Shown piece after piece: positions 1-61,916 of a stretch of DNA of 61,916 nucleotides (position 1 is the stretch's first letter; each line of letters opens with the position of its first letter). A program made the translations under genes and the position numbers. Under the pieces are notes generated by a model. That model did no database searches, was not told the origin of the DNA, and saw only the letters and a list, made by a program, of their open reading frames with translations. The DNA comes from Nitrospirota bacterium. GTDB lineage: Bacteria > Nitrospirota > JACRHL01. The stretch lies in the NCBI GenBank assembly GCA_029858285.1, contig JAOUFN010000015.1:1-61916 (forward strand), given 5' to 3'.

Positions 1-459
1 CCCCCCCCCCCCGCCGACCCGCGTGAGGCAGAGCTGAACCGGGCCCTGGAGGCCCTGCACTTCGCCTTCCGGGCGGTGACCGCGCGCCCGGACGCCATGC
101 TGGGAGAACTGGGCATGGGCCGCATCCACCACCGCATCCTCTACTTCGTGGGGCGCAACCCCGGCGGCAGCGTGGCCGACCTGCTGCGCATTCTGGGGGT
201 GAGCAAGCAGTACCTGAACCGGCCCTTCCGCCACCTGATGGCCCTGGGCTATGTGACATCCCAACCGGACCCGGCGGACCGCCGGGTCAAACGCATCGAC
301 CTGACCCCGGCGGGGGCCGAGCTGGAGGGGCGCCTTACCGGGGATCAGCGCCAGCGCCTGTCGCGCGTGTTCGCCGATGCCGGCCCGGACGCCGAGGCTG
401 GATGGCGGCGGGTGATGGCGCTCCTCGCCGACTCGGGAACCGGCCCTCGGGGTGTGTAG
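1..459 (+). CDS. MarR-family transcriptional regulator, 5' end cut by the window
   Basis: The reading frame is open from base 1, so the true start lies outside the window; the GTG at 76 is only an internal candidate. About 150 residues are visible. A winged-helix DNA-binding domain is clear: a helix around GSVADLLRILGVSKQYLNR (the recognition helix), then a wing containing DPADRRVKRIDLTPAG, which is the typical MarR 'DxRD/R...LT..G' signature. Such proteins bind palindromic operators as dimers and often respond to small molecules. The target is unknown, and no gene lies on its upstream side in the window. The gene directly downstream has its own sigma-54 promoter, so it need not be co-regulated. 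Confidence 0.75.
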   Translation, partial: PPPPADPREAELNRALEALHFAFRAVTARPDAMLGELGMGRIHHRILYFVGRNPGGSVADLLRILGVSKQYLNRPFRHLMALGYVTSQPDPADRRVKRIDLTPAGAELEGRLTGDQRQRLSRVFADAGPDAEAGWRRVMALLADSGTGPRGV

Positions 460-566
460 TCTTTACGCGACCTTCCCCCGCAACCGCCCTGTTGTTGCGC
501 GACCGGCCCCACCCACCACCCGCACATAAATCCATTTTTCCATTTAAATACAACACATTATGAAGT

Positions 567-582
567 TGGCACAACCCTTGCT
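567..582 (+). promoter_or_regulatory. Sigma-54 (-24/-12) promoter, perfect consensus
   Basis: TGGCAC, five bases, then TTGCT matches the RpoN consensus exactly, with GG at -24 and GC at -12. The predicted transcription start is near 593. That puts translation of the next gene at ATG 638 and rules out the ATG at 560, which lies upstream of the promoter. Confidence 0.8.
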
Positions 583-637
583 CATGGGTGAGGTCCGGAT
601 TGGGACGGATCGGTACTCACTGTATGAAGAGGTTGGA

Positions 638-1216
638 ATGGCACACACGCCGCACACTGGAATGATTCGCACCCTGCAAGCCGCCGCCGGCATCTCCCTG
701 ATGCTCTGGACCGGCACCGCCTTCGCCAACTCGGCTATCGTTGGCCAGATCACCACCTTTTGCGCCAGCAAACCCACGGTGGTGAACATCAACGACTGTG
801 CCACCTGTCACGGCGCGGCGTTTGTGACCATGAACACCTCCAACATGTACTGGAGCGACGCCAGGAACGGTTTTTACGACTCGTTCTGCCCTGCCCCCAC
901 CCCCACCCCAACCCCCACGCCGGTCATTGATCCCACCCCGACCACGCCGGTCATTGACCCGACCCCGGTCGTGGATCCGGTCTTGACCACCGGCACCACC
1001 TCGGAGCCGTTCACCTCCAGGCAGATGCGCCACGGCCGCACCACCACCGACTCCGGGGATGCGTTTGGGGACGATCCGTTCGGGGATGACGACGTCACTC
1101 TCACCTCCGGCGGTTCCACCCGCCCCACCGCCACCACCGGCACCCGTGGCAGCGGCTACGACAGCACCCGCCCGGAACTGAAGGGTGACAACGGTCGGCA
1201 CAAGGGCCGCAACTAG
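638..1216 (+). CDS. Secreted small protein with one CxxCH motif and a Pro/Thr then Asp/Gly-rich tail
   Basis: About 192 residues. The start at ATG 638 is preceded by AAGAGG and lies just downstream of the sigma-54 promoter. A Sec signal peptide (hydrophobic core LQAAAGISLMLW, cut near FANS, about residue 31) targets it to the periplasm or outside. The mature N-terminus of about 55 residues holds a CATCH motif, a possible covalent haem c site, flanked by two more cysteines (TTFC and DSFC) that could form a disulfide. A proline/threonine linker with repeated PTP and VIDPTP units follows, then a polar D/G/R/T tail. I do not recognise the family. Haem attachment is an inference from the motif alone; the domain is short for a normal class I cytochrome c. 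Confidence 0.6.
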   Translation: MAHTPHTGMIRTLQAAAGISLMLWTGTAFANSAIVGQITTFCASKPTVVNINDCATCHGAAFVTMNTSNMYWSDARNGFYDSFCPAPTPTPTPTPVIDPTPTTPVIDPTPVVDPVLTTGTTSEPFTSRQMRHGRTTTDSGDAFGDDPFGDDDVTLTSGGSTRPTATTGTRGSGYDSTRPELKGDNGRHKGRN

Positions 1217-1266
1217 TCCCTGCGCGGTGGCCGTTCCGGCGGCCGCCGCCCACCCACGCCTCGACC

Positions 1267-1300
1267 GCCGGGGGGATCCAACGATCCCCCCGGCCTTTTT
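1267..1300 (+). terminator. Rho-independent terminator
   Basis: A perfect 12-bp GC-rich stem (1267-1278 with 1283-1294), a CAAC loop and then CTTTTT. It sits between the convergent secreted-protein gene and hydrolase gene, and its T-tract fits plus-strand transcription. Confidence 0.85.
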
Positions 1301-1353
1301 ATGCCATTTTTTATCGAAGACCGGCCCCGTGAAGCAGGGCGACCAAGAGCTCT

Positions 1354-2295
1354 TCAGCGCCCGGCGGGGGATTCCTGTCCCACCCGCTCCAGCCAGGCGA
1401 CAATGTCCCGCCACACACGGGGGCGATCCACTTCGAACAGGATTTCGTGGTACATGCCTGGATACCTGGTCCACGCCACACCGGGGACGTCCCCGGCAAA
1501 ACGCTGCGTCACCTCCGGGTCCACCAGTTGATCGTCCCCCGCGAACCACACCCCCACCGGCAGCGGCAGCGGCCCGGCATGACCGCGCACCAACGCCATG
1601 GCGCGGGATGCCTCCGCGTACCAGCGGGCATTCACGGTGGTAAATACCAGGGGGTCCGTCAGGCGTTTTTGCTGCTCCACCGGGTCGTGGCTGTTGTGAT
1701 ACGGCTTCCCGCCCGGCTGGATGGACAGGCGCGGCAACAGCGCCCCCGCCACCATTCCCAGTGCCCGCCGCCACAGGGGGGTTTTGAGGCGGATGCCCAG
1801 CAGCGGGCTGGTCAACGCCGCCCCCCGCACCCCCAGAGCCGCCAGCGCCGTCGGGCGTTTGAGCAGGGACAGCAGCACCACCAACGCGCCGGTGCTGTGC
1901 GCCAGCACGAACCAGTCGTTGACGCCGCTGGCGCGCTGCGCGGCGTCAACGCCCGCCTCCAGGTCGTCCAGATGGTCGGCAAATCGCCGCACGTAACCGC
2001 GCCGACCGCTGGACAGGCCGTGCCCGCGCGGGTCCATGCCCCACACCGGGTAACCCTGGTTGCGTAGATGGTGCACGGTTTCAGCGTAGCGCCCCAGGTG
2101 ATCCGCATAACCCGGCAGCAGAAACAGGCCGGGACGGTCCGGGGAATACGCTTCTGGCGAGGGCGAGGATGCGGAGGCCGCAACGACCGCGGCGGGGCCG
2201 CCTGCCACGTGCAGACGCGCCCCGCCGGAGGGAATGGTCAAATGGGTTGTGAACGGGTCCGTGAACGGCGGCGTCCCCGGCAGGCGGTCTGTCAC
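1354..2295 (-). CDS. Alpha/beta hydrolase, monoacylglycerol lipase / lysophospholipase type
   Basis: About 313 residues, started at GTG 2295, two bases after the stop of the M23 peptidase gene, which implies translational coupling; a longer frame exists but would overlap that gene deeply. The Hydrolase_4 fold is shown by LFLLPGYADHLGRY (oxyanion region), GMDPRGHGLS, the nucleophile motif AHSTG (Ser near residue 133), the acid loop FAGDDQLVDP and the final histidine in YPGMYHEIL. This order and spacing is that of monoacylglycerol lipase and PldB-type lysophospholipases. No signal peptide is seen, so it should act in the cytoplasm or at the inner membrane face. Exact substrate is unknown. Confidence 0.85.
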   Translation of the reverse strand: MTDRLPGTPPFTDPFTTHLTIPSGGARLHVAGGPAAVVAASASSPSPEAYSPDRPGLFLLPGYADHLGRYAETVHHLRNQGYPVWGMDPRGHGLSSGRRGYVRRFADHLDDLEAGVDAAQRASGVNDWFVLAHSTGALVVLLSLLKRPTALAALGVRGAALTSPLLGIRLKTPLWRRALGMVAGALLPRLSIQPGGKPYHNSHDPVEQQKRLTDPLVFTTVNARWYAEASRAMALVRGHAGPLPLPVGVWFAGDDQLVDPEVTQRFAGDVPGVAWTRYPGMYHEILFEVDRPRVWRDIVAWLERVGQESPAGR

Positions 2296-2296
2296 C

Positions 2297-3679
2297 CTAC
2301 ATCCGTGTGTTGGTGACCGGGACCGGCGAATCCGTCGAATTCGAGACGTGACGCACGCCCGGCACCTGCTGTTCGCGGTGCATGCTGTCGAGCACCAGCC
2401 GCACCTCGTCCCAGGCCACGGTAAAGCTGCTGTCACCGGCGACGTCCACCGAGTCGAACACCGGGGTGTAATCCAGCTTCAGCGGGTCCATGGGCAGGCC
2501 GTTGCGGTAGATCGCGTAATGCAGGTGGGTGCCGGTGGAGGCGCCGGAGTTGCCGACAAAACCGATCACCTGTCCCTGACGCACCCGGGCGCCACGCTTG
2601 ATGTGGTCCGGAATGCGCGACAGGTGGGCATAGCCGCTGCGGTAAACACCGTCGTGGCGCACGCTCACCATGTATCCGTTGTCGCCCTTCCAGCCGGAAA
2701 ACAGCACCACGCCGTCACCGGTGGCGCGCACCGGGGCGCCCCAGCGGGCCACGAAGTCCACGCCGTGGTGCGGGCGGACAAAACCGTAAACCGGGTGGCG
2801 GCGGGCCTCGGAATAGCGCGACGAGACGTGGTGATACTCCGCCACCGGGGTGGGCAGCAGGGTGTGGCGCAGGGACACGCCATCGCGGCCGTAATACTCG
2901 CCCTCGAACAGCATGGCCTCGTGGGGCACGCCGCCGGCGGTCAGGCGCACCCAGCGGATGTCGCCAAAGCGCTCCAGTTGGCCGTCACGGCGGATCTCGT
3001 CCACCAGCATCTCAAAGCTATCACCGGGCTGGATGTCGCGGCGGAAATCCACCTCCCAGGCATAGATATCGCTCAGGCGGCGCACCAGTTCGGCGCCGCG
3101 CTCGATGCGCATCAGGGCCGGGAACATGCTGGCGTCGCCGGTCACGGCGCCGCCGATGTTGCGCAGACGGGTTTCAAAGGCAATATCGCGGGATTCGGCA
3201 AAATAGCCAAAGGGGGTGACGGCCACGGTCATCATGCGGCTGCCGCTGATGTCCACCTCCAGGCTGCGGAAACGGCCACGCTCGTCAAGGCGCACACGAT
3301 AGGTGTCGCCCGACCCGACCCGCGCCAGATCCTTGACCGGACGCGCCACGCGCAGCACCTGGGCCACGTCGTTCTGGGCCAGTCCGTAACGCGCCAGCAG
3401 GCCATAAATGCTCTGCCCGCGGCCCATGGTGCCGCGAATCACCTGACCGGGGGTGGCCAGCACCTGCAACGGTTCCGCCGCGACCTCGAAAGAGGGGTAA
3501 ACCATGGTCGCCTCGACGTTGCGCACGTGGGCGAACATACCGGTCCACATCCAGGCCCCGAAGGCCAGCAGACCGAGCAGCGCAACCGAACGCCGGATGC
3601 GACGATCGCGTTTACGTTTGAGGATATTCAAATGGCACCTAGTTCCCGGAGGGAGCGCGGTCCACGGACGCAAAGGCAT
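2297..3679 (-). CDS. Membrane-anchored M23 family metallopeptidase (MepM-like murein endopeptidase)
   Basis: About 460 residues from ATG 3679; a TTG at 3631 preceded by AGGTG is a good alternative start, and both keep the membrane anchor. After a basic stretch comes one transmembrane segment (LLGLLAFGAWMW, around residues 30-50), an OapA/LysM-like domain (GQSIYGLLARYGLAQNDV), then a C-terminal LytM domain with the zinc ligands HHGVD (HxxxD) and THLHY (HxH). Family members cut peptidoglycan cross-links in the periplasm during growth and division. It heads a two-gene unit with the hydrolase downstream. A sigma-54-like site lies upstream at 3826-3841. Confidence 0.9.
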   Translation of the reverse strand: MPLRPWTALPPGTRCHLNILKRKRDRRIRRSVALLGLLAFGAWMWTGMFAHVRNVEATMVYPSFEVAAEPLQVLATPGQVIRGTMGRGQSIYGLLARYGLAQNDVAQVLRVARPVKDLARVGSGDTYRVRLDERGRFRSLEVDISGSRMMTVAVTPFGYFAESRDIAFETRLRNIGGAVTGDASMFPALMRIERGAELVRRLSDIYAWEVDFRRDIQPGDSFEMLVDEIRRDGQLERFGDIRWVRLTAGGVPHEAMLFEGEYYGRDGVSLRHTLLPTPVAEYHHVSSRYSEARRHPVYGFVRPHHGVDFVARWGAPVRATGDGVVLFSGWKGDNGYMVSVRHDGVYRSGYAHLSRIPDHIKRGARVRQGQVIGFVGNSGASTGTHLHYAIYRNGLPMDPLKLDYTPVFDSVDVAGDSSFTVAWDEVRLVLDSMHREQQVPGVRHVSNSTDSPVPVTNTRM

Positions 3680-4131
3680 CCGCAATCACCCGCAACACAT
3701 CCCCGACAAGTTGAACTATAGCGGTAGTTTCGCCCATTACAACTGGTTATGCAACCCATTTTGTTCATCTCCACACCCCATGGCGGGAATTGGGACCTAC
3801 CGTTTACCTATGCCCAAATATATAGAGCAAGTTCAATGCCACATGGGAATCAAACCTTGAAAAACAGGGGGTTCGGCAAGTCACACGCGAATGACTTCCC
3901 CATGTTTTGCGCAAACTTTACACCTTCTTATCGGCCCAGAGTAAGAACTTCCTGAGCCTTTTTGCCCACATTAAGACCACTAAATCCACACCTTCCGCGC
4001 CGCCGTTCCACCCCCCTCCGGATTTCCTGCCCTCCCCCCCGAAAGCGCCCCCTGATGTACCAGAATGCCCCATTCAGGGGCCAGTCGTCACGGAGTCGGC
4101 ACCGGCCTGACGGCCCGGCGCCACATTTATG
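3680..4131. other. Intergenic tract between divergently placed units
   Basis: About 450 bases, clearly richer in A and T than the surroundings. Apart from a sigma-54-like site on the minus strand near 3830 I see no gene, RNA or convincing hairpin here. Short frames in it have no ribosome-binding sites or recognisable content. Confidence 0.5.
3826..3841 (-). promoter_or_regulatory. Candidate sigma-54 promoter for the M23 peptidase/hydrolase unit
   Basis: Read on the minus strand: TGGCAT, five bases, TTGCT, one mismatch from the RpoN consensus. It would start a leader of roughly 135-190 bases before the peptidase gene. Confidence 0.4.
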
Positions 4132-5157
4132 TCAGGTTTTTCCCGGCCTGGCCCCTCCCCCGATGCCGACAAACGGCGGAATCTTCATCGCCTCGTAGAC
4201 TTTTCCCAGGGTTTCTGCCGCCACCCGGGCGGCGCGACGGGAACCCTCGATAATGACCTCCTCCACCCGCTCCGGCGCGGCCGTCCACTCGGCGCGGCGC
4301 TCGTGAACCGGGGTGAAGCGGTTGTCCAGAAACACGTTCAGCCGCTTCTTGCAGTCGATACAGCCAATGCTGGCGCTGCGGCAACCGTGGGCCACCTCGT
4401 CGCAGGTGGCGCTGTCGGAAAACGCCTGATGCAGGGCGTATACCGGGCACACCTCCGGGTCACCCGGATCGGTGCGCCGCACCCGCTGCGGATCGGTCAC
4501 CATGGTGCGAATCTTGTCCCAGCGCTCGCCCGGCGCGTCGGACAAAAACACCGCGTTGCCGTACGACTTGCTCATCTTGCGCCCGTCCAGCCCCGGCAGC
4601 CTGGGGGTTTCCGTCAGGGGCGTCTGCGGAATCGGGAACACATCGCTGTACAAGTGATTGAAACGGCGGGCGATTTCACGGGTGAGCTCCACATGGGGCA
4701 GTTGATCCACCCCCACCGGCACCTGCTGCGGGCGGTACAGCAGGATGTCCGCCGCCTGCAGCACCGGGTAGCCCAGAAAGCCATAGGTGGTCAAATCGCG
4801 GTCGCCGATGTTGGCTTGCTGGTCCTTGTAGGTGGGGTTGCGCTCCAGCCACGACAGGGGCGTGATCATGGAGAACAGCACGTGCAGCACGGCGTGCTCC
4901 GGCACCCGCGACTGCTGGAAGATCACGCTGCGCTCCGGGTCCACCCCCGCCGCCAGCCAGTCCACCACCATCTCGCGGGTGAATTCCGCCAGACGCGACG
5001 TGTCCTCATAGTTGGTGGACAGGGCGTGCCAGTCGGCAATGAAGAAAAAGGCCTCGTGGGTTTCCTGCAGGCGCACCCAGTTGACCAGTGCCCCCATGTA
5101 GTTGCCCAGATGCAGCCGTCCCGAAGACTGCATGCCGCTCAGCGTGCGCTGTTTCAC
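4132..5157 (-). CDS. trpS: Tryptophanyl-tRNA synthetase with an iron-sulfur-type cysteine motif
   Basis: 341 residues from GTG 5157, with AAGGAGA eight bases upstream. It charges tRNA-Trp with tryptophan. Class I signatures are present: HLGN in GRLHLGNYMG (residues 13-21) and KMSKS near residue 195. Between about residues 237 and 269 are cysteines spaced C-x21-C-x6-C-x2-C with an extra cysteine inside the first gap, ending SIGCIDCKK. This closely resembles the motif of Thermotoga maritima TrpRS, which binds a [4Fe-4S] cluster thought to help recognise the tRNA anticodon. The first spacing is one residue shorter than I recall for T. maritima. The gene stands alone, divergent from the TPR lipoprotein operon. 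Confidence 0.95.
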   Translation of the reverse strand: MKQRTLSGMQSSGRLHLGNYMGALVNWVRLQETHEAFFFIADWHALSTNYEDTSRLAEFTREMVVDWLAAGVDPERSVIFQQSRVPEHAVLHVLFSMITPLSWLERNPTYKDQQANIGDRDLTTYGFLGYPVLQAADILLYRPQQVPVGVDQLPHVELTREIARRFNHLYSDVFPIPQTPLTETPRLPGLDGRKMSKSYGNAVFLSDAPGERWDKIRTMVTDPQRVRRTDPGDPEVCPVYALHQAFSDSATCDEVAHGCRSASIGCIDCKKRLNVFLDNRFTPVHERRAEWTAAPERVEEVIIEGSRRAARVAAETLGKVYEAMKIPPFVGIGGGARPGKT

Positions 5158-5299
5158 TCGTTCTCCTTGTCGTGTTGAGCCTGCGGCGCCCGCGCCAGAC
5201 ACCCGCCGGGGCCGTGCGGGACGGCCCGACGGCGGGAGTGCGCCGCTCGAAACGGCAGGTATTGTACCCTGCCCCGGTCCCATCCCCCAACCCGGCACC

Positions 5300-5353
5300 T
5301 TGCCCCCGGGGCCCGGCGGTGCGCTACAATCTGCACGCCCCGTCCGGACGGGG
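5300..5353 (+). promoter_or_regulatory. Possible promoter and palindrome before the TPR lipoprotein operon
   Basis: TTGCCC (5300) and TACAAT (5325), 19 bases apart, form a weak sigma-70-like pair. A perfect 16-bp palindrome, CCCCGTCCGGACGGGG, follows at 5338-5353, just downstream of where transcription would begin, and could be an operator or a leader hairpin. Confidence 0.3.
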
Positions 5354-5376
5354 ACCGGTTTTTCAGGCAGAAACGC

Positions 5377-6033
5377 ATGCGCTTGCCCCACTCCATTGCC
5401 CCATTCGCCCCCGCGCCGGGTCTCGTTCCGGCCTGCCCCCGAGCCCCCCACCTGCTGTCCATGGCCCTGGCGGTGCTGCTGATGGCGGGCTGCGCCTCGG
5501 CTCCAAAACGGGATGCCGACGCAGCGGCCCAGGGCACCCCCGGCGCGGCCTTTGCCGCTGCCATCGGGGCCCTGAACGACGGCCATACCGACGCCGCCCG
5601 GGACGCCTTTCGCCACCTTGCCGAAAACCCCGCCACGCCGCCTGCGGTAGCGGCACAGGCGTGGGTCAACCTGGGGGTCGCCCTGTCCCGCGGGGGCGAT
5701 TTCGAGGCCGCCCGCGTCGCCCTGACCGAGGCGCTGAGCCGGGCCCCGGAGATGGCCGACGCACACTTCAACCTGGCGCTGGCGGAGCGCTCCCTGGGGC
5801 ACTACCCGTCCGCCCGCGATCACTACTTCGAGGCCGCCCGCCTGGCCCCCGCCCGTCTGGACATCCCCTATAACCTCGGCATACTGTACGAACTCTATTT
5901 GAACCAGCCGCAACAGGCGATGAGCGCCTATTCCCGGTATCTGGACGGTGGCGGACCACAGGCGGAACAGGTGCGCCAGTGGATGGAAACCCTCGCCGGG
6001 CAGACTGCGGAACAGAAAGGATCCGACCGCTGA
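5377..6033 (+). CDS. TPR-repeat lipoprotein
   Basis: 218 residues. A lipoprotein signal peptide ends in the lipobox LLMAGC near residue 38, so the mature protein should be lipid-anchored in the envelope. Residues 55-205 form tetratricopeptide repeats (WVNLGVALSRGGDFEAARVA, HFNLALAERSLGHYPSARDH, PYNLGILYELYLNQPQQAMS). TPRs scaffold protein-protein contacts. Its stop codon overlaps the ATG of the ExbB homologue, so the two are translationally coupled and probably belong to one envelope complex. The long N-terminus before the hydrophobic core suggests that ATG 5464 could also be used. The partner protein is not known. Confidence 0.8.
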   Translation: MRLPHSIAPFAPAPGLVPACPRAPHLLSMALAVLLMAGCASAPKRDADAAAQGTPGAAFAAAIGALNDGHTDAARDAFRHLAENPATPPAVAAQAWVNLGVALSRGGDFEAARVALTEALSRAPEMADAHFNLALAERSLGHYPSARDHYFEAARLAPARLDIPYNLGILYELYLNQPQQAMSAYSRYLDGGGPQAEQVRQWMETLAGQTAEQKGSDR

Positions 6034-6668
6034 TGAACCAGTTGATCGCATTTTTCCAGTCCGGTGGAGTGATGATGTATTTCATCCTCTTCATCCTCGC
6101 CCTCGGTACCGCCATCGTGCTCGACCGCTGGCTGGTCATCACCCGCAGCGCGGTGAACGGCCCGGCCCTGTGGAACGCCGTACATGGACATTTGAACAGC
6201 GGCCAGGTGGAAGATGCCCGTGCGCTACTGGCCTCCGGCCGCACCCCCCTGCACCGCGTGCTGCATTCCGGCGTGGACGCCATGGCCCGCGCCATGGACC
6301 GCGAGGACGTGGAAAACGCCGTGGAGGAATCCATGCTGGAGATCATGCCGCGCCTGGAAAGCCGCCTCCACTACCTGCCCACCCTGGCCAACGTGGCCAC
6401 CCTGGTTGGCCTGCTCGGCACCATCATGGGCCTCATCGACGCCTTCAACGCGGTGTCGGTGGCCGACCCGTCGCAAAAGGCCGCCCTGCTCTCCCAGGGC
6501 ATCGCGGTGGCCATGAACACCACTGCCTTCGGCCTCATCACCGCCATTCCGCTGATGCTGCTCTACTCGGCCCTGCACGCCCGCACCAACGTGCTGATCG
6601 ACAACCTGGACCAGTTCAGCTTCCGCCTCATCAACACCCTGTCGTCGCTGCACCGGAGAAACAGTTGA
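6033..6668 (+). CDS. exbB: MotA/TolQ/ExbB proton channel family protein
   Basis: 211 residues, started at ATG 6033 inside the stop of the TPR gene (TGATG). Three transmembrane segments are visible: near residues 10-30 (MMYFILFILALGTAIVL), around 125-145 (LPTLANVATLVGLLGTIMG) and 165-190 (NTTAFGLITAIPLMLLYSAL). The sequence between the last two has the ExbB/TolQ signature. Such proteins form a pentameric inner-membrane proton channel with an ExbD/TolR dimer and convert proton motive force into mechanical work on envelope partners. Two ExbD-like genes follow with overlapping starts. No TonB or TolA gene is nearby. Confidence 0.9.
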   Translation: MNQLIAFFQSGGVMMYFILFILALGTAIVLDRWLVITRSAVNGPALWNAVHGHLNSGQVEDARALLASGRTPLHRVLHSGVDAMARAMDREDVENAVEESMLEIMPRLESRLHYLPTLANVATLVGLLGTIMGLIDAFNAVSVADPSQKAALLSQGIAVAMNTTAFGLITAIPLMLLYSALHARTNVLIDNLDQFSFRLINTLSSLHRRNS

Positions 6669-7174
6669 AACCCCGCCAGCGTGGACATCGGCGCCGCTCC
6701 CGGCTGAGCGGCCAGACGGAACTGAGCATCACCGCATTTCTCAACCTGATGGTGGTTCTGGTGCCGTTCCTGCTCACCACGGCGGTGTTTTCCCGCAATG
6801 CGGTGCTGACCATCGAGGTGCCCACCCCCACCCCCGGCGTGGTGCCGCCACCCGTGCCACCGCCCGTGGCGGACACCCAGCGCTTTTCCCTGGCCCTGCA
6901 CCTTGAGGAGGCCCAGGTGGTGCCGGTGGTCTCCGGGCGCCGCCAGGCCCCGGTGCCCCGGGACCGGGAGGGCGGCTATGACAGCGCTGCCCTGCGCGCC
7001 CGGCTGGCCGCCATCAAGGCCGAACACCCGGAGGAAAAGGCGGTGGACATCCTGTCCCGTCCCAACACCCCTTATGCCGACCTGATCGCCGTCATGGACG
7101 CCACCGCCGGATCGGCGGGCGCGGGCGGCGCGGCCCTGTTTCCGGACGTGCGGCTGGGAGACCTGGCGCCGTGA
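6665..7174 (+). CDS. ExbD/TolR-family biopolymer transport protein (first copy)
   Basis: 169 residues from TTG 6665, which overlaps the exbB stop (TTGA); GGAGAAA precedes it. A basic N-terminus is followed by one transmembrane helix (ITAFLNLMVVLVPFLLTTAVF, about residues 22-42), the ExbD/TolR pattern, although the usual pore aspartate is Asn-Leu-Met here (FLNLMVVLVPF). A proline-rich linker and a periplasmic ExbD domain (VDILSRPNTPYADLIAVMD) come next. It should pair with the ExbB protein and with the second ExbD. The missing acidic residue in the helix suggests that proton transfer relies on the other copy, which has LLDIF. Confidence 0.85.
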   Translation: MKPRQRGHRRRSRLSGQTELSITAFLNLMVVLVPFLLTTAVFSRNAVLTIEVPTPTPGVVPPPVPPPVADTQRFSLALHLEEAQVVPVVSGRRQAPVPRDREGGYDSAALRARLAAIKAEHPEEKAVDILSRPNTPYADLIAVMDATAGSAGAGGAALFPDVRLGDLAP

Positions 7175-7695
7175 GGGTGCCCCGCCAACTGCGCCGCATG
7201 GAGGGCCGCACCCGTGCGCGGGGTCCGGTTCAGGGCCTCAACATCGTGGCGTTGCTGGATATTTTTACCATCCTGCTCCTGTTCCTGCTGGTGCAGGCGG
7301 GCGACCCGGAAGATTCCCTGCCGGTCCTGGAGCACCTCAAACTGCCGTTCTCCGAATCCACCCATCCGCCCCGCCGCGACCTGGTGGTGGCCATTGATTC
7401 ACGCGGCGCCATCCTGCTGGAGGGCCACCAGGTGGCCGATGCGCAGCAGGTGCGGGAAACCACCGGGGACATCATTCCCGGCCTCTCCGACGCCCTGCAC
7501 GACTACCTGGCCAAAGCCGCCGCCATCAGCCGGGAGACCGGCCAGAAAATTCAGGGCCGCGTGGTGGTCATGGGGGACCGCGAAACCCCCTTCGCGGTAC
7601 TCAAGCGGGTCATGTCCACCTGTGCCGCCGCCCAGTTTGGCGAGGTTTCCCTGGCAGTGCAGCAGCGCGAGGAAAGTGTCGCCCTTGGGCAGTAA
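7171..7695 (+). CDS. ExbD/TolR-family biopolymer transport protein (second copy)
   Basis: 174 residues from GTG 7171, overlapping the previous stop. A basic N-terminus leads into one transmembrane helix (NIVALLDIFTILLLFLLVQA) containing the conserved membrane aspartate (LLDIF) needed for proton-driven motion in the family. The periplasmic domain ends with the ExbD-like segment GDRETPFAVLKRVMSTCAAA. ExbB plus two unlike ExbD subunits is known from other energised envelope machines, for example gliding motors. With the TPR lipoprotein it makes a four-gene operon. The cargo or partner is not evident. The ClC gene starts 21 bases later and may be co-transcribed. Confidence 0.88.
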   Translation: MRVPRQLRRMEGRTRARGPVQGLNIVALLDIFTILLLFLLVQAGDPEDSLPVLEHLKLPFSESTHPPRRDLVVAIDSRGAILLEGHQVADAQQVRETTGDIIPGLSDALHDYLAKAAAISRETGQKIQGRVVVMGDRETPFAVLKRVMSTCAAAQFGEVSLAVQQREESVALGQ

Positions 7696-7716
7696 CACGG
7701 GCTGCCCGCACCACCC

Positions 7717-9000
7717 ATGCTGACCTATCTGCGCATTCTTCGGGAAGACCGGGACATCCTGGTCTCCTTCATGGCCATTCTGGTGGGGCTGCTCACCGGT
7801 TTTGCCGTGGTGCTGTTCACCCGCATGATCGAGGCGGTGCAGACCATCCTGCTGGGTTCCGGCGACCCCATCGTGCTGGCCGGCGGCATGCCCTGGTGGC
7901 AGGTGCTGCTGCTGCCGGTGCTGGGGGGCGGGCTGGTGGCCCTGCTGTTTCCGTTCATCCCCAAACACATCCGCATGTATGGCGTGGGCGAGGTGATCGA
8001 GACCCTGCACGAGCAGGAACGTCACCCCCTGAACCCCCGTGCGGCGTTTTTCAAGCTCGGCGGCGCCAGCATCACCATCGGCTCCGGCGGCGCCCTGGGC
8101 AAGGAAGGGCCCAGCGTCGAAATGGGCGCGGTGATCGGCGACTGGGTGGTAAAACTGTTCCGCATCCCCCCGGACATGCGCGACGAGGTAAAGGTCATCA
8201 TGATCGGCAGCGGCGCGGCGGCGGCCATTGCTGCGGTGTTCAATTCGCCCTTCGGCGGCGTGGCGTTCGCCATGGAGGTGATCCTGTCTCAGATGCACCT
8301 GCGCATCTCCAGCCCCATCTTTCTGGCCTCCGCCACCGGCGCCATCGTGTCCACCACCTTCATCGGGCCGGACGTGGTGCACATTCCCGACTACCACTTC
8401 GTTTCCCTGTGGGAGGTGGGCACCTACCTGGGGCTGGCGGTGCTGGTGGCGGGGGTGGCCACGGCCTTCACCGGCACCCTGGCGGGCACCCGCCGCGCCT
8501 TCGACCGCATGCCGGTGCCGGAGTGGCTCAAGCCGGTGCTGGGGGGGGCGCTGGTGGGGGGATGTCTGGTCTATTTTCCCCACGTCTACGGCACCGGCGT
8601 GGAGGCCATCGCCCACACCCTGAACGAGGATTTTCCCTGGCAGATCCTGCTGGTGCTGATGGCGGTCAAGCTGCTGGCGACCGCCGTCACCCTGGGTTCA
8701 CGGGGCTTTGGCGGCCTGTTTGGCCCGGCGCTGTTCATGGGGGCGCTCACCGGCGGCGCCTATGGCGCCCTGGTGCACCGCCTGCTGCCCACCGTCACCG
8801 GCAGCAGCGGCGCCTACGCGGTGGTGGGCATGGGGGCGGTGCTGGGCACCGTGGCCCACGCCCCGATTACCGCCACGGTGATCATCTTCGACTTCACCCA
8901 CGACTATCACATGATTCTGCCGGTGGCGGTGGTCACCCTGGTCTCCACCTTCCTGTCGGTCAAGTCCCGCATCCGTTCCATCTACCAGGTCCGGGGCTGA
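7717..9000 (+). CDS. ClC-family chloride channel / Cl-/H+ antiporter
   Basis: 427 residues with around ten hydrophobic helices and no CBS domain. Diagnostic ClC motifs are present: GKEGPSVEMG (gating glutamate) at about residues 128-137 and GSRGFGGLFGPALFMG near residue 327. At the position of the usual GSGIP selectivity filter the sequence reads YGVGEVIE, so the central serine is replaced by valine; this could change anion preference. The protein sits in the inner membrane. It follows the ExbB/D operon by 21 bases on the same strand, but no functional link is apparent. Confidence 0.9.
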   Translation: MLTYLRILREDRDILVSFMAILVGLLTGFAVVLFTRMIEAVQTILLGSGDPIVLAGGMPWWQVLLLPVLGGGLVALLFPFIPKHIRMYGVGEVIETLHEQERHPLNPRAAFFKLGGASITIGSGGALGKEGPSVEMGAVIGDWVVKLFRIPPDMRDEVKVIMIGSGAAAAIAAVFNSPFGGVAFAMEVILSQMHLRISSPIFLASATGAIVSTTFIGPDVVHIPDYHFVSLWEVGTYLGLAVLVAGVATAFTGTLAGTRRAFDRMPVPEWLKPVLGGALVGGCLVYFPHVYGTGVEAIAHTLNEDFPWQILLVLMAVKLLATAVTLGSRGFGGLFGPALFMGALTGGAYGALVHRLLPTVTGSSGAYAVVGMGAVLGTVAHAPITATVIIFDFTHDYHMILPVAVVTLVSTFLSVKSRIRSIYQVRG

Positions 9001-9004
9001 CCCC

Positions 9005-9049
9005 TTAAAAACGCCAAAGGCCCGCCCCCCTTTGGTGAGGGGCGGGCCT
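9005..9049 (-). terminator. Terminator of the minor-pilin operon
   Basis: A perfect 11-bp stem (9018-9028 with 9039-9049) followed on the minus strand by a T-run (TTGGCGTTTTTAAG). It lies 30 bases past the last pilin gene; the stem can also mark the 3' end of the ClC transcript on the plus strand. Confidence 0.75.
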
Positions 9050-9079
9050 GTGCTGGCCGTTCCGGTTGGCCGTTCGCGC

Positions 9080-10624
9080 CTACAGGCGGCGCCACTGGCC
9101 GATTTCGTAACGCGGGCGCACCACCGTGGTGTCGATGGGGTGAAACTTGATTTTCACGTGGCCGCCGGTGTTCGAGGTGAACACGCCACCCGGCACAAAC
9201 ACCATGCCATAGATGTTCAGGTTGCCGCCGTTGATGTTGGCGTTGCCACCGGTAATGGCGTTGTTGTAGAGAGAGACGCTGCCCAACTGGATCAGGCCAA
9301 AGACGTCCAGATCGTCGTTCACGTCCATCTTGTTGTTGTTTCTGACCACCAGACTGAGGCGGTCGAGTTTGTCGGTGTCCTGCAACGGGTTGTCCATGCC
9401 GTTTTTCGCCAGGAACTTGCCGTTGATGAGAATACCGGAATCCGCGATCACCAGGCCCACACCCGTGTAGTAGCACGGGAGACAGGTTTTACCAATAGTG
9501 AAGCCGCCATTCACATACATGACGGCCCCCTTGGTGGGGTCTACGGCCTTGGAGTTCCAGTCTATCAGCCCGGGAACGCCTAAATTGTTGTACACCATGG
9601 TGTTTTGCAGCGCAAAATCCGTTCTGGCGCCGACCTTCCAGTCCGCGTGGAGCACATAGCTATCGATGTCCTCCTGGGTGATGATGGTCTTGCGCAGGGT
9701 TGCCAGCAGGCACAAGTCCGCCACCCCCGGAGACACGCCCTGTGTTACGGTGCCCTTGACGATGCCCGTGCCGGAAACAGTGCCCCCCGCCACCACCGAA
9801 CCATCCACCGCATAAGGGAGTGCGCCGCTGGACAGGTCCGCGTTTTTTTCCGCGTACACGTTGCCGCCCAGGACGTCACCCGTCACCGGATCGGTAACCG
9901 AGATCACGGCGCTATTGGCGTTGAACGACACGTTGTTGCGGGAAAACACGTCGCCGCCTTTGATGAACGTGTCGGCCGCCGGAACGCCGCCCGCAGCCGG
10001 GGCCCCCAGGTCGAGCTGCAGGCTGCCGCCAAACATGTCGCCATAGACTTCGGTGCCGCCCTTGCTCTTCAGGGAGTAGTTGCCGCAGCCCATGGTGGCA
10101 TATGTCCAGGAAGCGTAAGGAGCGGTACGCAGCACCGCTTCCACCGTCACCTTGGTGTTGGGGCTGGAGGTCACCGTGCCGGTGGAGGCCACCAGGTAAT
10201 AGCCATTCACCGGTTTGTTCTTCTCGATGGTCACGGCATAGCTGGTGCCGGTATTGGCTCCGAAAGAGGTGGCGAAAGCGTCCGGGGTGGTGGTGCCCGC
10301 GAGGACGAACACACGCACCGGACCTGTGGCGCCCTTGGTTTGGTCCTCGGCCCAGAACAGGGTGTCGTTCATGGTTGCGATCACGCGGCCCAGCCCCGAA
10401 TCGGCGGCATAGAACGCCCGGTTCTGCTGGTAGCTGTTGCCGGCGATGGAAAGTTCGGTGCGGCTCAGGGTAGTCCCCATGACACCCATGACCGTCACCA
10501 GGACGAGGATCCACATGGCCACCACCAGCACCACGCCGCTTTCGTCCACGGCCAGCCGCCGAACGGCGGCCGGAACGGTGTTCCAGGCGGTGCCAACCTT
10601 GCGCTGTGTCTGCTGACGGTTCAT
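9080..10624 (-). CDS. PilX-type pilus assembly protein with a long C-terminal extension
   Basis: 514 residues from ATG 10624, with AGGAGGAA upstream; a longer frame exists but lacks a better site. Residues 30-75 match the PilX N-terminal domain: ESGVVLVVAMWILVLVTVMG, then TTLSRTELSIAGNSYQQNRA and FYAADSGLGR. PilX proteins are minor components that help type IV pili assemble or mediate adhesion. Usual PilX proteins are about 170-200 residues; here a Gly/Asn/Val-rich region of more than 300 residues follows, with repeat-like segments (NANINGGNLNIYGMVFV) suggestive of a beta-solenoid. It is the last gene of the operon. No PilY1 gene accompanies it. Confidence 0.8.
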   Translation of the reverse strand: MNRQQTQRKVGTAWNTVPAAVRRLAVDESGVVLVVAMWILVLVTVMGVMGTTLSRTELSIAGNSYQQNRAFYAADSGLGRVIATMNDTLFWAEDQTKGATGPVRVFVLAGTTTPDAFATSFGANTGTSYAVTIEKNKPVNGYYLVASTGTVTSSPNTKVTVEAVLRTAPYASWTYATMGCGNYSLKSKGGTEVYGDMFGGSLQLDLGAPAAGGVPAADTFIKGGDVFSRNNVSFNANSAVISVTDPVTGDVLGGNVYAEKNADLSSGALPYAVDGSVVAGGTVSGTGIVKGTVTQGVSPGVADLCLLATLRKTIITQEDIDSYVLHADWKVGARTDFALQNTMVYNNLGVPGLIDWNSKAVDPTKGAVMYVNGGFTIGKTCLPCYYTGVGLVIADSGILINGKFLAKNGMDNPLQDTDKLDRLSLVVRNNNKMDVNDDLDVFGLIQLGSVSLYNNAITGGNANINGGNLNIYGMVFVPGGVFTSNTGGHVKIKFHPIDTTVVRPRYEIGQWRRL

Positions 10625-10684
10625 GTGTCTTCCTCCTGCCTTCATTCTGTCCCGGTCCGGGAATTTGCCCGGTTTCCGGTCACC

Positions 10685-10705
10685 GCCACGGAAAAATTCC
10701 GTGGC
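10685..10705 (-). other. Intercistronic hairpin between pilW and pilX
   Basis: A perfect 9-bp stem, GCCACGGAA with TTCCGTGGC, around a 3-base loop lies in the 109-base gap between the two pilin genes. It has no T-run and may act in RNA processing or stability rather than termination. Confidence 0.4.
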
Positions 10706-10733
10706 GCATCAAGTCGTCCGCCCTTCTGCGGGC

Positions 10734-11645
10734 CTAGAACGGGAACTGGTACGGCTCAATCCCCAGGTTGCGAACGGTCACATCCTGGGTCAGTGTCACC
10801 CGCCGGTAGTTGTCTCCCTTGACGGGGTGTTTATAGCTCTTGTCCGGCCTCGGGGCACGCACTGTCACACTGAAGCGGTAAGTGTCCGGACGCCCGCCGA
10901 TGGGGTCGATATTCCCCGTCAGAGTGGTGGTCACCCCCGACACCTGGAAGTCCTCCACGTTGTCCGACAGGACGGTGGTGCCGTCGTCGTCCACACGCTC
11001 CAGCGTGGAGCCTGTCAGCCGATAGGTGATCACCTCCACGCCCGCCACTTCCACGCCTGCGGCTTCGGGAAAACTGAACGCCGAGGTTTTCTTGTTGAAC
11101 AGGATCATGTCCACGGTCAGTACGTCGGTGGGCAATCCAGCGGAAATCTTGCCCACCGCGAAGTTGTTGATCACAAAAATATCGTTCCCCGTGTCCAGAA
11201 TTTTCCCGCCGCCCGCCGCCACGGTCATTTGGGTGGCGCCTTTGGCCACACCCACAGCCAGTGTGGTGGTGCGGTTTTCCACACGGGCGAACTTGAACTG
11301 GTCGGGCGCGCCCGCCGCCCCCTGAATCATCAGTGGGTTGGTGACCAATTCCGGGTTCGCGGTAAACCAGTATTTGCATGCCCCGCACCCCGCCACCGGG
11401 GTAAGGTTCTGGGACGGCGTGCCATAACGCGCCATCTGCACCTCGAAAGCCAGCAGGTCCAGCACGGCGCGGGCCTCGTTCTGCATGTCGGTCACCTGTT
11501 CCTGGACCAGGTATGCCTTGTTCTGGTGGATGAAGGTCTCGAACACCATGCCGATCATAAACATGCTGATGGTCATGGCGATCATCACCTCGATCAGCGT
11601 GAAACCGATCTGCGACCGCGATACGAATGGGTCATGCGTAGCCAT
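10734..11645 (-). CDS. pilW: Type IV pilus minor pilin PilW
   Basis: 303 residues. A short basic leader ends at G before FTLIEVMIAMTISMFMIGMV, the type III prepilin motif with Glu at mature position 5, cut and methylated by PilD. The length, the PilW-like central region (QVTDMQNEARAVLDLLAFEVQMARY) and the position between pilV and pilX support PilW. Minor pilins prime pilus assembly at the inner membrane and sit at the tip. It starts 3 bases after the pilV stop, showing tight coupling. Two cysteines (GCGAC) lie near residue 93. Confidence 0.88.
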   Translation of the reverse strand: MATHDPFVSRSQIGFTLIEVMIAMTISMFMIGMVFETFIHQNKAYLVQEQVTDMQNEARAVLDLLAFEVQMARYGTPSQNLTPVAGCGACKYWFTANPELVTNPLMIQGAAGAPDQFKFARVENRTTTLAVGVAKGATQMTVAAGGGKILDTGNDIFVINNFAVGKISAGLPTDVLTVDMILFNKKTSAFSFPEAAGVEVAGVEVITYRLTGSTLERVDDDGTTVLSDNVEDFQVSGVTTTLTGNIDPIGGRPDTYRFSVTVRAPRPDKSYKHPVKGDNYRRVTLTQDVTVRNLGIEPYQFPF

Positions 11646-11648
11646 GGT

Positions 11649-12083
11649 TCAATTGCTCACTCCATCTGCCGTAACATAAGTGTGGCCACCCATCCGCACG
11701 GAATGCTCCTTGCCCTTGTCCATCCAGAAAACCTGGACCGTGACGGTGATTGAATACCCCACCGGCGAGCCGTAGACCGGGGAGACAGTCAACCTGTAAG
11801 CCGGGTACCCCGGCATCGAACCGTAGGGGTAGGACATGCCGGCGGGCGGCAGGTAGGCGTTGTACAGGGCGTTACGCTGGCTGAAGATGTGGCCCAGTTC
11901 CATCCAGCGCTGCATCTCCATTTCGGCAAGCTGATTGGCAACGGTAATGTTCCTGGCCATCTTGTTGCCCCGGATGGTGGACGCCACCATGCCGCTGGCC
12001 CCCAGAATCCCGATGGACAGGATGGCCACGGTGATCATCACCTCAACCAGGGTAAAACCCGCTTGTTTGCGTTGACGCCACAT
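11649..12083 (-). CDS. pilV: Type IV pilus modification protein / minor pilin PilV
   Basis: 144 residues with a basic leader and the prepilin segment GFTLVEVMITVAILSIGIL, including Glu5 of the mature protein. The segment SIGILGASGM with the following helix is typical of PilV. It belongs to the priming minor-pilin complex together with FimT/GspH, PilW and PilX. It starts 13 bases after the upstream prepilin gene. The C-terminal part is a small beta-rich domain. Confidence 0.87.
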   Translation of the reverse strand: MWRQRKQAGFTLVEVMITVAILSIGILGASGMVASTIRGNKMARNITVANQLAEMEMQRWMELGHIFSQRNALYNAYLPPAGMSYPYGSMPGYPAYRLTVSPVYGSPVGYSITVTVQVFWMDKGKEHSVRMGGHTYVTADGVSN

Positions 12084-12096
12084 AAAACAGAACTCC

Positions 12097-12804
12097 TTAC
12101 AACACCCAGGCGGCGCCGTCCCAGCGATACACCCGCGACCCGCCGGATACGGACAGCACCCGAATGCACACGGTTTCCGTAACCACGCCCTTTACGACAG
12201 AGGACAGATACACCGCGCCGGGGTTGTACAGCAGCGCGCCACCTGCGGCGCTGGCCACGGACTGGCCCCGGCTGTTGTACACCGCCGTGCTGTTATTGAA
12301 ATTCACTGCCAGCAGCCCCCCGCCCGACGGGCAGGGCGTGGCCACGCCGCCATTGCTGATGACCACATCCGGCGTCCGGATCTTCAGGTCGACGATGGTA
12401 TTCATGACCACCCCGACGTAGTTGCCGGGAAGGGCCGAGCTCTTGACGACGGCGGTGGAACAGTCCACTTCCGCCGGTTTGGTAACGCGTGCCACCGCAT
12501 ATTTGCTGTTGGCCACGTCGAAGCAGACGAAATACGGCAGCCCCTCGCGGATGGCCTGTGAGCGCGCGACGCGGAAATCCATCACCAGGTTGCGTGCCGC
12601 GCCCATCAAGTGCTTGTGGGGCATGCTGGTGACGATGTGCGCCGACGCAATGCTGACGCCAATGCCGATGATCGCCACGGTTATCATCAACTCGACCAGC
12701 GTGAAGCCACGCTGCCCGGCAGGCCCGGACAGCCATCCAGACCAGCGCCGGGGACGCTCCGCCCGGAGGCTGTGGTCTGCGGTGGTTGCGGTCGTTGTGG
12801 TCAT
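12097..12804 (-). CDS. FimT/GspH-like minor prepilin, first gene of the operon
   Basis: 235 residues from ATG 12804 with GAGGTAG upstream. The prepilin site QRGFTLVELMITVAIIGIG lies unusually far in: the leader before the cleavage glycine is about 33 residues, against 6-15 in most type IV pilins. Residues 50-85 (AARNLVMDFRVARSQAIREG) match the GspH/FimT family. It is a putative nucleator of the minor-pilin tip. A start further downstream is not available, so the long leader seems real. Transcription probably begins at the sigma-54 promoter near 12901. Confidence 0.82.
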   Translation of the reverse strand: MTTTTATTADHSLRAERPRRWSGWLSGPAGQRGFTLVELMITVAIIGIGVSIASAHIVTSMPHKHLMGAARNLVMDFRVARSQAIREGLPYFVCFDVANSKYAVARVTKPAEVDCSTAVVKSSALPGNYVGVVMNTIVDLKIRTPDVVISNGGVATPCPSGGGLLAVNFNNSTAVYNSRGQSVASAAGGALLYNPGAVYLSSVVKGVVTETVCIRVLSVSGGSRVYRWDGAAWVL

Positions 12805-12871
12805 GACATCTACCTCGGATAAGTCAATCGGATAAATCAAGTGGACTCGTGGCCGGCTCCGGCCCCGTCAA

Positions 12872-12904
12872 TCTCTTTTCCCTCTCTTTTCCCTCTCTTT
12901 TCCC
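12872..12904 (-). repeat. Three tandem copies of an 11-bp unit in the pilin leader
   Basis: Three exact copies of TCTCTTTTCCC on the plus strand, so the pilin mRNA would carry GGGAAAAGAGA in tandem. Each junction gives AGGGA, fitting the ANGGA core bound by CsrA/RsmA proteins. The predicted start of transcription falls in the first copy. Confidence 0.8.
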
Positions 12905-12911
12905 TTGATGA

Positions 12912-12927
12912 AGCAACTCATGTACCA
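12912..12927 (-). promoter_or_regulatory. Sigma-54 promoter of the minor-pilin operon
   Basis: Read on the minus strand: TGGTAC, five bases, TTGCT, one mismatch from the consensus with the essential GG and GC kept. It would give a leader of about 97 bases before ATG 12804. RpoN control of pilin genes is well known in Pseudomonas and others. Confidence 0.65.
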
Positions 12928-13183
12928 AGCTCCGGGAGCTGCCGATATCGCTCTGATTTAAATGCGTTTTTACTTTTTCCACGGCCCGCGTTCCCTATCC
13001 GTTGCTTCCTCTGCCCGTGCAATTTTGCACATCTTGGGTAACTGGCAACCCAACGAGGAGCAACCCACCCGGCGGCACGCCGCGGGACTCCGGGTCCTAT
13101 CGGTCGATTTGATGTGAATCTGGACAAAAAGCGTCCGGAGAAGACACCCGGAAGGGGGTGCCGGACGCCCGTGCGGCGGGTAT

Positions 13184-13216
13184 GCCCCCGGACGCCGGAA
13201 GGCGGCGTCCGGGGGC
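13184..13216 (-). terminator. Strong hairpin downstream of cmk
   Basis: A perfect 13-bp GC stem (13184-13196 with 13204-13216) and a 7-base loop, 40 bases after the cmk stop. There is no T-run, so it may end the transcript with Rho's help or protect the 3' end. Confidence 0.45.
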
Positions 13217-13256
13217 CAAGGGTCAAGGACTGTAGCGGGGGATCGGCAGCGGGGGA

Positions 13257-13931
13257 TCAGCCGTGGGGAATGAGGCTCAGGAGGTGTTCCACCACGGCCT
13301 CGAAGGGGAGCATGGACGAATCCACCCGCACCGCGTCCGCTGCGGGTTTGAGGGGCGCCACGGCACGTCCCGCGTCGGCCTCGTCGCGGGCTACGACTTC
13401 CTTCAGGGTGGCCTCGTAGGTGACCGCCTCGCCCCGGGCGGCGAGTTCCTCGAAGCGGCGGCGCGCCCGCACCTCGGGAGAGGCGGTGAGGAAGATTTTA
13501 AGGTCGGCGTCCGGCAATACCACCGTGCCGATGTCGCGGCCGTCGAGAATCACCCCGCCCTGCGCGGCCGCCTCGCGCTGCAGGGCAAGCAGGCTCTGGC
13601 GCACGCACGGCCGGGCGGCCACCGCCGAGGCCAGCAAGGACACCTGAGGGGTGCGGATGTGGTCGCTCACGTCGGTGCCGTCCACCCGCACCCGTGTGGC
13701 GCCGTCGGGGCCGGTGGCGATTTCCACCCGCAGCGACCGGCACAGGGTTTCCATGGCGGCGCCGTCGGCGGGGTCCACCCCGGCCTCACGGGCCTTCCAG
13801 CCGATGGCCCGGTAGAGGGCGCCGGTGTCCAGATAGACCAGCCCGGCACGGCGCGCCACCTCGCGGCAAACGCTGCTTTTGCCCGCGCCGGAAGGGCCAT
13901 CCACAGCCACCACGGGGCGGCGTTCAGGCAC
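13257..13931 (-). CDS. cmk: Cytidylate kinase
   Basis: 224 residues, the usual length. It phosphorylates CMP and dCMP with ATP in the cytoplasm. The P-loop GPSGAGKS is at residues 12-19, followed by YLDTGALYRA, the CMP-binding segment characteristic of the family, and DGRDIGTVV in the middle. The lid arginines appear in SPEVRARRRFEEL. The start overlaps the end of the MFS transporter gene by eight bases, so the two are coupled, with cmk downstream; cmk is more often beside rpsA or aroA. Confidence 0.96.
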   Translation of the reverse strand: MPERRPVVAVDGPSGAGKSSVCREVARRAGLVYLDTGALYRAIGWKAREAGVDPADGAAMETLCRSLRVEIATGPDGATRVRVDGTDVSDHIRTPQVSLLASAVAARPCVRQSLLALQREAAAQGGVILDGRDIGTVVLPDADLKIFLTASPEVRARRRFEELAARGEAVTYEATLKEVVARDEADAGRAVAPLKPAADAVRVDSSMLPFEAVVEHLLSLIPHG

Positions 13932-15282
13932 CCTGCCCTGCCCCGCGGGCCGCCGCGAAAATCTGCTCCACGGTAACCTGCCGCCCTACGAAGCGCACAT
14001 GCGCCTCGCCCTCCTCAATGAACAGGCGCACTCCGCCCACCCCTTCCAGGGCGGCAATGGCGCGTTCCACCAGGGCCGGATCGGCGCCCCCGGCCAAGGC
14101 CAGCGGCACCACCACCTGCCGGTACGGCACCGGGGCCGCCATGCCCCACGCCACCAGCAGCCACACCACGGTGGACGCAGCCAGAAAGCCAAACAGGTAC
14201 TGGGGGCCCACCCCCAGCAAAAAACCCCCGAACGCCCCGCCCACGAACGGCCCCAGGAACTGGGCGGTGTTAAACACCCCCACGCAGGTGCCACGCGCGC
14301 CGGTGGGGGCGAATTTGGTGACCAGAGACGGCAGGATCGGCTCCAGCATGTTGAAGCCGACAAAGAACACGAACAGCCCGATCACCGTGGCCGCATAGCC
14401 CCCGCCGCCGACGCCCAGCACCACGAACGACAGGGCCACGGTGGCGACCCCCAGGCGCATCACCTGACGGATTTTGCCCCTGGCTTCGGCCATGATGGTG
14501 GACGGCACCATGATGGCGAAGCTGAGCAGGATCACCGGCAGATAGACCTTCCACAGGTCGGGCCTGGGCAGATGGCTCGCAAGCATGCCGGGCACCGCCA
14601 CGAACACGGCGGTCATGGCCATGTGCAGCACAAACACCCCCAGGTTCAGGCGCAACAGTTCCGGCTGGGTGAGCACCCGGCGCAGATCGGCACCGGTCAG
14701 TTCCATGTCGCGGTGGTGGCGTTCCACCGGGGGCGACGGCACCACCAGCCACAGGTAGGGGACAGCCAGAAGCGCCAGCAGGGCCACCAGGGTGAAGATG
14801 CCGTCCAGCCCCACGCGGTGGGCCAGGGGCGGCGCCGCCACCAGGCTGACGGCGAAGCTGATGGCGATGGAACCGCCCAGCATGGCCATGGCGCGGGTGC
14901 GGTACTCCTCGCGGGTAAGATCGGCAATCATCGCGGTGATGGCCGAGGCGATGGCGCCACTGCCCTGCAACAGGCGTCCCCAGATCATCTGGTCCATGCT
15001 GGTGGCCTGGGCGCATACCCAGCTTCCGCCGGCAAACAGAAGCAACCCGAAGGTGATGACCGGCTTGCGCCCGAAACGGTCGCTGGCGGAGCCGAACAGC
15101 ACCCCCAGCAGCACCTGGGCCAGGCCGTACGCCCCCAAGGCAAAACCGACCTTGGCCGGGGTGGCGCCGGGCAGTTCCGCCGCATACAGGGCAAACACCG
15201 GTAACACCAGGAACAGTCCCAGCATGCGCAGCGAAAAAATGCCCGCCAGCGACGCGGCGGCGAGCCGTTCGGAGCGGTTCAT
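13924..15282 (-). CDS. MFS transporter with a C-terminal cytosolic domain (YajR-like)
   Basis: 452 residues from ATG 15282, preceded by a GGGGG-rich ribosome-binding site. Twelve hydrophobic helices and the MFS motif A region (GSASDRFGRKPVI) between helices 2 and 3 identify a drug/proton antiporter-type MFS protein of the inner membrane. After the last helix about 65 residues form a separate soluble domain (GVRLFIEEGEAHVRFVGRQV) that looks like the ferredoxin-fold YAM domain of E. coli YajR. The substrate is unknown. It is first in a two-gene unit with cmk. Confidence 0.87.
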   Translation of the reverse strand: MNRSERLAAASLAGIFSLRMLGLFLVLPVFALYAAELPGATPAKVGFALGAYGLAQVLLGVLFGSASDRFGRKPVITFGLLLFAGGSWVCAQATSMDQMIWGRLLQGSGAIASAITAMIADLTREEYRTRAMAMLGGSIAISFAVSLVAAPPLAHRVGLDGIFTLVALLALLAVPYLWLVVPSPPVERHHRDMELTGADLRRVLTQPELLRLNLGVFVLHMAMTAVFVAVPGMLASHLPRPDLWKVYLPVILLSFAIMVPSTIMAEARGKIRQVMRLGVATVALSFVVLGVGGGGYAATVIGLFVFFVGFNMLEPILPSLVTKFAPTGARGTCVGVFNTAQFLGPFVGGAFGGFLLGVGPQYLFGFLAASTVVWLLVAWGMAAPVPYRQVVVPLALAGGADPALVERAIAALEGVGGVRLFIEEGEAHVRFVGRQVTVEQIFAAARGAGQGA

Positions 15283-15479
15283 ACCGCCCCCACTTACCTG
15301 TTTATTGGACAAAGTCAGATCATCCGGAAAGCGGGTGGCCGCGCGGCCCCGTGCGGAACGCGGGGGTCGTCCACCCTGGTTGCGCGGTGCGCCGAATTAG
15401 ACCCCCGTCCCCCCGGCGGCGGCAACCCGGAATGCGTTCCCCGCCGCAGGTGGCGGGCCGAACCACCCGACGCCCCCCC

Positions 15480-15600
15480 CGCGATGAACCCGGCCGCGCC
15501 GTGGGTTTGCGCGAATACCGCCGGGGGGCGCCCCCCCCCCACCGCGATAAACCCGGCCGCGCCGTGGGTTTGCGCGAATACCGCCGGGGGCGCCCCCCCC
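15480..15600. repeat. Dispersed GC-rich repeat, two tandem copies
   Basis: Two copies 63 bases apart share a core running from CGCGAT(G/A)AACCCGG through GTGGGTTTGCGCGAATACC to a run of G and C. A diverged third copy stands at the right edge of the window (61864-61914). It looks like a REP-type intergenic element. Confidence 0.75.
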
Positions 15601-15608
15601 GCCGGCGG

Positions 15609-15638
15609 TTGACAGAAAGGCGTTTCTCTTGGTATTTT
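15609..15638 (+). promoter_or_regulatory. Sigma-70 promoter of the sulfur-carrier operon
   Basis: TTGACA at 15609-15614 and TATTTT at 15633-15638, separated by 18 bases, directly follow the repeat block and read toward the ThiS-cysteine synthase fusion. Confidence 0.6.
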
Positions 15639-15781
15639 CTAGCGATTCTTCTGCTCCAGATCGGGCCTGTTGTGACGGCATGTGGCGGCGGCGGGCAGAC
15701 GGCGCGCGGCGGGGCTATCGGAGCCGCGTGGCGCCGGGTCGCCACCCTATTATCGAGTTTGTGAGTCGGGTAATTTCCAAG

Positions 15782-16924
<1,143 letters not shown>

Positions 16925-17027
16925 CCACACCGTCTGGCCGGAACATCCGGCCGCAACATCCAGCCGTCCGGGGCGGGCTCGGCACTTCGCCTCCGCCCCC
17001 CGCGACAGACCACACAAGGGGCCGTAC

Positions 17028-17828
17028 ATGGACTTTACCGAAGACCAGATTCAGCGCTACAGCCGCCACATCATCCTGCCCGAGGTGGGGGGACTGGGGC
17101 AGATCAAGATCCGTCAGGCGTCCTGCTTCATCGTCGGCGCGGGCGGTCTGGGCGCCCCCGCCGCCATGTATCTGGCCGCCGCCGGCATCGGCAAGCTGGG
17201 CATCATCGACGACGACAACGTGGATCTTTCCAACCTGCAGCGCCAGGTGATCCACCACACCAGGGACGTGGGCACCCACAAGGCGGAATCGGCCAAGGCC
17301 AAGATCAACGCCATGAACCCGGACGTCGAGGTGGTCATCCACCGCGACCGTCTCAAGGCCCACAACGCCCGCGAACTGGTGGCAGGCTACGACTACATTC
17401 TGGACGGCACCGACAATTTCGCCACCAAGTTCCTCATCAACGACCTGTCGGTCTTCACCGGCATTCCCATGGTGCATGGCGGAATTCTGCGTTTTTCCGG
17501 CCAGGCCATGGTGGTGATTCCGGGCCAGAGCGCCTGTTACCGCTGCGTGTTCCACGAGGCGCCGCCGGAGGGTATCGTCCCCACCTGTCAGGAGGCCGGG
17601 GTGCTCGGCGTGCTGGCCGGGGTGATCGGCACCATTCAGGCCACCGAGGTGCTCAAGATGGTGCTCGGCATCGGCACCGTGCTGAAGAACCGCCTGCTCA
17701 CCTATCAGGCACTGGAGAGCGAGTTCCGCGAGGTCCGCGTGAAGAAAAACCCCAAATGCCCCGTGTGCGGCGACCACCCCACCATCACCGAGCTGGTGGA
17801 TGGTGAGGACCGCGCCTGCGCACTGTGA
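17028..17828 (+). CDS. HesA/MoeB/ThiF-family carrier-protein adenylyltransferase (first copy)
   Basis: 266 residues. E1-like enzymes adenylate the C-terminal glycine of ThiS/MoaD carriers so that sulfur can be added as a thiocarboxylate. Visible features: N-terminal RYSRHIILPEVGG, the nucleotide loop GAGGLGAPA near residues 37-45, DLSNLQRQ, the catalytic aspartate region DGTDNF, TCQEAGVLGVL with a possible catalytic cysteine, and a zinc site of CYRC and CPVC. There is no rhodanese domain. It lies 103 bases after the fusion gene and 12 bases before the threonine-synthase-like gene. A paralogue ends the operon, so each may serve a different carrier. Confidence 0.9.
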   Translation: MDFTEDQIQRYSRHIILPEVGGLGQIKIRQASCFIVGAGGLGAPAAMYLAAAGIGKLGIIDDDNVDLSNLQRQVIHHTRDVGTHKAESAKAKINAMNPDVEVVIHRDRLKAHNARELVAGYDYILDGTDNFATKFLINDLSVFTGIPMVHGGILRFSGQAMVVIPGQSACYRCVFHEAPPEGIVPTCQEAGVLGVLAGVIGTIQATEVLKMVLGIGTVLKNRLLTYQALESEFREVRVKKNPKCPVCGDHPTITELVDGEDRACAL

Positions 17829-17839
17829 TCACAGGGGAC

Positions 17840-19120
17840 ATGAGCCAGAACATGAAGGCCAAAATCAAAGGCTTGAAGTGCCGCGAGTGCGGCAGCGATT
17901 ACAAGGCGGAAGCCGTACACGTGTGCGAGTTCTGCTTCGGACCGCTGGAGGTGGACTACGACTACGAGGCCATCGGCAAGCGTCTGTCGCGCAAGTCGAT
18001 TCAGGCCGGTCCCCCGTCCCTGTGGCGCTATGCCGACCTGCTCCCCATCGACGGCGAACCGACGGTCGGCCTGAACGTCGGCATGACCCCCCTGGTGCAC
18101 GCCAAAAACCTGGGGCGCAAGCTGGGGCTGAACCACCTTTACGTCAAGAACGACACCGTCAACCACCCCACCCTGTCGTTCAAGGACCGGGTGGTGTCGG
18201 TGGCCATCAGCCGCGCCCGCGAATTCGGCTATCAAACCGTGGCCTGCGCCTCCACCGGCAATCTGGCCAACTCGGTGTCGGCCCACGCCGCCGAGGCGGG
18301 CCTGGGGTGCTACGTGTTCATCCCGGCCGACCTGGAAGCAGGCAAGGTGCTGGGCAACCTCATCTATAACCCCACCGTGCTGTCGGTGAAGGGCAACTAC
18401 GACGACGTCAACCGCCTGTGCTCGGAGATCGCCAGCGAGTACCCGTGGGCGTTCGTCAACATCAACGTGCGCCCCTACTACGCCGAAGGCTCCAAAACCC
18501 TGGCCTTCGAAACCGCCGAGCAGCTCGGCTGGCGCGCCCCGGATCACGTGGTGGTGCCCATGGCCTCCGGCTCCCTGTACACCAAAATCAAAAAGGGCCT
18601 GGCCGAGTTCACCCGGTTGGGCATCATCGACAACCACCCCACCCGCATGCACGGCGCCCAGGCCACCGGCTGCTCCCCGATCGCCATGGCCTTCGAGGAA
18701 GGGCGCAATTTTGTGCGCCCGGTAAAGCCCGATACTATCGCCAAGAGCCTGGCCATCGGCAACCCGGCGGACGGCTTTTATGCCCTCAAAACCGCCGCCG
18801 AATCGGATGGCCGCATGGGCCATGTCTCCGACCCCGAGATCGTGGAAGGCATCAAGTTGCTGGCGGAGTGCGAGGGCATTTTTGCCGAAACCGCCGGCGG
18901 CGTGACCATCGGCACCCTCAAGAAGCTGGCCGCGGCGGGCACCTTCCACAAGGACGACGTGGTGGTGGCCTACATCACCGGCAACGGCCTGAAAACCCAG
19001 GAAGCGGTGCGCGACCATGTGGGCAAGCCGGTGGAGATCAGCGCCAATCTGGCGGGATTCGAGGAAAAGTTCAAACTGGAAGACAAGGGCCGCACCCTCC
19101 AGGAACGGGCAGCGGGCTGA
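17840..19120 (+). CDS. Threonine-synthase-like PLP enzyme with a zinc ribbon
   Basis: 426 residues from ATG 17840 with AGGGGAC upstream. The N-terminus has a rubredoxin-like zinc site (CRECG...CEFCF, residues 10-32). The catalytic core is a fold-type II PLP enzyme: TPLVHAKNLG, the lysine in LSFKDRVV, the glycine-rich loop STGNLANS and ETAGGVTIG near the C-terminus. True threonine synthase turns O-phosphohomoserine into threonine. Its place between two E1 genes and before a MoaD-like carrier and a NIL protein suggests that here it may instead accept sulfur on a homoserine-type substrate; that role is my inference. Confidence 0.85.
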   Translation: MSQNMKAKIKGLKCRECGSDYKAEAVHVCEFCFGPLEVDYDYEAIGKRLSRKSIQAGPPSLWRYADLLPIDGEPTVGLNVGMTPLVHAKNLGRKLGLNHLYVKNDTVNHPTLSFKDRVVSVAISRAREFGYQTVACASTGNLANSVSAHAAEAGLGCYVFIPADLEAGKVLGNLIYNPTVLSVKGNYDDVNRLCSEIASEYPWAFVNINVRPYYAEGSKTLAFETAEQLGWRAPDHVVVPMASGSLYTKIKKGLAEFTRLGIIDNHPTRMHGAQATGCSPIAMAFEEGRNFVRPVKPDTIAKSLAIGNPADGFYALKTAAESDGRMGHVSDPEIVEGIKLLAECEGIFAETAGGVTIGTLKKLAAAGTFHKDDVVVAYITGNGLKTQEAVRDHVGKPVEISANLAGFEEKFKLEDKGRTLQERAAG

Positions 19121-19226
19121 CACGACGGCACACCCCCTGCGCACCGGGTACAGGCGGGCGGCGAAAACGGTTGAGACAGGTTATGCGGTTGAATCCGCCG
19201 GATGGTATGGAAGGGATAGGTTGATC

Positions 19227-19502
19227 ATGGCTGTTTCGGTTCGAATTCCGGCCCCCCTGCGCAAGCTCACCGGCGGACTCGGGGACGTTACCGTGGATGC
19301 GGGCAATGTCGCCACCCTGGTGGACAAGCTGGAGGCCGCCTACCCCGGCCTCAAGGCGCGTCTGTGTGACGACAGCGGGCAGATTCGCCCGTTCGTCAAC
19401 ATCTACGTCAATGACGAGGACATCCGCTTTCTGAAGGGACCGGACACCCCGGTCAACGACGGCGATTCCGTCTCCATCGTCCCCGCCATCGCCGGAGGTT
19501 AG
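19227..19502 (+). CDS. MoaD/ThiS-family sulfur carrier protein
   Basis: 91 residues from ATG 19227. It has a ubiquitin-like beta-grasp fold (VRIPAPLRKLTGG at the N-terminus, VNIYVNDEDIRF in the middle) and ends exactly in PAIAGG, the free Gly-Gly tail that is adenylated and thiocarboxylated. It should be the substrate of one or both E1 proteins in this operon and carry sulfur to the PLP enzymes. Nothing else in the window points to molybdopterin synthesis, so a molybdopterin role is less likely, although the nitrate reductase nearby needs that cofactor. The NIL gene starts four bases later. Confidence 0.92.
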   Translation: MAVSVRIPAPLRKLTGGLGDVTVDAGNVATLVDKLEAAYPGLKARLCDDSGQIRPFVNIYVNDEDIRFLKGPDTPVNDGDSVSIVPAIAGG

Positions 19503-19506
19503 CCCC

Positions 19507-19752
19507 ATGGACCGTCACGAAGTGCGTCTGCACCTGACCTTTCCCGCCGGGGCGGTCACCCGCCCGGTGCTGTACGAGGTGGTGAAAGAGTTTGATGTGG
19601 CCTTCAACATCCGGCGCGCGGACATCCAGAACGGCACCGGCACCATGGATCTTGCCCTCACCGGCACCCACAAGCAGATCGAGGACGCCATCAAGGCCAT
19701 GACCGGCATGGGCGTGCAGGTGTCCCCCATCGAACGCAACGTGATCGAATAG
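19507..19752 (+). CDS. NIL-domain protein
   Basis: 81 residues forming a single NIL domain: RLHLTFPAGAVTRPVLYEVV, FNIRRADIQ, then GTMDLALTGTHKQIEDAIKA. NIL domains occur at the C-terminus of the methionine transporter ATPase MetN, where they sense methionine, and in proteins of archaeal homocysteine synthesis. A free-standing copy in a sulfur-carrier operon hints at a part in homocysteine or methionine formation or its feedback control. It lies four bases after the carrier gene and 38 bases before the second E1. Confidence 0.9.
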   Translation: MDRHEVRLHLTFPAGAVTRPVLYEVVKEFDVAFNIRRADIQNGTGTMDLALTGTHKQIEDAIKAMTGMGVQVSPIERNVIE

Positions 19753-19790
19753 CCCGCACGCTGGCCACAGCCCCGCGGGAGGAGATGCAG

Positions 19791-20603
19791 ATGGATTTTA
19801 CCGAAGAAGAAATCGAACGTTACAGCCGCCACATTATCCTCAAGGAAGTGGGTGGCGAGGGCCAGATGAAGCTCAAGAACGCCAAGGTGTTCATGGTGGG
19901 TGCGGGCGGGCTGGGCTCCCCGGCCGCCCTGTACCTGGCGGCTGCGGGCGTTGGCACCCTGGGCATCGTGGATCTGGACGTGGTGGACCTGTCCAACCTG
20001 CAGCGCCAGATCCTGCACACCACGCCGGATGTGGGGCGCCCCAAGGTGGTTTCGGCCCGCGAAACCCTGGAGGCCATCAACCCCAACATCACCATCAACA
20101 CCATCGAGGAACGCATCACCAGCGCCAACGTGCTGGACATCATCAAGGATTACGACATCGTGATGGACGGTTCGGACAATTTTCCGACCCGGTTTCTGAT
20201 GAACGATGCCTGCTACATGCTGGGCAAGCCTTTGGTGTCGGGTTCCATGTTCCGCTTTGACGGTCAGGTGACGGTGCTGCGCGGCCACCTGCCCACCGAT
20301 CCATGCTACCGCTGCCTGTATCCGGAGCCGCCCCCCGCAGACCTGGTCCCCTCCTGTCAGGAAGCGGGGGTTCTGGGGGTGCTGGCGGGCACCGTGGGCA
20401 TCTTGCAGGCCACCGAAACCATCAAGCTGATCCTCGGTCAGGGCACGCCGCTGGCGGGGCAGCTTCTGGTCTACAACGCGCTGGAAATGGAATTTCTGCG
20501 CGTCAAATACAAAAAAAACCCCAACTGCGAGTTGTGCGGCCCCAACCCGACCATCACCAAGTTGCTGGACTACGAGGTTAGCTGTACCTTGCAGCGGCAC
20601 TAG
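19791..20603 (+). CDS. HesA/MoeB/ThiF-family carrier-protein adenylyltransferase (second copy)
   Basis: 270 residues from ATG 19791; GGGAGGAG lies about six bases before it and the resulting N-terminus (MDFTEEEIERYSRHIIL) lines up with the first copy, so the ATG at 19785 is less likely. The same landmarks are present: GAGGLGSPA, DLSNLQRQ, DGSDNF, SCQEAGVLGVLAG, and zinc-binding CYRC and CELC. The two copies are clearly paralogous along their full length. It ends the operon and is followed by a terminator. Confidence 0.92.
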   Translation: MDFTEEEIERYSRHIILKEVGGEGQMKLKNAKVFMVGAGGLGSPAALYLAAAGVGTLGIVDLDVVDLSNLQRQILHTTPDVGRPKVVSARETLEAINPNITINTIEERITSANVLDIIKDYDIVMDGSDNFPTRFLMNDACYMLGKPLVSGSMFRFDGQVTVLRGHLPTDPCYRCLYPEPPPADLVPSCQEAGVLGVLAGTVGILQATETIKLILGQGTPLAGQLLVYNALEMEFLRVKYKKNPNCELCGPNPTITKLLDYEVSCTLQRH

Positions 20604-20621
20604 CCCGCTCATTGCGCAATC

Positions 20622-20663
20622 GAACGGCCGGTCTCACTCGGAGTGGGACCGGCCGTTCTGTTT
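20622..20663 (+). terminator. Terminator of the sulfur-carrier operon
   Basis: A 12-bp stem (GAACGGCCGGTC with its complement at 20647-20658), extended inside the loop, followed by TGTTT, 18 bases after the last stop codon. Confidence 0.8.
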
Positions 20664-20771
20664 GGGAGAGACAAATCCGGGCGGGATCGAACAGGCACGG
20701 GGGTGGAGGCATCCGCTATACTGTGCGGGGCCGCCACGCATGGCACGCGGCCCCCACCTTGCCCGTTACCC

Positions 20772-20848
20772 GCCCCCGTAGCTCAGTTGGATAGAGCAAC
20801 GGTTTCCTAAACTGTAGGTCGGACGTTCAAATCGTCTCGGGGGCACCA
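20772..20848 (+). tRNA. tRNA-Arg (anticodon CCU)
   Basis: A 77-base cloverleaf with encoded CCA. Acceptor stem GCCCCCG/CGGGGGC, D arm GCTC...GAGC, anticodon stem ACGGT/ACTGT around loop TTCCTAA (anticodon CCT), T arm GGACG...CGTCT with TTCAAAT. It reads AGG codons. Its 3' half is repeated at 32462-32510, marking it as the insertion site of an island. Confidence 0.95.
20800..20848 (+). repeat. Left attachment site (attL) within tRNA-Arg
   Basis: 49 bases from the anticodon stem to CCA, repeated directly at 32462-32510 with one difference (CTGTAGG here, CTGCAGG there). The intact tRNA at this end and the 3' fragment at the other are the usual result of integration into a tRNA 3' end. Confidence 0.85.
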
Positions 20849-20853
20849 ATAAA

Positions 20854-20894
20854 AACAATGGCTTGCGTCTAATGACGTAGGCCGTTGTTGCTTT
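20854..20894 (+). terminator. Hairpin after tRNA-Arg
   Basis: AACAATGGC pairs with GCCGTTGTT (one G-T pair) around a loop that itself folds (CGTC/GACG), followed by GCTTT. Probably ends the tRNA transcript; it lies just inside the island. Confidence 0.5.
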
Positions 20895-21010
20895 CATGGG
20901 AAGGTGGTGCAAAAGCATCCCCTTAGTAGTCGTTGTACGAACCAGGGGAAGGGTGGCGGGCCGGTAGCGTGCTTCCGCATCACCCCATCGAACCAGGTCA
21001 TCCTGGGGAG

Positions 21011-22084
21011 TTAGGTATTTTCCCCGGAAGTCCGGGTGACGATACCTTGCACGTTCATGGACCTGCGGTCCCCGCCCGTCGAGATATAACACGCTTCTCT
21101 GAACATCAATTGGCCTTCCCGTAGCTCGTAGACCCAGTCTCCTTTCTGATAGTAAGACTGAAATACGTGTGGATGACGAAACAATGCGGGATCGAGCGGA
21201 CGGGCCGCGTACGGGTTGTGATAGATACGAAGCCCATCCAACAGGCTTTCCACGTACCGAGATTTCGGCTCTTCGACCACGTGAGGCTGACCGCCTGCCG
21301 GGTTATAGCGAAGGGCGGTGAACAGGATATTCGGATTTGGATCAGACGAGAGAGCGCGAACCTTTCCCCACGTCGCACAACTGCTGAAGATAACGGCACT
21401 GATGTCGCTATAGGCCGGGGAGCAAAAAAGTCCCAACTCGACGGGGCTGCCGTTGTCCTTGGAGACGTGCTGCAACTGCTCACCCTCAAGGCGGCCTTCG
21501 CGTCCGCGCGTTGCGATGTGGCGCTCCTCATCCACGTAGTAACTATGCAGAACGGCTTCGATGGGGCGTTGGCACGCCACGAAGCTAAACGGCCGGTCGA
21601 AGTTGGTTACGGCAATGACATAGCTCTTCCCCTTCACATGGTCTAGATGTGCATACGACTGTACGTATTTCTTGTGCTTCTCCGAGAGGCTGTTTGAAAG
21701 ACGTAGGATCGACTCAAAGTTGAATGCGTTGAGGTCGCGGGGCGGCATATTGCCGCGTCTAACATGTTCCGGCTCCGCCCCTTGCGCGTTTGATGCGACG
21801 GTGGCCTCGACAACGAGTCCGCGGTCCGGAATACAGAAGTCCGGGCGGGCATGAGAGAAATCCACGGTCAGCCCGTATTCCTTGAGGACCGCAAAGAGAT
21901 AGAGTTCCCAGAACGCAGAATTGAAACTGGCCTGGAACTCCTCGACGAATTTCCCGTCGCGGTCTACGAACCCCCTGGCCCAATCGTTCAGCACATCGAG
22001 TGCGAACCCGTTGCCAGGTCGGACGATGTTCCTGAAGTTCGGGTGCTGCCTGGCCTCGTCTACCAGTGGGTCAAAGAGTCGCAT
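21011..22084 (-). CDS. Orphan protein with a PD-(D/E)XK nuclease-like motif
   Basis: 357 residues; no family recognised with confidence. Residues 50-100 hold FNSAFWELYLFAVLKEYG, then SHARPDFCIPDRGLVVEATV: a helix glutamate, a PD pair and a Glu-x-Thr/Ala strand in the order seen in restriction-like nucleases, though the usual lysine is not at its normal place. The rest is soluble and mixed in character. GC content and codon use are visibly lower than in neighbours, which fits recent acquisition. It stands alone inside the island beside the attachment site, with no methyltransferase partner. A defence or mobile-element role is possible but unproven. Confidence 0.6.
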   Translation of the reverse strand: MRLFDPLVDEARQHPNFRNIVRPGNGFALDVLNDWARGFVDRDGKFVEEFQASFNSAFWELYLFAVLKEYGLTVDFSHARPDFCIPDRGLVVEATVASNAQGAEPEHVRRGNMPPRDLNAFNFESILRLSNSLSEKHKKYVQSYAHLDHVKGKSYVIAVTNFDRPFSFVACQRPIEAVLHSYYVDEERHIATRGREGRLEGEQLQHVSKDNGSPVELGLFCSPAYSDISAVIFSSCATWGKVRALSSDPNPNILFTALRYNPAGGQPHVVEEPKSRYVESLLDGLRIYHNPYAARPLDPALFRHPHVFQSYYQKGDWVYELREGQLMFREACYISTGGDRRSMNVQGIVTRTSGENT

Positions 22085-22272
22085 CGCAAGTCTCTGGATA
22101 CAATACTTAACTCCCCTAGCGCTACCCTCGTCGGACTCAAACCGGCCACCACCCGTAACCTACCAGATTCATTTGGTTTTTTTCACAAACGCAAAACGGG
22201 TACCCACTCCCATTCGCGCAAGTGCCCGTTTTCCTTGAAGTGGCTCCCCTTTTTCTCCACAGTGGAGATCCC

Positions 22273-22782
22273 ATGGCCTGCATCGAAAAGCGCACCTCCA
22301 AATCCGGCCCCGTCAGCTTCCGCGTCAAAATCGGCATCCAGGGTTATCCCCCGCAAACGGCCACCTTCGCCCGCCTCACCGACGCCCGCCGGTGGGCGGC
22401 GGAAACCGAGGCGGCCATCCGCAATGGCCGCCATTTCTCCACCGGGTCCACAGCCCGGCACACACTCGGGGATCTGGTTGATCTCCTGCGTGAAATGGTG
22501 CGCCGGGTAGACAACCCGTACCTGTTCCCGGCCCCCGCCGGCCGGGGCAAAATCGGCCTGCGCACCGCGTGGGAAGTGGCCGTGCGCCGCGCCGGGGGAA
22601 CCACTGAGTCCCGCCCACCCTGGACAGAAATGGCGGCATACCCACATGTTCAACCTTCGGGGGGACCCGGACGGCATGTTACCAGCCCCACTCTTTGCGG
22701 TCATACCCCACGGTATTGTCGGAAGCAAGACGGCTGCCGCCCCCTCCCCCCTTTACACGGTCGCACCGGAGAATTGATGTAA
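22273..22782 (+). pseudogene. Degenerate tyrosine recombinase (phage-type integrase)
   Basis: The open frame from ATG 22273 (GTGGAG upstream) encodes about 169 residues. Residues 1-60 resemble the arm-type DNA-binding domain of phage integrases (FRVKIGIQGYPPQTATFARL, then DARRWAAETEAAIRNGRHF) and residues 62-72 the start of the core-binding domain (HTLGDLVDLL). The sequence then jumps to a piece typical of the catalytic domain (NPYLFPAPAG...RTAWEVAVRRAG). Most of the core-binding and catalytic domains is missing and the HxxR/Tyr box is not found, so an internal deletion plus 3' decay is likely. It is the remnant of the island's integrase. Confidence 0.75.
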
Positions 22783-22833
22783 CACACTGTAATTAAAGGT
22801 GAACACGGCTCATTTTGGAGGCGCCCCGGCGGA

Positions 22834-22849
22834 TGGCACGAGAGTTGTT
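22834..22849 (+). promoter_or_regulatory. Sigma-54-like promoter of the nitrate transporter gene
   Basis: TGGCAC, five bases, TTGTT: a perfect -24 element with GT instead of GC at -12. It lies 43 bases before ATG 22892, the right distance for a short leader. NtrC/RpoN control would fit nitrogen assimilation. Confidence 0.55.
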
Positions 22850-22891
22850 GAAGGGGAGGGCATATTCCCCTCTGCAACAGGAGTTGCCGTC

Positions 22892-24103
22892 ATGCAGAAA
22901 GAGTTCTTCAGAAATGGGCACTGGCCCACGTTGCTCGCCGCGTTTCTTTACTTCGACATGAGCTTCATGGTGTGGGTGATGCTCGGCCCCCTGGGAGTGC
23001 ATATCTCTCGCGATCTGGGGCTGGATGCGGCCCAGAAGGGGATGATGGTTGCCATCCCGATCCTGGCGGGCGCCCTGCTGCGCTGGCCGATGGGCCTGAT
23101 GGTCGATCACCTGGGGCCACGGCGCACCGGACAGATCGGTCAGGTGGTGGTCATCGGCGCACTGGCCTGGGCATGGCTGGCGGGACTGCCCTCCCTGGGA
23201 GCGGTCCATGTGATGGGGGTGCTGCTCGGCGTGGCCGGGGCCAGCTTCGCCGTGGCCCTGCCCCTGGCGTCGCGCTGGTATCCGCCCCACTACCAGGGGA
23301 TTGCCCTGGGCATCGCCGGGGCGGGCAACTCGGGCACCGTGTTCGCCGCCCTGTTCGCCCCCAAACTCGCCGACATGGTGGGGTGGAACGGCGTGTTCGG
23401 CCTTGCTCTCATTCCCCTGACCGCCACCCTGCTGGCCTACTCCCTGCTGGCCAAAGACAGCCCCGACCAGCCTACCCCGCAGCCCCTCAGCCGTTACTTT
23501 ACGGTGCTGCGTGACGTGGACACCTGGTGGTTCATGTTCTTCTACATGGTCACCTTCGGCGGTTTTGTCGGGCTGGCAGGAAGCCTGGTGATGTTCTTCC
23601 ACGATCAGTACGGACTGGTTCCCTCGGTGGCCGGGTACTTCACCGCGGTGTGCGTGTTTGCCGGTTCCCTGTTCCGCCCGGTGGGTGGGTGGTTGGCGGA
23701 TCGCATCGGCGGTATCCGCTCGTTGCAGGGCATGTATCTGGTGATTACCACCAGCATGGTGAGCATCAGCTTTTTACCCACCTCCCGCTGGGTGGCGCTG
23801 GCGGTGTTCTTCGTGGGCATGATGGCGCTGGGCATGGGCAACGGCGCGGTGTTCCAACTGGTGCCGCAGCGTTTCCGCAAGGAAATCGGCGTCATGACCG
23901 GGCTGGTCGGCATGGCGGGCGGCTTTGGCGGCTTCGTGCTGGCCTCGTCCCTGGGCTTTGCCAAGCAGTACACCGGCAGCTTCCAGATCGGCTTCCTGAT
24001 CTTCGGCGGGCTGGCGGCGGTGGCGTTTGTGGGAATGGCTGCGGTGCGCACCCGGTGGCGCACCACGTGGGGCTCCCCCACGGTCACCACGGCGCGGGTG
24101 TAA
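22892..24103 (+). CDS. Nitrate/nitrite transporter, NarK/NasA-type MFS protein
   Basis: 403 residues from ATG 22892 with AGGAG upstream. Twelve hydrophobic helices. Nitrate-nitrite porter signatures are visible: ALPLASRWYPPHYQGIALGI and AGAGNSGTVFAALFAP in the first half, and ALGMGNGAVFQLVPQRF and GLVGMAGGFGGF in the second, with RWP-type arginines in helices 2 and 8 (LRWPMGL, RPVGGWLADR). It should import nitrate across the inner membrane for the reductases downstream. It leads the cassette and is followed after 3 bases by the kinase/phosphatase fusion. Confidence 0.9.
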   Translation: MQKEFFRNGHWPTLLAAFLYFDMSFMVWVMLGPLGVHISRDLGLDAAQKGMMVAIPILAGALLRWPMGLMVDHLGPRRTGQIGQVVVIGALAWAWLAGLPSLGAVHVMGVLLGVAGASFAVALPLASRWYPPHYQGIALGIAGAGNSGTVFAALFAPKLADMVGWNGVFGLALIPLTATLLAYSLLAKDSPDQPTPQPLSRYFTVLRDVDTWWFMFFYMVTFGGFVGLAGSLVMFFHDQYGLVPSVAGYFTAVCVFAGSLFRPVGGWLADRIGGIRSLQGMYLVITTSMVSISFLPTSRWVALAVFFVGMMALGMGNGAVFQLVPQRFRKEIGVMTGLVGMAGGFGGFVLASSLGFAKQYTGSFQIGFLIFGGLAAVAFVGMAAVRTRWRTTWGSPTVTTARV

Positions 24104-24106
24104 GCC

Positions 24107-25888
24107 GTGGCTGTTCCATTCACTGCGGTTACCCCGCTGCCAGGGACGGCGGGGGGGAGCCCTCCCCGGGAGGGGACCCGGCGCGCTGCGCTGTCGGTGG
24201 CCCTCGGTCAGGCCACCCTGACCGGTCGCAGGCAGCGCAACGAGGATTTCCACGGCTGCATCACCCCGGCGGGCGAAAAACTCGCCAGCCGGGGCATTTG
24301 CGCCGTGGTGGCGGACGGCATGGGCGGCGCACTGGGGGGCATGGAGGCCTCACAAACCGCCGTCAAATCCCTGCTCACCGACTACTACACCACCCCTGAC
24401 ACCTGGTCCGTGACCGAGGCATTGCGGCGCGTGCTGGTGGCGGCCAATGCCTGGATCCATGCCGAGGGGCTGCGCAACCCGCGCCTGACCGGCATGGCCA
24501 CCACACTGTCTGCCGTGGTGCTCAAGGGGCGGCACTATGTCACCGCCCATGTGGGCGACTCGCGCATCTATCACTTCCGTGACGGGCATCTGGAGCAGCT
24601 CAGTACCGACCATGTGCGGCCCATGCCCGGTACCCCCGCAGCCCTGACCCGGGCCCTGGGGCTGGACCGGGTGGTGCATATCGAAAGCGCCAGCGGTGAA
24701 CTGGCCGTCGGCGACCGTCTGCTGCTGGTCACCGACGGCGTCACCGGCGCGCTGCCGGACGACGTCCTGCGCCGTCTGCTGGCCGCCGAGCCCGACCCGC
24801 AGACCGCCTGCGACCGCATCGTGCAGGCTGCATTTGCCGCCCCCGGCCACGACAACATCACCGCCCAGATCGTGGAGGTCATTGGCCTTCCCGATCCCGG
24901 ACTGCAGGATGTGGCCGAGGGGGTGGGCATCCTGCCGTGGCCCACCAAACGTCTGGCCGTGGGTGAGGCGATTGACGGCTTCCACATCGAAGAGTTGCTG
25001 CATCAGGGGCGCGAGAGCCGTGTCTACCGCGCGCTTGATCGGGAAACCGGGCAGGAGGTGGCCCTCAAGTTCCCGGTCGGGGACGCGGACGACCCGGCGC
25101 TGCGGGAGCGTTTTGTGCGCGAGGAGTGGATTGGCCTGCGCCTGCGTTCGCCCCATCTGACCCGCACCCTGCGCCAACTGCCGGGGCGCCGCCATGCGTT
25201 GTACCTGGTCATGCCCCACGTGCCGGGGGTCACTTTGGCGCGGCTGCGGGAACGGGATGGCAATCTCTCCCCGCAGCGGGTGGCGGCGCTGGGCATCCAG
25301 CTCGCCCGCGCCTGCGCCGAACTGCACCGCCTGGGCATCACGCACCGCGACATCAAGCCCGACAACGTCTGCCTGACCCCGGATGGCACGGCGCTCCTCC
25401 TGGACCTGGGGGCCGCCCGTGTGGCGGGGCTGGATGACATGGACCCGCGCGAGGACGGCCCGCCGGGCACGCCAAGCTACATGGCGCCCGAACTGCTGCG
25501 CGGGGCGCCCGAACATGCCTTGGGTGACGAACGCAGCGACATCTACGCCCTGGGGGTGACGCTCTACCACCTCCTCACCGGGCATTATCCCTACGGAGAG
25601 GTAGAGCCGTTTTCTCGCCCCCTGTTCGGCGCCCCGGTGCCGGTTCGCCGCCACAACCCGGACGTGCCGCCGTGGCTGGAGGAAATCATCGCCCGCGCCA
25701 CTGGCATCACCCCCAGGCATCGCTATCCGAAGGCCACCGCGCTGCTGTACGACCTGGAGCATCCGGAATCGGTGATCGTGGAAAACCGCCCGCTGCTGGA
25801 GCGGGATCCGGTGGCGTTCTGGCGCGGGGGGTTCTGGCTCACGGCCGGTATCGCGCTGGTGCTGCTGGTTCTGCTGGCCCACAAATAA
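24107..25888 (+). CDS. PP2C-type protein phosphatase fused to a Ser/Thr protein kinase, C-terminal membrane anchor
   Basis: 593 residues from GTG 24107, three bases after the transporter stop. Residues 30-265 are a PP2C phosphatase with metal ligands in RNEDF, VADGMGG, GDSRIY and GHDNIT. Residues 290-565 are a Hanks-type kinase: VALKFP (ATP lysine), HRDIKPDN (catalytic loop), LLDLGAAR (DLG in place of DFG), GTPSYMAPE. A single hydrophobic helix ends the protein (WLTAGIALVLLVLLAHK). Phosphatase-kinase fusions next to nitrate transporters occur in some Pseudomonas nas loci, as I recall; presumably it modifies the transporter or reductase according to nitrogen supply. Confidence 0.92.
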   Translation: MAVPFTAVTPLPGTAGGSPPREGTRRAALSVALGQATLTGRRQRNEDFHGCITPAGEKLASRGICAVVADGMGGALGGMEASQTAVKSLLTDYYTTPDTWSVTEALRRVLVAANAWIHAEGLRNPRLTGMATTLSAVVLKGRHYVTAHVGDSRIYHFRDGHLEQLSTDHVRPMPGTPAALTRALGLDRVVHIESASGELAVGDRLLLVTDGVTGALPDDVLRRLLAAEPDPQTACDRIVQAAFAAPGHDNITAQIVEVIGLPDPGLQDVAEGVGILPWPTKRLAVGEAIDGFHIEELLHQGRESRVYRALDRETGQEVALKFPVGDADDPALRERFVREEWIGLRLRSPHLTRTLRQLPGRRHALYLVMPHVPGVTLARLRERDGNLSPQRVAALGIQLARACAELHRLGITHRDIKPDNVCLTPDGTALLLDLGAARVAGLDDMDPREDGPPGTPSYMAPELLRGAPEHALGDERSDIYALGVTLYHLLTGHYPYGEVEPFSRPLFGAPVPVRRHNPDVPPWLEEIIARATGITPRHRYPKATALLYDLEHPESVIVENRPLLERDPVAFWRGGFWLTAGIALVLLVLLAHK

Positions 25889-26149
25889 CATCCGTCCGGC
25901 CACACCCGTAAGCGCAAAAAAAGCGGCAAAATCCGGACTGCCCGCACACCCGGCCACGTTGCCCGACAAAGCTGTCGCAAACCCTCCCCTCGTGGCGGAA
26001 ACGCCCCCGGAAACGTGCCCCTCCCACACTCCGGAATGAACCGATAATATCATGTAAAAACAATATTATACGACATATTCCAACGTCGGGCACGGGGCTT
26101 GCTCAAGGGGAAGGCAGACAGCCACTCGCACGGAGACACCCCGGAACCC
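25889..26149 (+). promoter_or_regulatory. Promoter region of the nitrate reductase operon
   Basis: 260 bases between the kinase gene and the reductase. It contains a strongly A/T-rich block at 26040-26080 with near-palindromic ATAATAT/ATATTAT elements, suited to IHF-type bending, directly before the sigma-54 site at 26088. Confidence 0.5.
26088..26103 (+). promoter_or_regulatory. Sigma-54 promoter of the nitrate reductase operon
   Basis: GGGCAC, five bases, TTGCT: one mismatch to the RpoN consensus with GG and GC kept. Transcription should begin near 26114, which excludes the TTG at 26099 as a translation start and supports ATG 26150. Confidence 0.75.
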
Positions 26150-28333
26150 ATGCTCGACGACATCACCATCTTCAAGGGCGACTACCAGGACCGGATCCCG
26201 CAACTGCGGCAAAACCCGGTGGACACCTGGGAATACACCACCTGCGGTTACTGCTCCACCGGCTGCGGCATCGAGGTGGGGGTGCGGGACGGACGCGCGG
26301 TGACGGTGCGCGGCAAGGCCGGACATCCGGTAAACGACGGCAAACTGTGCCTGAAGGGAATTTGGGAATTCGAGGCCATCAACGCCCCGAACCGGGCGCT
26401 GTTCCCCATGCTTCGCGACCACATCGGTAAACCCCTGGAGCGGGGGTCGTGGGACGCCGCCTTCGGCCATGTGGCCGCCGAGTTCTCCCGCCTCCAGAAA
26501 ACCTGGGGTCGGGACGCGCTGGCAGTGGTCTCCACCGGGCAGATCTACACCGAGGAGTTCTACACCCTGGGCAAGCTGGTGCGCGGGGGCCTGGGCACCA
26601 ACAACTACGACGGCAACACCACCCTGTGCATGGCCTCCGCCGTGAGCGGCTACAAGCGCTCCTTCGGCGCCGACGGCCCCCCCGGCTGTTACGGCGACTT
26701 TGACCACACCGACTGCCTGATCGCCTTCGGTTCCAACCTGGTGGAGTGTCACCCGGTCATCTACTGGCGGCTGAAGAACGCTCTGGAGCGGCGGCGTTTT
26801 CCGGTGATCGTGGTGGACCCGCGCGTCACCCAGTTTGCCCAACTGGCCGACATCCATCTGCCGATTTTGCCCGGCACCGACGTGGTGCTGCTGAACGCCA
26901 TGGCCCACGTAATTCTGGCCGAGGGGTTGGCTGACCGAGACTACATCGCCGCCCACACCAGCGGGTTTGACGCATGGGAGGAAATCGTCCGGGGATTTTC
27001 CCCCGAGACGGCGGCGCCGGTGTGCGGCATTCCCGCCGCCACCATCCGCCGTGTGGCACACATTTACGGCAAGGCGGCGTCCGCCATGTGCATCTGGACC
27101 ATGGGCATCAACCAGTCCACCCACGGTTCCGACGGCGTGGCAGGCATCAACAACCTGTCCCTGCTCACCGGCAACGTGGGCAGACCCGGTGGCAGCCCCC
27201 TGTCCATCACCGGGCAGTGCAACGCCATGGGCACCCGTGAATTTTCCTCCTGCTCCGGCCTGCCCGGTTACCGGGCTCTGGAGAATCCGGAGCACCGGCG
27301 CGAAATCGCCACCTTCTGGGGGGTGGAAGAGGCCCTGCTTCCCACCGCCAGGGGGCGCGCCATGACCGACATTTTCCCGGCCATTGAGGCAGGCGAAATC
27401 AAGGGGTTGTGGCTCATCGCCACCAACCCCATGACCTCCATGCCCGACACCGGGCGCGTCGCCGACATCCTGCGCAAGCTGGAGTTTCTGGTGGTGCAGG
27501 ACGTGTTCCACCCCCTCCCCTCCACCGAGTTCGCCCATGTGCTCCTGCCCGCCGCCATGTGGGCGGAAAAGGAGGGGACTTTTACCAACAGCGAACGGCG
27601 CGTGAACCGGGTGCGCCGGGTGGTGGCGCCGCCGGGGGAGGCGAAGAGCGATCAGGACATCTTTCTGGGCGTCGCCGACGCCCTGGGATTCACCCACCTG
27701 ACGGCGCGCACCCCTGCCCAGGTACTGGCGGAGATCGGCCAGGTCAGCGAGGGGCGCCCGTGCGACTATTCGGGCCTCACCTACGAACGCCTCGAAGCGG
27801 TGGGGGGCATCCAGTGGCCCGCCCCCCGGACAGCGGACGGGACAGCCGTAACCGGTACCCCGCGCCTGTACGCCGACGGCCAGTTTCACCACCCGGACGG
27901 GCGCGCCAAACTCATCCCCCTGCCATTCACCGACAACAACGAGCGGCCCGACGCCGAATATCCGTTCTGGCTCAACACCGGTCGGGTGGTGGAGCACTGG
28001 CACACCCGCACCAAGACCGGGCGCATCGGCAACCTCAACAAGTTCTCGCCCGTCCCCTATGCCGAAATCAACGGCCGGGATGCGGCGCGCATGGGTGTCG
28101 CCGCGCTGGACTTCGTGCGCGTCGAATCTCGCCGGGGCCGCCTCGACCTCATGGTGCAGCCCACCGAACGGGTGGCGCCGGGTGCCGTGTTCATCCCGTT
28201 CCACCACGCGCGCGGGGCGAACCTGCTCACCCTGGGGCTGCTCGACCCCCATTCGCGCCAGCCCGCCTTCAAACAGTGCGCCGTGCGCATCACCCCCATC
28301 CCGCGTCCGGCGGCCATCCGCCAGGAGGTCTGA
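26150..28333 (+). CDS. Assimilatory nitrate reductase, molybdopterin oxidoreductase (NarB/NasA type)
   Basis: 727 residues from ATG 26150, the usual size of NarB. It reduces nitrate to nitrite using bis-MGD molybdenum and one [4Fe-4S] cluster. The cluster ligands are CGYC...GC (from residue 32) and LCLKG (near 67). LCMASAVSGYKRSFGADG provides the Mo-ligand cysteine typical of Nap/Nas enzymes. The C-terminal MopB dinucleotide domain (FWLNTGRVVEHWHTRTKTG) is intact. There is no twin-arginine signal, so it is cytoplasmic, and no C-terminal BFD-like domain. The next gene offers iron-sulfur clusters and a membrane part, suggesting electrons from quinol instead of ferredoxin or NADH. Confidence 0.93.
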   Translation: MLDDITIFKGDYQDRIPQLRQNPVDTWEYTTCGYCSTGCGIEVGVRDGRAVTVRGKAGHPVNDGKLCLKGIWEFEAINAPNRALFPMLRDHIGKPLERGSWDAAFGHVAAEFSRLQKTWGRDALAVVSTGQIYTEEFYTLGKLVRGGLGTNNYDGNTTLCMASAVSGYKRSFGADGPPGCYGDFDHTDCLIAFGSNLVECHPVIYWRLKNALERRRFPVIVVDPRVTQFAQLADIHLPILPGTDVVLLNAMAHVILAEGLADRDYIAAHTSGFDAWEEIVRGFSPETAAPVCGIPAATIRRVAHIYGKAASAMCIWTMGINQSTHGSDGVAGINNLSLLTGNVGRPGGSPLSITGQCNAMGTREFSSCSGLPGYRALENPEHRREIATFWGVEEALLPTARGRAMTDIFPAIEAGEIKGLWLIATNPMTSMPDTGRVADILRKLEFLVVQDVFHPLPSTEFAHVLLPAAMWAEKEGTFTNSERRVNRVRRVVAPPGEAKSDQDIFLGVADALGFTHLTARTPAQVLAEIGQVSEGRPCDYSGLTYERLEAVGGIQWPAPRTADGTAVTGTPRLYADGQFHHPDGRAKLIPLPFTDNNERPDAEYPFWLNTGRVVEHWHTRTKTGRIGNLNKFSPVPYAEINGRDAARMGVAALDFVRVESRRGRLDLMVQPTERVAPGAVFIPFHHARGANLLTLGLLDPHSRQPAFKQCAVRITPIPRPAAIRQEV

Positions 28334-28339
28334 AAAGCC

Positions 28340-30088
28340 GTGTCCCTGACCCCGATCCCCCAGCGCCAAAACGCCTTTCACTTCACCGCCAGCAACTGCA
28401 TCGGCTGCCACTCCTGTGAAGCGGCCTGCAGCGAAAAGAACGGCCTCAAACCCCACATCGCCTGGCGCAAGGTGGGGTATGTGGAAAGCGGGGAATTCCC
28501 CCACTACCGGCGGGTCAATACCTCCATGGCGTGCAACCATTGCGACAACCCGGTGTGCCTGAAGGGGTGCCCGACCCGCGCTTATGTGAAATACGCCGAC
28601 ACCGGCGCCGTGGTGCAGGATTCCAGCGTCTGTTTCGGCTGCCAGTACTGCACCTGGGTGTGCCCCTACGGCGCACCGGTGTTCGACCCCGAGGTGGGTA
28701 CCGTCTCCAAATGCAACATGTGCGTGGACCGGCTGGCCGTGGGATTGAAACCCGCGTGCGTGGCCGCCTGCCTGGGGCACGCCCTGGAATTCGGCAAACG
28801 TGAGGAGCTTCCCGATCGTTTTAACGACGTGAGAGAAGTCATCCCCGGCTTCCCCGACCCTTCCATCACCCGCCCCAACGTGCGTTTCGCCTTTTCCGGT
28901 ACCACCGCCGACCACTACACCCGGCCGGACAGCATGAATCTGGCCTACCAGAACCAGTGCGACGCCCACCACCCCGTGGCCTTGCCCGCCCCCCGGCGGG
29001 AGGTGTTCTCGTGGCAGGCCCTGCAATCCTCCGAGACCCCCCTGGCAGTGTTCACTCTCATCGCCCAGGGCGTGGTGGGGGCGTTCTGCACCGGACTCGT
29101 CGCCGTGGTTGCCGGTAATTCGAGCGGAGACTTCCCGTTGCCCTCCCCGCTGCAAGGACTGCTGCTGGCCGGGCTGTCGTTGCTGCTGGCGTACGGTCTG
29201 TTCACCTCTACCATGCACCTGGGGCGGCCACGCTTTTTCTACCGTGCCATGAACAACCTGCGCTACTCGTGGGTCAGCCGCGAAATCCTGTTTATGGGCG
29301 GTTTCATGACCTTGTTGCTGGCTTGTGCCGCCGCGTGGTGGCTGGGGTTGCCATCGGCCACCCGTTTGGCCCTGGGTGGCGTCACGGCGGTAACGGGGGT
29401 GCTCGGCATCTTCTGCATGGGGATGATTTACCGCATCCCGGCCCGGCCATATTGGCACCACCCCCATACCTTCGTGGCCTTCGCCGCCAGCGGGCTGATC
29501 CTCGGCCCGCTGGGGGTGGGGGCGGTGGCGGGGGTTTACACCCTGGCGAATGGAAGTTTTTCCCCGGCGGTGGGCATCCTCCAGATCTCCTGCGCCATGA
29601 CCGCTTTGGTGACGGTGGGCCTCGAACGCCTTTCCGCCCGGCGTCACACGGCATGGCTGGCGACAACCGGGGGCGAGGCCGAGGCCGCACTGTGGCTGCT
29701 GGTCGGAACCCTTCACGCGGCCTACACCGCACGCGGATGGGCGAGCCTGGCATTGCTGCCGCTTTGCACCGGCATTGTCATCGCCCCATCCCCCGAACTC
29801 AAAACGGCGGGCGTACTCGCGGCCCTGGGGACGGCTCTGATGGCCGAAACCCTGGGACGACTGCTGTTTTACATGGCGGTGGTCCCCACCACCATGCCGG
29901 GGGCGTTTTTTCTCAAAAACCGGGGATTTGAAAAACTGGCACGGGAGACGGGCCTGGCCGCCGACCCTGCGGTGGGCGTCGCGCCCGACCCCCACGCGGC
30001 CCCCCACGCCACATCACCTGATCCGGAACACCCGGCCGTAGTGCCCGCCTGTACCCCTGCCCAACACCCGGAGGAGGCCATCGCGTGA
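28340..30088 (+). CDS. DmsB-DmsC fusion: four-cluster ferredoxin joined to a membrane anchor
   Basis: 582 residues from GTG 28340, with AGGAGGT upstream and only six bases after the reductase. Residues 1-200 are a DmsB-type protein with four cysteine groups for [4Fe-4S] clusters (CIGCHSCEAAC, CNHCDNPVCLKGCP, CFGCQYCTWVCP, CNMC...CVAAC). Residues 230-540 carry eight or so hydrophobic helices like DmsC/NrfD-type anchors (ETPLAVFTLIAQGVVGAFC, STMHLGRPRFFYRAMNNLR). In most organisms DmsB and DmsC are separate; here they are one chain. It probably passes electrons from the quinol pool to the cytoplasmic nitrate reductase. The last 60 residues are proline/histidine-rich and of unknown use. Confidence 0.88.
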   Translation: MSLTPIPQRQNAFHFTASNCIGCHSCEAACSEKNGLKPHIAWRKVGYVESGEFPHYRRVNTSMACNHCDNPVCLKGCPTRAYVKYADTGAVVQDSSVCFGCQYCTWVCPYGAPVFDPEVGTVSKCNMCVDRLAVGLKPACVAACLGHALEFGKREELPDRFNDVREVIPGFPDPSITRPNVRFAFSGTTADHYTRPDSMNLAYQNQCDAHHPVALPAPRREVFSWQALQSSETPLAVFTLIAQGVVGAFCTGLVAVVAGNSSGDFPLPSPLQGLLLAGLSLLLAYGLFTSTMHLGRPRFFYRAMNNLRYSWVSREILFMGGFMTLLLACAAAWWLGLPSATRLALGGVTAVTGVLGIFCMGMIYRIPARPYWHHPHTFVAFAASGLILGPLGVGAVAGVYTLANGSFSPAVGILQISCAMTALVTVGLERLSARRHTAWLATTGGEAEAALWLLVGTLHAAYTARGWASLALLPLCTGIVIAPSPELKTAGVLAALGTALMAETLGRLLFYMAVVPTTMPGAFFLKNRGFEKLARETGLAADPAVGVAPDPHAAPHATSPDPEHPAVVPACTPAQHPEEAIA

Positions 30089-31698
30089 TTTCCGTCCCTG
30101 CGCCACAACCCGCCGCCGGCGACAAGGTGCCCGCCGAGGAGCAGTTTAAAACCGCCCTGCACCCTTTGGATAGCGATGCGGAGATCGCCCGCCTGGCCCG
30201 GGAGGGGAGCGCCGATCTGCCCCGTGAGTGGGCCTTCCGCCTGCGCTGGTACGGTCTGTTCTGGGAGGGGCCCCGCTCCGACACCTTCATGGTGCGAATC
30301 AAGGTCACCGGCGGAAAACTTTCCGCCGGGCAGCTTGCGGGGGTGTGTGCCCTGACGGAGCGACTTGGCCTGCCGTTTCTGGATGTCACCACGCGCCAGG
30401 GTTTGCAACTGCGCGGCGTGGCCGCACGCGACCTGCCGGAATTGCTGGACGGCCTTGCAGCTCTGGGCCTGACCAGCATGCGCTCGGGGGCGGACAACAT
30501 CCGTAATCTGATGGTTTGCCCGGCGGCGGGGGTCGGCGTCGATGAACTGGCGGACGTGCTGCCACTGGCGAATTCCCTGCAACGGCGCCTGACCGCCGGG
30601 CGCGAATTCGCCGATCTGCCGCGCAAGTTCAACATCGCCCTGTGCGGCTGCGGCACCGCCTGCATCCACCCCGAACTGGCCGACATCGCAGTGCTGGCCG
30701 TGCAACATCCGGAAGGAGAAGAAATTGGCTATACCCTTTGGGTCGGTGGACAACCCTCCACCACCCGGGTCTTTGGCCACAACCTGTCCCTGTTCCTGGA
30801 CGCCGGACAGGTGCCCGAGGTGTGCGCGGCCATCCTGTCCGTATTCCGTGACCACGGCAACCGCTTCAACCGCAAGCAGGCACGCCTGTCTCACCTGATC
30901 GAGTCGTGGGGGCTGGAGCGCTTTGCCGCCACGGTGGAGGCCGTGCTCGGCTGGTCCCTGCCCCGGGTGGCAGGGATCGCGGCGCCCGGCCACGGCGAAT
31001 GTGACGGCATTGGCATGTACCTCCAGCGGCAGGCCGGGCGGTGCCGGGTTGGCGTAGCGCTGCCGGTTGGGCGGCTGAGTGTTGCCCAGGGGCGGGCGCT
31101 CGCGCGGTTGTCCCAGCTTCACGGCTCCGGCGAACTGCGCCTTACGCCGCGCCAGAACCTGCACATCCTCCATGTCTCCGCAGCCAATGCCGCTGCGCTG
31201 GAAAATGCTCTGGCCGGGTTCGGCCTGCGCACGGCGGCCAGCCCGGTGCGGGCGGCCATCACCGCCTGTTCCGGCAACAGCTACTGCAAGCTGGCCACGG
31301 TGGAAACCAAGCACCGCGCCCTGGACATCGTGGACTATTTGGAGCAGCAGGGGCTGGCAGATGAACCGCTGATCATGGCCCTGTCGGCCTGCCCCAACAC
31401 CTGCGCCCTGCACGCCAACGCCGACATCGGATTACAGGGGTGCAAGGTCAAAACCGATGCCGGGGTGGTGGAGGGGTTTCACCTGCTGGTGGGGGGCGGT
31501 ACCGGACCGGGCGCGGCCTTCGGACACCCACTGTTCCAGAAAGTCCCCGGAGAGCAGATCAACCCGCAACTGGCTCAGGTAATCCACATCTGGCGTTTGC
31601 AACGGCAACCGGGTGAAGGTTTTGGGGCCTTCTGTCGTCGCCACACCCCCGAACAACTAGGTGCCATCTTCACCCAGGGTGAGACGGCTCACGCCTGA
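30085..31698 (+). CDS. Ferredoxin-type nitrite reductase (NirA-like, siroheme and [4Fe-4S])
   Basis: 537 residues from GTG 30085, overlapping the previous stop. It contains two nitrite/sulfite reductase repeats: ferredoxin-like halves near residues 60-135 (FLDVTTRQGLQLRG) and 330-385 (LRLTPRQNLHI), and 4Fe-4S/siroheme halves. The second half provides the cluster ligands ACSGNSYC and ACPNTC. Family members reduce nitrite to ammonium with six electrons, or sulfite to sulfide; the nitrate context favours nitrite. No NADH-binding module is present, so the donor is probably a ferredoxin encoded elsewhere. It ends the operon, and a terminator follows at once. Confidence 0.9.
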   Translation: MISVPAPQPAAGDKVPAEEQFKTALHPLDSDAEIARLAREGSADLPREWAFRLRWYGLFWEGPRSDTFMVRIKVTGGKLSAGQLAGVCALTERLGLPFLDVTTRQGLQLRGVAARDLPELLDGLAALGLTSMRSGADNIRNLMVCPAAGVGVDELADVLPLANSLQRRLTAGREFADLPRKFNIALCGCGTACIHPELADIAVLAVQHPEGEEIGYTLWVGGQPSTTRVFGHNLSLFLDAGQVPEVCAAILSVFRDHGNRFNRKQARLSHLIESWGLERFAATVEAVLGWSLPRVAGIAAPGHGECDGIGMYLQRQAGRCRVGVALPVGRLSVAQGRALARLSQLHGSGELRLTPRQNLHILHVSAANAAALENALAGFGLRTAASPVRAAITACSGNSYCKLATVETKHRALDIVDYLEQQGLADEPLIMALSACPNTCALHANADIGLQGCKVKTDAGVVEGFHLLVGGGTGPGAAFGHPLFQKVPGEQINPQLAQVIHIWRLQRQPGEGFGAFCRRHTPEQLGAIFTQGETAHA

Positions 31699-31725
31699 GG
31701 GGAAGGGGTAATCCCCCCTCTTTTT
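31697..31725 (+). terminator. Terminator of the nitrate operon
   Basis: GAGGGG pairs with CCCCTC across a 12-base loop that allows further G-C pairs, followed by TTTTT. It overlaps the nitrite reductase stop codon. Confidence 0.75.
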
Positions 31726-31859
31726 AACGCAAGCAAGATGGCCACCGGAGCTGCGCACCCGCCCCTCAAGGTTGAATCTTCGGACCCAACACACCGGGAT
31801 CTCCCTTGGAAGCTTACGATCAGCACGGGAGCGGGATTCGGCGCGCGGGGGTACCGGAG

Positions 31860-32342
31860 GAAGGCCGGCGGCAAGCTGGCCTTCACCTACGACGGTGAGC
31901 AGATGCTGTCGGAAACCTGGATTGCCCCACCCACTGGCGGCGTGGCGGGCAGCGTGTCGGTGGCCTTCGAGGCCGACCCGCGTCGCGTGACGCAACGCGT
32001 CAACAACACCAGCGCGGTGCTGTTCGTCACTGACGACGACGGCCTGCTCACGACGGCGGGGGCCATGACGCTGACCCGCGACGCGACCTCCGGCAGGCTC
32101 ACCGCCACCACCCTGGGCGGCGTCACCACCTCCCATACCGACAACAATTTCGGCAGGCCGGTTGGCTGTCTTCCGTTGACCAAAGACGGCATTGTCGTCG
32201 AGGCCTACGACTGGGCCGCCAACGGCCGCCGGATCGCGGCGTGTTCCGCGTCAATGTTCCGGACTACATGATCAAGGGCGGCGCCACCTACCGCATTATC
32301 ACCGACCACCTGGGCAGCCCGCGTTTAGTGCTCGATACCACC
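31860..32342 (+). pseudogene. RHS/YD-repeat protein remnant
   Basis: A frame through 31738-32271 encodes RHS-like repeats (GGKLAFTYDGEQMLSETW, then a beta-rich stretch). Near 32230 the coding sense shifts to another frame that reads [20 protein letters not shown] and [10 protein letters not shown], the conserved segment that precedes the RHS core end. No start with a ribosome site, no N-terminal part and no toxin tip are present, so this is a frameshifted fragment of a larger polymorphic-toxin or RHS gene, left beside the right attachment site. Confidence 0.7.
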
Positions 32343-32461
32343 ACCAGAGTTGTGGGAAGGTGCCGGTAACAGATCACGCCCCGCCAGAACACACCAGAAC
32401 ACGTAACCCGCTGTTTTTGTGTTCCAGCGTGTTCCGGAGTGCTCCGAAAAGCCCATTTTGG

Positions 32462-32510
32462 CGGTTTCCTAAACTGCAGGTCGGACGTTCAAATCGTCTC
32501 GGGGGCACCA
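32462..32510 (+). repeat. Right attachment site (attR), 3' half of tRNA-Arg
   Basis: 49 bases matching the anticodon-to-CCA part of the tRNA at 20800-20848 with a single difference. It lacks the 5' half and so is not a functional tRNA. Confidence 0.88.
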
Positions 32511-32550
32511 TTTTTTTCCGGGGGTTGCGACTGGCGCCGGGAGATATCCC

Positions 32551-33000
32551 TCATCCCTTGCGCTGCACCGCTCGAATCGTCTGCTCCAGCGCCTCCAGAA
32601 AGCGGGAGCGGTCCTTTTTGGTAAAGGCGGGGCCACCCCCGCCCACGTCGCCGGTGTCCCGCAGGTAGCTCATCAACTCGCGCATCGCCAGGGCGGAGCC
32701 GATGCCGTCCTCGGTAAACGCCTTGCCGGTGGGGCCCAGCACGGCGGCCCCCGCCTTCAGGCAGCGGCTGGCCAGGGGGATGTCGGCGGTGACGGCAACG
32801 TCGCGCGCGGTGATGCGTTCGGCAATCCAGTCGTCCGCGGCGTCGGCGTCGCCGCCCACCACCACGCGCCGCACCAGTTCCCCCTCCGGCAGGCGCATCC
32901 GCGCATTGCTAACCATGTGCACCACCAGCCCGTGGCGAATCGCCACCCGCGCCGCCTCGTCCTTCACCGGGCAGGAGTCGGCATCCACATAAATTTCCAT
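32551..33000 (-). CDS. yaiI: YaiI/YqxD family protein (UPF0178)
   Basis: 149 residues from ATG 33000 with GGAGG upstream. The family signature is at the N-terminus (IYVDADSCPVKDEA), followed by VVGGDADAADDWIAERI and VAVTADIPLASRCLKAG, giving the acidic cluster of a NYN/PIN-like nuclease fold. The biological role of the family is not established. It is the first chromosomal gene after the island and reads toward attR. Confidence 0.92.
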   Translation of the reverse strand: MEIYVDADSCPVKDEAARVAIRHGLVVHMVSNARMRLPEGELVRRVVVGGDADAADDWIAERITARDVAVTADIPLASRCLKAGAAVLGPTGKAFTEDGIGSALAMRELMSYLRDTGDVGGGGPAFTKKDRSRFLEALEQTIRAVQRKG

Positions 33001-33064
33001 GCAATCCTCCACGGGGTGCCAGTCTACACGCAAGCCGCGCAAACGGAGCCGCCCCGGCGGGATC

Positions 33065-33104
33065 ATCCCCCGCAGGCGGACTGGATCCCCCGCAGGCGGA
33101 CGCA
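33065..33104. repeat. Two tandem copies of a 20-bp unit
   Basis: ATCCCCCGCAGGCGGACTGG is followed by a near copy (differences only in its last bases). It lies in the short gap between the yaiI-like and emrA-like genes. Confidence 0.7.
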
Positions 33105-33155
33105 GTCTCCCGTCAATCTCGACCTCCCCCCCGGTTTCGTGGGAGACTGAACGCC

Positions 33156-34415
33156 GTGATCCAGACCGCCGACACCGCCGCCACCAACTCCGCCACACCC
33201 ACCCCCGCCGGGCTTCCCCCCTCTCCGGGTCCTGGCCGCCGCAACCGCCGTCTGCGCATTGCCGGCATGCTGTTTGCCGCCATCGCCGCGGGCGCCGTCG
33301 CCTGGCATTTCCTGGTGGCCCAGTACCACGTGACCACCACCAACGCCTATGTGGGGGGCGACGTGGTGGTGGTATCGCCTCTGGTGTCCGGCACCGTCAG
33401 CGCCGTGCGCGCCGACGACAACCAGTTCGTCAAGGCGGGCGACACCCTGGTGGAACTGGACGACAGCGACGCCCGCGTGTCGCTGGAATTGGCCCGTGCA
33501 CAACTGGCCACCACCGTGCGCGGCACCCGCGCGCTGTTCGACAGCACCCAGGGGCTGCGGGCGCAGCTTGCCGCCAATCAGGCCGCGCTGGAGCGCGCTC
33601 AGGTAGAGTTGCAGCGCGCCCGAACCGATCAGGCCCGCAGCGAGGCCCAACTCGCCATTCAGGCGATTACCACCGAGGCCGCCGAACACGCCCGCACCGC
33701 CACCCAGAACGCCGAGGCCGGTCTGCGCCAGGCCCAGGCCGCACTGGAAGCCGCCCAGCAGCAGTTCGCGGCCAGCCTCGCCCAGGTGCAGGGGGTCACC
33801 GCCCTGCGCAACCACCCGGCGGTGGCCGCCGCTGCCGCAACCTACAAGGAACAGTACCTGGTGCTGGCGCGCACCCACATCCTCGCCCCCATCTCCGGTC
33901 AGGTGTCGCGCCGCACCGTGCAGGTGGGCGCCCGCGTTCAGCCCGGCGCCCCCCTGCTTTCGCTGGTGGCCCTGGACCGGCTGTGGGTGGACGCCAATTT
34001 CAAGGAAAATCAGGTCGCCCGCCTGCGCGCCGGACAGCCGGTGCGGCTCACCTCCGATTTTTATGCTAACGACGTGGTGTTCCACGGCACGGTGCAGGGG
34101 GTTTCCTCGGGCACCGGGGCCTCCTATGCCCTGCTGCCGCCGCAGAATGCCACCGGCAACTGGATCAAGGTGGTGCAGCGCCTGCCGGTACGCATCAACC
34201 TCACGCCGGAGGAACTCACTCCGCACCCCCTGCGCATCGGCCTGTCCATGAGCGTGGACGTAAGCGTGCGCGACGCCACGGGCGACCCCCTGGCCACCCT
34301 GGGCGGTACCGGCGGCGTGCGCGAGGTGGACCTGTACGGTCGGCGCTGGGCCGGAGAGGCCGATCAGGCCGCCGCCCGGGTCATCGCCGAAACCCTCGCC
34401 GCCATGTCGCGCTGA
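33156..34415 (+). CDS. emrA: EmrA/HlyD-family membrane fusion protein
   Basis: 419 residues from GTG 33156 (GGGAGA upstream). One N-terminal membrane helix (MLFAAIAAGAVAWHFLV), then a lipoyl half-motif (AYVGGDVVVVSPLVSGTVSA), a coiled-coil hairpin rich in Ala/Gln (residues 100-215), the second lipoyl half (ILAPISGQVSRRTVQVGA) and a beta-barrel domain ending with the EmrA hallmark ATGNWIKVVQRLPVRI. It bridges the inner-membrane pump and an outer-membrane channel in the periplasm. The pump gene follows 17 bases later; no TolC-type gene is present here. Confidence 0.93.
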   Translation: MIQTADTAATNSATPTPAGLPPSPGPGRRNRRLRIAGMLFAAIAAGAVAWHFLVAQYHVTTTNAYVGGDVVVVSPLVSGTVSAVRADDNQFVKAGDTLVELDDSDARVSLELARAQLATTVRGTRALFDSTQGLRAQLAANQAALERAQVELQRARTDQARSEAQLAIQAITTEAAEHARTATQNAEAGLRQAQAALEAAQQQFAASLAQVQGVTALRNHPAVAAAAATYKEQYLVLARTHILAPISGQVSRRTVQVGARVQPGAPLLSLVALDRLWVDANFKENQVARLRAGQPVRLTSDFYANDVVFHGTVQGVSSGTGASYALLPPQNATGNWIKVVQRLPVRINLTPEELTPHPLRIGLSMSVDVSVRDATGDPLATLGGTGGVREVDLYGRRWAGEADQAAARVIAETLAAMSR

Positions 34416-34432
34416 CGCCGGGGAATCACCCC

Positions 34433-35962
34433 ATGGCGGGCATCACTCCCCTCAGCGGTTCGCGGCGCGTGGCCGCCACCCTGGCCCTGGCCATGGCCAA
34501 CTTCATGGTGGTGCTCGACACCACCATCGCCAACGTCTCGGTACCCACTATCGCCGGGGGGCTGGCGGTGTCGCCCTCGCAGGGGACGTGGGTCATTACC
34601 TCCTACGCCGTGGCCGAGGCCATTGTGGTGCCCCTCACCGGCTGGTACGCGGCGCGGCTGGGGGCGGTGCGCGCCTTCACCCTGTCCGTGCTCGGCTTCG
34701 GGTTCATCTCCATGCTGTGCGGCCTGGCGGGCAGCCTGGAAATGCTGGTGGCCATGCGCATCGCCCAGGGGCTGGCGGGCGGACCGCTGATGGCCCTGTC
34801 GCAAACCATCCTGCTGTCCAGCTATCCCCGCGAAAAAGCCGGTGCCGCCATCGGCATCTGGTCCATGACCACCCTCCTCGCCCCCATTGCGGGGCCGCTG
34901 CTGGGGGGGTGGATCTCCGCCAGTTTTTCGTGGCCGTGGATTTTTTTCATCAACCTGCCCATGGCCATCATCTGCGCCTTGCTGGTGCGCGAGGTGTATC
35001 GGGGCATGGATTCGGAGCGCGTGGCCCGACCGGTGGACACCGTGGGCGTGCTGCTGCTCATCACCTGGGTGGGCGCCCTGCAACTGGTGCTCGACAAGGG
35101 ACGGGAGCTGGACTGGTTCGGCAGCCCGCTGATCGTCGCTCTGGCGGTCACCTCTGTGGTGGCCTTTGTGTTCTTTGTGATCTGGGAACTGGATACGCCC
35201 CATCCGGCGGTAGACGTACATCTGTTCGCCAACCGCAATTTTTTGATCGGCGTGATGGCCATGTCGCTGATTTTCGGGGTATTTTTCGGCAGCGTGGTGC
35301 TCATCCCCCTGTGGTTGCAAACCCAGATGGGCTACACCTCCCTGTGGGCCGGATACGCCACCGCGCCCATCGGTGTGCTGGCGGTGGTGGCCGCGCCGAT
35401 GATCGCCATGAACCTGGGCCGGGTGGACCCGCGGGCGTTTTTGACCCTGTCCATGACGGTGTTCTGCCTCACCTTTCTGATGCGCCACCGCTTCAGCACC
35501 GACATCACTTTTCTGGATGTGGCGCTGCCGCAATTTTTGCAGGGCATGGCCATGCCCATGTTCTTTCTGCCCTTGAACGCACTGGCCCTGTCGGGTATTC
35601 ATCCATCCCAGTTGGCGAGCGCCTCCGGGCTGCAGAATTTCGTGCGCACGCTGGCGGCGGCGTTTTCGGCGGCGCTGGCCACCACGCTGTGGGACGACTG
35701 GACCACGGCCCACCGGGCGGTGTTGGTGGAGCACATCACCAATACCTCCCCCGCGACGGTGGCGGCGCTGGACCGCATGACCGGGGCGGGACTTCCCCCG
35801 GACGGGGCGCTGGGCCTGCTCAACGGCGTGGTGCAGCAGCAGGCCTCGACGCTGGCGTTTGCGGACTATTTTTACTATGCCGCCATGCTGCTGCCCGTGG
35901 TGGCCCTGCTTACCTGGGTGGCGCGCCCCGCGCGGGGCGGGGGGGGCGAGCTCCGGCGGTAG
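34433..35962 (+). CDS. emrB: EmrB-type DHA2 multidrug efflux MFS protein
   Basis: 509 residues, about fourteen hydrophobic helices. Motif C of the DHA2 family (IWSMTTLLAPIAGPLLGGWI) in helix 5, motif D1 (NFMVVLDTTIANVSVPTI) in helix 1 and the motif A region (GWYAARLGAVRAF) are visible. With the EmrA-like protein it forms a proton-driven pump that expels hydrophobic compounds across the envelope. The two genes form an operon; no regulator is adjacent, since the MarR-type gene at the window start is 32 kb away. Confidence 0.94.
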   Translation: MAGITPLSGSRRVAATLALAMANFMVVLDTTIANVSVPTIAGGLAVSPSQGTWVITSYAVAEAIVVPLTGWYAARLGAVRAFTLSVLGFGFISMLCGLAGSLEMLVAMRIAQGLAGGPLMALSQTILLSSYPREKAGAAIGIWSMTTLLAPIAGPLLGGWISASFSWPWIFFINLPMAIICALLVREVYRGMDSERVARPVDTVGVLLLITWVGALQLVLDKGRELDWFGSPLIVALAVTSVVAFVFFVIWELDTPHPAVDVHLFANRNFLIGVMAMSLIFGVFFGSVVLIPLWLQTQMGYTSLWAGYATAPIGVLAVVAAPMIAMNLGRVDPRAFLTLSMTVFCLTFLMRHRFSTDITFLDVALPQFLQGMAMPMFFLPLNALALSGIHPSQLASASGLQNFVRTLAAAFSAALATTLWDDWTTAHRAVLVEHITNTSPATVAALDRMTGAGLPPDGALGLLNGVVQQQASTLAFADYFYYAAMLLPVVALLTWVARPARGGGGELRR

Positions 35963-35971
35963 GCGTGCGGA

Positions 35972-36457
35972 CTACGGCTTTTTCAGGCCCTGTTGCAGGC
36001 GATGGGCCAGCCAGCGGGTCTCTTCCCGGCTCAGCATGGCCCCGAACGGCGGCATGATGGTGCCCAGTTTGCCGTTCGCGATGGTTTCCGCCAGCACCTC
36101 CACATCCTTGCCCTTCAGGGTCTCGGCGGAAAGCGCCGGGCCTTTGTCGCCAACCAGATCCACGCCGTGACAGGTGCTGCACACGTCCCGCACCATGCCG
36201 AAAATCATCTCCTGCCGGGCGTCATCGGGTTCCACAATCGAGGCCGCATCCGCTCCGTCGGCACTCGCCACCCCCAATCCTCCCAGCCCCCCCATCGGCG
36301 CGGACTCCGGATCGCCGGCAACCGGGTCCATGGTCGCCTCCGCCGCCTGCGGTGCGGCGTCGGGTTCCTGGGCCAGCACCACCCCGCCGGTGCCACACAC
36401 CAGTACCACGCCCAACATCATCTCCACCGTCATCGCCCTGAAAAATTGCGCCTTCAT
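35972..36457 (-). CDS. Periplasmic c-type cytochrome, class I
   Basis: 161 residues from ATG 36457 with GGAGAGG upstream. A signal peptide ends near VVLAQE (residue 30). A linker rich in Ala, Pro and Gly follows, then a single haem c domain: CSTCH near residue 95, and TIMPPFG with the distal methionine near residue 137. This resembles cytochrome c5/c551-type electron carriers. The redox partner is unknown. It is convergent with emrB (gap 9 bases). Confidence 0.88.
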   Translation of the reverse strand: MKAQFFRAMTVEMMLGVVLVCGTGGVVLAQEPDAAPQAAEATMDPVAGDPESAPMGGLGGLGVASADGADAASIVEPDDARQEMIFGMVRDVCSTCHGVDLVGDKGPALSAETLKGKDVEVLAETIANGKLGTIMPPFGAMLSREETRWLAHRLQQGLKKP

Positions 36458-36548
36458 CACCTCTCCCCTCCCGTTTGCCAATGTGTGATATCCCCGAGGC
36501 GTGTACGCGCGGGGAACCGGTGCCCCAGTCTACCAGTTTCCCTCTTCC

Positions 36549-37532
36549 CTACCGCATCGGTTGCCCGTCCGACTGCCCGTCCGACTGCCGGTGCGCCACC
36601 CCTCCCTCCCCGATAACCCCCTCCGGCACCAGCACCCGGGTGACCGCGCCGGATTGCACCAGTTCCACCAGGTCCGGCATCCATATTTTCCCGAACGGCG
36701 TGGAGAACACCCGTCTGACAAACTCCGGGGACACTCCCGCGTCGATCATGCGCGACTGATCGTCCATCAGCTTGCGGTAATCCTCGCTCCAGCGGTAGGT
36801 GGCGTCCAGTTGCAGCCCGCTGGCGCTGGGCAGGTGCAGGCCCAGCACCGCGCCCGCCCGCAGTTCCCGCCGCGGTGCCCCCAGAAACGCCAGGGCGCAG
36901 GCGCTGTGGCAGTGCCGCACCACCCGCGCCGTGAGACCACGGGACGCCAGCAGATTCCGCAGCAGCCGCCCTTCGCTCAGCCAGCCGCCGGGGCTGTCCA
37001 GAATCACCGTGGTCACCCGCGTGTGGACCCGCAGGGCCGCGTCGAGCTGGTCCGTCAGATGCCAGCCAATGCCCCCCTCCACCAGCAACGCCCGCCCCCC
37101 TTCCATTAAATGGATTTGAAAGCCGTCAATGCGTTCGGAGTGGGTGGAGGAGCGCGCCAGTTGCACCACCAGCGGCCACTGGAAGATCAGATTGACCAGC
37201 AGGAATACCACGCCGCACCCCACCGCTATCTGCGCCAGCGACCCCCACCCCAACACCACCCGCGCCGCCTGGTGCCGCCGCCCCGACCGCCAGATGCCCA
37301 CCGCCAGCCACACATAGGCCAGCCCCGCCACCAGCAGATACGCCAGAGCCAGCCGCACCGACACCACCGGATGCAGCACCTCGGACTCGGCCACCTGCTC
37401 ATACAGCCGCGCCAGCAGCCCGGTGGCCAGCAGCACCCCGGCGCTGCCCAGCCAGAATGACACCCACAGGGGCAATTCCCCGCGCCAGTGGCGCAGCGGC
37501 AGCCGCAGCACATTTCCGATCGGACCGGCCAT
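36549..37532 (-). CDS. Membrane-anchored ClpP/crotonase-fold serine protease-like protein
   Basis: 327 residues from ATG 37532 with GGAGGGT upstream. Three hydrophobic segments lie in the first 130 residues (WVSFWLGSAGVLLATGLLA, LALAYLLVAGLAYVWLAVGI, IAVGCGVVFLLVNLI). The soluble part then shows a ClpP-like core: VILDSPGGWLSEGRLLRNLL with the oxyanion Gly-Gly, and RHCHSACALAFLGAPR, in which Ser of HSACA is the likely nucleophile. This layout resembles the uncharacterised periplasmic proteins of the SDH/ClpP superfamily. The C-terminus holds a two-copy tandem SDGQ repeat. Function unknown. Confidence 0.75.
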   Translation of the reverse strand: MAGPIGNVLRLPLRHWRGELPLWVSFWLGSAGVLLATGLLARLYEQVAESEVLHPVVSVRLALAYLLVAGLAYVWLAVGIWRSGRRHQAARVVLGWGSLAQIAVGCGVVFLLVNLIFQWPLVVQLARSSTHSERIDGFQIHLMEGGRALLVEGGIGWHLTDQLDAALRVHTRVTTVILDSPGGWLSEGRLLRNLLASRGLTARVVRHCHSACALAFLGAPRRELRAGAVLGLHLPSASGLQLDATYRWSEDYRKLMDDQSRMIDAGVSPEFVRRVFSTPFGKIWMPDLVELVQSGAVTRVLVPEGVIGEGGVAHRQSDGQSDGQPMR

Positions 37533-37820
37533 ACACCCTCCGCAAACTTGTTGTTCGCCCGCCCCGCTTCCAGCGCCCCACAGTCTGCCCACCATCGCCC
37601 CCCCACGGCAACATTCACCACGCACGCAGCATGCGCCAGATGCACAAGACCGGGATTCTGGCGGACACCTATGTTGCGCCCTGTCGATACGGGGGTGGCC
37701 CCGATTCGGAACCTCGATGCCAGCTCACCAGAACCACCCTCATCACCCTTCCAGCGGACCGCCCCCGTATCGCACCCCCCCCCCGACGCCGCACCCGGCC
37801 GCACACAGGAGGAACCGTTC
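37533..37820. other. Gap before the phage structural module
   Basis: 288 bases between divergent genes. I see no att-like repeat, integrase or regulator gene here, and no clear promoter. Confidence 0.5.
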
Positions 37821-38408
37821 ATGAAACCACTGGACAACATACTGTCCCCCCCGCCGGGGGAGATCGAAGCAGCCGCGGCGCCGGACCCCGCCGACATCGC
37901 CGTATCGGCTGGAGACCTGCCGGTCGACACCGTGCCGCCCGAACTGGCGGTGGACGATTACGTCGGCCAGTCCGAACCGCAGGCCACACCGCAAGATGTG
38001 CAGCAGGTCACGCCCCAAAACCCCCGGCAACCCCCCCGGCAGAACACCGAGTCCCCCCCCGCAGCCGTCCCCGACCTCACCCGCCGCCTGCTGGACGCCC
38101 GTCTGGATCAGGCCGAGGCCGTGGCCCGCTCGCGCTACCCGGACTTCGACGCCAAGGTACAGGTGTTCGCCCGCCTGGCCGCCGTGGACCCGGCCCTGCT
38201 GGCGCGCCTGCACACCCACACCGATCCGGCGGAATACGCCTACCGGCTCGGAGGCACGGCGCTGGAGGCTGGGCGCGGAGCGCTTCCGGCGACCACGCCA
38301 CTGCCCGAGTCCTTGTCCGGCACCCTCTCCGCCGCACGCGCCGACACCGCCCCGTGGCGCCCCAAAACCCTGTTCGAAATCCTAGGAGACACCCGCAACC
38401 ATGGCTGA
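37821..38408 (+). CDS. Probable phage scaffolding or capsid-assembly protein
   Basis: 195 residues from ATG 37821 with AGGAGG upstream. The first 80 residues are proline-, alanine- and acid-rich and look disordered. The rest is helical (LTRRLLDARLDQAEAVARS). Its end overlaps the start of the capsid gene by eight bases. No sequence family was recognised; the size, composition and position directly before the major capsid gene are those of scaffold proteins in podoviruses. Confidence 0.55.
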   Translation: MKPLDNILSPPPGEIEAAAAPDPADIAVSAGDLPVDTVPPELAVDDYVGQSEPQATPQDVQQVTPQNPRQPPRQNTESPPAAVPDLTRRLLDARLDQAEAVARSRYPDFDAKVQVFARLAAVDPALLARLHTHTDPAEYAYRLGGTALEAGRGALPATTPLPESLSGTLSAARADTAPWRPKTLFEILGDTRNHG

Positions 38409-39489
38409 AACCACCACACCCACCGGCCTTGCCGTCCAGCAATGGGACGAGCGATTTTTCGAGGAATACGTTCGCGCCTCGCGCTATGCCCGCTACATGG
38501 GCACCGACGAGAACGCCATCGTCCAGCTCAAGGAAAACCTCACCAAGAAGCAGGGCGACCGCGTGACCTTCGCCCTGGTGCATGAACTGGCGGGCGCCGG
38601 GGTCACCGGCAACACCACACTGCAAGGCAACGAGGAGGCCCTCGACACCCGCTCCCACGCCATCACCGTGGACGTGGTGCGTCACGCCGTGGTGGTCACC
38701 ACCCTGGAGGAGCAGAAGAGCGCCATCGCCCTGCGCGACGCAGCCAGGGCCCGGCTGCGCTCCTGGGCCATGAAGAAGCTGCGCGACAGCATCACCACCG
38801 CCCTTGGCTCCATCGACGGCGTCGCCTACGCCTCCGCCACCGCCGGCCAGAAAAACGCCTGGCACACCAACAACACCGACCGTGTGCTGTACGGCTCGGC
38901 GGTGGCCAACTTCGTGGCCGCCAACCACGCGTCGTCACTGGCCAACGTGGATTCGGTAAACGACACCCTCAAGCCGGGGGTCATCTCCCTGGCCAAGCGC
39001 CTGGCCCAGGCAGCCACCCCGAAAATCCGCCCCATCACCGTGGACGGCGACGAAGAATGGTTTGTGCTGTTCTGCCACCCCCGCGCGTTCCGCGACCTGA
39101 AAAATGACACCACCATGATGCAGGCCAATCGCGACGCCCTGGCGCGCGGCGCCGACAACCCCCTGTTCACCGGCGGCGACCTCATCTGGGACGGCGTGAT
39201 CATTAAAGAGGTGCACGAGATTCCGGTTATCGCCGGGGCGGGCGCCGGAACCCCCGCCATCGATGTGGCCCCCGGCTACCTGTGCGGCGCGCAGGCGGTG
39301 GGTCTGGCCTGGGCGCAACGCACCAGAACCGCCACCCAGGAAACCGACTACGAATTCCGCCACGGCGTCGCCGTGCAGGAGATCCGTGGTCTGGAAAAAC
39401 TGCGCTTTGGCACCGGCGCGGGCGATACCACCACCCCCAAGGACAACGGCGTGTTCACCCTGTTCACCGCCGGGGTCGCCGACGCCTGA
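38401..39489 (+). CDS. Phage major capsid protein, N4-gp56 family
   Basis: 362 residues. The N-terminus (FEEYVRASRYARYMGTDEN, then ENLTKKQGDRVTFALVHEL) and the following stretch (NEEALDTRSHAITVDVVRHA) match the N4-gp56 family of HK97-fold capsid proteins. Further segments (LFCHPRAFRDLKND, ARGADNPLFTGGDLIWDGV) also fit. It would form the icosahedral shell. The gene is intact and follows the scaffold-like gene with overlap. Confidence 0.88.
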   Translation: MAETTTPTGLAVQQWDERFFEEYVRASRYARYMGTDENAIVQLKENLTKKQGDRVTFALVHELAGAGVTGNTTLQGNEEALDTRSHAITVDVVRHAVVVTTLEEQKSAIALRDAARARLRSWAMKKLRDSITTALGSIDGVAYASATAGQKNAWHTNNTDRVLYGSAVANFVAANHASSLANVDSVNDTLKPGVISLAKRLAQAATPKIRPITVDGDEEWFVLFCHPRAFRDLKNDTTMMQANRDALARGADNPLFTGGDLIWDGVIIKEVHEIPVIAGAGAGTPAIDVAPGYLCGAQAVGLAWAQRTRTATQETDYEFRHGVAVQEIRGLEKLRFGTGAGDTTTPKDNGVFTLFTAGVADA

Positions 39490-39551
39490 TCAGGTAATTC
39501 CGGGGCCGCGTGAACCGGCCCCACGACTTCTTTCCACCACCAAGGTGACCC

Positions 39552-39923
39552 ATGCCCCGATTCATTTTTACCGGCGGACACGACACCCACACCCTGGGCC
39601 ATGACTTTCCCGCCAACCTCCCCGTGCCAATCCCCACCACGGACGCCGGTGTGATCGCCAAGCTGCGCGGCAACCGCTTTTTCACCGAGGTGACCCAAAC
39701 CGGGCTGATCGACTCTCTGGACGACACCCTGCTGCAAATGCTGGATCACAACGTCCAGACCGTCACCGAAGCCCTCCCCGCCGCCACTGCGGAGGAACTA
39801 GACCGGCTGGAGGCCGGGGAGCGCGGCGGCAAGACCAGAAAGGGGGTGATGGAGGCGATCCGCATCGAGCGCTCCCGCCGCAGACAATCCCCCGCCGCCG
39901 CCCCGGCCGGAGGTAACCCGTGA
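39552..39923 (+). CDS. Hypothetical phage protein after the capsid gene
   Basis: 123 residues from ATG 39552 (AAGGTG upstream). The N-terminal half is beta-like (FIFTGGHDTHTLGHDFPANL), the C-terminal half helical and charged, with arginine-rich residues near the end. No family recognised. It ends overlapping the gp4-like gene by four bases, so it is part of the head operon, perhaps a head-completion or decoration protein. Confidence 0.6.
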   Translation: MPRFIFTGGHDTHTLGHDFPANLPVPIPTTDAGVIAKLRGNRFFTEVTQTGLIDSLDDTLLQMLDHNVQTVTEALPAATAEELDRLEAGERGGKTRKGVMEAIRIERSRRRQSPAAAPAGGNP

Positions 39924-40579
39924 CCACCACCTGGAGCCTCACCCGCGAGCAGGTGCGGGACGCGGTGCTGCGCAAACTGGGGGTTCTGGGGGCAGGGGAA
40001 TCCGCCACCCCGGAGGACGCCGCCATCATTCACGAAGCCCTCGACGGCACCCTGAAGAGCCTGCACCACCTGGGGCTGCTGTGGTGGCGCATCAGCGCGG
40101 CCAGCACCAGCGTCGCGCTCACCGCCGGGCAGGACTGGGCCCCCCTGCCCGCCGACCTGCTCCTGCCCCTGACCCTGGCGGTGGTGGACGGCGGCGCGGA
40201 AGCACCCGTCACCCTGATCGGCCACGCCGCTTACCGGGCCATTCCCGACAAGGCCACCCGCGGCGTGCCGCAACAGGCCATGTTCGACATGACTGCGGCC
40301 CGGGTCTGGCTGTATCCGCTGCCCGCCGCCGATGGCGCGGCGCATCTGACCTACCAGCGCATGGCCACAGACTCCGCCGACGGGCAGGCGCCCGACGTGC
40401 CCTCGTGGGCGCTGTTGCCCCTGCGTGACCTGGTGGCGTACCGCGTGGCGGACGACTTCGGCCTGCCGGAGGACAAGACCGGCCGCTTTGCCCTGGAGGC
40501 CCGCGAGGCCGAACGCCTGATTCGCATCCTGAACATCCCCCGTACCGGCCAACTGCCGGTGTTTTTCAGCGATTTTTGA
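39920..40579 (+). CDS. Phage head-tail adaptor, P22 gp4-like
   Basis: 219 residues from GTG 39920. The N-terminal helices (LTREQVRDAVLRKLGVL, ATPEDAAIIHEALDGTLKSL) and the following beta region with the terminal helix (LVAYRVADDFGLPEDKTGRF) resemble the gp4 tail-accessory family of P22-like phages, which sits under the portal and joins the tail. P22 gp4 is somewhat shorter, about 166 residues. No portal gene is present in the module, which makes its partner unclear. Confidence 0.6.
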   Translation: MTTTWSLTREQVRDAVLRKLGVLGAGESATPEDAAIIHEALDGTLKSLHHLGLLWWRISAASTSVALTAGQDWAPLPADLLLPLTLAVVDGGAEAPVTLIGHAAYRAIPDKATRGVPQQAMFDMTAARVWLYPLPAADGAAHLTYQRMATDSADGQAPDVPSWALLPLRDLVAYRVADDFGLPEDKTGRFALEAREAERLIRILNIPRTGQLPVFFSDF

Positions 40580-40592
40580 GGAAAAAACCCCC

Positions 40593-40901
40593 ATGTCCCT
40601 GATTGCCAACCCCCCTCCACAGCCGTTGCTGAACGCGGTTACCGCCGCCAGCGGCGCCTCCGATGTGAAAGGCATCCCCGCCACCGGACTGGGCATCGAT
40701 CTGGTCATTTCTGCGGTGGCCAGTGTCACCGTGCAGGTGTCGAACCATCCCGAAGCCCAGCGTTCCCCGGGCACTCCGACCTGGCAGAGTCTGGGTGTGT
40801 TCACCACCTCCGGCACGCTCACCGTGCCCGGCCAGTTCAACTGGCTGCGCCTGTCCTACGCCATCACCAGCGGCAACGTGACGGCAAGGGTCAACCAGTA
40901 A
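40593..40901 (+). CDS. Small beta-rich phage protein
   Basis: 102 residues from ATG 40593 with GAGGAAAA upstream. Alternating hydrophobic strands (VTVQVSNHPEA, SLGVFTTSGTLTVPGQFNWL) suggest a beta-sandwich as found in small virion decoration or neck proteins. Its stop (TAATG) overlaps the start of the next gene. No family recognised. Confidence 0.6.
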   Translation: MSLIANPPPQPLLNAVTAASGASDVKGIPATGLGIDLVISAVASVTVQVSNHPEAQRSPGTPTWQSLGVFTTSGTLTVPGQFNWLRLSYAITSGNVTARVNQ

Positions 40902-42094
40902 TGGCCCTGACCCACGTACTACGAGCCGCCGCCGAAACGGACCGGGCCCGACCAGCAACCGCCCTGCGCCCGGCCGTCAACGGCGCGGTGGCGCACTACG
41001 ACTTCGCCACCGGCACGCAGTGGGGGCCTGCCTTGGCGATGACGCGGGCGTCCACGGCTCTGGGGCAGAAAGCGGACGGGAAGTGGTACCCGTTCTCCGT
41101 CAACGTGCTGCGCACCCGCACCGACCGGGGGGCGCTGTTCGAGCTGGCCACCACCAATCTCAACACCAATTACAACGCCCCGACTCTCAGCAGCTCAACC
41201 GCTGCGTACACCACCACCGGCACGGCCCTCGTAGATAATCAGTCGAATCCCGGCGGGGTGGCGACAGTCATGGACCCGGCGATTGGAACCCACGAGGTGC
41301 GATTGCGGGGCGGCGCCAGTGGCGGCACCGTTACGATCGCGGGCGCGGCTGGCGCGGGGGCGCACAGTTTCCAGATGTACGCCCGCCTCGGGGTCGCCCC
41401 GAACGCCACCGTGGACCTGGGTGGTAAGGGCGCCCAGACGATCTCCAATAGCAACTACACACGCATCAAGAGCGAAAACATCGCCGCAACGGCGGGCGAC
41501 AAGATCACTTTTACGCTGCCCATCGGCAGCGAAGTAGCTTTCGTCCTTAACAGCCTCGAGACCGGCGCGGTGTGTCACAGCCCGGTGGTGGTGGCGGGCG
41601 CGGCGGCTACGCGCCTTGGCGATCAGTTGATCCTCCCGAGCGACGGGGTGATGGATGGGCGGGACTTCTCGGTGGTCACCGAGATTTATACAGAAAACCT
41701 GAGCATGCCAAGTCCCGGCATTCTGCTGGTCGCGGGGGACCCCTCGAACTGGCGTGCCTGCCGCGTCTGGGGGGCGGCGAATCCGGGGAGAGTGGGACTT
41801 GGGGTAGGGTCTGTTCCTGGCACCGGTGTCAACCTGGTTGGGTCCACGCCGATCACCCTCAGCACCCCGACGCGCCTCGCCTACACCTTTCGTGACGGAG
41901 ATTTCCGGGTTTTCCGGTCGGGCGTCCAGGATGGTGTGGACGCGTGGGGGACGGTGAACGCCCTCCCCCCTGCGAGTGTCAGCATCGGCTGGAATGGTAT
42001 TGCGGGTGGCGCGCAGGCTGAAGGCTGGATCAAGTTCTTGACGATTTACCCGCTCGCCCTTGCGCCCGAGCAGGCGAAATGGTTGACAGCATGA
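40901..42094 (+). CDS. Probable phage tail appendage with lectin-like (LamG) fold
   Basis: 397 residues. After a short N-terminus (AVAHYDFATGT and a LFELATTNL segment common in phage tail proteins) the sequence is Gly/Thr/Ser-rich and beta-like, ending with LAYTFRDGDFRVFRSG and IKFLTIYPLALAPEQA, typical of concanavalin/LamG-like domains. Codon use in the middle part is less GC-rich than in the neighbours, suggesting exchange of receptor-binding parts. It likely binds host surface sugars. Confidence 0.6.
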   Translation: MALTHVLRAAAETDRARPATALRPAVNGAVAHYDFATGTQWGPALAMTRASTALGQKADGKWYPFSVNVLRTRTDRGALFELATTNLNTNYNAPTLSSSTAAYTTTGTALVDNQSNPGGVATVMDPAIGTHEVRLRGGASGGTVTIAGAAGAGAHSFQMYARLGVAPNATVDLGGKGAQTISNSNYTRIKSENIAATAGDKITFTLPIGSEVAFVLNSLETGAVCHSPVVVAGAAATRLGDQLILPSDGVMDGRDFSVVTEIYTENLSMPSPGILLVAGDPSNWRACRVWGAANPGRVGLGVGSVPGTGVNLVGSTPITLSTPTRLAYTFRDGDFRVFRSGVQDGVDAWGTVNALPPASVSIGWNGIAGGAQAEGWIKFLTIYPLALAPEQAKWLTA

Positions 42095-42393
42095 AGCAGC
42101 TAACCTGCATCCACCCCGCTACCGGCCCCCAATCCGACCTGCCGTGGCCGACTGACGGCCTGATCCATCCTCCGGTCACGGCAGGAGAGGTCAACGCCGG
42201 ACAGCAGATCGTTCTGCTGATCGTGCGGGACGGGTTCGACCAGGGGTTATTACCGCCCGGCTGGACGGTGGTGGAACGGCTGCGTGGCGACGGCATGTAC
42301 GACGGTTTTCGCGTGGACGAAGCCGTTGTGGCCCGCTTCGCGCCAACAGGCGCGGTGCGCCTGACCTGGATCCCGTCCCCCATGGGTTGGTAA
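42091..42393 (+). CDS. Small hypothetical protein in the tail module
   Basis: 100 residues from ATG 42091, overlapping the stop of the preceding gene (ATGA). It has a mixed alpha/beta appearance (QQIVLLIVRDGFDQGLLPPG, VAPTG-type end strands). No family recognised. The overlap suggests that it works with the preceding appendage protein, for example as a chaperone or attachment part. Confidence 0.55.
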   Translation: MKQLTCIHPATGPQSDLPWPTDGLIHPPVTAGEVNAGQQIVLLIVRDGFDQGLLPPGWTVVERLRGDGMYDGFRVDEAVVARFAPTGAVRLTWIPSPMGW

Positions 42394-42455
42394 GGATCTG
42401 GCGGGGAAAACACAAAAATTAACCCGGAGCCCCTCGAGGAGATCAACGAAAAACC

Positions 42456-43922
42456 ATGGCAAAACCCATCGGCAATCCGCGCTTTCACGCCCGCGACACC
42501 AGCGGCGCCGACCTGGCCCTGGGCTATGTGCTGACCTATGCCGCGGGCACCACCAGCGCCAAGGCGGTCTATCAGGACAGCAGCGAACTGGTGGTCCACC
42601 CCGGACCCGCCAGCGGCCCCTACGCCGGGCAAACCGGTTTTGTGCTCGACACCCGCGGCGAGGCTGCCGTGTATTGGGGGCTGGGCAAATACAAACTGCG
42701 CTTTTACCGCGCCGACCACACCCTGGTACGCGAAGTGGACCAGTTCGACCCCGGCACCGTCACCACCCAGACCGAAACCGAAAATGCACAGCCCAACGGC
42801 TCGTTCGAAAACACCTCGGGGGCGGACGGGTCGCCGGACGGCTGGGAGCTGACCATGACCGGCGGAGACACCCTTCCGGTGCGCACCGTGACCGTGGCCG
42901 ATCACGGCGCCGCCGCGCTGATGTTCGAGACCTTCGGCGGCCCTCTGTCCGGCGGCGCCGGAGCCGCCACCACGCGGGACTACCTGCCGGTGGCCGCCGG
43001 GCGCCCCCTGGACGTGCTGTGGCGCATGCGCAGCGAACTGTCAAGCCTGCGCTCGGTGGTCTATGTGCGCTGGTACGACGCGGCGCGCATCGAACTGGGG
43101 GGCTCGCCCGGCACCGTCTACGACCAGACCTTCAACAATCCCACCGTGTTTACCGAATTTCACGGCCGCGCCATGCCCCCGGCCGGGGCCCGCTACGCAC
43201 GGCTGGAGTTGCGCGGCGCGGCGCCCCACGCCACCTCGCCCCAGGGCAAGGTGTGGTTCGATGGCGTGCTGCTGCGCACCGTCGGCATGGAAAACCTGCG
43301 CACCCTCTCCGCCTCTGCGACCTTGGGCCACCACGATTTCGGCACCGTGCTGGTGGACGCCACCGGCGGAGCGGTCGCCGTCACCCTGCCTTCCGCCAGC
43401 GGCGCGTTTGGCGAATTCGCCCTGGTGCGCATCGACGCCAGCGCCAACGCCGTCACCGTGCAACCCGCGGGCGCCGACACCATCGACGGCGGTGGCGCCT
43501 TTACCCTTCGCTCCCGCTACGCCTCGCGACGCCTGTGCGCGGGGGGTGGCGCCAACGGCTGGCTGACGGTGGCCCGCGCCGGTCACCCGGTGGTCATCCA
43601 GGGCAACGTCCTGACCCAGGACCCGGTGGCCCCCGGCACCACCCTCTCCGGCACCCACGGACTCGGAGCCCCCCCCTCGTCGGTGGCCGTCAAACTGGTC
43701 TGCAAGACGACGGACCTGGGCTACGCCGTGGGCGACGAGGTGATGCTCGGCGGTTACGACATCGCCACCGCCTCCCGCACCCTGTCCGTCAACGCCACCA
43801 GCGTCACGGTGTCCCACGCCGGCACGCCCTCCCTGGTACGCAAGGACACCCTGGCGGTGGCCGCCATCACCGCCGCAGCGTGGAAATTGCAGGTCACCCC
43901 CTACCTGATCACCAGCCAGTAA
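42456..43922 (+). CDS. Probable phage tail fibre or tailspike-like structural protein
   Basis: 488 residues from ATG 42456 with AGGAGA upstream. The N-terminus (IGNPRFHARDTSGADLALG, TTSAKAVYQDSSELVVHPGP) looks like a virion-binding head domain. A carbohydrate-binding-like region (NGSFENTSGADGSPDGWEL, VLWRMRSELSSLRSVVYVRW) follows, then Gly/Ala/Thr-rich beta repeats. It is the second receptor-binding candidate in the module. Confidence 0.6.
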   Translation: MAKPIGNPRFHARDTSGADLALGYVLTYAAGTTSAKAVYQDSSELVVHPGPASGPYAGQTGFVLDTRGEAAVYWGLGKYKLRFYRADHTLVREVDQFDPGTVTTQTETENAQPNGSFENTSGADGSPDGWELTMTGGDTLPVRTVTVADHGAAALMFETFGGPLSGGAGAATTRDYLPVAAGRPLDVLWRMRSELSSLRSVVYVRWYDAARIELGGSPGTVYDQTFNNPTVFTEFHGRAMPPAGARYARLELRGAAPHATSPQGKVWFDGVLLRTVGMENLRTLSASATLGHHDFGTVLVDATGGAVAVTLPSASGAFGEFALVRIDASANAVTVQPAGADTIDGGGAFTLRSRYASRRLCAGGGANGWLTVARAGHPVVIQGNVLTQDPVAPGTTLSGTHGLGAPPSSVAVKLVCKTTDLGYAVGDEVMLGGYDIATASRTLSVNATSVTVSHAGTPSLVRKDTLAVAAITAAAWKLQVTPYLITSQ

Positions 43923-43939
43923 CCCCGGAAGGTTCCCCC

Positions 43940-45394
43940 ATGCCCACCGTGCGCATTCCCCTGGCGGGCCCGGCCTATGCGGAAAATTCCCCGCGCCTCA
44001 ATCCCCAGCGCTGCATCAACCTGTATCCGGTGGCGAGTGGCCCCGGCGGCTCCGCCACCGGCGCCCTCTACCGCACCCCCGGCATGGCCGCCGTGGCCGA
44101 TCTGGGCGGCAGCCCGGTGCGCGGCATGCACCTGTTCGGCAACCATCTTTACTGCGTGGTGGGCGACCGCCTGTGGCGCATGCTGGAAAGCGGCACGGTG
44201 GCCGAGGTCACCACTTCCACCATGCGCCTGGCCACCACCCAGGGGCGCGTGGCCATGGCCGAAAACGGGCAGGTGCTGCTGATGGTGGACGGCACCTGCG
44301 GTTACCTGTGGAACGGCGCCGCGCTGACCACCATCAGCGACGCGGCCTTCCCCGGTGTGGGCGGCGGATTCGGTCCCACGCAGGCGGTGTTCCTGAAGAG
44401 CTATTTTGTCGTCAACGACCCCAACAACGCCGGGCGTTTTTACGTTTCCAACAGCTACGTCACCGATGCGGCGGCCTTCGTGGGCGGGGGCGGCACCGCA
44501 TGGGCCACCGCCGAATCCCACCCCGACCCGCTGCTGGCGCTGGCCGCCCACGGTCCCTACCTGTGGCTGCTGGGGCGGGACAGCACCGAGGTGTGGTACC
44601 CCTCCGGCGGCGTGGTCCCCTTCGATCCGGTGGGCGGGCGCGAGGCGGGCATCGGCTGCGCCGCCCCGTGGAGTGTGGCCCGCACCGCCGACTCCCTGTT
44701 CTGGCTGGCCCGCGGGCAGGACGGCGGGCTGGCGGTGATGCGCGGCGCCACCACCATCCGCCCGGTCAGCACCCCGCCCATCGTGCAGGCCCTGGAAGAG
44801 AACCGCGCCAGCGCCCCCACGGCCACCGCCTTCACCTATGCCGAGGACGGCCACAGCTTTTATCAACTCAACATCGGCCGCCGTTCCCTGGTATATGACC
44901 TCACCGGCGAGATGTGGCACGAGCGCGGCGCGTGGGACACCGACAATGCCGGCTACACCCGCCATGCCGCCGACATGCAGGTGGCGTTCGGCGCACGCAA
45001 CCTGGTGGGGCACCACGGCGCCGGGCGCATTCTGGAACTGTCCCGCTCCCATGTGGACGAGGACGGCCAGCCACTGCGGTGGGAACGCGTCACCCCGGCC
45101 CTGTCCGCCGAGGGGCGGCGCATGTTCTTCCGCCGCCTGTCGCTGGACCTGGAAACCGGTCTGGCCGGGCCCAACACCCCCCGCCCCCAGGTGATGCTGA
45201 GCTGGTCCGACGACGGCGGCCACACCTGGAGCGCCAACCGTCACCTGCCGCTGGGAGCCGCGGGCCGTTATGGCCTGCGCATCGCCGCCCACCGGCTGGG
45301 CAGCGCCCACTCCCGGGTGTTCCGCATCGCGGGCAGCGACCCGGTGCCCGTGGCCCTGCTGGACGCCTGGGCCGAGATCGTGGTGACCCCATGA
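43940..45394 (+). CDS. P22 gp10-like packaged-DNA stabilisation / tail hub protein
   Basis: 484 residues from ATG 43940, close to P22 gp10 (about 470). The N-terminus (VRIPLAGPAYAENSPRLNPQ, then RCINLYPVASGPGG and LYRTPGMAAVADLGG) is the family signature, followed by blade-like repeats (GDRLWRMLESGTVAEVTTS, LFWLARGQDGGLAVMRG, DLTGEMWHERGAWD). In P22 this protein forms the tail hub that closes the portal and holds the DNA. It is one of the clearest podovirus markers here. Confidence 0.78.
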   Translation: MPTVRIPLAGPAYAENSPRLNPQRCINLYPVASGPGGSATGALYRTPGMAAVADLGGSPVRGMHLFGNHLYCVVGDRLWRMLESGTVAEVTTSTMRLATTQGRVAMAENGQVLLMVDGTCGYLWNGAALTTISDAAFPGVGGGFGPTQAVFLKSYFVVNDPNNAGRFYVSNSYVTDAAAFVGGGGTAWATAESHPDPLLALAAHGPYLWLLGRDSTEVWYPSGGVVPFDPVGGREAGIGCAAPWSVARTADSLFWLARGQDGGLAVMRGATTIRPVSTPPIVQALEENRASAPTATAFTYAEDGHSFYQLNIGRRSLVYDLTGEMWHERGAWDTDNAGYTRHAADMQVAFGARNLVGHHGAGRILELSRSHVDEDGQPLRWERVTPALSAEGRRMFFRRLSLDLETGLAGPNTPRPQVMLSWSDDGGHTWSANRHLPLGAAGRYGLRIAAHRLGSAHSRVFRIAGSDPVPVALLDAWAEIVVTP

Positions 45395-45419
45395 TCGACC
45401 CCGGAAAAAAGCACATTCC

Positions 45420-45821
45420 GTGCTGAGCGGCCGCACCCTGACCATTCACGGCGACCTGTCGCGCCCCGGCGACTGGGCCAACCGCGTGCGCGACCGGCTG
45501 GCGCTGGAATGGGTGCAGCCCGAGGCCGCCGATTTCACCCACGGCTGGTCCCACAAGGGTGCCCCCTATCTGGCGGCGGCGGCCCGTCGCGGCAACGGCC
45601 GCGTGCATCTGGAGGGGGTGGTGGCGGGGGGCACCGTCGGACAGCCCATGTTCATTCTTCCCGAACCGTTCCGCCCCCTGGCCACGGTGCGTTTTCTGGT
45701 GGATGCCGGGGGCACCCCGGCGGCGCTGGAGGTCAACACCGGCGGCCAGATCACCGTGCTGGGCGGATCCAACACCGCCGTCTGTCTGGACGGCGTCACT
45801 TTTCTCGACAGGACGAGGTAA
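45420..45821 (+). CDS. Hypothetical phage structural protein
   Basis: 133 residues from GTG 45420, with only a weak ribosome site. The C-terminal half (FRPLATVRFLVDAGGTPAAL, VNTGGQITVLGG) is the beta-hairpin pattern often seen at the ends of phage tail proteins. The N-terminal part has tryptophan and proline residues in no known motif. It lies between the hub-like and ejection-like genes. Confidence 0.55.
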   Translation: MLSGRTLTIHGDLSRPGDWANRVRDRLALEWVQPEAADFTHGWSHKGAPYLAAAARRGNGRVHLEGVVAGGTVGQPMFILPEPFRPLATVRFLVDAGGTPAALEVNTGGQITVLGGSNTAVCLDGVTFLDRTR

Positions 45822-45824
45822 CCC

Positions 45825-46499
45825 ATGCCCATGGACGACACGACCCCCGATACCCCAGCCAATCCGGCCAACCCCGCGCTGGATGTGTTCGGCCCCCCTT
45901 CTGCCCGTTCCCCGCTCCCGCCGGACCCCCTCGAACTGAACGCCACCCTGCGGCGGCTGGCCGCCTACGGTGGAACCGGGCGCGGCTACCTGTCACGGCT
46001 GGCGGCGGGCATGTGGCCCGCGCCCCCCGCCGCGTCGGCTGCAAACGCCGCCCAAACGCCCCCTGCTTCGGGCATTGCAACAGATCCGGCTTCCGATCCC
46101 CTGGAGGCCGACCCCGGCTACCGGCTGCGCCTGCAACAGGGGGCCGATGCCATCGAGCGCAGCGCCGCCGCGCGCGGCACCCTGCTGTCCGGCGGCACCC
46201 TGCGGGCGCTGGCGGAGTTTGGGCAAAATCTGGCGGGAGAGGAATACGCCGCCCGGTACCGGCGCGCCCAGGAGGCCGAGAACGAGCGCTACACCCGCGC
46301 CCTGCAACTGGCCCGTCTGGGTCTGGACGCGGACCGTGCCCGCGCGGAATTTCTGTTGCGGGCGGGGGCACAGGGGGCCGCCGTGGACATCCCTGCCGCT
46401 TTCGGCGGCGCGGGCGTCCCGCCGGACCTGCCTTCGATACCCGGCGTGCCGGGCGGAAATGCGCTGGATCCCGGCTATCTCCTGTTCGGCCCGCCGTAG
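45825..46499 (+). CDS. Probable podovirus DNA-ejection (injection) protein
   Basis: 224 residues from ATG 45825 with GAGGTA upstream. The middle (YRLRLQQGADAIERSAAARG, TLLSGGTLRALAEFGQNLAG, EEYAARYRRAQEAENERYTR) has the helical R/Q/A-rich signature found in small ejection or internal virion proteins of P22-like phages. The flanks are proline-rich. It is the last gene of the module; bacterial genes on the other strand follow after about 200 bases, and there is no sign of lysis genes. Confidence 0.6.
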   Translation: MPMDDTTPDTPANPANPALDVFGPPSARSPLPPDPLELNATLRRLAAYGGTGRGYLSRLAAGMWPAPPAASAANAAQTPPASGIATDPASDPLEADPGYRLRLQQGADAIERSAAARGTLLSGGTLRALAEFGQNLAGEEYAARYRRAQEAENERYTRALQLARLGLDADRARAEFLLRAGAQGAAVDIPAAFGGAGVPPDLPSIPGVPGGNALDPGYLLFGPP

Positions 46500-46695
46500 C
46501 GCCGGGAAGTCACGGGAAGCCACGGGAAGTCACGGCGGGCATCATCGCGCAAAGCACGCGGCGGAACCAGGTTCATCGCGAATCCGGCCACGCCCGTCCC
46601 GCGGCCTTCCTGACATCCCGGAGGGATATTTGCGCAGCGGCCTGCGGATGGCCACATGCCGTCCGCCGCCGTTGATGCCCGCGGGGGCCCCCCCG

Positions 46696-46989
46696 CTAAA
46701 CCCATTCGGAGCGCCATACACGGTTGAAACCGGCGGCTTCCTCCGGGGAAAAACGCTTCACCACGCGAAACCGCCCCCGGGTTTCCTCCAGGCTGATGGT
46801 GAACTCGTCGATCACCGCCTTGCCCACCGTCTGCCAGTCGTCGCCGATCAACTCCACCGGCACGCCGATGGGGTAAATGCGCGGGCCGCTCTTGCGGAAG
46901 ACATAAACCTCTCCCACCACCGGCTCCGCCGGCATCCCCTGGCCGGAGGAGAGTTTTAACACGGTATTCATCTCGACGGGCTGGCCCAT
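46696..46989 (-). CDS. Small hypothetical protein (possibly DUF2584-like)
   Basis: 97 residues from ATG 46989, with AGGAG eleven bases upstream. Sequence GMPAEPVVGEVYVFRKSGPR and YPIGVPVELIGDDWQTVGKA gives a small beta-barrel look; resemblance to DUF2584 proteins is weak and from memory. No signal peptide or membrane segment. It follows the membrane protein gene on the same strand with a gap of 134 bases that contains a tandem CCAGATCAGCG(G/A) repeat. Confidence 0.6.
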   Translation of the reverse strand: MGQPVEMNTVLKLSSGQGMPAEPVVGEVYVFRKSGPRIYPIGVPVELIGDDWQTVGKAVIDEFTISLEETRGRFRVVKRFSPEEAAGFNRVWRSEWV

Positions 46990-47123
46990 GGCGCGCTGCA
47001 CTCCTGATACGGGTCGGTCCAAGACCGGGCCATGGTAACGGAGCCGGGGGACGGGGGCAAACGCCGACCAGCGCGCCGTCCGCCACCGGAGCGACCAGAT
47101 CAGCGGCCAGATCAGCGAATGAA

Positions 47124-48242
47124 TCAGTGGGTGGCGTTGGAAAGGGGCGTGGCGTAGGGGCCGTTGTCGTCGCGCCCCAACAGGGTGCGATGGGGGTCGG
47201 CATTGTCCGGACGCTGCTGGGCGCGCACCGCCTCCACGGCGTCGGTCCACGCCAGCCAGATCCACACCCCCAGATCGGCGGGAAAACCGTCCAGAAAGTC
47301 CGGTTCCGGCAACTGGGCCATGCCCTCGGTATCCGGCCCGGTCTGTTCCCAGCGGCGGTACATCTCGAAAGCCGTATCGGTGCAGCGGCGGAACGCCTCG
47401 CGGATCGCCGAATCCACCGGTTCCGGCCCGGAGCAGGCCGGCAGAAAGGCCAGCAACGCACCCGCCTCATAGGCGTACCAATAGGGGAATCCCGGCCCGC
47501 TGCGGGCCACCCCGGTGAGGTCGGCATCCACCAGAATCTGCCGCAGCGCTTCATACAGAAAGGGGTAGGTCGGGCCGAAGAATTGCTGCAACGCCCCGGT
47601 GGTGGCCTGCTCCTCGTCGGACAGGGGCAGGTTGCGCGGCATGTCCGGGGGAATCTGATAGCGCTCCAGAACGTGGCTCACCACGTCCTGCGCCTGAAGG
47701 TCGTCAAACGGCAGGGAGGTGGCCCCGTAGCCGCCCTGATAGCGAAAAATCACCACGCTGCCCGGCTGGGACAGCCCCAGTCCGTCGGCGTAATACCACG
47801 GGCCGGGCAGGTGATCGACGCGGCACGCCGCCACGCTGCCGATCTCCTTGAGGGGGTAGTGCAGGCTGCGGGTGCGGCCCAGACTGGTGACCGTGGAGGT
47901 AATGCCGGTGCTGTCGGCCAGCACCACCTCGCGGGTGGTCAACACCCGCAGCAGACCCCACAGGCAGTAGACCGCAGACGCCCCGAACATCATGATCAGC
48001 AGTCCCGCAGAGAGCATCACGGCGCCCTTCGAATGCAGGGTGTGGCCGCTGACGATGGCCCATGGCGCCAGCGTCGAAAGGGGCAGGCTGGCGGTCAGGG
48101 ACAGGCTCCACAGCAGCAGGGGCAGGGGGCGCAGGGCGCGGATGGAGACGCGAAACCCCCACGGCGCGGACTCCACCACCGCCTGGGAGGCCCCACTGGC
48201 GGCGAATCCCGCCCGGGCACTTATGCGACTCCACCATTGCAT
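47124..48242 (-). CDS. Hypothetical membrane protein
   Basis: 372 residues from ATG 48242, without a strong ribosome site. Two hydrophobic segments lie in the N-terminal third (PLPLLLWSLSLTASLPLS and MLSAGLLIMMFGASAVYCLW), followed by a PH-like or beta-rich part (EVVLADSTGITSTVTSLGRT) and a soluble alpha-helical C-terminus (ALRQILVDADLTGVARSG). No family recognised. It may form a unit with the small gene downstream. Confidence 0.6.
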   Translation of the reverse strand: MQWWSRISARAGFAASGASQAVVESAPWGFRVSIRALRPLPLLLWSLSLTASLPLSTLAPWAIVSGHTLHSKGAVMLSAGLLIMMFGASAVYCLWGLLRVLTTREVVLADSTGITSTVTSLGRTRSLHYPLKEIGSVAACRVDHLPGPWYYADGLGLSQPGSVVIFRYQGGYGATSLPFDDLQAQDVVSHVLERYQIPPDMPRNLPLSDEEQATTGALQQFFGPTYPFLYEALRQILVDADLTGVARSGPGFPYWYAYEAGALLAFLPACSGPEPVDSAIREAFRRCTDTAFEMYRRWEQTGPDTEGMAQLPEPDFLDGFPADLGVWIWLAWTDAVEAVRAQQRPDNADPHRTLLGRDDNGPYATPLSNATH

Positions 48243-48436
48243 GAAAAGTGAACTTTTTCTCTTTTCGGCAGGTCGGGCGTGCGGGGCAAGGGATAAGATG
48301 GCGAAGCGGACCGTTCACCCCAAACCTGCCGGATGCTGCGGACAGGTCCGGGTTCAGGGGGCAGAGGGTTATCCCGCTGTCCGGCCCGCCGCGCCCCACG
48401 CAGCCGGTGGCGGGGGAATCTGGCCAGCCGCGGGTT

Positions 48437-49645
48437 TTACGCCAATGCCTTCGGGGGGCGTCCCCCCTGAATGGTTTGCAGCGCCCACAGGGCGTGTTCG
48501 CGGATCAGCGGTTCGGGGTCGTTGAGGGCGGCGGTCAGCACCGGCACAGAGGCCGTGTCGCCCCCGTTGCCCAGCGCCACCGCCACGTTGCGCAGCAGTC
48601 TGCCCCGCCCGGTGCGATGCACCGGAGTGCCCCGGAAGGCGGCGTCGAAACCCTCCGGCGTGAGGGCCATCAGTTGCACCAGCGGCGTCCCGGCAGTGAT
48701 CGTCCGCGCCGCATAGGCCGTGTCCCGCGCCGCCTGCGCAAAACGGTTCCACGGACACACCGCCAGACAGTCGTCGCAGCCGAACACCCGGTTGCCGATG
48801 GCCGGGCGCAGTTCCGGCGGAATCGGCCCCTTGAGTTCGATGGTCAGGTAGCTGATGCAGCGCCGCGCGTCCAGCACATAGGGGGCCGCAAAAGCCGACG
48901 TGGGGCACACGTCCAGACAGTCGGTGCAGGTGCCGCAGCGGTCCGGCTGCGGGGCATCGGGTGGAAACGCCACGTCGCTGAGGATCACCCCCAGCGCCAC
49001 CCAGTTGCCCGCCGTCGGGTCTACCAGGTTGGAATGTTTCCCCTGCCAGCCGATGCCGGCCGCCACGGCGTGGGCCTTTTCCAGAATCGGGCCGGTGTCC
49101 ACATAGACCAGATTCCGGGAACCCGGCGCCAGTGCGCCGATGAACGCCGCCAGCGCCTCCAGCCGTTTCCCCAGACGATGGTGATAGTCCGCGCCCCGCG
49201 CGTAACGGGCAAAGTAGCCCCGCGTGGAGTCGGCCAGTTCACTGGACCATTCGGCAAACACGTCGTCGGCAAAATATCCGGGAGCATATCCTGGAGAAGC
49301 GTCGGGAGAAGCGTCGGGGGCCGTGCCGGGGGGGAAATAAACCTCCGAGGCCACCACCACGCTCCGCACCCCGGACAGCAGGCGCGAAGTGTCGGCGCGG
49401 TCGCGCTGGCGGCGGGCCAGATAGCCCATCTCGCCGTGATGCCCGGCGGCGATCCAGCGGGCAAAGCGGGTTACCGGATGATCGGGAGAAAATCCGGGGG
49501 AAGATCCGGGGGCGGGATCGGAGCCATGGGCCACAGGGGGGATATGGGGGGCGGCAAAACCGACCCGCAGCAGGCCCAGTTCCGTGCCGCGCCGCCGCAC
49601 CGCCCCGGCCAGCGCGGCGGCGTCAGCGGAACCGGGGGCAGACAT
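48437..49645 (-). CDS. queG: Epoxyqueuosine reductase
   Basis: 402 residues. QueG performs the last step of queuosine synthesis in tRNA, reducing epoxyqueuosine with cobalamin and two [4Fe-4S] clusters. The cluster motifs CGTCTDCLDVCP and CDDCLAVCP are intact, as are the N-terminal GEMGYLARRQRDRADTSRLL and the central YVDTGPILEKAHAV segments. A C-terminal HEAT-like tail (LRNVAVALGNGGDTASVPVL) is present. Two low-complexity insertions in the N-terminal half (DASPDASP and PGSSPGFSP) are encoded by short tandem repeats. It begins 18 bases after the receiver-like gene. Confidence 0.95.
   Translation of the reverse strand: MSAPGSADAAALAGAVRRRGTELGLLRVGFAAPHIPPVAHGSDPAPGSSPGFSPDHPVTRFARWIAAGHHGEMGYLARRQRDRADTSRLLSGVRSVVVASEVYFPPGTAPDASPDASPGYAPGYFADDVFAEWSSELADSTRGYFARYARGADYHHRLGKRLEALAAFIGALAPGSRNLVYVDTGPILEKAHAVAAGIGWQGKHSNLVDPTAGNWVALGVILSDVAFPPDAPQPDRCGTCTDCLDVCPTSAFAAPYVLDARRCISYLTIELKGPIPPELRPAIGNRVFGCDDCLAVCPWNRFAQAARDTAYAARTITAGTPLVQLMALTPEGFDAAFRGTPVHRTGRGRLLRNVAVALGNGGDTASVPVLTAALNDPEPLIREHALWALQTIQGGRPPKALA
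49293..49316 (-). repeat. 12-bp tandem repeat inside queG
   Basis: Two exact copies of the 12-mer written on the plus strand as GGAGAAGCGTCG; on the coding strand this is the same GACGCTTCTCCC unit that is expanded in the sensor kinase gene at 57273. It encodes Asp-Ala-Ser-Pro repeats. Confidence 0.8.
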
Positions 49646-49663
49646 ACCGCGTCAGTAGACGAA

Positions 49664-50047
49664 TCAACAGTGATCGCAATCCGGGTCGGGCACGTGCGCC
49701 AGCGCCTTCCGGATCAGGCCCGGCAAGTCGCCATGCACCTCGCCCCGGCTGGCCAGCACGGTCACCCCGGCGGCGCGGGCGGCGCCCCGCTGCGCCTCGT
49801 TGGTGTGGCCGCAAAACGCCACCACGGGCACCCCCGCGCCCAGCAGCCGCGTCAGGGCCGCCAGGCTGCCTCCGGCGTCCAGGTCCACCAGCCCCGCCGC
49901 CGGGCCGTCGGTGTGCAGCAGGTCGGCCACCGACACATCGGCGCGGTAACGCACCGCGTGATAGCCCGCCTGGCGCAGCCCGTGCTCCACCTTGGGCTGA
50001 AACAGCAGGTCGTTGATAAGGGTGACGACAGTGACGGACGGTGCCAT
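49664..50047 (-). CDS. Receiver-like (CheY-like) single-domain protein
   Basis: 127 residues from ATG 50047. The alternation of strands and helices (VTVVTLINDLLFQPKVEHGL, AAGLVDLDAGGSLAALTRLL, VPVVAFCGHTNEAQRGAARA, VTVLASRGE) is that of a response-regulator receiver domain, with LVDLD at the phosphorylation strand. The acidic pair normally found after the first strand is replaced by Asn-Asp, so it may be a pseudo-receiver. It is the first of a two-gene unit with queG. Confidence 0.65.
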   Translation of the reverse strand: MAPSVTVVTLINDLLFQPKVEHGLRQAGYHAVRYRADVSVADLLHTDGPAAGLVDLDAGGSLAALTRLLGAGVPVVAFCGHTNEAQRGAARAAGVTVLASRGEVHGDLPGLIRKALAHVPDPDCDHC

Positions 50048-50122
50048 GAAACTCCCGCTATAAGATCCCGCCGGAAAAATCCCGCTGGAAAACGCTGTGG
50101 CCGGTGGGGGTGCGACGCCGAT

Positions 50123-50152
50123 TTGACACGCTTTTGTCCCCCCCGTTACATT
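50123..50152 (+). promoter_or_regulatory. Sigma-70-like promoter of nadA
   Basis: TTGACA at 50123 and TACATT at 50147 with an 18-base spacer. Confidence 0.5.
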
Positions 50153-50301
50153 AAACCTCCGTCCCGGCCATGGCAAGCGTGCGAAAGGCGTTGGCAGCCG
50201 TGCGGGCGGGCGGCTGCGGGGCGGGTTTCCGGAACGGGGCCGCTGCCCGTCAAGGTCTGGACAAGGGCGCCAGACAAGGGCACCGGGCACCCCACATGGA
50301 C

Positions 50302-50333
50302 CGGCGCCCGAGCGCCGTGGTTGTTTTGTTTTG
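50302..50333 (+). terminator. Terminator-like hairpin in the nadA leader
   Basis: CGGCGC/GCGCCG stem with CCGA loop, followed by TGGTTGTTTTGTTTTG. It lies between the promoter and the start codon, so if active it would attenuate nadA. Confidence 0.3.
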
Positions 50334-50440
50334 TCCCGGTTGTGTCGCGGTCGCCACCGCCACGGCCGGTGTGGTTGCCACCGTCGTCTGCCGGGGGAAA
50401 AGTGAACTCCCCGGACGCTAGCTTTGGAACCGAAACGCAT

Positions 50441-51565
50441 ATGGGTCCGATGATCGCACTGGAAACGGTCCGCGCCCCCGCGCGGATAGCGTTCGAGGAA
50501 TACATCTCCCTGCCCGAGGCCGAGGTGCACGCACGCATCCGTGCGGCCCGTGCGCACCTTGGCCGCGACCTGGTGATCCTGGGCCACCACTACCAGCGCG
50601 ACGAGGTCATCCAGCACGCCGACATCCGGGGCGATTCCCTCAAGCTGGCGCGCCAGGGGGTGGCCACCGAAGGGGTGCGCCACATGGTGTTCTGCGGTGT
50701 GCATTTCATGGCCGAGACCGCCGACATTTTGAGCGCCGACGACGTCAGCGTCACCCTGCCCGATCTGGCCGCGGGCTGCTCCATGGCCGACATGGCCGAC
50801 CTGCCCTCGGTCACCACCTGCCGGGAAGAGCTGGAAGACGTGCTCGGCGGCGAGGCCATCACCCCCATCACCTACATCAATTCCGGCGCCGACCTGAAGG
50901 CTTTTTGCGGCGAGCACGGCGGCATCGTCTGCACCAGTTCCAACGCCAGGCGCATTCTGGAGTGGGCCTTCGAGCGGTCCCCCCGCGTGCTGTTCTTCCC
51001 CGACCAGCATCTGGGGCGCAACACCGCGCTGGACATGGGCATACCCCCGCATCAGGTGGTGCTGTGGGACCCCTCCCGCGAGTTGGGGGGCAACAGCGAG
51101 CAGGCCCTGCGCGAGGCGCGGGTGATCCTGTGGGCCGGGCACTGCTCCGTGCACCAGATGTTCCTGCCGGAACATGTGGACCGGTTTCGCGCCAGCTACC
51201 CCGGCATCCGCGTGATCGTGCATCCGGAATGCACCCGCGAGGTGGTGGAAAAGTCCGACCTCAGCGGCTCCACCGAGGCCATCATCCGCGCCATCCACAG
51301 CTCTCCCAAAGGCACCCGCTGGGTGGTGGGCACCGAGCTCAACCTGGTGAACCGCATCGCCCGCGAGGCCGCCCCGGACCACGAGGTGCATTTTCTGTCA
51401 CCCACCTACTGCGTGTGCTCCACCATGAACCGCATCGATCCGCCGCACCTGCTGTGGTCGCTGGAAAATCTGGTGGCGGGGGCAGTGGTGAACCGCATCC
51501 GCGTGCCGCAACACGACCGCGAATGGGCGCGCGTGGCGCTGGAGCGCATGCTCGCCCTGGGGTAA
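50441..51565 (+). CDS. nadA: Quinolinate synthase
   Basis: 374 residues from ATG 50441; ATG 50450 is an alternative. NadA condenses iminoaspartate with dihydroxyacetone phosphate to quinolinate, the NAD precursor, using one [4Fe-4S] cluster. The three ligand cysteines are seen in AAGCSMADMAD (near 115), HPECTREV (near 262) and CVCSTMNRI (near 320). LGHHYQRDEVIQHADI and YINSGADLKAF are further signatures. The partner enzymes nadB and nadC are not in the window. Confidence 0.96.
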   Translation: MGPMIALETVRAPARIAFEEYISLPEAEVHARIRAARAHLGRDLVILGHHYQRDEVIQHADIRGDSLKLARQGVATEGVRHMVFCGVHFMAETADILSADDVSVTLPDLAAGCSMADMADLPSVTTCREELEDVLGGEAITPITYINSGADLKAFCGEHGGIVCTSSNARRILEWAFERSPRVLFFPDQHLGRNTALDMGIPPHQVVLWDPSRELGGNSEQALREARVILWAGHCSVHQMFLPEHVDRFRASYPGIRVIVHPECTREVVEKSDLSGSTEAIIRAIHSSPKGTRWVVGTELNLVNRIAREAAPDHEVHFLSPTYCVCSTMNRIDPPHLLWSLENLVAGAVVNRIRVPQHDREWARVALERMLALG

Positions 51566-52055
51566 CCCGCAGACGCTCGGGCACCGAATCCGCGCCCCGC
51601 GCAAACGCCCAAACTCCGCACAATAAATCCCGAACCCCCCTCCGGCAGCCACCGACTGTGTACCCGTTTTAATACACTCTCCCCCGAAAAAAAATCCGAA
51701 TCTTTTTTGTTTTTAGGGGTTTATCTCCAACAAAGTTTGGACTATTTTGGAAAAAGAGGGGAACCATCCACACCTTGAGCAGATCGCATCCTATGGTCAA
51801 ATTCCTGCTCGGACTCCTGTTCGTTGCCCTGGCGCTGATCCCGCTGGTGGCCTACACCCACCTCTGACGTCGGAACCCCCGGCGTCGCTCCTTCCGCCCG
51901 GATTCCCATCCGGGTGAGGGGTGGCGTGCACCCTTCCCCCCATCCACCCGCCCGGAGTATACTTCGATCCCCCCGCCGCCCGGCGCCATGCCCCGGCGCG
52001 GGGAATGGCTGTGGTTCGATTTCCTTGATTGTCTGACCTTTTTGGTGGTTTCAAC
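51566..52055. other. Intergenic tract with a possible 24-residue membrane peptide
   Basis: About 490 bases. An A/T-rich stretch with opposing A and T runs lies at 51690-51720, suggestive of a weak terminator of nadA. A very short frame at 51793-51867 is listed separately. The remainder (51868-52055) shows no gene. Confidence 0.5.
51793..51867 (+). CDS. Possible 24-residue single-helix membrane peptide
   Basis: ATG 51793 opens a frame of 24 residues that is almost one hydrophobic helix (FLLGLLFVALALIPLVAY) with a lysine near its start and a histidine near its end. There is only a weak ribosome site. The composition is typical of tiny membrane proteins, but the frame could be chance. Confidence 0.3.
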   Translation: MVKFLLGLLFVALALIPLVAYTHL

Positions 52056-52727
52056 ATGAAGTTCGCGTCCTTCCTCCGGACCAGGCCGGTGTCCCTGCCC
52101 ACCTCCATTCTGGTGGCCCTGTCCCTGCTTGCGGCGCTGGCCGCCGTCCCCGCCACGGCTCACGCCGCCGGCAACCAGAAACGCTCCGCCTCCAGCCAGA
52201 GCATCCACCTGGCCTCCACCCACTTCGGCTACACCTACGTGGAGGGCGGCGTCGGCATGGCCGACGTGAACGGCCCGGCGTGGATGGACGGTTCCGGACT
52301 GGGGATTGCGGCCTCGGTGCAGGTGTCCCCCAACGTGTTCGTGAACGGCGGTTACGCCAGCTACAACCTCGACCATGTGACCCACAACGTGGACATGGAC
52401 GTGATGGCCCTGGGGGTGGGGCTGGCGATTCCGGTGGACCGCAAGCTCGACCTGGTGGCCAGCCTGGGGCTGGAGGACGTCAACACCCGCCACCGCCACC
52501 TGGGCGACCCCGACGGCGGCGCGGCGCTGGGCTTTGGCGTGCGCGCCCAGGTGGCCCCGGCGGTGGAAATCCAGGGCGGCCTCAGCACCATGGAGGTCGG
52601 CCCGGCGGGCGAGGCAGGTCTTTATATCAAGGGGCTGTTCGGCATTGGCGACGGCTTTTCGGTGGTCGCCGGACTGTCCTCCTCCGACGCCGACGTCCTC
52701 AGCATGCGCATCCGCAAAAGTTTCTAG
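52056..52727 (+). CDS. Outer-membrane beta-barrel protein (OmpW/porin-like)
   Basis: 223 residues from ATG 52056. A signal peptide (LVALSLLAALAAVPATAHAA) is followed by alternating amphipathic strands (TYVEGGVGMADVNGP, SVQVSPNVFVNGGYASYNL, DVMALGVGLAIPVDRKLDLV) and a final strand ending in phenylalanine (SMRIRKSF), the signal for BAM insertion. Eight or so strands are likely. The transported compound is unknown. It stands alone, with a weak hairpin following its stop. Confidence 0.8.
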   Translation: MKFASFLRTRPVSLPTSILVALSLLAALAAVPATAHAAGNQKRSASSQSIHLASTHFGYTYVEGGVGMADVNGPAWMDGSGLGIAASVQVSPNVFVNGGYASYNLDHVTHNVDMDVMALGVGLAIPVDRKLDLVASLGLEDVNTRHRHLGDPDGGAALGFGVRAQVAPAVEIQGGLSTMEVGPAGEAGLYIKGLFGIGDGFSVVAGLSSSDADVLSMRIRKSF

Positions 52728-52791
52728 GTGCGGGGGAGCGCCCCCGTCCCGACCTTGCCCGGCGGACGCCGCCGGATATACCCTTGGGGCC

Positions 52792-53151
52792 ATGCCTTAC
52801 GCCCCCGGACAGATGCCCCTGGTCTCGCGCCACGTTTTTGTTTGCACCGCCACCGCCTGCGCCGACCGGGGCGCCGAGGACACTTATCGGGCCCTCAAGA
52901 AGCGCGTCAAAAACTATCCGGCCCTGTCCGGGGTGTGGGTGAACCGCTCCGGCTCGGTGGGGGGATGCGAGCACGGCCCGATGGTGGTGATCTACCCCGA
53001 GGGGGTTTGGTACCACTCGGTTTCCGTGGAGCGCGTGGACGAACTCATCCGCCGCCACCTGCTTGAAAACGAGGTGATCGAGGACTGGCGCTTTCACCAG
53101 ACCGAGGGGTGCCCGTGTATGCGGCCGGTGACGATCGCGCCGCCGTTCTGA
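52792..53151 (+). CDS. Thioredoxin-fold (2Fe-2S) ferredoxin-like protein with a substituted ligand
   Basis: 119 residues from ATG 52792. The fold and order match small NuoE-like 2Fe-2S ferredoxins: HVFVCTATACADRG holds two cysteines, and the second pair should appear in the loop before CEHGPMVVIYPEGVWYHSV. There the family usually has GC-x3-C, but here the sequence is SGSVGGCEHG, so the third ligand is serine. Two more cysteines lie near the end (GCPCM). It could bind an unusual or labile cluster or have lost the function. No partner gene is next to it. Confidence 0.75.
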   Translation: MPYAPGQMPLVSRHVFVCTATACADRGAEDTYRALKKRVKNYPALSGVWVNRSGSVGGCEHGPMVVIYPEGVWYHSVSVERVDELIRRHLLENEVIEDWRFHQTEGCPCMRPVTIAPPF

Positions 53152-53182
53152 CCCCCGCCGCCGCCCCCGCCAGCAGCGCGAT

Positions 53183-54019
53183 TTATGCCCGCACGGCGCT
53201 GGCCAGCAGCGCCTCCTGCACCACCGACACCCGCCCGTCGGCGGCCCGATGCCGGGACGCGGCCTCCCGGAGGGCGGCGCGGAACGACTCCTGTTCCTGC
53301 GGCGACATGCGCCGGTACGGCTCCTCGATGAACCGCCCGGTGAGGTTGCGCTCCATAAAGTGATCCAGGTCGCGGAATGTAAAACGGGGGTCGAAGGCCG
53401 CCACCTCCACGCCGCTGAACCCGGCAGCGTTCAGCCGCTCCGCCAGCACCCCCGGCGCGGACAGGGAAAAGGTGCGCGGCCACTCCACCGGGCCAAAGCG
53501 CTCCATGGTCCACAGGGTCAGGGCCGGGCACAGCACCCGCTCCGGCACCGACCACACGCTCAGCGCCACCCGGCCGCCGGGGCGGGTGACGCGGCACAAT
53601 TCCGCCAGCCCCGCCGCCGGGTCGTCGAACAACATCACCCCGAAGCGGCAGATCACGCGCTCGAAGGTCGCATCGGCAAACGGCAGGCGTTCGCCCCGCG
53701 CCACGGCAAAGCCGATGTTGGCAAGCCCTTCGCCGCGGCGCACCGATTCGGCCATGCGCACCATGCCGGGGGAGGCGTCGGCGCCGGTCACCGTCACGCC
53801 GGGGTGGCGCCGCGCCACGGTCAGCCCCGGCTCGCCGGTGCCGCAGGCCAGGTCCAGCACGCGCTGGCCGTCCCGCAGGTCGGCCATGGCGATCAGGCGG
53901 TCGCCGTAGGGGGCGATCAGCGGCAGCCAGGCAGAGAACTCCCCCGCCAGCCGGTTCCAGTCGCTGGCGGCGGTGAAGCTCGGATCGCAAGGCTGCGAAG
54001 GGTTCTGCGGCAGGTTCAT
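53183..54019 (-). CDS. Class I SAM-dependent methyltransferase (UbiE/COQ5-like)
   Basis: 278 residues from ATG 54019. SAM-binding motif I is VLDLACGTGEPGLTVA near residue 56, followed by VTGADASPGMVRMAE (motif post I), ERLPFADATFERVICRFGVM and CRVTRPGGRVALSVW (motif III). The order fits Methyltransf_11 enzymes that act on small molecules. The substrate cannot be told. It ends 32 bases from the ferredoxin-like gene, convergently. Confidence 0.85.
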   Translation of the reverse strand: MNLPQNPSQPCDPSFTAASDWNRLAGEFSAWLPLIAPYGDRLIAMADLRDGQRVLDLACGTGEPGLTVARRHPGVTVTGADASPGMVRMAESVRRGEGLANIGFAVARGERLPFADATFERVICRFGVMLFDDPAAGLAELCRVTRPGGRVALSVWSVPERVLCPALTLWTMERFGPVEWPRTFSLSAPGVLAERLNAAGFSGVEVAAFDPRFTFRDLDHFMERNLTGRFIEEPYRRMSPQEQESFRAALREAASRHRAADGRVSVVQEALLASAVRA

Positions 54020-54149
54020 CGACGCCGAGGGTAACACCCGCGCCGCCCCCGGACAAGCGCGTTTCCCCCTCCCGTCCAGACTGCCCCTTGCGAACAACCG
54101 GGCGAGAAGACGATGATACCGGCGGGAGAGAAAAAAGGATCACCCGGCC

Positions 54150-55163
54150 ATGGCAAACCACAATCCCGGAGTGCGTGTCGGCCTGGCGCTGGGTAGCGGT
54201 GCGGCCCGGGGCTGGGGCCACATCGGCGTGATCCGCGCCCTCGAAGAGGCCGGCTATGTGCCCGCGTGGGTGGCCGGCACCAGCATGGGCGCGCTGGTGG
54301 GCGCCATGTACGCGGCGGGCAAGCTCGACGAGTTGGAGGACTTCGCCCGCTCCCTCACCCCCTCGCGGGTGATGAGTTACCTCGATCTGGTGGTGCCGGT
54401 GCGCGGCCTGCTGCAAGGGGACAAGGTGCGCGACATGCTGCGCGGGTTCCTTGGCGAGCTGAGCGTCGACCGCACCCTGATCCCCTTCTGCGCCGTCAGC
54501 ACCGACCTGGCCAGCGGCCGCGAGATGCGCCTGCTGGAGGGCAACCTGGTGGACGCGGTGTACGCCTCCATCGCCATTCCCGGCATTTTTGTCCCCGCCA
54601 CCTACGACGGTCGCTTTCTGGTGGACGGCGGCCTGTCGAGCCCGGTGCCGGTGGAGGCGGTGCGCGCCCTGGGCGCCGGGCGCATCATTGCGGTGGACCT
54701 TAACCACAACGGCGGGGAGTGCGACTGGTGCCCGCCCCGGCCCGCCTCTGGCGCCCCGGCCCGTCCCCGCGCCATGGCTCCGCGCCCCGCGCCGGGGGCC
54801 AACGAGGCCGCCCACGCCCTGGCGCTGGCCGCCACCCAGGGCCAGCACAGGCTGAAACTGGGGGTGCTGGAGCGGCGCTACCGCGAGATGGAAACCGCCC
54901 TCCGGGAGCGGACCTTCCGCTGGATCATGCGCGCCCCCCGCCCCAACGTGTTCGACGTCATCGGCTCCAGCATCAACATGGTGACCATCGCCATGACCCG
55001 CGTCACCCTGGCCAAATCCCGCCCCGACCTGGTGATCTGCCCCGCCCTGGGCCAGTTCAACCTGTGGGACTTCCACGACGCCGCTCCGGCCATCGCGGAA
55101 GGTTACGCCAGCACCCGCCAGGCGCTGGAACAGCAGCCGCTCCTGAATGCCTCGATGGGCTGA
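54150..55163 (+). CDS. Patatin-like phospholipase (RssA-like)
   Basis: 337 residues from ATG 54150. The patatin dyad is clear: GSGAARGWGHIG (oxyanion hole), the nucleophile GTSMG (Ser45) and the aspartate in VDGGLSSPVP. The family includes E. coli RssA. The C-terminal half has a low-complexity stretch (APARPRAMAPRPAPGA) and a conserved-looking helix. No membrane segment or signal peptide, so it is probably a cytoplasmic or membrane-associated lipase. Stands alone. Confidence 0.9.
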   Translation: MANHNPGVRVGLALGSGAARGWGHIGVIRALEEAGYVPAWVAGTSMGALVGAMYAAGKLDELEDFARSLTPSRVMSYLDLVVPVRGLLQGDKVRDMLRGFLGELSVDRTLIPFCAVSTDLASGREMRLLEGNLVDAVYASIAIPGIFVPATYDGRFLVDGGLSSPVPVEAVRALGAGRIIAVDLNHNGGECDWCPPRPASGAPARPRAMAPRPAPGANEAAHALALAATQGQHRLKLGVLERRYREMETALRERTFRWIMRAPRPNVFDVIGSSINMVTIAMTRVTLAKSRPDLVICPALGQFNLWDFHDAAPAIAEGYASTRQALEQQPLLNASMG

Positions 55164-55307
55164 CTCCCGCGGCAACGGAAGGCTTTTCACTCCAGCAATG
55201 GCGCCAACACGCCGAATCCTATATAAAGACCCGTGGCCCCGCCACGAGGGATCAGGCACAGGCGCCCCCGCCCCCCGACCGGGCGCCGCACCACGCACGG
55301 AGGCGTG

Positions 55308-56831
55308 ATGACAACCGACGGCAACCTGATGGAAAAACGACCCGGCTGGGAGGCGCTCAAATCCGTGCTCGCCGCCCACCGCGACTGGGTCTATTCCGAA
55401 GGCAGCCGCGGGGAGCGCGCCGACCTTTCCGGGCGCGACCTGTCGGGCATGGACCTTTCGGATGTGGTGCTGGACCGCGCCCGCCTGGTACGCGCCGACC
55501 TGCATGGCGCCGACCTGACCGGCGCCAGCCTGCGCGGCGCCGATCTCACCTGGTGCAACCTGAAGGCCGCCCGCCTCTCCGGCGCCGACCTGCACGAGGC
55601 CAACCTGGCCGAGGTGGATTTGAGCGGCGCGCGCCTGAAAAATGCCGACTTCACCAACGCCGACCTGGAAGGCGCCGACCTGCGCGGCGCCGACATCTCT
55701 GGCGTGCGCATGGAGGGGGCCGGTCTGGGCGGCGCCCTGTTCGACAATTCCGCCCCCGCCGACGCCGCCATGGACGCCGCCTACGAGGCCGAGGACGTGT
55801 ACGACTTCCACGCCTCCGGCATGGTGGAGACGGTTTCGGAGTTGCCGGACGCCGACGACGAGGACGCCGACACGGATGAGGATGCCGGACCCGGCGCCGA
55901 AGCCTGGGTGCGAGCGGTGGCGGGGGAGCCCGCCCGCCCCGTCACGTCGCCCCCCGGCCGCTATGCCGCCCCGTCCGCCCCGGCCTTTACGCCGCCCGCC
56001 GCCCCGGCGTCGGCCGCGCCCGAACCCCACCGGGTGGCCATGGCCCTGGCGCCGGAACACCGCCCCGACGCCCTGTCGGAGCAGTCCCTGTGGCGCAGCC
56101 GGGTGCGCATCACCGCCTCTGGCCAGCCCGACTTTGCCGGCGCCGACGTGCGCGGCATGTCCCTGCGCGGCGCCGACCTGCGGCAGGCGCGCCACCTGGG
56201 CGCCCACCAGCTCGCCGGTACCGACCTGAGCGGCGCCACGCTGCCCCCGGAGCTGGAAGATCTTTCCCGGCTGACCACCGCCCGCGCCACCGCCGACCAC
56301 GCGCGGCGCCTGTTTCTGGGCGTGTCCATGGCCTGCCTGTACACCCTGACGGTGATGCTGGAAAACGCCGGGCACCCCACCTTCTTCCTGTCCGGCGACA
56401 CCCCTCCGGGACTGCTGGAACCCGGCCCGTGGTTCTTCGTGATCATGCCCTGGCTGCTGCTGGGCGGATTTTTGTGGCTGCACGTTTACCTGCAACGGCT
56501 GTGGGAGGCCATCGCCGCCCTGCCCGCCCTGTTCCCCGACGGCACCCCGGTCACCGCCCGCGTCGGCGGCTGGCTGGTGGGCGGCATTGCCTGGAACCAC
56601 GTCCCGCGCCTGATCGGCCATCAGCCGGAACTGGCGCGTCTGCAAACACTGCTGGCGGGCATGGCCGTGTGGGGGCTGGTGCCGGGCACCCAGGCCCTGT
56701 TCTGGGGCGCCTTTGCCGCCCACGCCTCCCCGGCGGCGGCCATCTGGCACGGCCTGGCCGCTGGCGCCGGATGCGGTTTTGCCATCTACAGCCACCTGCT
56801 CTGCCGTCGCACCCTGCGTGGCGCGGGCTGA
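55308..56831 (+). CDS. Pentapeptide-repeat protein with a C-terminal membrane domain
   Basis: 507 residues from ATG 55308 with GGAGG upstream. Residues 37-140 are about 20 A(D/N)LxG-type pentapeptides (ADLSGRDLSGMDLSDVVL, ADLHGADLTGASLRGADL), forming a right-handed quadrilateral helix. An acidic and proline-rich linker follows (residues 180-250), then a short second pentapeptide block (FAGADVRGMSLRGADLRQA). From about residue 330 four hydrophobic segments (FLGVSMACLYTLTVMLE, FFVIMPWLLLGGFLWLH and others) indicate an inner-membrane domain. The role is unknown; the repeats resemble DNA-mimic or scaffold proteins. Confidence 0.82.
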   Translation: MTTDGNLMEKRPGWEALKSVLAAHRDWVYSEGSRGERADLSGRDLSGMDLSDVVLDRARLVRADLHGADLTGASLRGADLTWCNLKAARLSGADLHEANLAEVDLSGARLKNADFTNADLEGADLRGADISGVRMEGAGLGGALFDNSAPADAAMDAAYEAEDVYDFHASGMVETVSELPDADDEDADTDEDAGPGAEAWVRAVAGEPARPVTSPPGRYAAPSAPAFTPPAAPASAAPEPHRVAMALAPEHRPDALSEQSLWRSRVRITASGQPDFAGADVRGMSLRGADLRQARHLGAHQLAGTDLSGATLPPELEDLSRLTTARATADHARRLFLGVSMACLYTLTVMLENAGHPTFFLSGDTPPGLLEPGPWFFVIMPWLLLGGFLWLHVYLQRLWEAIAALPALFPDGTPVTARVGGWLVGGIAWNHVPRLIGHQPELARLQTLLAGMAVWGLVPGTQALFWGAFAAHASPAAAIWHGLAAGAGCGFAIYSHLLCRRTLRGAG

Positions 56832-57002
56832 CTTCCGCCCGCACATCGCGGCATGCGCCGCAAATCGCCCCGACGCCGGGTTGCCAAATCTCCCCCGAAA
56901 AAGTTACGTTTCCCGTTCATCGAAGCTCGTCGGCTCCGGGTGACGGGAACCAGACCGGTCCGGGGGTCAGCAATCCGGACGACAAGGCAGATCGGGGGAT
57001 AC

Positions 57003-59948
57003 GTGGACAAGGAACCGGGAAAAATCCCCGCCATATCCGTGTTGCGCCCCACGGGCGAAACCGCAAGCCGTTCCCTGCGCCGCCACACCTGGCTGCTGAT
57101 CGGGCTGGGGGCGGTGGTGTGCCTGTCCTGTGTGGGATTTCTGGAGGCCCAGTGGCAAAACATTTTGGCGCTGGAACAACGCGCCAATGAATACCACCAG
57201 CGCTCCGCCCTGCTCACCAGCACCGCCATCCGCGAACTGGAGCATCTCAGCCGGGCGGTTCTGATTCGCTCCGACGTTTCTCCCGACGTTTCTCCCGACG
57301 TTTCTCCCGACGTTTCTCCCGACGCTTCTCCCGACGTTTCTCCCGACGTCTCCCTCGACCTTGCCACCGGTACCCTCGCCGACCGCATGGACCGTCTGAC
57401 CGAGGCCCTCGCCCAGTTGCGCGCCGCCCAGAACCGCTTTCTCGAGGCCCCCATGGAACAGGCCCTGAGTCTGGCCGAGGCCGACCATGCCCGGTTGCGG
57501 GACCAGTTGGGGCAACCCCGTGTCGATCCCCGCCAGTTGGGCGAAACCCTCCACGCCCTGCACCACCATCTGATCGACCTGGAACACCTGCACACCTCCG
57601 ACATGGCGGTGGACCGGGCACGCATGCTCCACGCCCAGAATTTTCGCCCCTGGGCCATGCTGCTGTTCCTGGTGGTGGTGCCCGGCGCCGGATTGGTCGT
57701 GGTGTGGCGCATCCTGCAACTGACCTCCCAGGCCGTGCGCCGCCAGTCGGAATCCGAGGCCGCCGTCTACGAGGCCCAGCGCATCGCCGGGCTGGGACAG
57801 TGGGACTGGGACATGCAGAACGGCCTGCTCTCCTGGTCGGAGCAGACCTTCCACATCTTCGGCCTGCCCCCGACCACCGACCCCATGCCCGACAGCGTGT
57901 TCTCCGAGCGCCTGTTCCCCGCCGACGAGGAGCGCGTGGAGGCCGCCGCCGATGCCGCCCTGCACGGTCCGGGCCCCTATGTGGTGGAGCACCGGGTGCT
58001 GCGGCCGGACGGCCAGGTACGCTGGGTGCACGAACGCGGCGAGGTGCTGCGCCACCCCGAAACCGGCGCCCCCCTGCGCATGCTCGGCACCGTGCTCGAC
58101 GTGACCGCCCTGAAGGAGTCCCAGTTGCGCCTTGCCGAAAGCCAGTCCCTGCTGCTGGCCATCAACACCGCCCAGGCCGAGTTCATCCACAACGTGCAGG
58201 CCGAAAGGCCGTTCGAGCGGCTGCTGGAGAACATCCTGCACCTCACCGGCAGCGGCTGCGGGTTCATCGCCGAAGTAGACCACGCCGTAAACGGCGATCC
58301 CCTGCTGCGTCCCCGCGCCACCCGCCACATCCCCCACGGCACCCTGCAGACCGACACCGCTCCGGCCGGTGCCGCGTGCAGAGGGATCGACATTGGCGAC
58401 GGCGAGGAATTGCCACTTGGCGACATGCACCCCCTGCTGCAGGCCACCGTGCAGGGCGGCCAGCCGGTGATCTTCAGCCAGCCGCAGGAGGCCGCCCGGT
58501 CCGCGACCGGCCCCGCCGGACTGCCCGCGGGTCACCCGCCGCTGGTGACGTTCCTCGGACTGCCCCTGCACGCCGGGGAACGGCTGGTGGGCATGATCGG
58601 CCTCGCCAACCGTGACGGCGGCTACTCCACGGACATAGCCCGGTCCCTGGAGCCGCTCCTCAACACCTGTGGCGGGCTGATCCGCGCCATGCGCGACAGC
58701 CGGGGCCGGGCCGCGGCGGAACGGGCGCTGATGGACAGCGAGCGGCGCTTCCGCGAAATGGCCGAAAACATCCGCGAGGCATTCTGGGTAAGCAGCCCGG
58801 ACGGCACCCGCCTGCTCTACGTCAGCCCCGCCTATGAGGAACTGTTCGCCCAGCCGGTGGCCGCCGTCTACCACGACAGCGGGGCGTTTCTGGCCCACGT
58901 CCACGCCGACGACCGGCCACGGGTGGCCAAAGCCCTGGCCAGTGTGCGCGAGCGGCAACACGAAACCTTCCGCGTCGTCCACCCCCACGGCGGGGTACGC
59001 TGGGCAGAGGCGCGCGGCTTTCCGGTGCGGGATGCCAGCGGCCACATCTGCCGCGTGGTGGGCATCGCCATGGACATCACCGCCCGCAAGGAGGCCGAAG
59101 AGGCCGAGCGCCGCCACCGCGAGGAACTGGCCAGGGTGCTGCGTCTGACCACCATGGGGGAAGTGGCCTCCGGCATCGCCCACGAGCTCAACCAGCCCCT
59201 GTTCGCCATCACCAACTACGCCCGTGGCAGCGCCCGCCTGCTGGCCGCCGGCGCCAGCACCCCGGAACTGGCCGAGATACTGGAAAAAATCGCCCGTCAG
59301 GCGGAACGCGCCAGCGACGTGATCGACCACCTGCGCGCCCTGGCGCGGGGCGACGGCATCGAGCTGCGGCCCCACAGCCTCAACGATCTGGTGCGGGGGG
59401 CGGTGCGTCTGGCGGTGGGCGACGAGCGCGACGGCCTGCCCCGGGTACACCTGCAACTTGCCGAACACCTGCCGCGGGTGGCGGTGGACCGGATTCAGGT
59501 GGAGCAGGTCATCATCAACCTGGTGCGCAACGCCCTCGAGGCCGTGGGCGACGACCCCCACGCGGAAATCCTGGTGCGCACCGCCCTCCACGGACGGGAT
59601 TCGGCCTCCGGTGGCCTGTCCGCAAATTTGTCCGGAAACCCGTCCGGAAACCCGTCAGAAAATCTGCCGGGAGGAGTTCCGGGTGGCGCCCGGGTGACCA
59701 TCCACGACAGCGGCCCCGGCATCCCCCCCAAATACCTGGGCGGAGAAATTTTCGAACCGTTCTTCACCACCAAAAGCGGCGGCATGGGCATGGGGCTGGC
59801 CATCTCCCGCACCATCATTCAAGCCCATCAGGGCGCCATCTGGGCGGCCAACGGCGAACGCGGCGCGGTGTTCGGCTTTGCCCTGCCGGAATATCAGGCC
59901 GCCACCCAGCAACCCTTCGGACGGAAGGAGGACGCCAGTGCCGCCTGA
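57003..59948 (+). CDS. Sensor histidine kinase with PAS, GAF and PAS domains (FixL/TodS-like)
   Basis: 981 residues from GTG 57003 (GGGGGAT upstream). Two membrane helices (about residues 26-46 and 216-236) bracket a periplasmic region with a repetitive stretch (residues 91-118). Then a PAS domain (GLGQWDWDMQNGLLSWSEQ), a GAF-like domain around residues 395-560, a second PAS (FREMAENIREAFWVSSPDG), HisKA with the phospho-acceptor in GIAHELNQPLFAITNY (near residue 727), and HATPase (NLVRNALEAV, DSGPGIP, FTTKSGGMGMGLAIS). A second low-complexity piece interrupts the ATP-binding domain. It overlaps the regulator gene by 11 bases, showing a cognate pair. The signal is unknown; it lacks visible haem motifs. 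Confidence 0.9.
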   Translation: MDKEPGKIPAISVLRPTGETASRSLRRHTWLLIGLGAVVCLSCVGFLEAQWQNILALEQRANEYHQRSALLTSTAIRELEHLSRAVLIRSDVSPDVSPDVSPDVSPDASPDVSPDVSLDLATGTLADRMDRLTEALAQLRAAQNRFLEAPMEQALSLAEADHARLRDQLGQPRVDPRQLGETLHALHHHLIDLEHLHTSDMAVDRARMLHAQNFRPWAMLLFLVVVPGAGLVVVWRILQLTSQAVRRQSESEAAVYEAQRIAGLGQWDWDMQNGLLSWSEQTFHIFGLPPTTDPMPDSVFSERLFPADEERVEAAADAALHGPGPYVVEHRVLRPDGQVRWVHERGEVLRHPETGAPLRMLGTVLDVTALKESQLRLAESQSLLLAINTAQAEFIHNVQAERPFERLLENILHLTGSGCGFIAEVDHAVNGDPLLRPRATRHIPHGTLQTDTAPAGAACRGIDIGDGEELPLGDMHPLLQATVQGGQPVIFSQPQEAARSATGPAGLPAGHPPLVTFLGLPLHAGERLVGMIGLANRDGGYSTDIARSLEPLLNTCGGLIRAMRDSRGRAAAERALMDSERRFREMAENIREAFWVSSPDGTRLLYVSPAYEELFAQPVAAVYHDSGAFLAHVHADDRPRVAKALASVRERQHETFRVVHPHGGVRWAEARGFPVRDASGHICRVVGIAMDITARKEAEEAERRHREELARVLRLTTMGEVASGIAHELNQPLFAITNYARGSARLLAAGASTPELAEILEKIARQAERASDVIDHLRALARGDGIELRPHSLNDLVRGAVRLAVGDERDGLPRVHLQLAEHLPRVAVDRIQVEQVIINLVRNALEAVGDDPHAEILVRTALHGRDSASGGLSANLSGNPSGNPSENLPGGVPGGARVTIHDSGPGIPPKYLGGEIFEPFFTTKSGGMGMGLAISRTIIQAHQGAIWAANGERGAVFGFALPEYQAATQQPFGRKEDASAA
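57273..57356 (+). repeat. Seven tandem copies of a 12-bp unit inside the sensor kinase gene
   Basis: The unit GACGTTTCTCCC (Asp-Val-Ser-Pro) occurs seven times, five exact and two with changes, with no frame loss because the unit is four codons. It lies in the periplasmic sensor region and could vary in number by slippage. Confidence 0.9.
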
Positions 59949-60630
59949 CAGGAAAAATACCGCCCCCGCCGCGGCCATCATTCCCACCCCCCCCTCCGCC
60001 GCCACCGCCGCCACCGTGTTCGTGGTGGATGACGACGCGGCGGTGCGCGACTCCCTGGGCTACCTGATCGGTTCCGTGCATCTGGCGGTGGAAGCCTTCG
60101 CCACCCCCGGCGAATTCCTGCGCGCCCACGATCCGGCCCGCCCCGGTTGTCTGGTGCTGGACCTGCGCATGCCCGAAATGGGTGGGCTGGAGCTGCTGGA
60201 AAAGCTGCGCGCCCACGGCAACACCCTGCCGGTGCTGTTCCTCACCGCCCACGGCTCGGTGCCGGTGGCCGTTAGCGCCATCCAGCACGGCGCGGTGGAT
60301 TTTCTGGAAAAGCCGGTCAACCAGCAGGTGCTGATCGAGCGCATCCTGCACGCCGTGGCGCTGGACACCCGCACCCGGGGCCGCTCCGCCAGCCGCCAGG
60401 AGGTGCTGGAGCGCTACCGCAGCCTGACCGCGCGCGAGCGCGACGTGCTGGAGCGGGTGGTGGCGGGAGACGCCAACAAGCAGATTGCCGACCATCTGGC
60501 GGTGAGCCCCAAGACCGTGGAAACCCACCGCGCCCGGGTGATGCAAAAAATGGCCGCCGAATCCCTGGCGGAACTGGTGCGCATGGTGCTGGAGGCGCGG
60601 CTCATCCGGGAAATCCCCGACAAATTATAG
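59938..60630 (+). CDS. FixJ-family response regulator
   Basis: 230 residues from GTG 59938 with GGAGG upstream, overlapping the kinase gene. After a 25-residue proline-rich N-terminus comes a receiver domain (VVDDDAAVRDS, phospho-aspartate in VLDLRMPEMGG, Thr in LTAHGS, Lys in LEKPVN) and a LuxR-type helix-turn-helix (LTARERDVLERVVAGDANKQ, IADHLAVSPKTVETHRARV). It should bind promoters once phosphorylated by the adjacent kinase. Its target genes are unknown. Confidence 0.93.
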   Translation: MPPDRKNTAPAAAIIPTPPSAATAATVFVVDDDAAVRDSLGYLIGSVHLAVEAFATPGEFLRAHDPARPGCLVLDLRMPEMGGLELLEKLRAHGNTLPVLFLTAHGSVPVAVSAIQHGAVDFLEKPVNQQVLIERILHAVALDTRTRGRSASRQEVLERYRSLTARERDVLERVVAGDANKQIADHLAVSPKTVETHRARVMQKMAAESLAELVRMVLEARLIREIPDKL

Positions 60631-60789
60631 GAGTTTTCCCCACAGACAAGCCCCCACCGTTTCCCTGACGATAGAGGTGACCGGGGTGGTGGCGCGGGGG
60701 GTGCAATGGGAGAAGCAGCCCACTCGATGGGGAAAATCTGACGCGAGATGACGGGGGCGCTGCGTTCAGTGGCTGGCTCCATATAAGCC

Positions 60790-60823
60790 GGGCGGGGGGA
60801 GGCAGACAGGTCTCCCCCCGCCC
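60790..60823 (+). terminator. GC-rich hairpin after the two-component genes
   Basis: A perfect 12-bp stem (GGGCGGGGGGAG with its complement) and a 10-base loop, 160 bases after the regulator stop. It lacks a T-run and lies between convergent genes. Confidence 0.45.
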
Positions 60824-60884
60824 GTGCTCTTCCCCCTCCCGCCGCCGATTTTTTCTTGCTTCCGGCCCCGCCAGTCCGGCCCCG

Positions 60885-61376
60885 TCAGTGCCCCCGACCG
60901 TTACCCCGCCCGGATTCGCCGTTTTCGCGCCCCCCCTCGTGACGGCCCGGATGCTCCTTTTTGCCCACGCGGCGGTCCATGCGAACCCTGAAATGTTCCT
61001 CCATGTCCCCCCCTTCCGAGGCGGCGCCGCGCAGTTCCTCGGTCACCGCCCGCCGCGCATCGGTGTGCGACAAGCCCGCCGAGTGGGCACGGTTCATGGA
61101 CGACAGGGCGGTGCCCAGACAGCGCCCCCGGCAGCCGGAATCCAGCGACACCATCACCAGTTCCCGCACAGACTGCTCCCGCCCCCCCTGCTCCAGATGC
61201 ACCGTCACCAGCGGCAGCATCACCTCCACCTCGGCCGGGGCCAGGTGCAGTTCCACCTGCAGGCGCTCGGTGATCAGCCGCGCCGAAATTTCCAGCGACT
61301 GGGCAGCGGCGGGGGTGGCGGCCCACAGACAAGGCAGCGACAGGAGCAACAGGACAGACATGCGCTTGGCGTTCAT
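60885..61376 (-). CDS. Secreted hypothetical protein with a Gly/Arg/His-rich tail
   Basis: 163 residues from ATG 61376, with GGAGG about 12 bases upstream. The N-terminal signal peptide (MSVLLLLSLPCLWAATPAAA) is cut near AQS. The mature part has a helical region with a SGCRGRC motif near residue 80, and the C-terminal 40 residues are strongly charged (KKEHPGRHEGGRENGESGRG). No family recognised. The promoter-like palindrome about 100 bases upstream could serve it. Confidence 0.65.
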   Translation of the reverse strand: MNAKRMSVLLLLSLPCLWAATPAAAQSLEISARLITERLQVELHLAPAEVEVMLPLVTVHLEQGGREQSVRELVMVSLDSGCRGRCLGTALSSMNRAHSAGLSHTDARRAVTEELRGAASEGGDMEEHFRVRMDRRVGKKEHPGRHEGGRENGESGRGNGRGH

Positions 61377-61469
61377 CAATTCAAAAAACCTCCGGGTTAG
61401 CCGTAGAGCGGGGAGAAAAAAGGCCATTCTCCCCCAACAGGGTGACAAATCCAAGGGGGGGACCGCGCC

Positions 61470-61497
61470 TTGACAGTCCATTAATTGATGTTATATT
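61470..61497 (+). promoter_or_regulatory. Sigma-70-like promoter overlapping an A/T-rich inverted repeat
   Basis: TTGACA at 61470 and TATATT at 61492, spaced by 16 bases. The spacer and its right flank contain ATTAATTGAT and ATTAATCATTAAT, an imperfect palindrome that could bind a dimeric regulator. It reads toward the window edge; the minus-strand secreted-protein gene lies about 100 bases away. Confidence 0.5.
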
Positions 61498-61698
61498 AAT
61501 CATTAATTCACCTCGCTCCCATGCCGGGACGAAGACGGATCAGGCCCGGCATGCGTAGTTCCGGCAACTTGTTTTAAAGAGTCGCCACCCTCACCGGACA
61601 CACCGGGGTGTAACTTTTATCCCTCCCGACGCCACCCCTTTCCCGACACGGTTCCCGGCAATCATGCCGTTTGCCGGGCACGCCCGCACCCCCGCCTC

Positions 61699-61789
61699 CA
61701 CCGCATTGCCGAAGGCCCCGCACCCCCGCACCCACCGCATTGCCGAAGGCCCCGTCAAGGGCGCACCCACCGCATTGCCGAAGGCCCCG
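61699..61789 (+). repeat. Three direct copies of a 22-bp unit
   Basis: CACCGCATTGCCGAAGGCCCCG begins at 61699, 61733 and 61768, with spacers of 12-13 bases, two of which begin with TCAAGGGCGCA. Confidence 0.85.
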
Positions 61790-61863
61790 TCAAGGGCGCA
61801 GAAGCGGCGTTCAGCCCCTTGCGTTGCCCTTGCGGGGGGCGGAAGAAAAGACGCGGTCTGGTT

Positions 61864-61914
61864 CGCGATGAAGCTGGCCGCGCCATATGTTTTACGCGAA
61901 TACGCCCGCCGGGG
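61864..61914. repeat. Third copy of the dispersed repeat
   Basis: CGCGATGAAGCTGGCCGCG, then TTTTACGCGAATACGC and a G/C-rich end match the elements at 15480-15600 apart from scattered differences. It is cut by the window edge. Confidence 0.6.
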
Positions 61915-61916
61915 CT

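Follow-up and report, generated by a model that had tools for sequence, protein, structure and literature searches.

Positions 20800-32510 of the contig studied here raise the question of whether a nitrate assimilation pathway lying between two copies of a tRNA end was newly acquired as a mobile cassette, or whether host genes came to be carried by an integrating element. The window, by which we mean the whole stretch of DNA analysed (61,916 nucleotides), is one complete contig (C4; JAOUFN010000015.1) of the 2.56-Mb, 57-contig genome of a Nitrospirota bacterium (GCA_029858285.1).

Island ends and integrase genes

The tRNA-Arg(CCU) gene is intact (20772-20848, forward strand; ARAGORN), and the genome has no other full-length match of CCU type. 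Its last 49 bases form the attL core (20800-20848, forward strand). A direct repeat of this tRNA 3' half, the attR core, is found at 32462-32510 on the same strand. The two copies are identical at 48 of 49 positions; with both strands scanned, the next-best ungapped match to the 49-mer elsewhere in the window is 26/49. The first-pass annotation had described a repeat with one mismatch around an 11.7-kb segment (20800-32510) and a tRNA left whole at one end, and both observations were confirmed. The att sites are direct repeats of the end of the target gene, and the target gene is restored. A T-run follows attR (32511-32519). It is probably the original 3' flank of the tRNA, since in G003, a related genome, the tRNA-Arg also lies directly 5' of a T-run.

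The att core occurs three times in the assembly; the third copy is on contig C37 (C37:3406-3454), which is 7872 bp in length. In one stretch, C37 contains the right arm of an integrating element, the att core, the left arm, and an intact gene for a 378-aa tyrosine integrase (PF00589). The arms of this junction are 86-97% identical to both ends of the island. The island's left arm (74 bp, 20849-20922) matches the sequence to the right of the core on C37 (97% over the first 101 bp including the core, and 88.8% over 134 bp with gaps). The right arm (108 bp, 32354-32461) matches C37:3298-3454 (86% over 157 bp including the att core; the arm by itself is 82% identical). Because the C37 junction matches both of its ends, the island can be described as a decayed att-bounded element with phage-type ends.

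The integrase remnant reported by the first-pass annotation is real (22246-22597, forward strand). An N-terminus is joined to a short C-proximal piece, and the two pieces match the C37 integrase gene by blastn at 92.5% and 94%. Across these two separate stretches identity is 92-94% for nucleotides and 84-85% for amino acids. The middle and the catalytic C-terminus are missing; a residue check found none of the catalytic R, H, R and Y. The remnant is an internally deleted and C-terminally truncated copy of a C37-type integrase gene, and the island has no functional integrase of its own, as is expected of a tRNA island or CIME.

C37 is a putative source of the integrase cognate to the island's att sites. 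The arrangement may be either an attP site or a junction where tandem copies meet. Insertion of C37 in tandem into the same tRNA was considered and set aside, as it is at odds with the two flanks present on C4; C37 may be an excised or multimeric form of a phage, which is a better fit. The best phage matches to the C37 integrase are about 31% identical. The same contig carries an open reading frame (L008:4-882) in which short repeats of GAV type form a long run.

A nitrate assimilation operon of the host family

From left to right, the island consists of attL, the left arm, a PD-T7-5-type gene, the integrase remnant, genes for NarK, a PP2C-kinase, NasA, DmsB-DmsC and NirA, an RHS-like scrap, the right arm and attR, followed by the T-run. 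The nitrate uptake and reduction set placed between the repeats by the first-pass annotation was recovered by domain matches, all on the forward strand. It begins with a NarK-family nitrate/nitrite MFS transporter (22799-24103; MFS_1), which scores 285.8 bits against TIGR00886, under the cutoff of 311.7. Next is a fusion of a PP2C phosphatase and a Ser/Thr kinase (24107-25888; Pkinase and PP2C_2). It is probably a regulator; in G002, a second related genome, a similar gene is adjacent to narK. A NasA-type assimilatory nitrate reductase (26099-28333) has molybdopterin domains and orthologues in the family; its long, full-length alignments with NasA/NasC models score below cutoff. It is followed by a DmsB-DmsC fusion, which combines an Fe-S subunit with a membrane anchor subunit (28340-30088; Fer4_11 and DmsC), and by a NirA-type nitrite reductase (30085-31698; NIR_SIR domains; PRK09567 at 426 bits, below the cutoff of 523).

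The remaining cargo is of other kinds. A gene for a 357-aa PD-T7-5-type anti-phage defence protein (21011-22084, reverse strand; PADLOC PD-T7-5, E=1.5e-109, residues 1-334) is inserted between the left arm and the integrase remnant; the first-pass annotation did not mention it. In the slot next to attL there is thus a defence gene, and the corresponding tRNA-Leu slot of G003 holds a PDC-M57 candidate defence gene (L268:8069-9664). The RHS fragment of the first-pass annotation is retained in part: the pseudogene scrap at 31738-32353 (forward strand) appears RHS-like when its sequence is read by eye, and it gave zero Pfam or NCBIfam matches. No second copy of it was found in this genome. The Pfam and NCBIfam matches of the island proteins include none of the relaxase or conjugation genes that an integrative mobilizable or conjugative element should have. 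Between the att sites there are also none of the structural or packaging genes of phages, or hallmark genes of satellites, that a prophage or satellite should have. The phage-type parts inside the island are the integrase remnant and the arms only.

A comparison of GC and codon usage inside and outside the island, which had been proposed as a check, did not bear out a foreign origin. The operon genes have GC3 values of 0.79-0.87 against 0.81-0.90 for host genes, and are near the host in GC and codon use. Only the defence gene is clearly atypical (GC 56%, GC3 0.68). A foreign composition for the island as a whole was therefore rejected.

NasA orthologues (78-81% amino acid identity) are found in all three other genomes of the family, G001, G002 and G003, making four genera in all. 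The NasA-DmsBC-NirA genes are contiguous, with their order kept, in G001 and G003. The NasA proteins of the family group in a single clade whose neighbours are families f6 and f14, and divergence of the operon genes between genera is about that of the faster host genes. In the unrooted core tree the window genome pairs with G003; in trees of NasA plus DmsBC with an outgroup this pairing is rejected (AU p=0.003). The root of the core tree is unresolved, however, and the core genes do not reject a rooted topology that agrees with the nitrate tree. With the core root free, the quartet hint of recent transfer lost its significance. As the rooted core tree allows the nitrate-tree topology, transfer within the family is no more than possible; the gene trees are compatible with descent within the family and show no significant conflict with core genes. 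Carriage of the operon by viruses or plasmids was rejected on database searches: no virus contig in IMG/VR carries a DmsBC gene, no plasmid match covered 80% of that gene, and NasA matches in the phage collection were below 60% identity, several of them in records resembling host DNA. The operon appears to be old in the family and not recently foreign.

Nitrate genes at different tRNAs

The location of the operon is not conserved. Its neighbours differ in every genome with a readable context, and its tRNA context differs by genus: tRNA-Arg in the window genome, between tRNA-Leu fragments in G003, and tRNA-Met in G001. The comparison of tRNA contexts covers these three genera, as the operon of G002 is on short contigs. 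At the window locus itself, synteny of the right flank is not kept in the family, and the EmrB gene of this flank is missing from the other members. No empty tRNA-Arg site was readable in G001, G002 or G003, where the tRNA-Arg(CCU) neighbourhoods are unrelated. In three genomes of other families that have the operon there is no tRNA nearby.

G003 presents the closest parallel. One of its contigs (C101; L252, L253) contains the assimilatory operon, a tRNA-Leu 3' fragment (11269-11320), a respiratory nar cluster, a second tRNA-Leu 3' fragment (22550-22605) and an integrase gene; this is a tandem att array. This integrase and that of C37 are 57% identical. G003 has its full tRNA-Leu(UAA) on another contig (C63), where it adjoins a candidate defence gene. 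Homologues of the nar cluster and of the integrase gene of the array are found at tRNA-Leu genes in the window genome. A respiratory nar cluster (L274:8497-19486) lies directly downstream of tRNA-Leu(GAG) on contig C20, and is homologous to the att-bounded segment of G003 (84.6% over 9.6 kb). A truncated integrase gene (L255:8475-8912) lies right after tRNA-Leu(UAA) on contig C9; this broken gene is of the G003 type and, with its flank, is 87% identical over 495 bp to the C101 copy. In G001, about 0.25 kb separates the end of the operon from the 3' end of tRNA-Met. The gene that precedes this tRNA is conserved in all four family genomes, and only in G001 is the operon found there. A second tRNA-Met fragment was looked for in G001 and none was found; the case is one-sided, and for this reason it is suggestive only.

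A further phage fragment lies outside the island, at 37800-46500 (forward strand). It encodes major capsid, adaptor, tail and ejection proteins (PHROG capsid, tail and ejection matches; SU10 adaptor). No sequence in common with C37 was detectable, and for this reason the fragment can be assigned only to the same general type as the C37 phage and not to that phage itself. Two of its genes have homologues near a C37-type integrase gene on L158, an IMG/VR contig.

Origin of the island and comparison with known systems

The island is probably a decayed att-bounded integrative module, in effect cis-mobilizable, which carries a host nitrate assimilation operon, is anchored at a tRNA, and changed its tRNA site between genera. 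This reading draws on the repeat, the arms, the dead and intact integrases, the family-wide orthologues, the different tRNAs in three genera and the G003 array. The island ends (att core, both arms and integrase N-terminus) would derive from an element of phage-integrase type that integrates into the 3' half of tRNA-Arg(CCU) and restores the tRNA. Most likely, elements were inserted at the 3' ends of tRNA genes by phage-type tyrosine integrases; what deletion and recombination then left would be att-bounded modules that lack an integrase and carry nitrate and defence genes. In principle, an integrase acting in trans could excise such modules and reinsert them, at related tRNAs as well. Because its own integrase is dead, the window module would need a related integrase, for example that of C37, to act on its att sites before it could move. 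We infer from the arrangement of the sequences that nitrate modules of cis-mobilizable type were relocated by tRNA-specific tyrosine integrases; the operon would have been moved by site-specific recombination and may still be mobilisable. A broader version is doubtful. In it, the assimilatory as well as the respiratory nitrate sets of the family would be modules without an integrase, carried from one tRNA gene to another by phage-type integrases in trans, and the C37 element would still mobilise the window module.

Other explanations were weighed against the relocated module. The first-pass annotation saw a pathway acquired whole and recently, from another lineage, on this element. Part of that view stands: an integrase-type element used the tRNA-Arg 3' end, and its att sites enclose the operon together with an integrase remnant. 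In favour of it, the nitrate trees also separate the window genome from its unrooted-core partner. The new foreign acquisition is not supported and is unlikely, given a single NasA clade present in four of four family genomes, GC and codon use near those of the host, and a core root that leaves room for the nitrate topology. An assembly artefact, in which a false join at the att repeats placed the operon between them, could be imagined from three att cores in a 57-contig assembly and from about 75 bp that attL and its flank have exactly in common with C37. It is very improbable: the island ends carry sequence variants of their own that set them apart from C37, the interior runs on without a break, and a comparable arrangement exists in G003, an independent assembly.

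The operon might also be a stable part of the host chromosome, with the att copies as unrelated remains of prophages inserted one after another on its two sides. Orthologues throughout the family and a composition close to that of the host agree with this, as does the separate structural fragment 5 kb beyond attR, a sign of repeated phage activity here. The divergence of the operon would equally fit a stable operon enclosed by chance by a prophage, and against the relocated module it must be counted that the link between island and C37 consists of short arms and an integrase remnant, with no whole phage genes. The failure to find an empty tRNA-Arg site in a close relative, the one-sided case of G001 and the absence of DmsBC from IMG/VR virus contigs count against it as well. 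Chance enclosure is nevertheless quite improbable. The left arm with the integrase remnant on one side and the right arm on the other are oriented as expected for the two ends of a single element. The neighbours differ in every readable genome, and in G003 a comparable arrangement of att sites occurs at another tRNA.

If the relocation of the operon is correct, core-like nitrogen metabolism in an uncultured, groundwater-type lineage is carried in mobile, tRNA-anchored modules whose position changes from genus to genus, although they stay within the family. A defined pair of att site and integrase is offered for work on trans-mobilisation. The island resembles a CIME integrated at a tRNA. CIMEs have been described as decayed ICEs or IMEs, and their tandem accretion is known (PMC5704250). 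Like them, the island is an att-bounded segment that has lost its integrase, and G003, with two cargo segments and an integrase gene in a tandem att array, resembles CIME accretion. Unlike them, its ends are of phage-integrase type, no conjugation gene is seen and mobilisation is putative.

Relocated nitrate modules would also extend what is known of two other systems. In Dehalococcoides, islands with vcrABC/rdhA are integrated by a serine recombinase at a single tmRNA site, ssrA (PMC3146451). These are likewise tandem islands at one RNA gene with metabolic cargo, some of them without an integration module; in the family studied here, tyrosine integrases and several tRNA genes are involved instead. 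Tycheposons (Hackl et al. 2023, as cited in PMC10872708) are described there as tRNA-associated tyrosine-recombinase elements, with nitrate assimilation cargo in Prochlorococcus. By that description alone, they are like the island in tRNA association, recombinase type and nitrate cargo; the island belongs to a different phylum, and its cargo has its own nitrate reductase arrangement with a DmsBC anchor.
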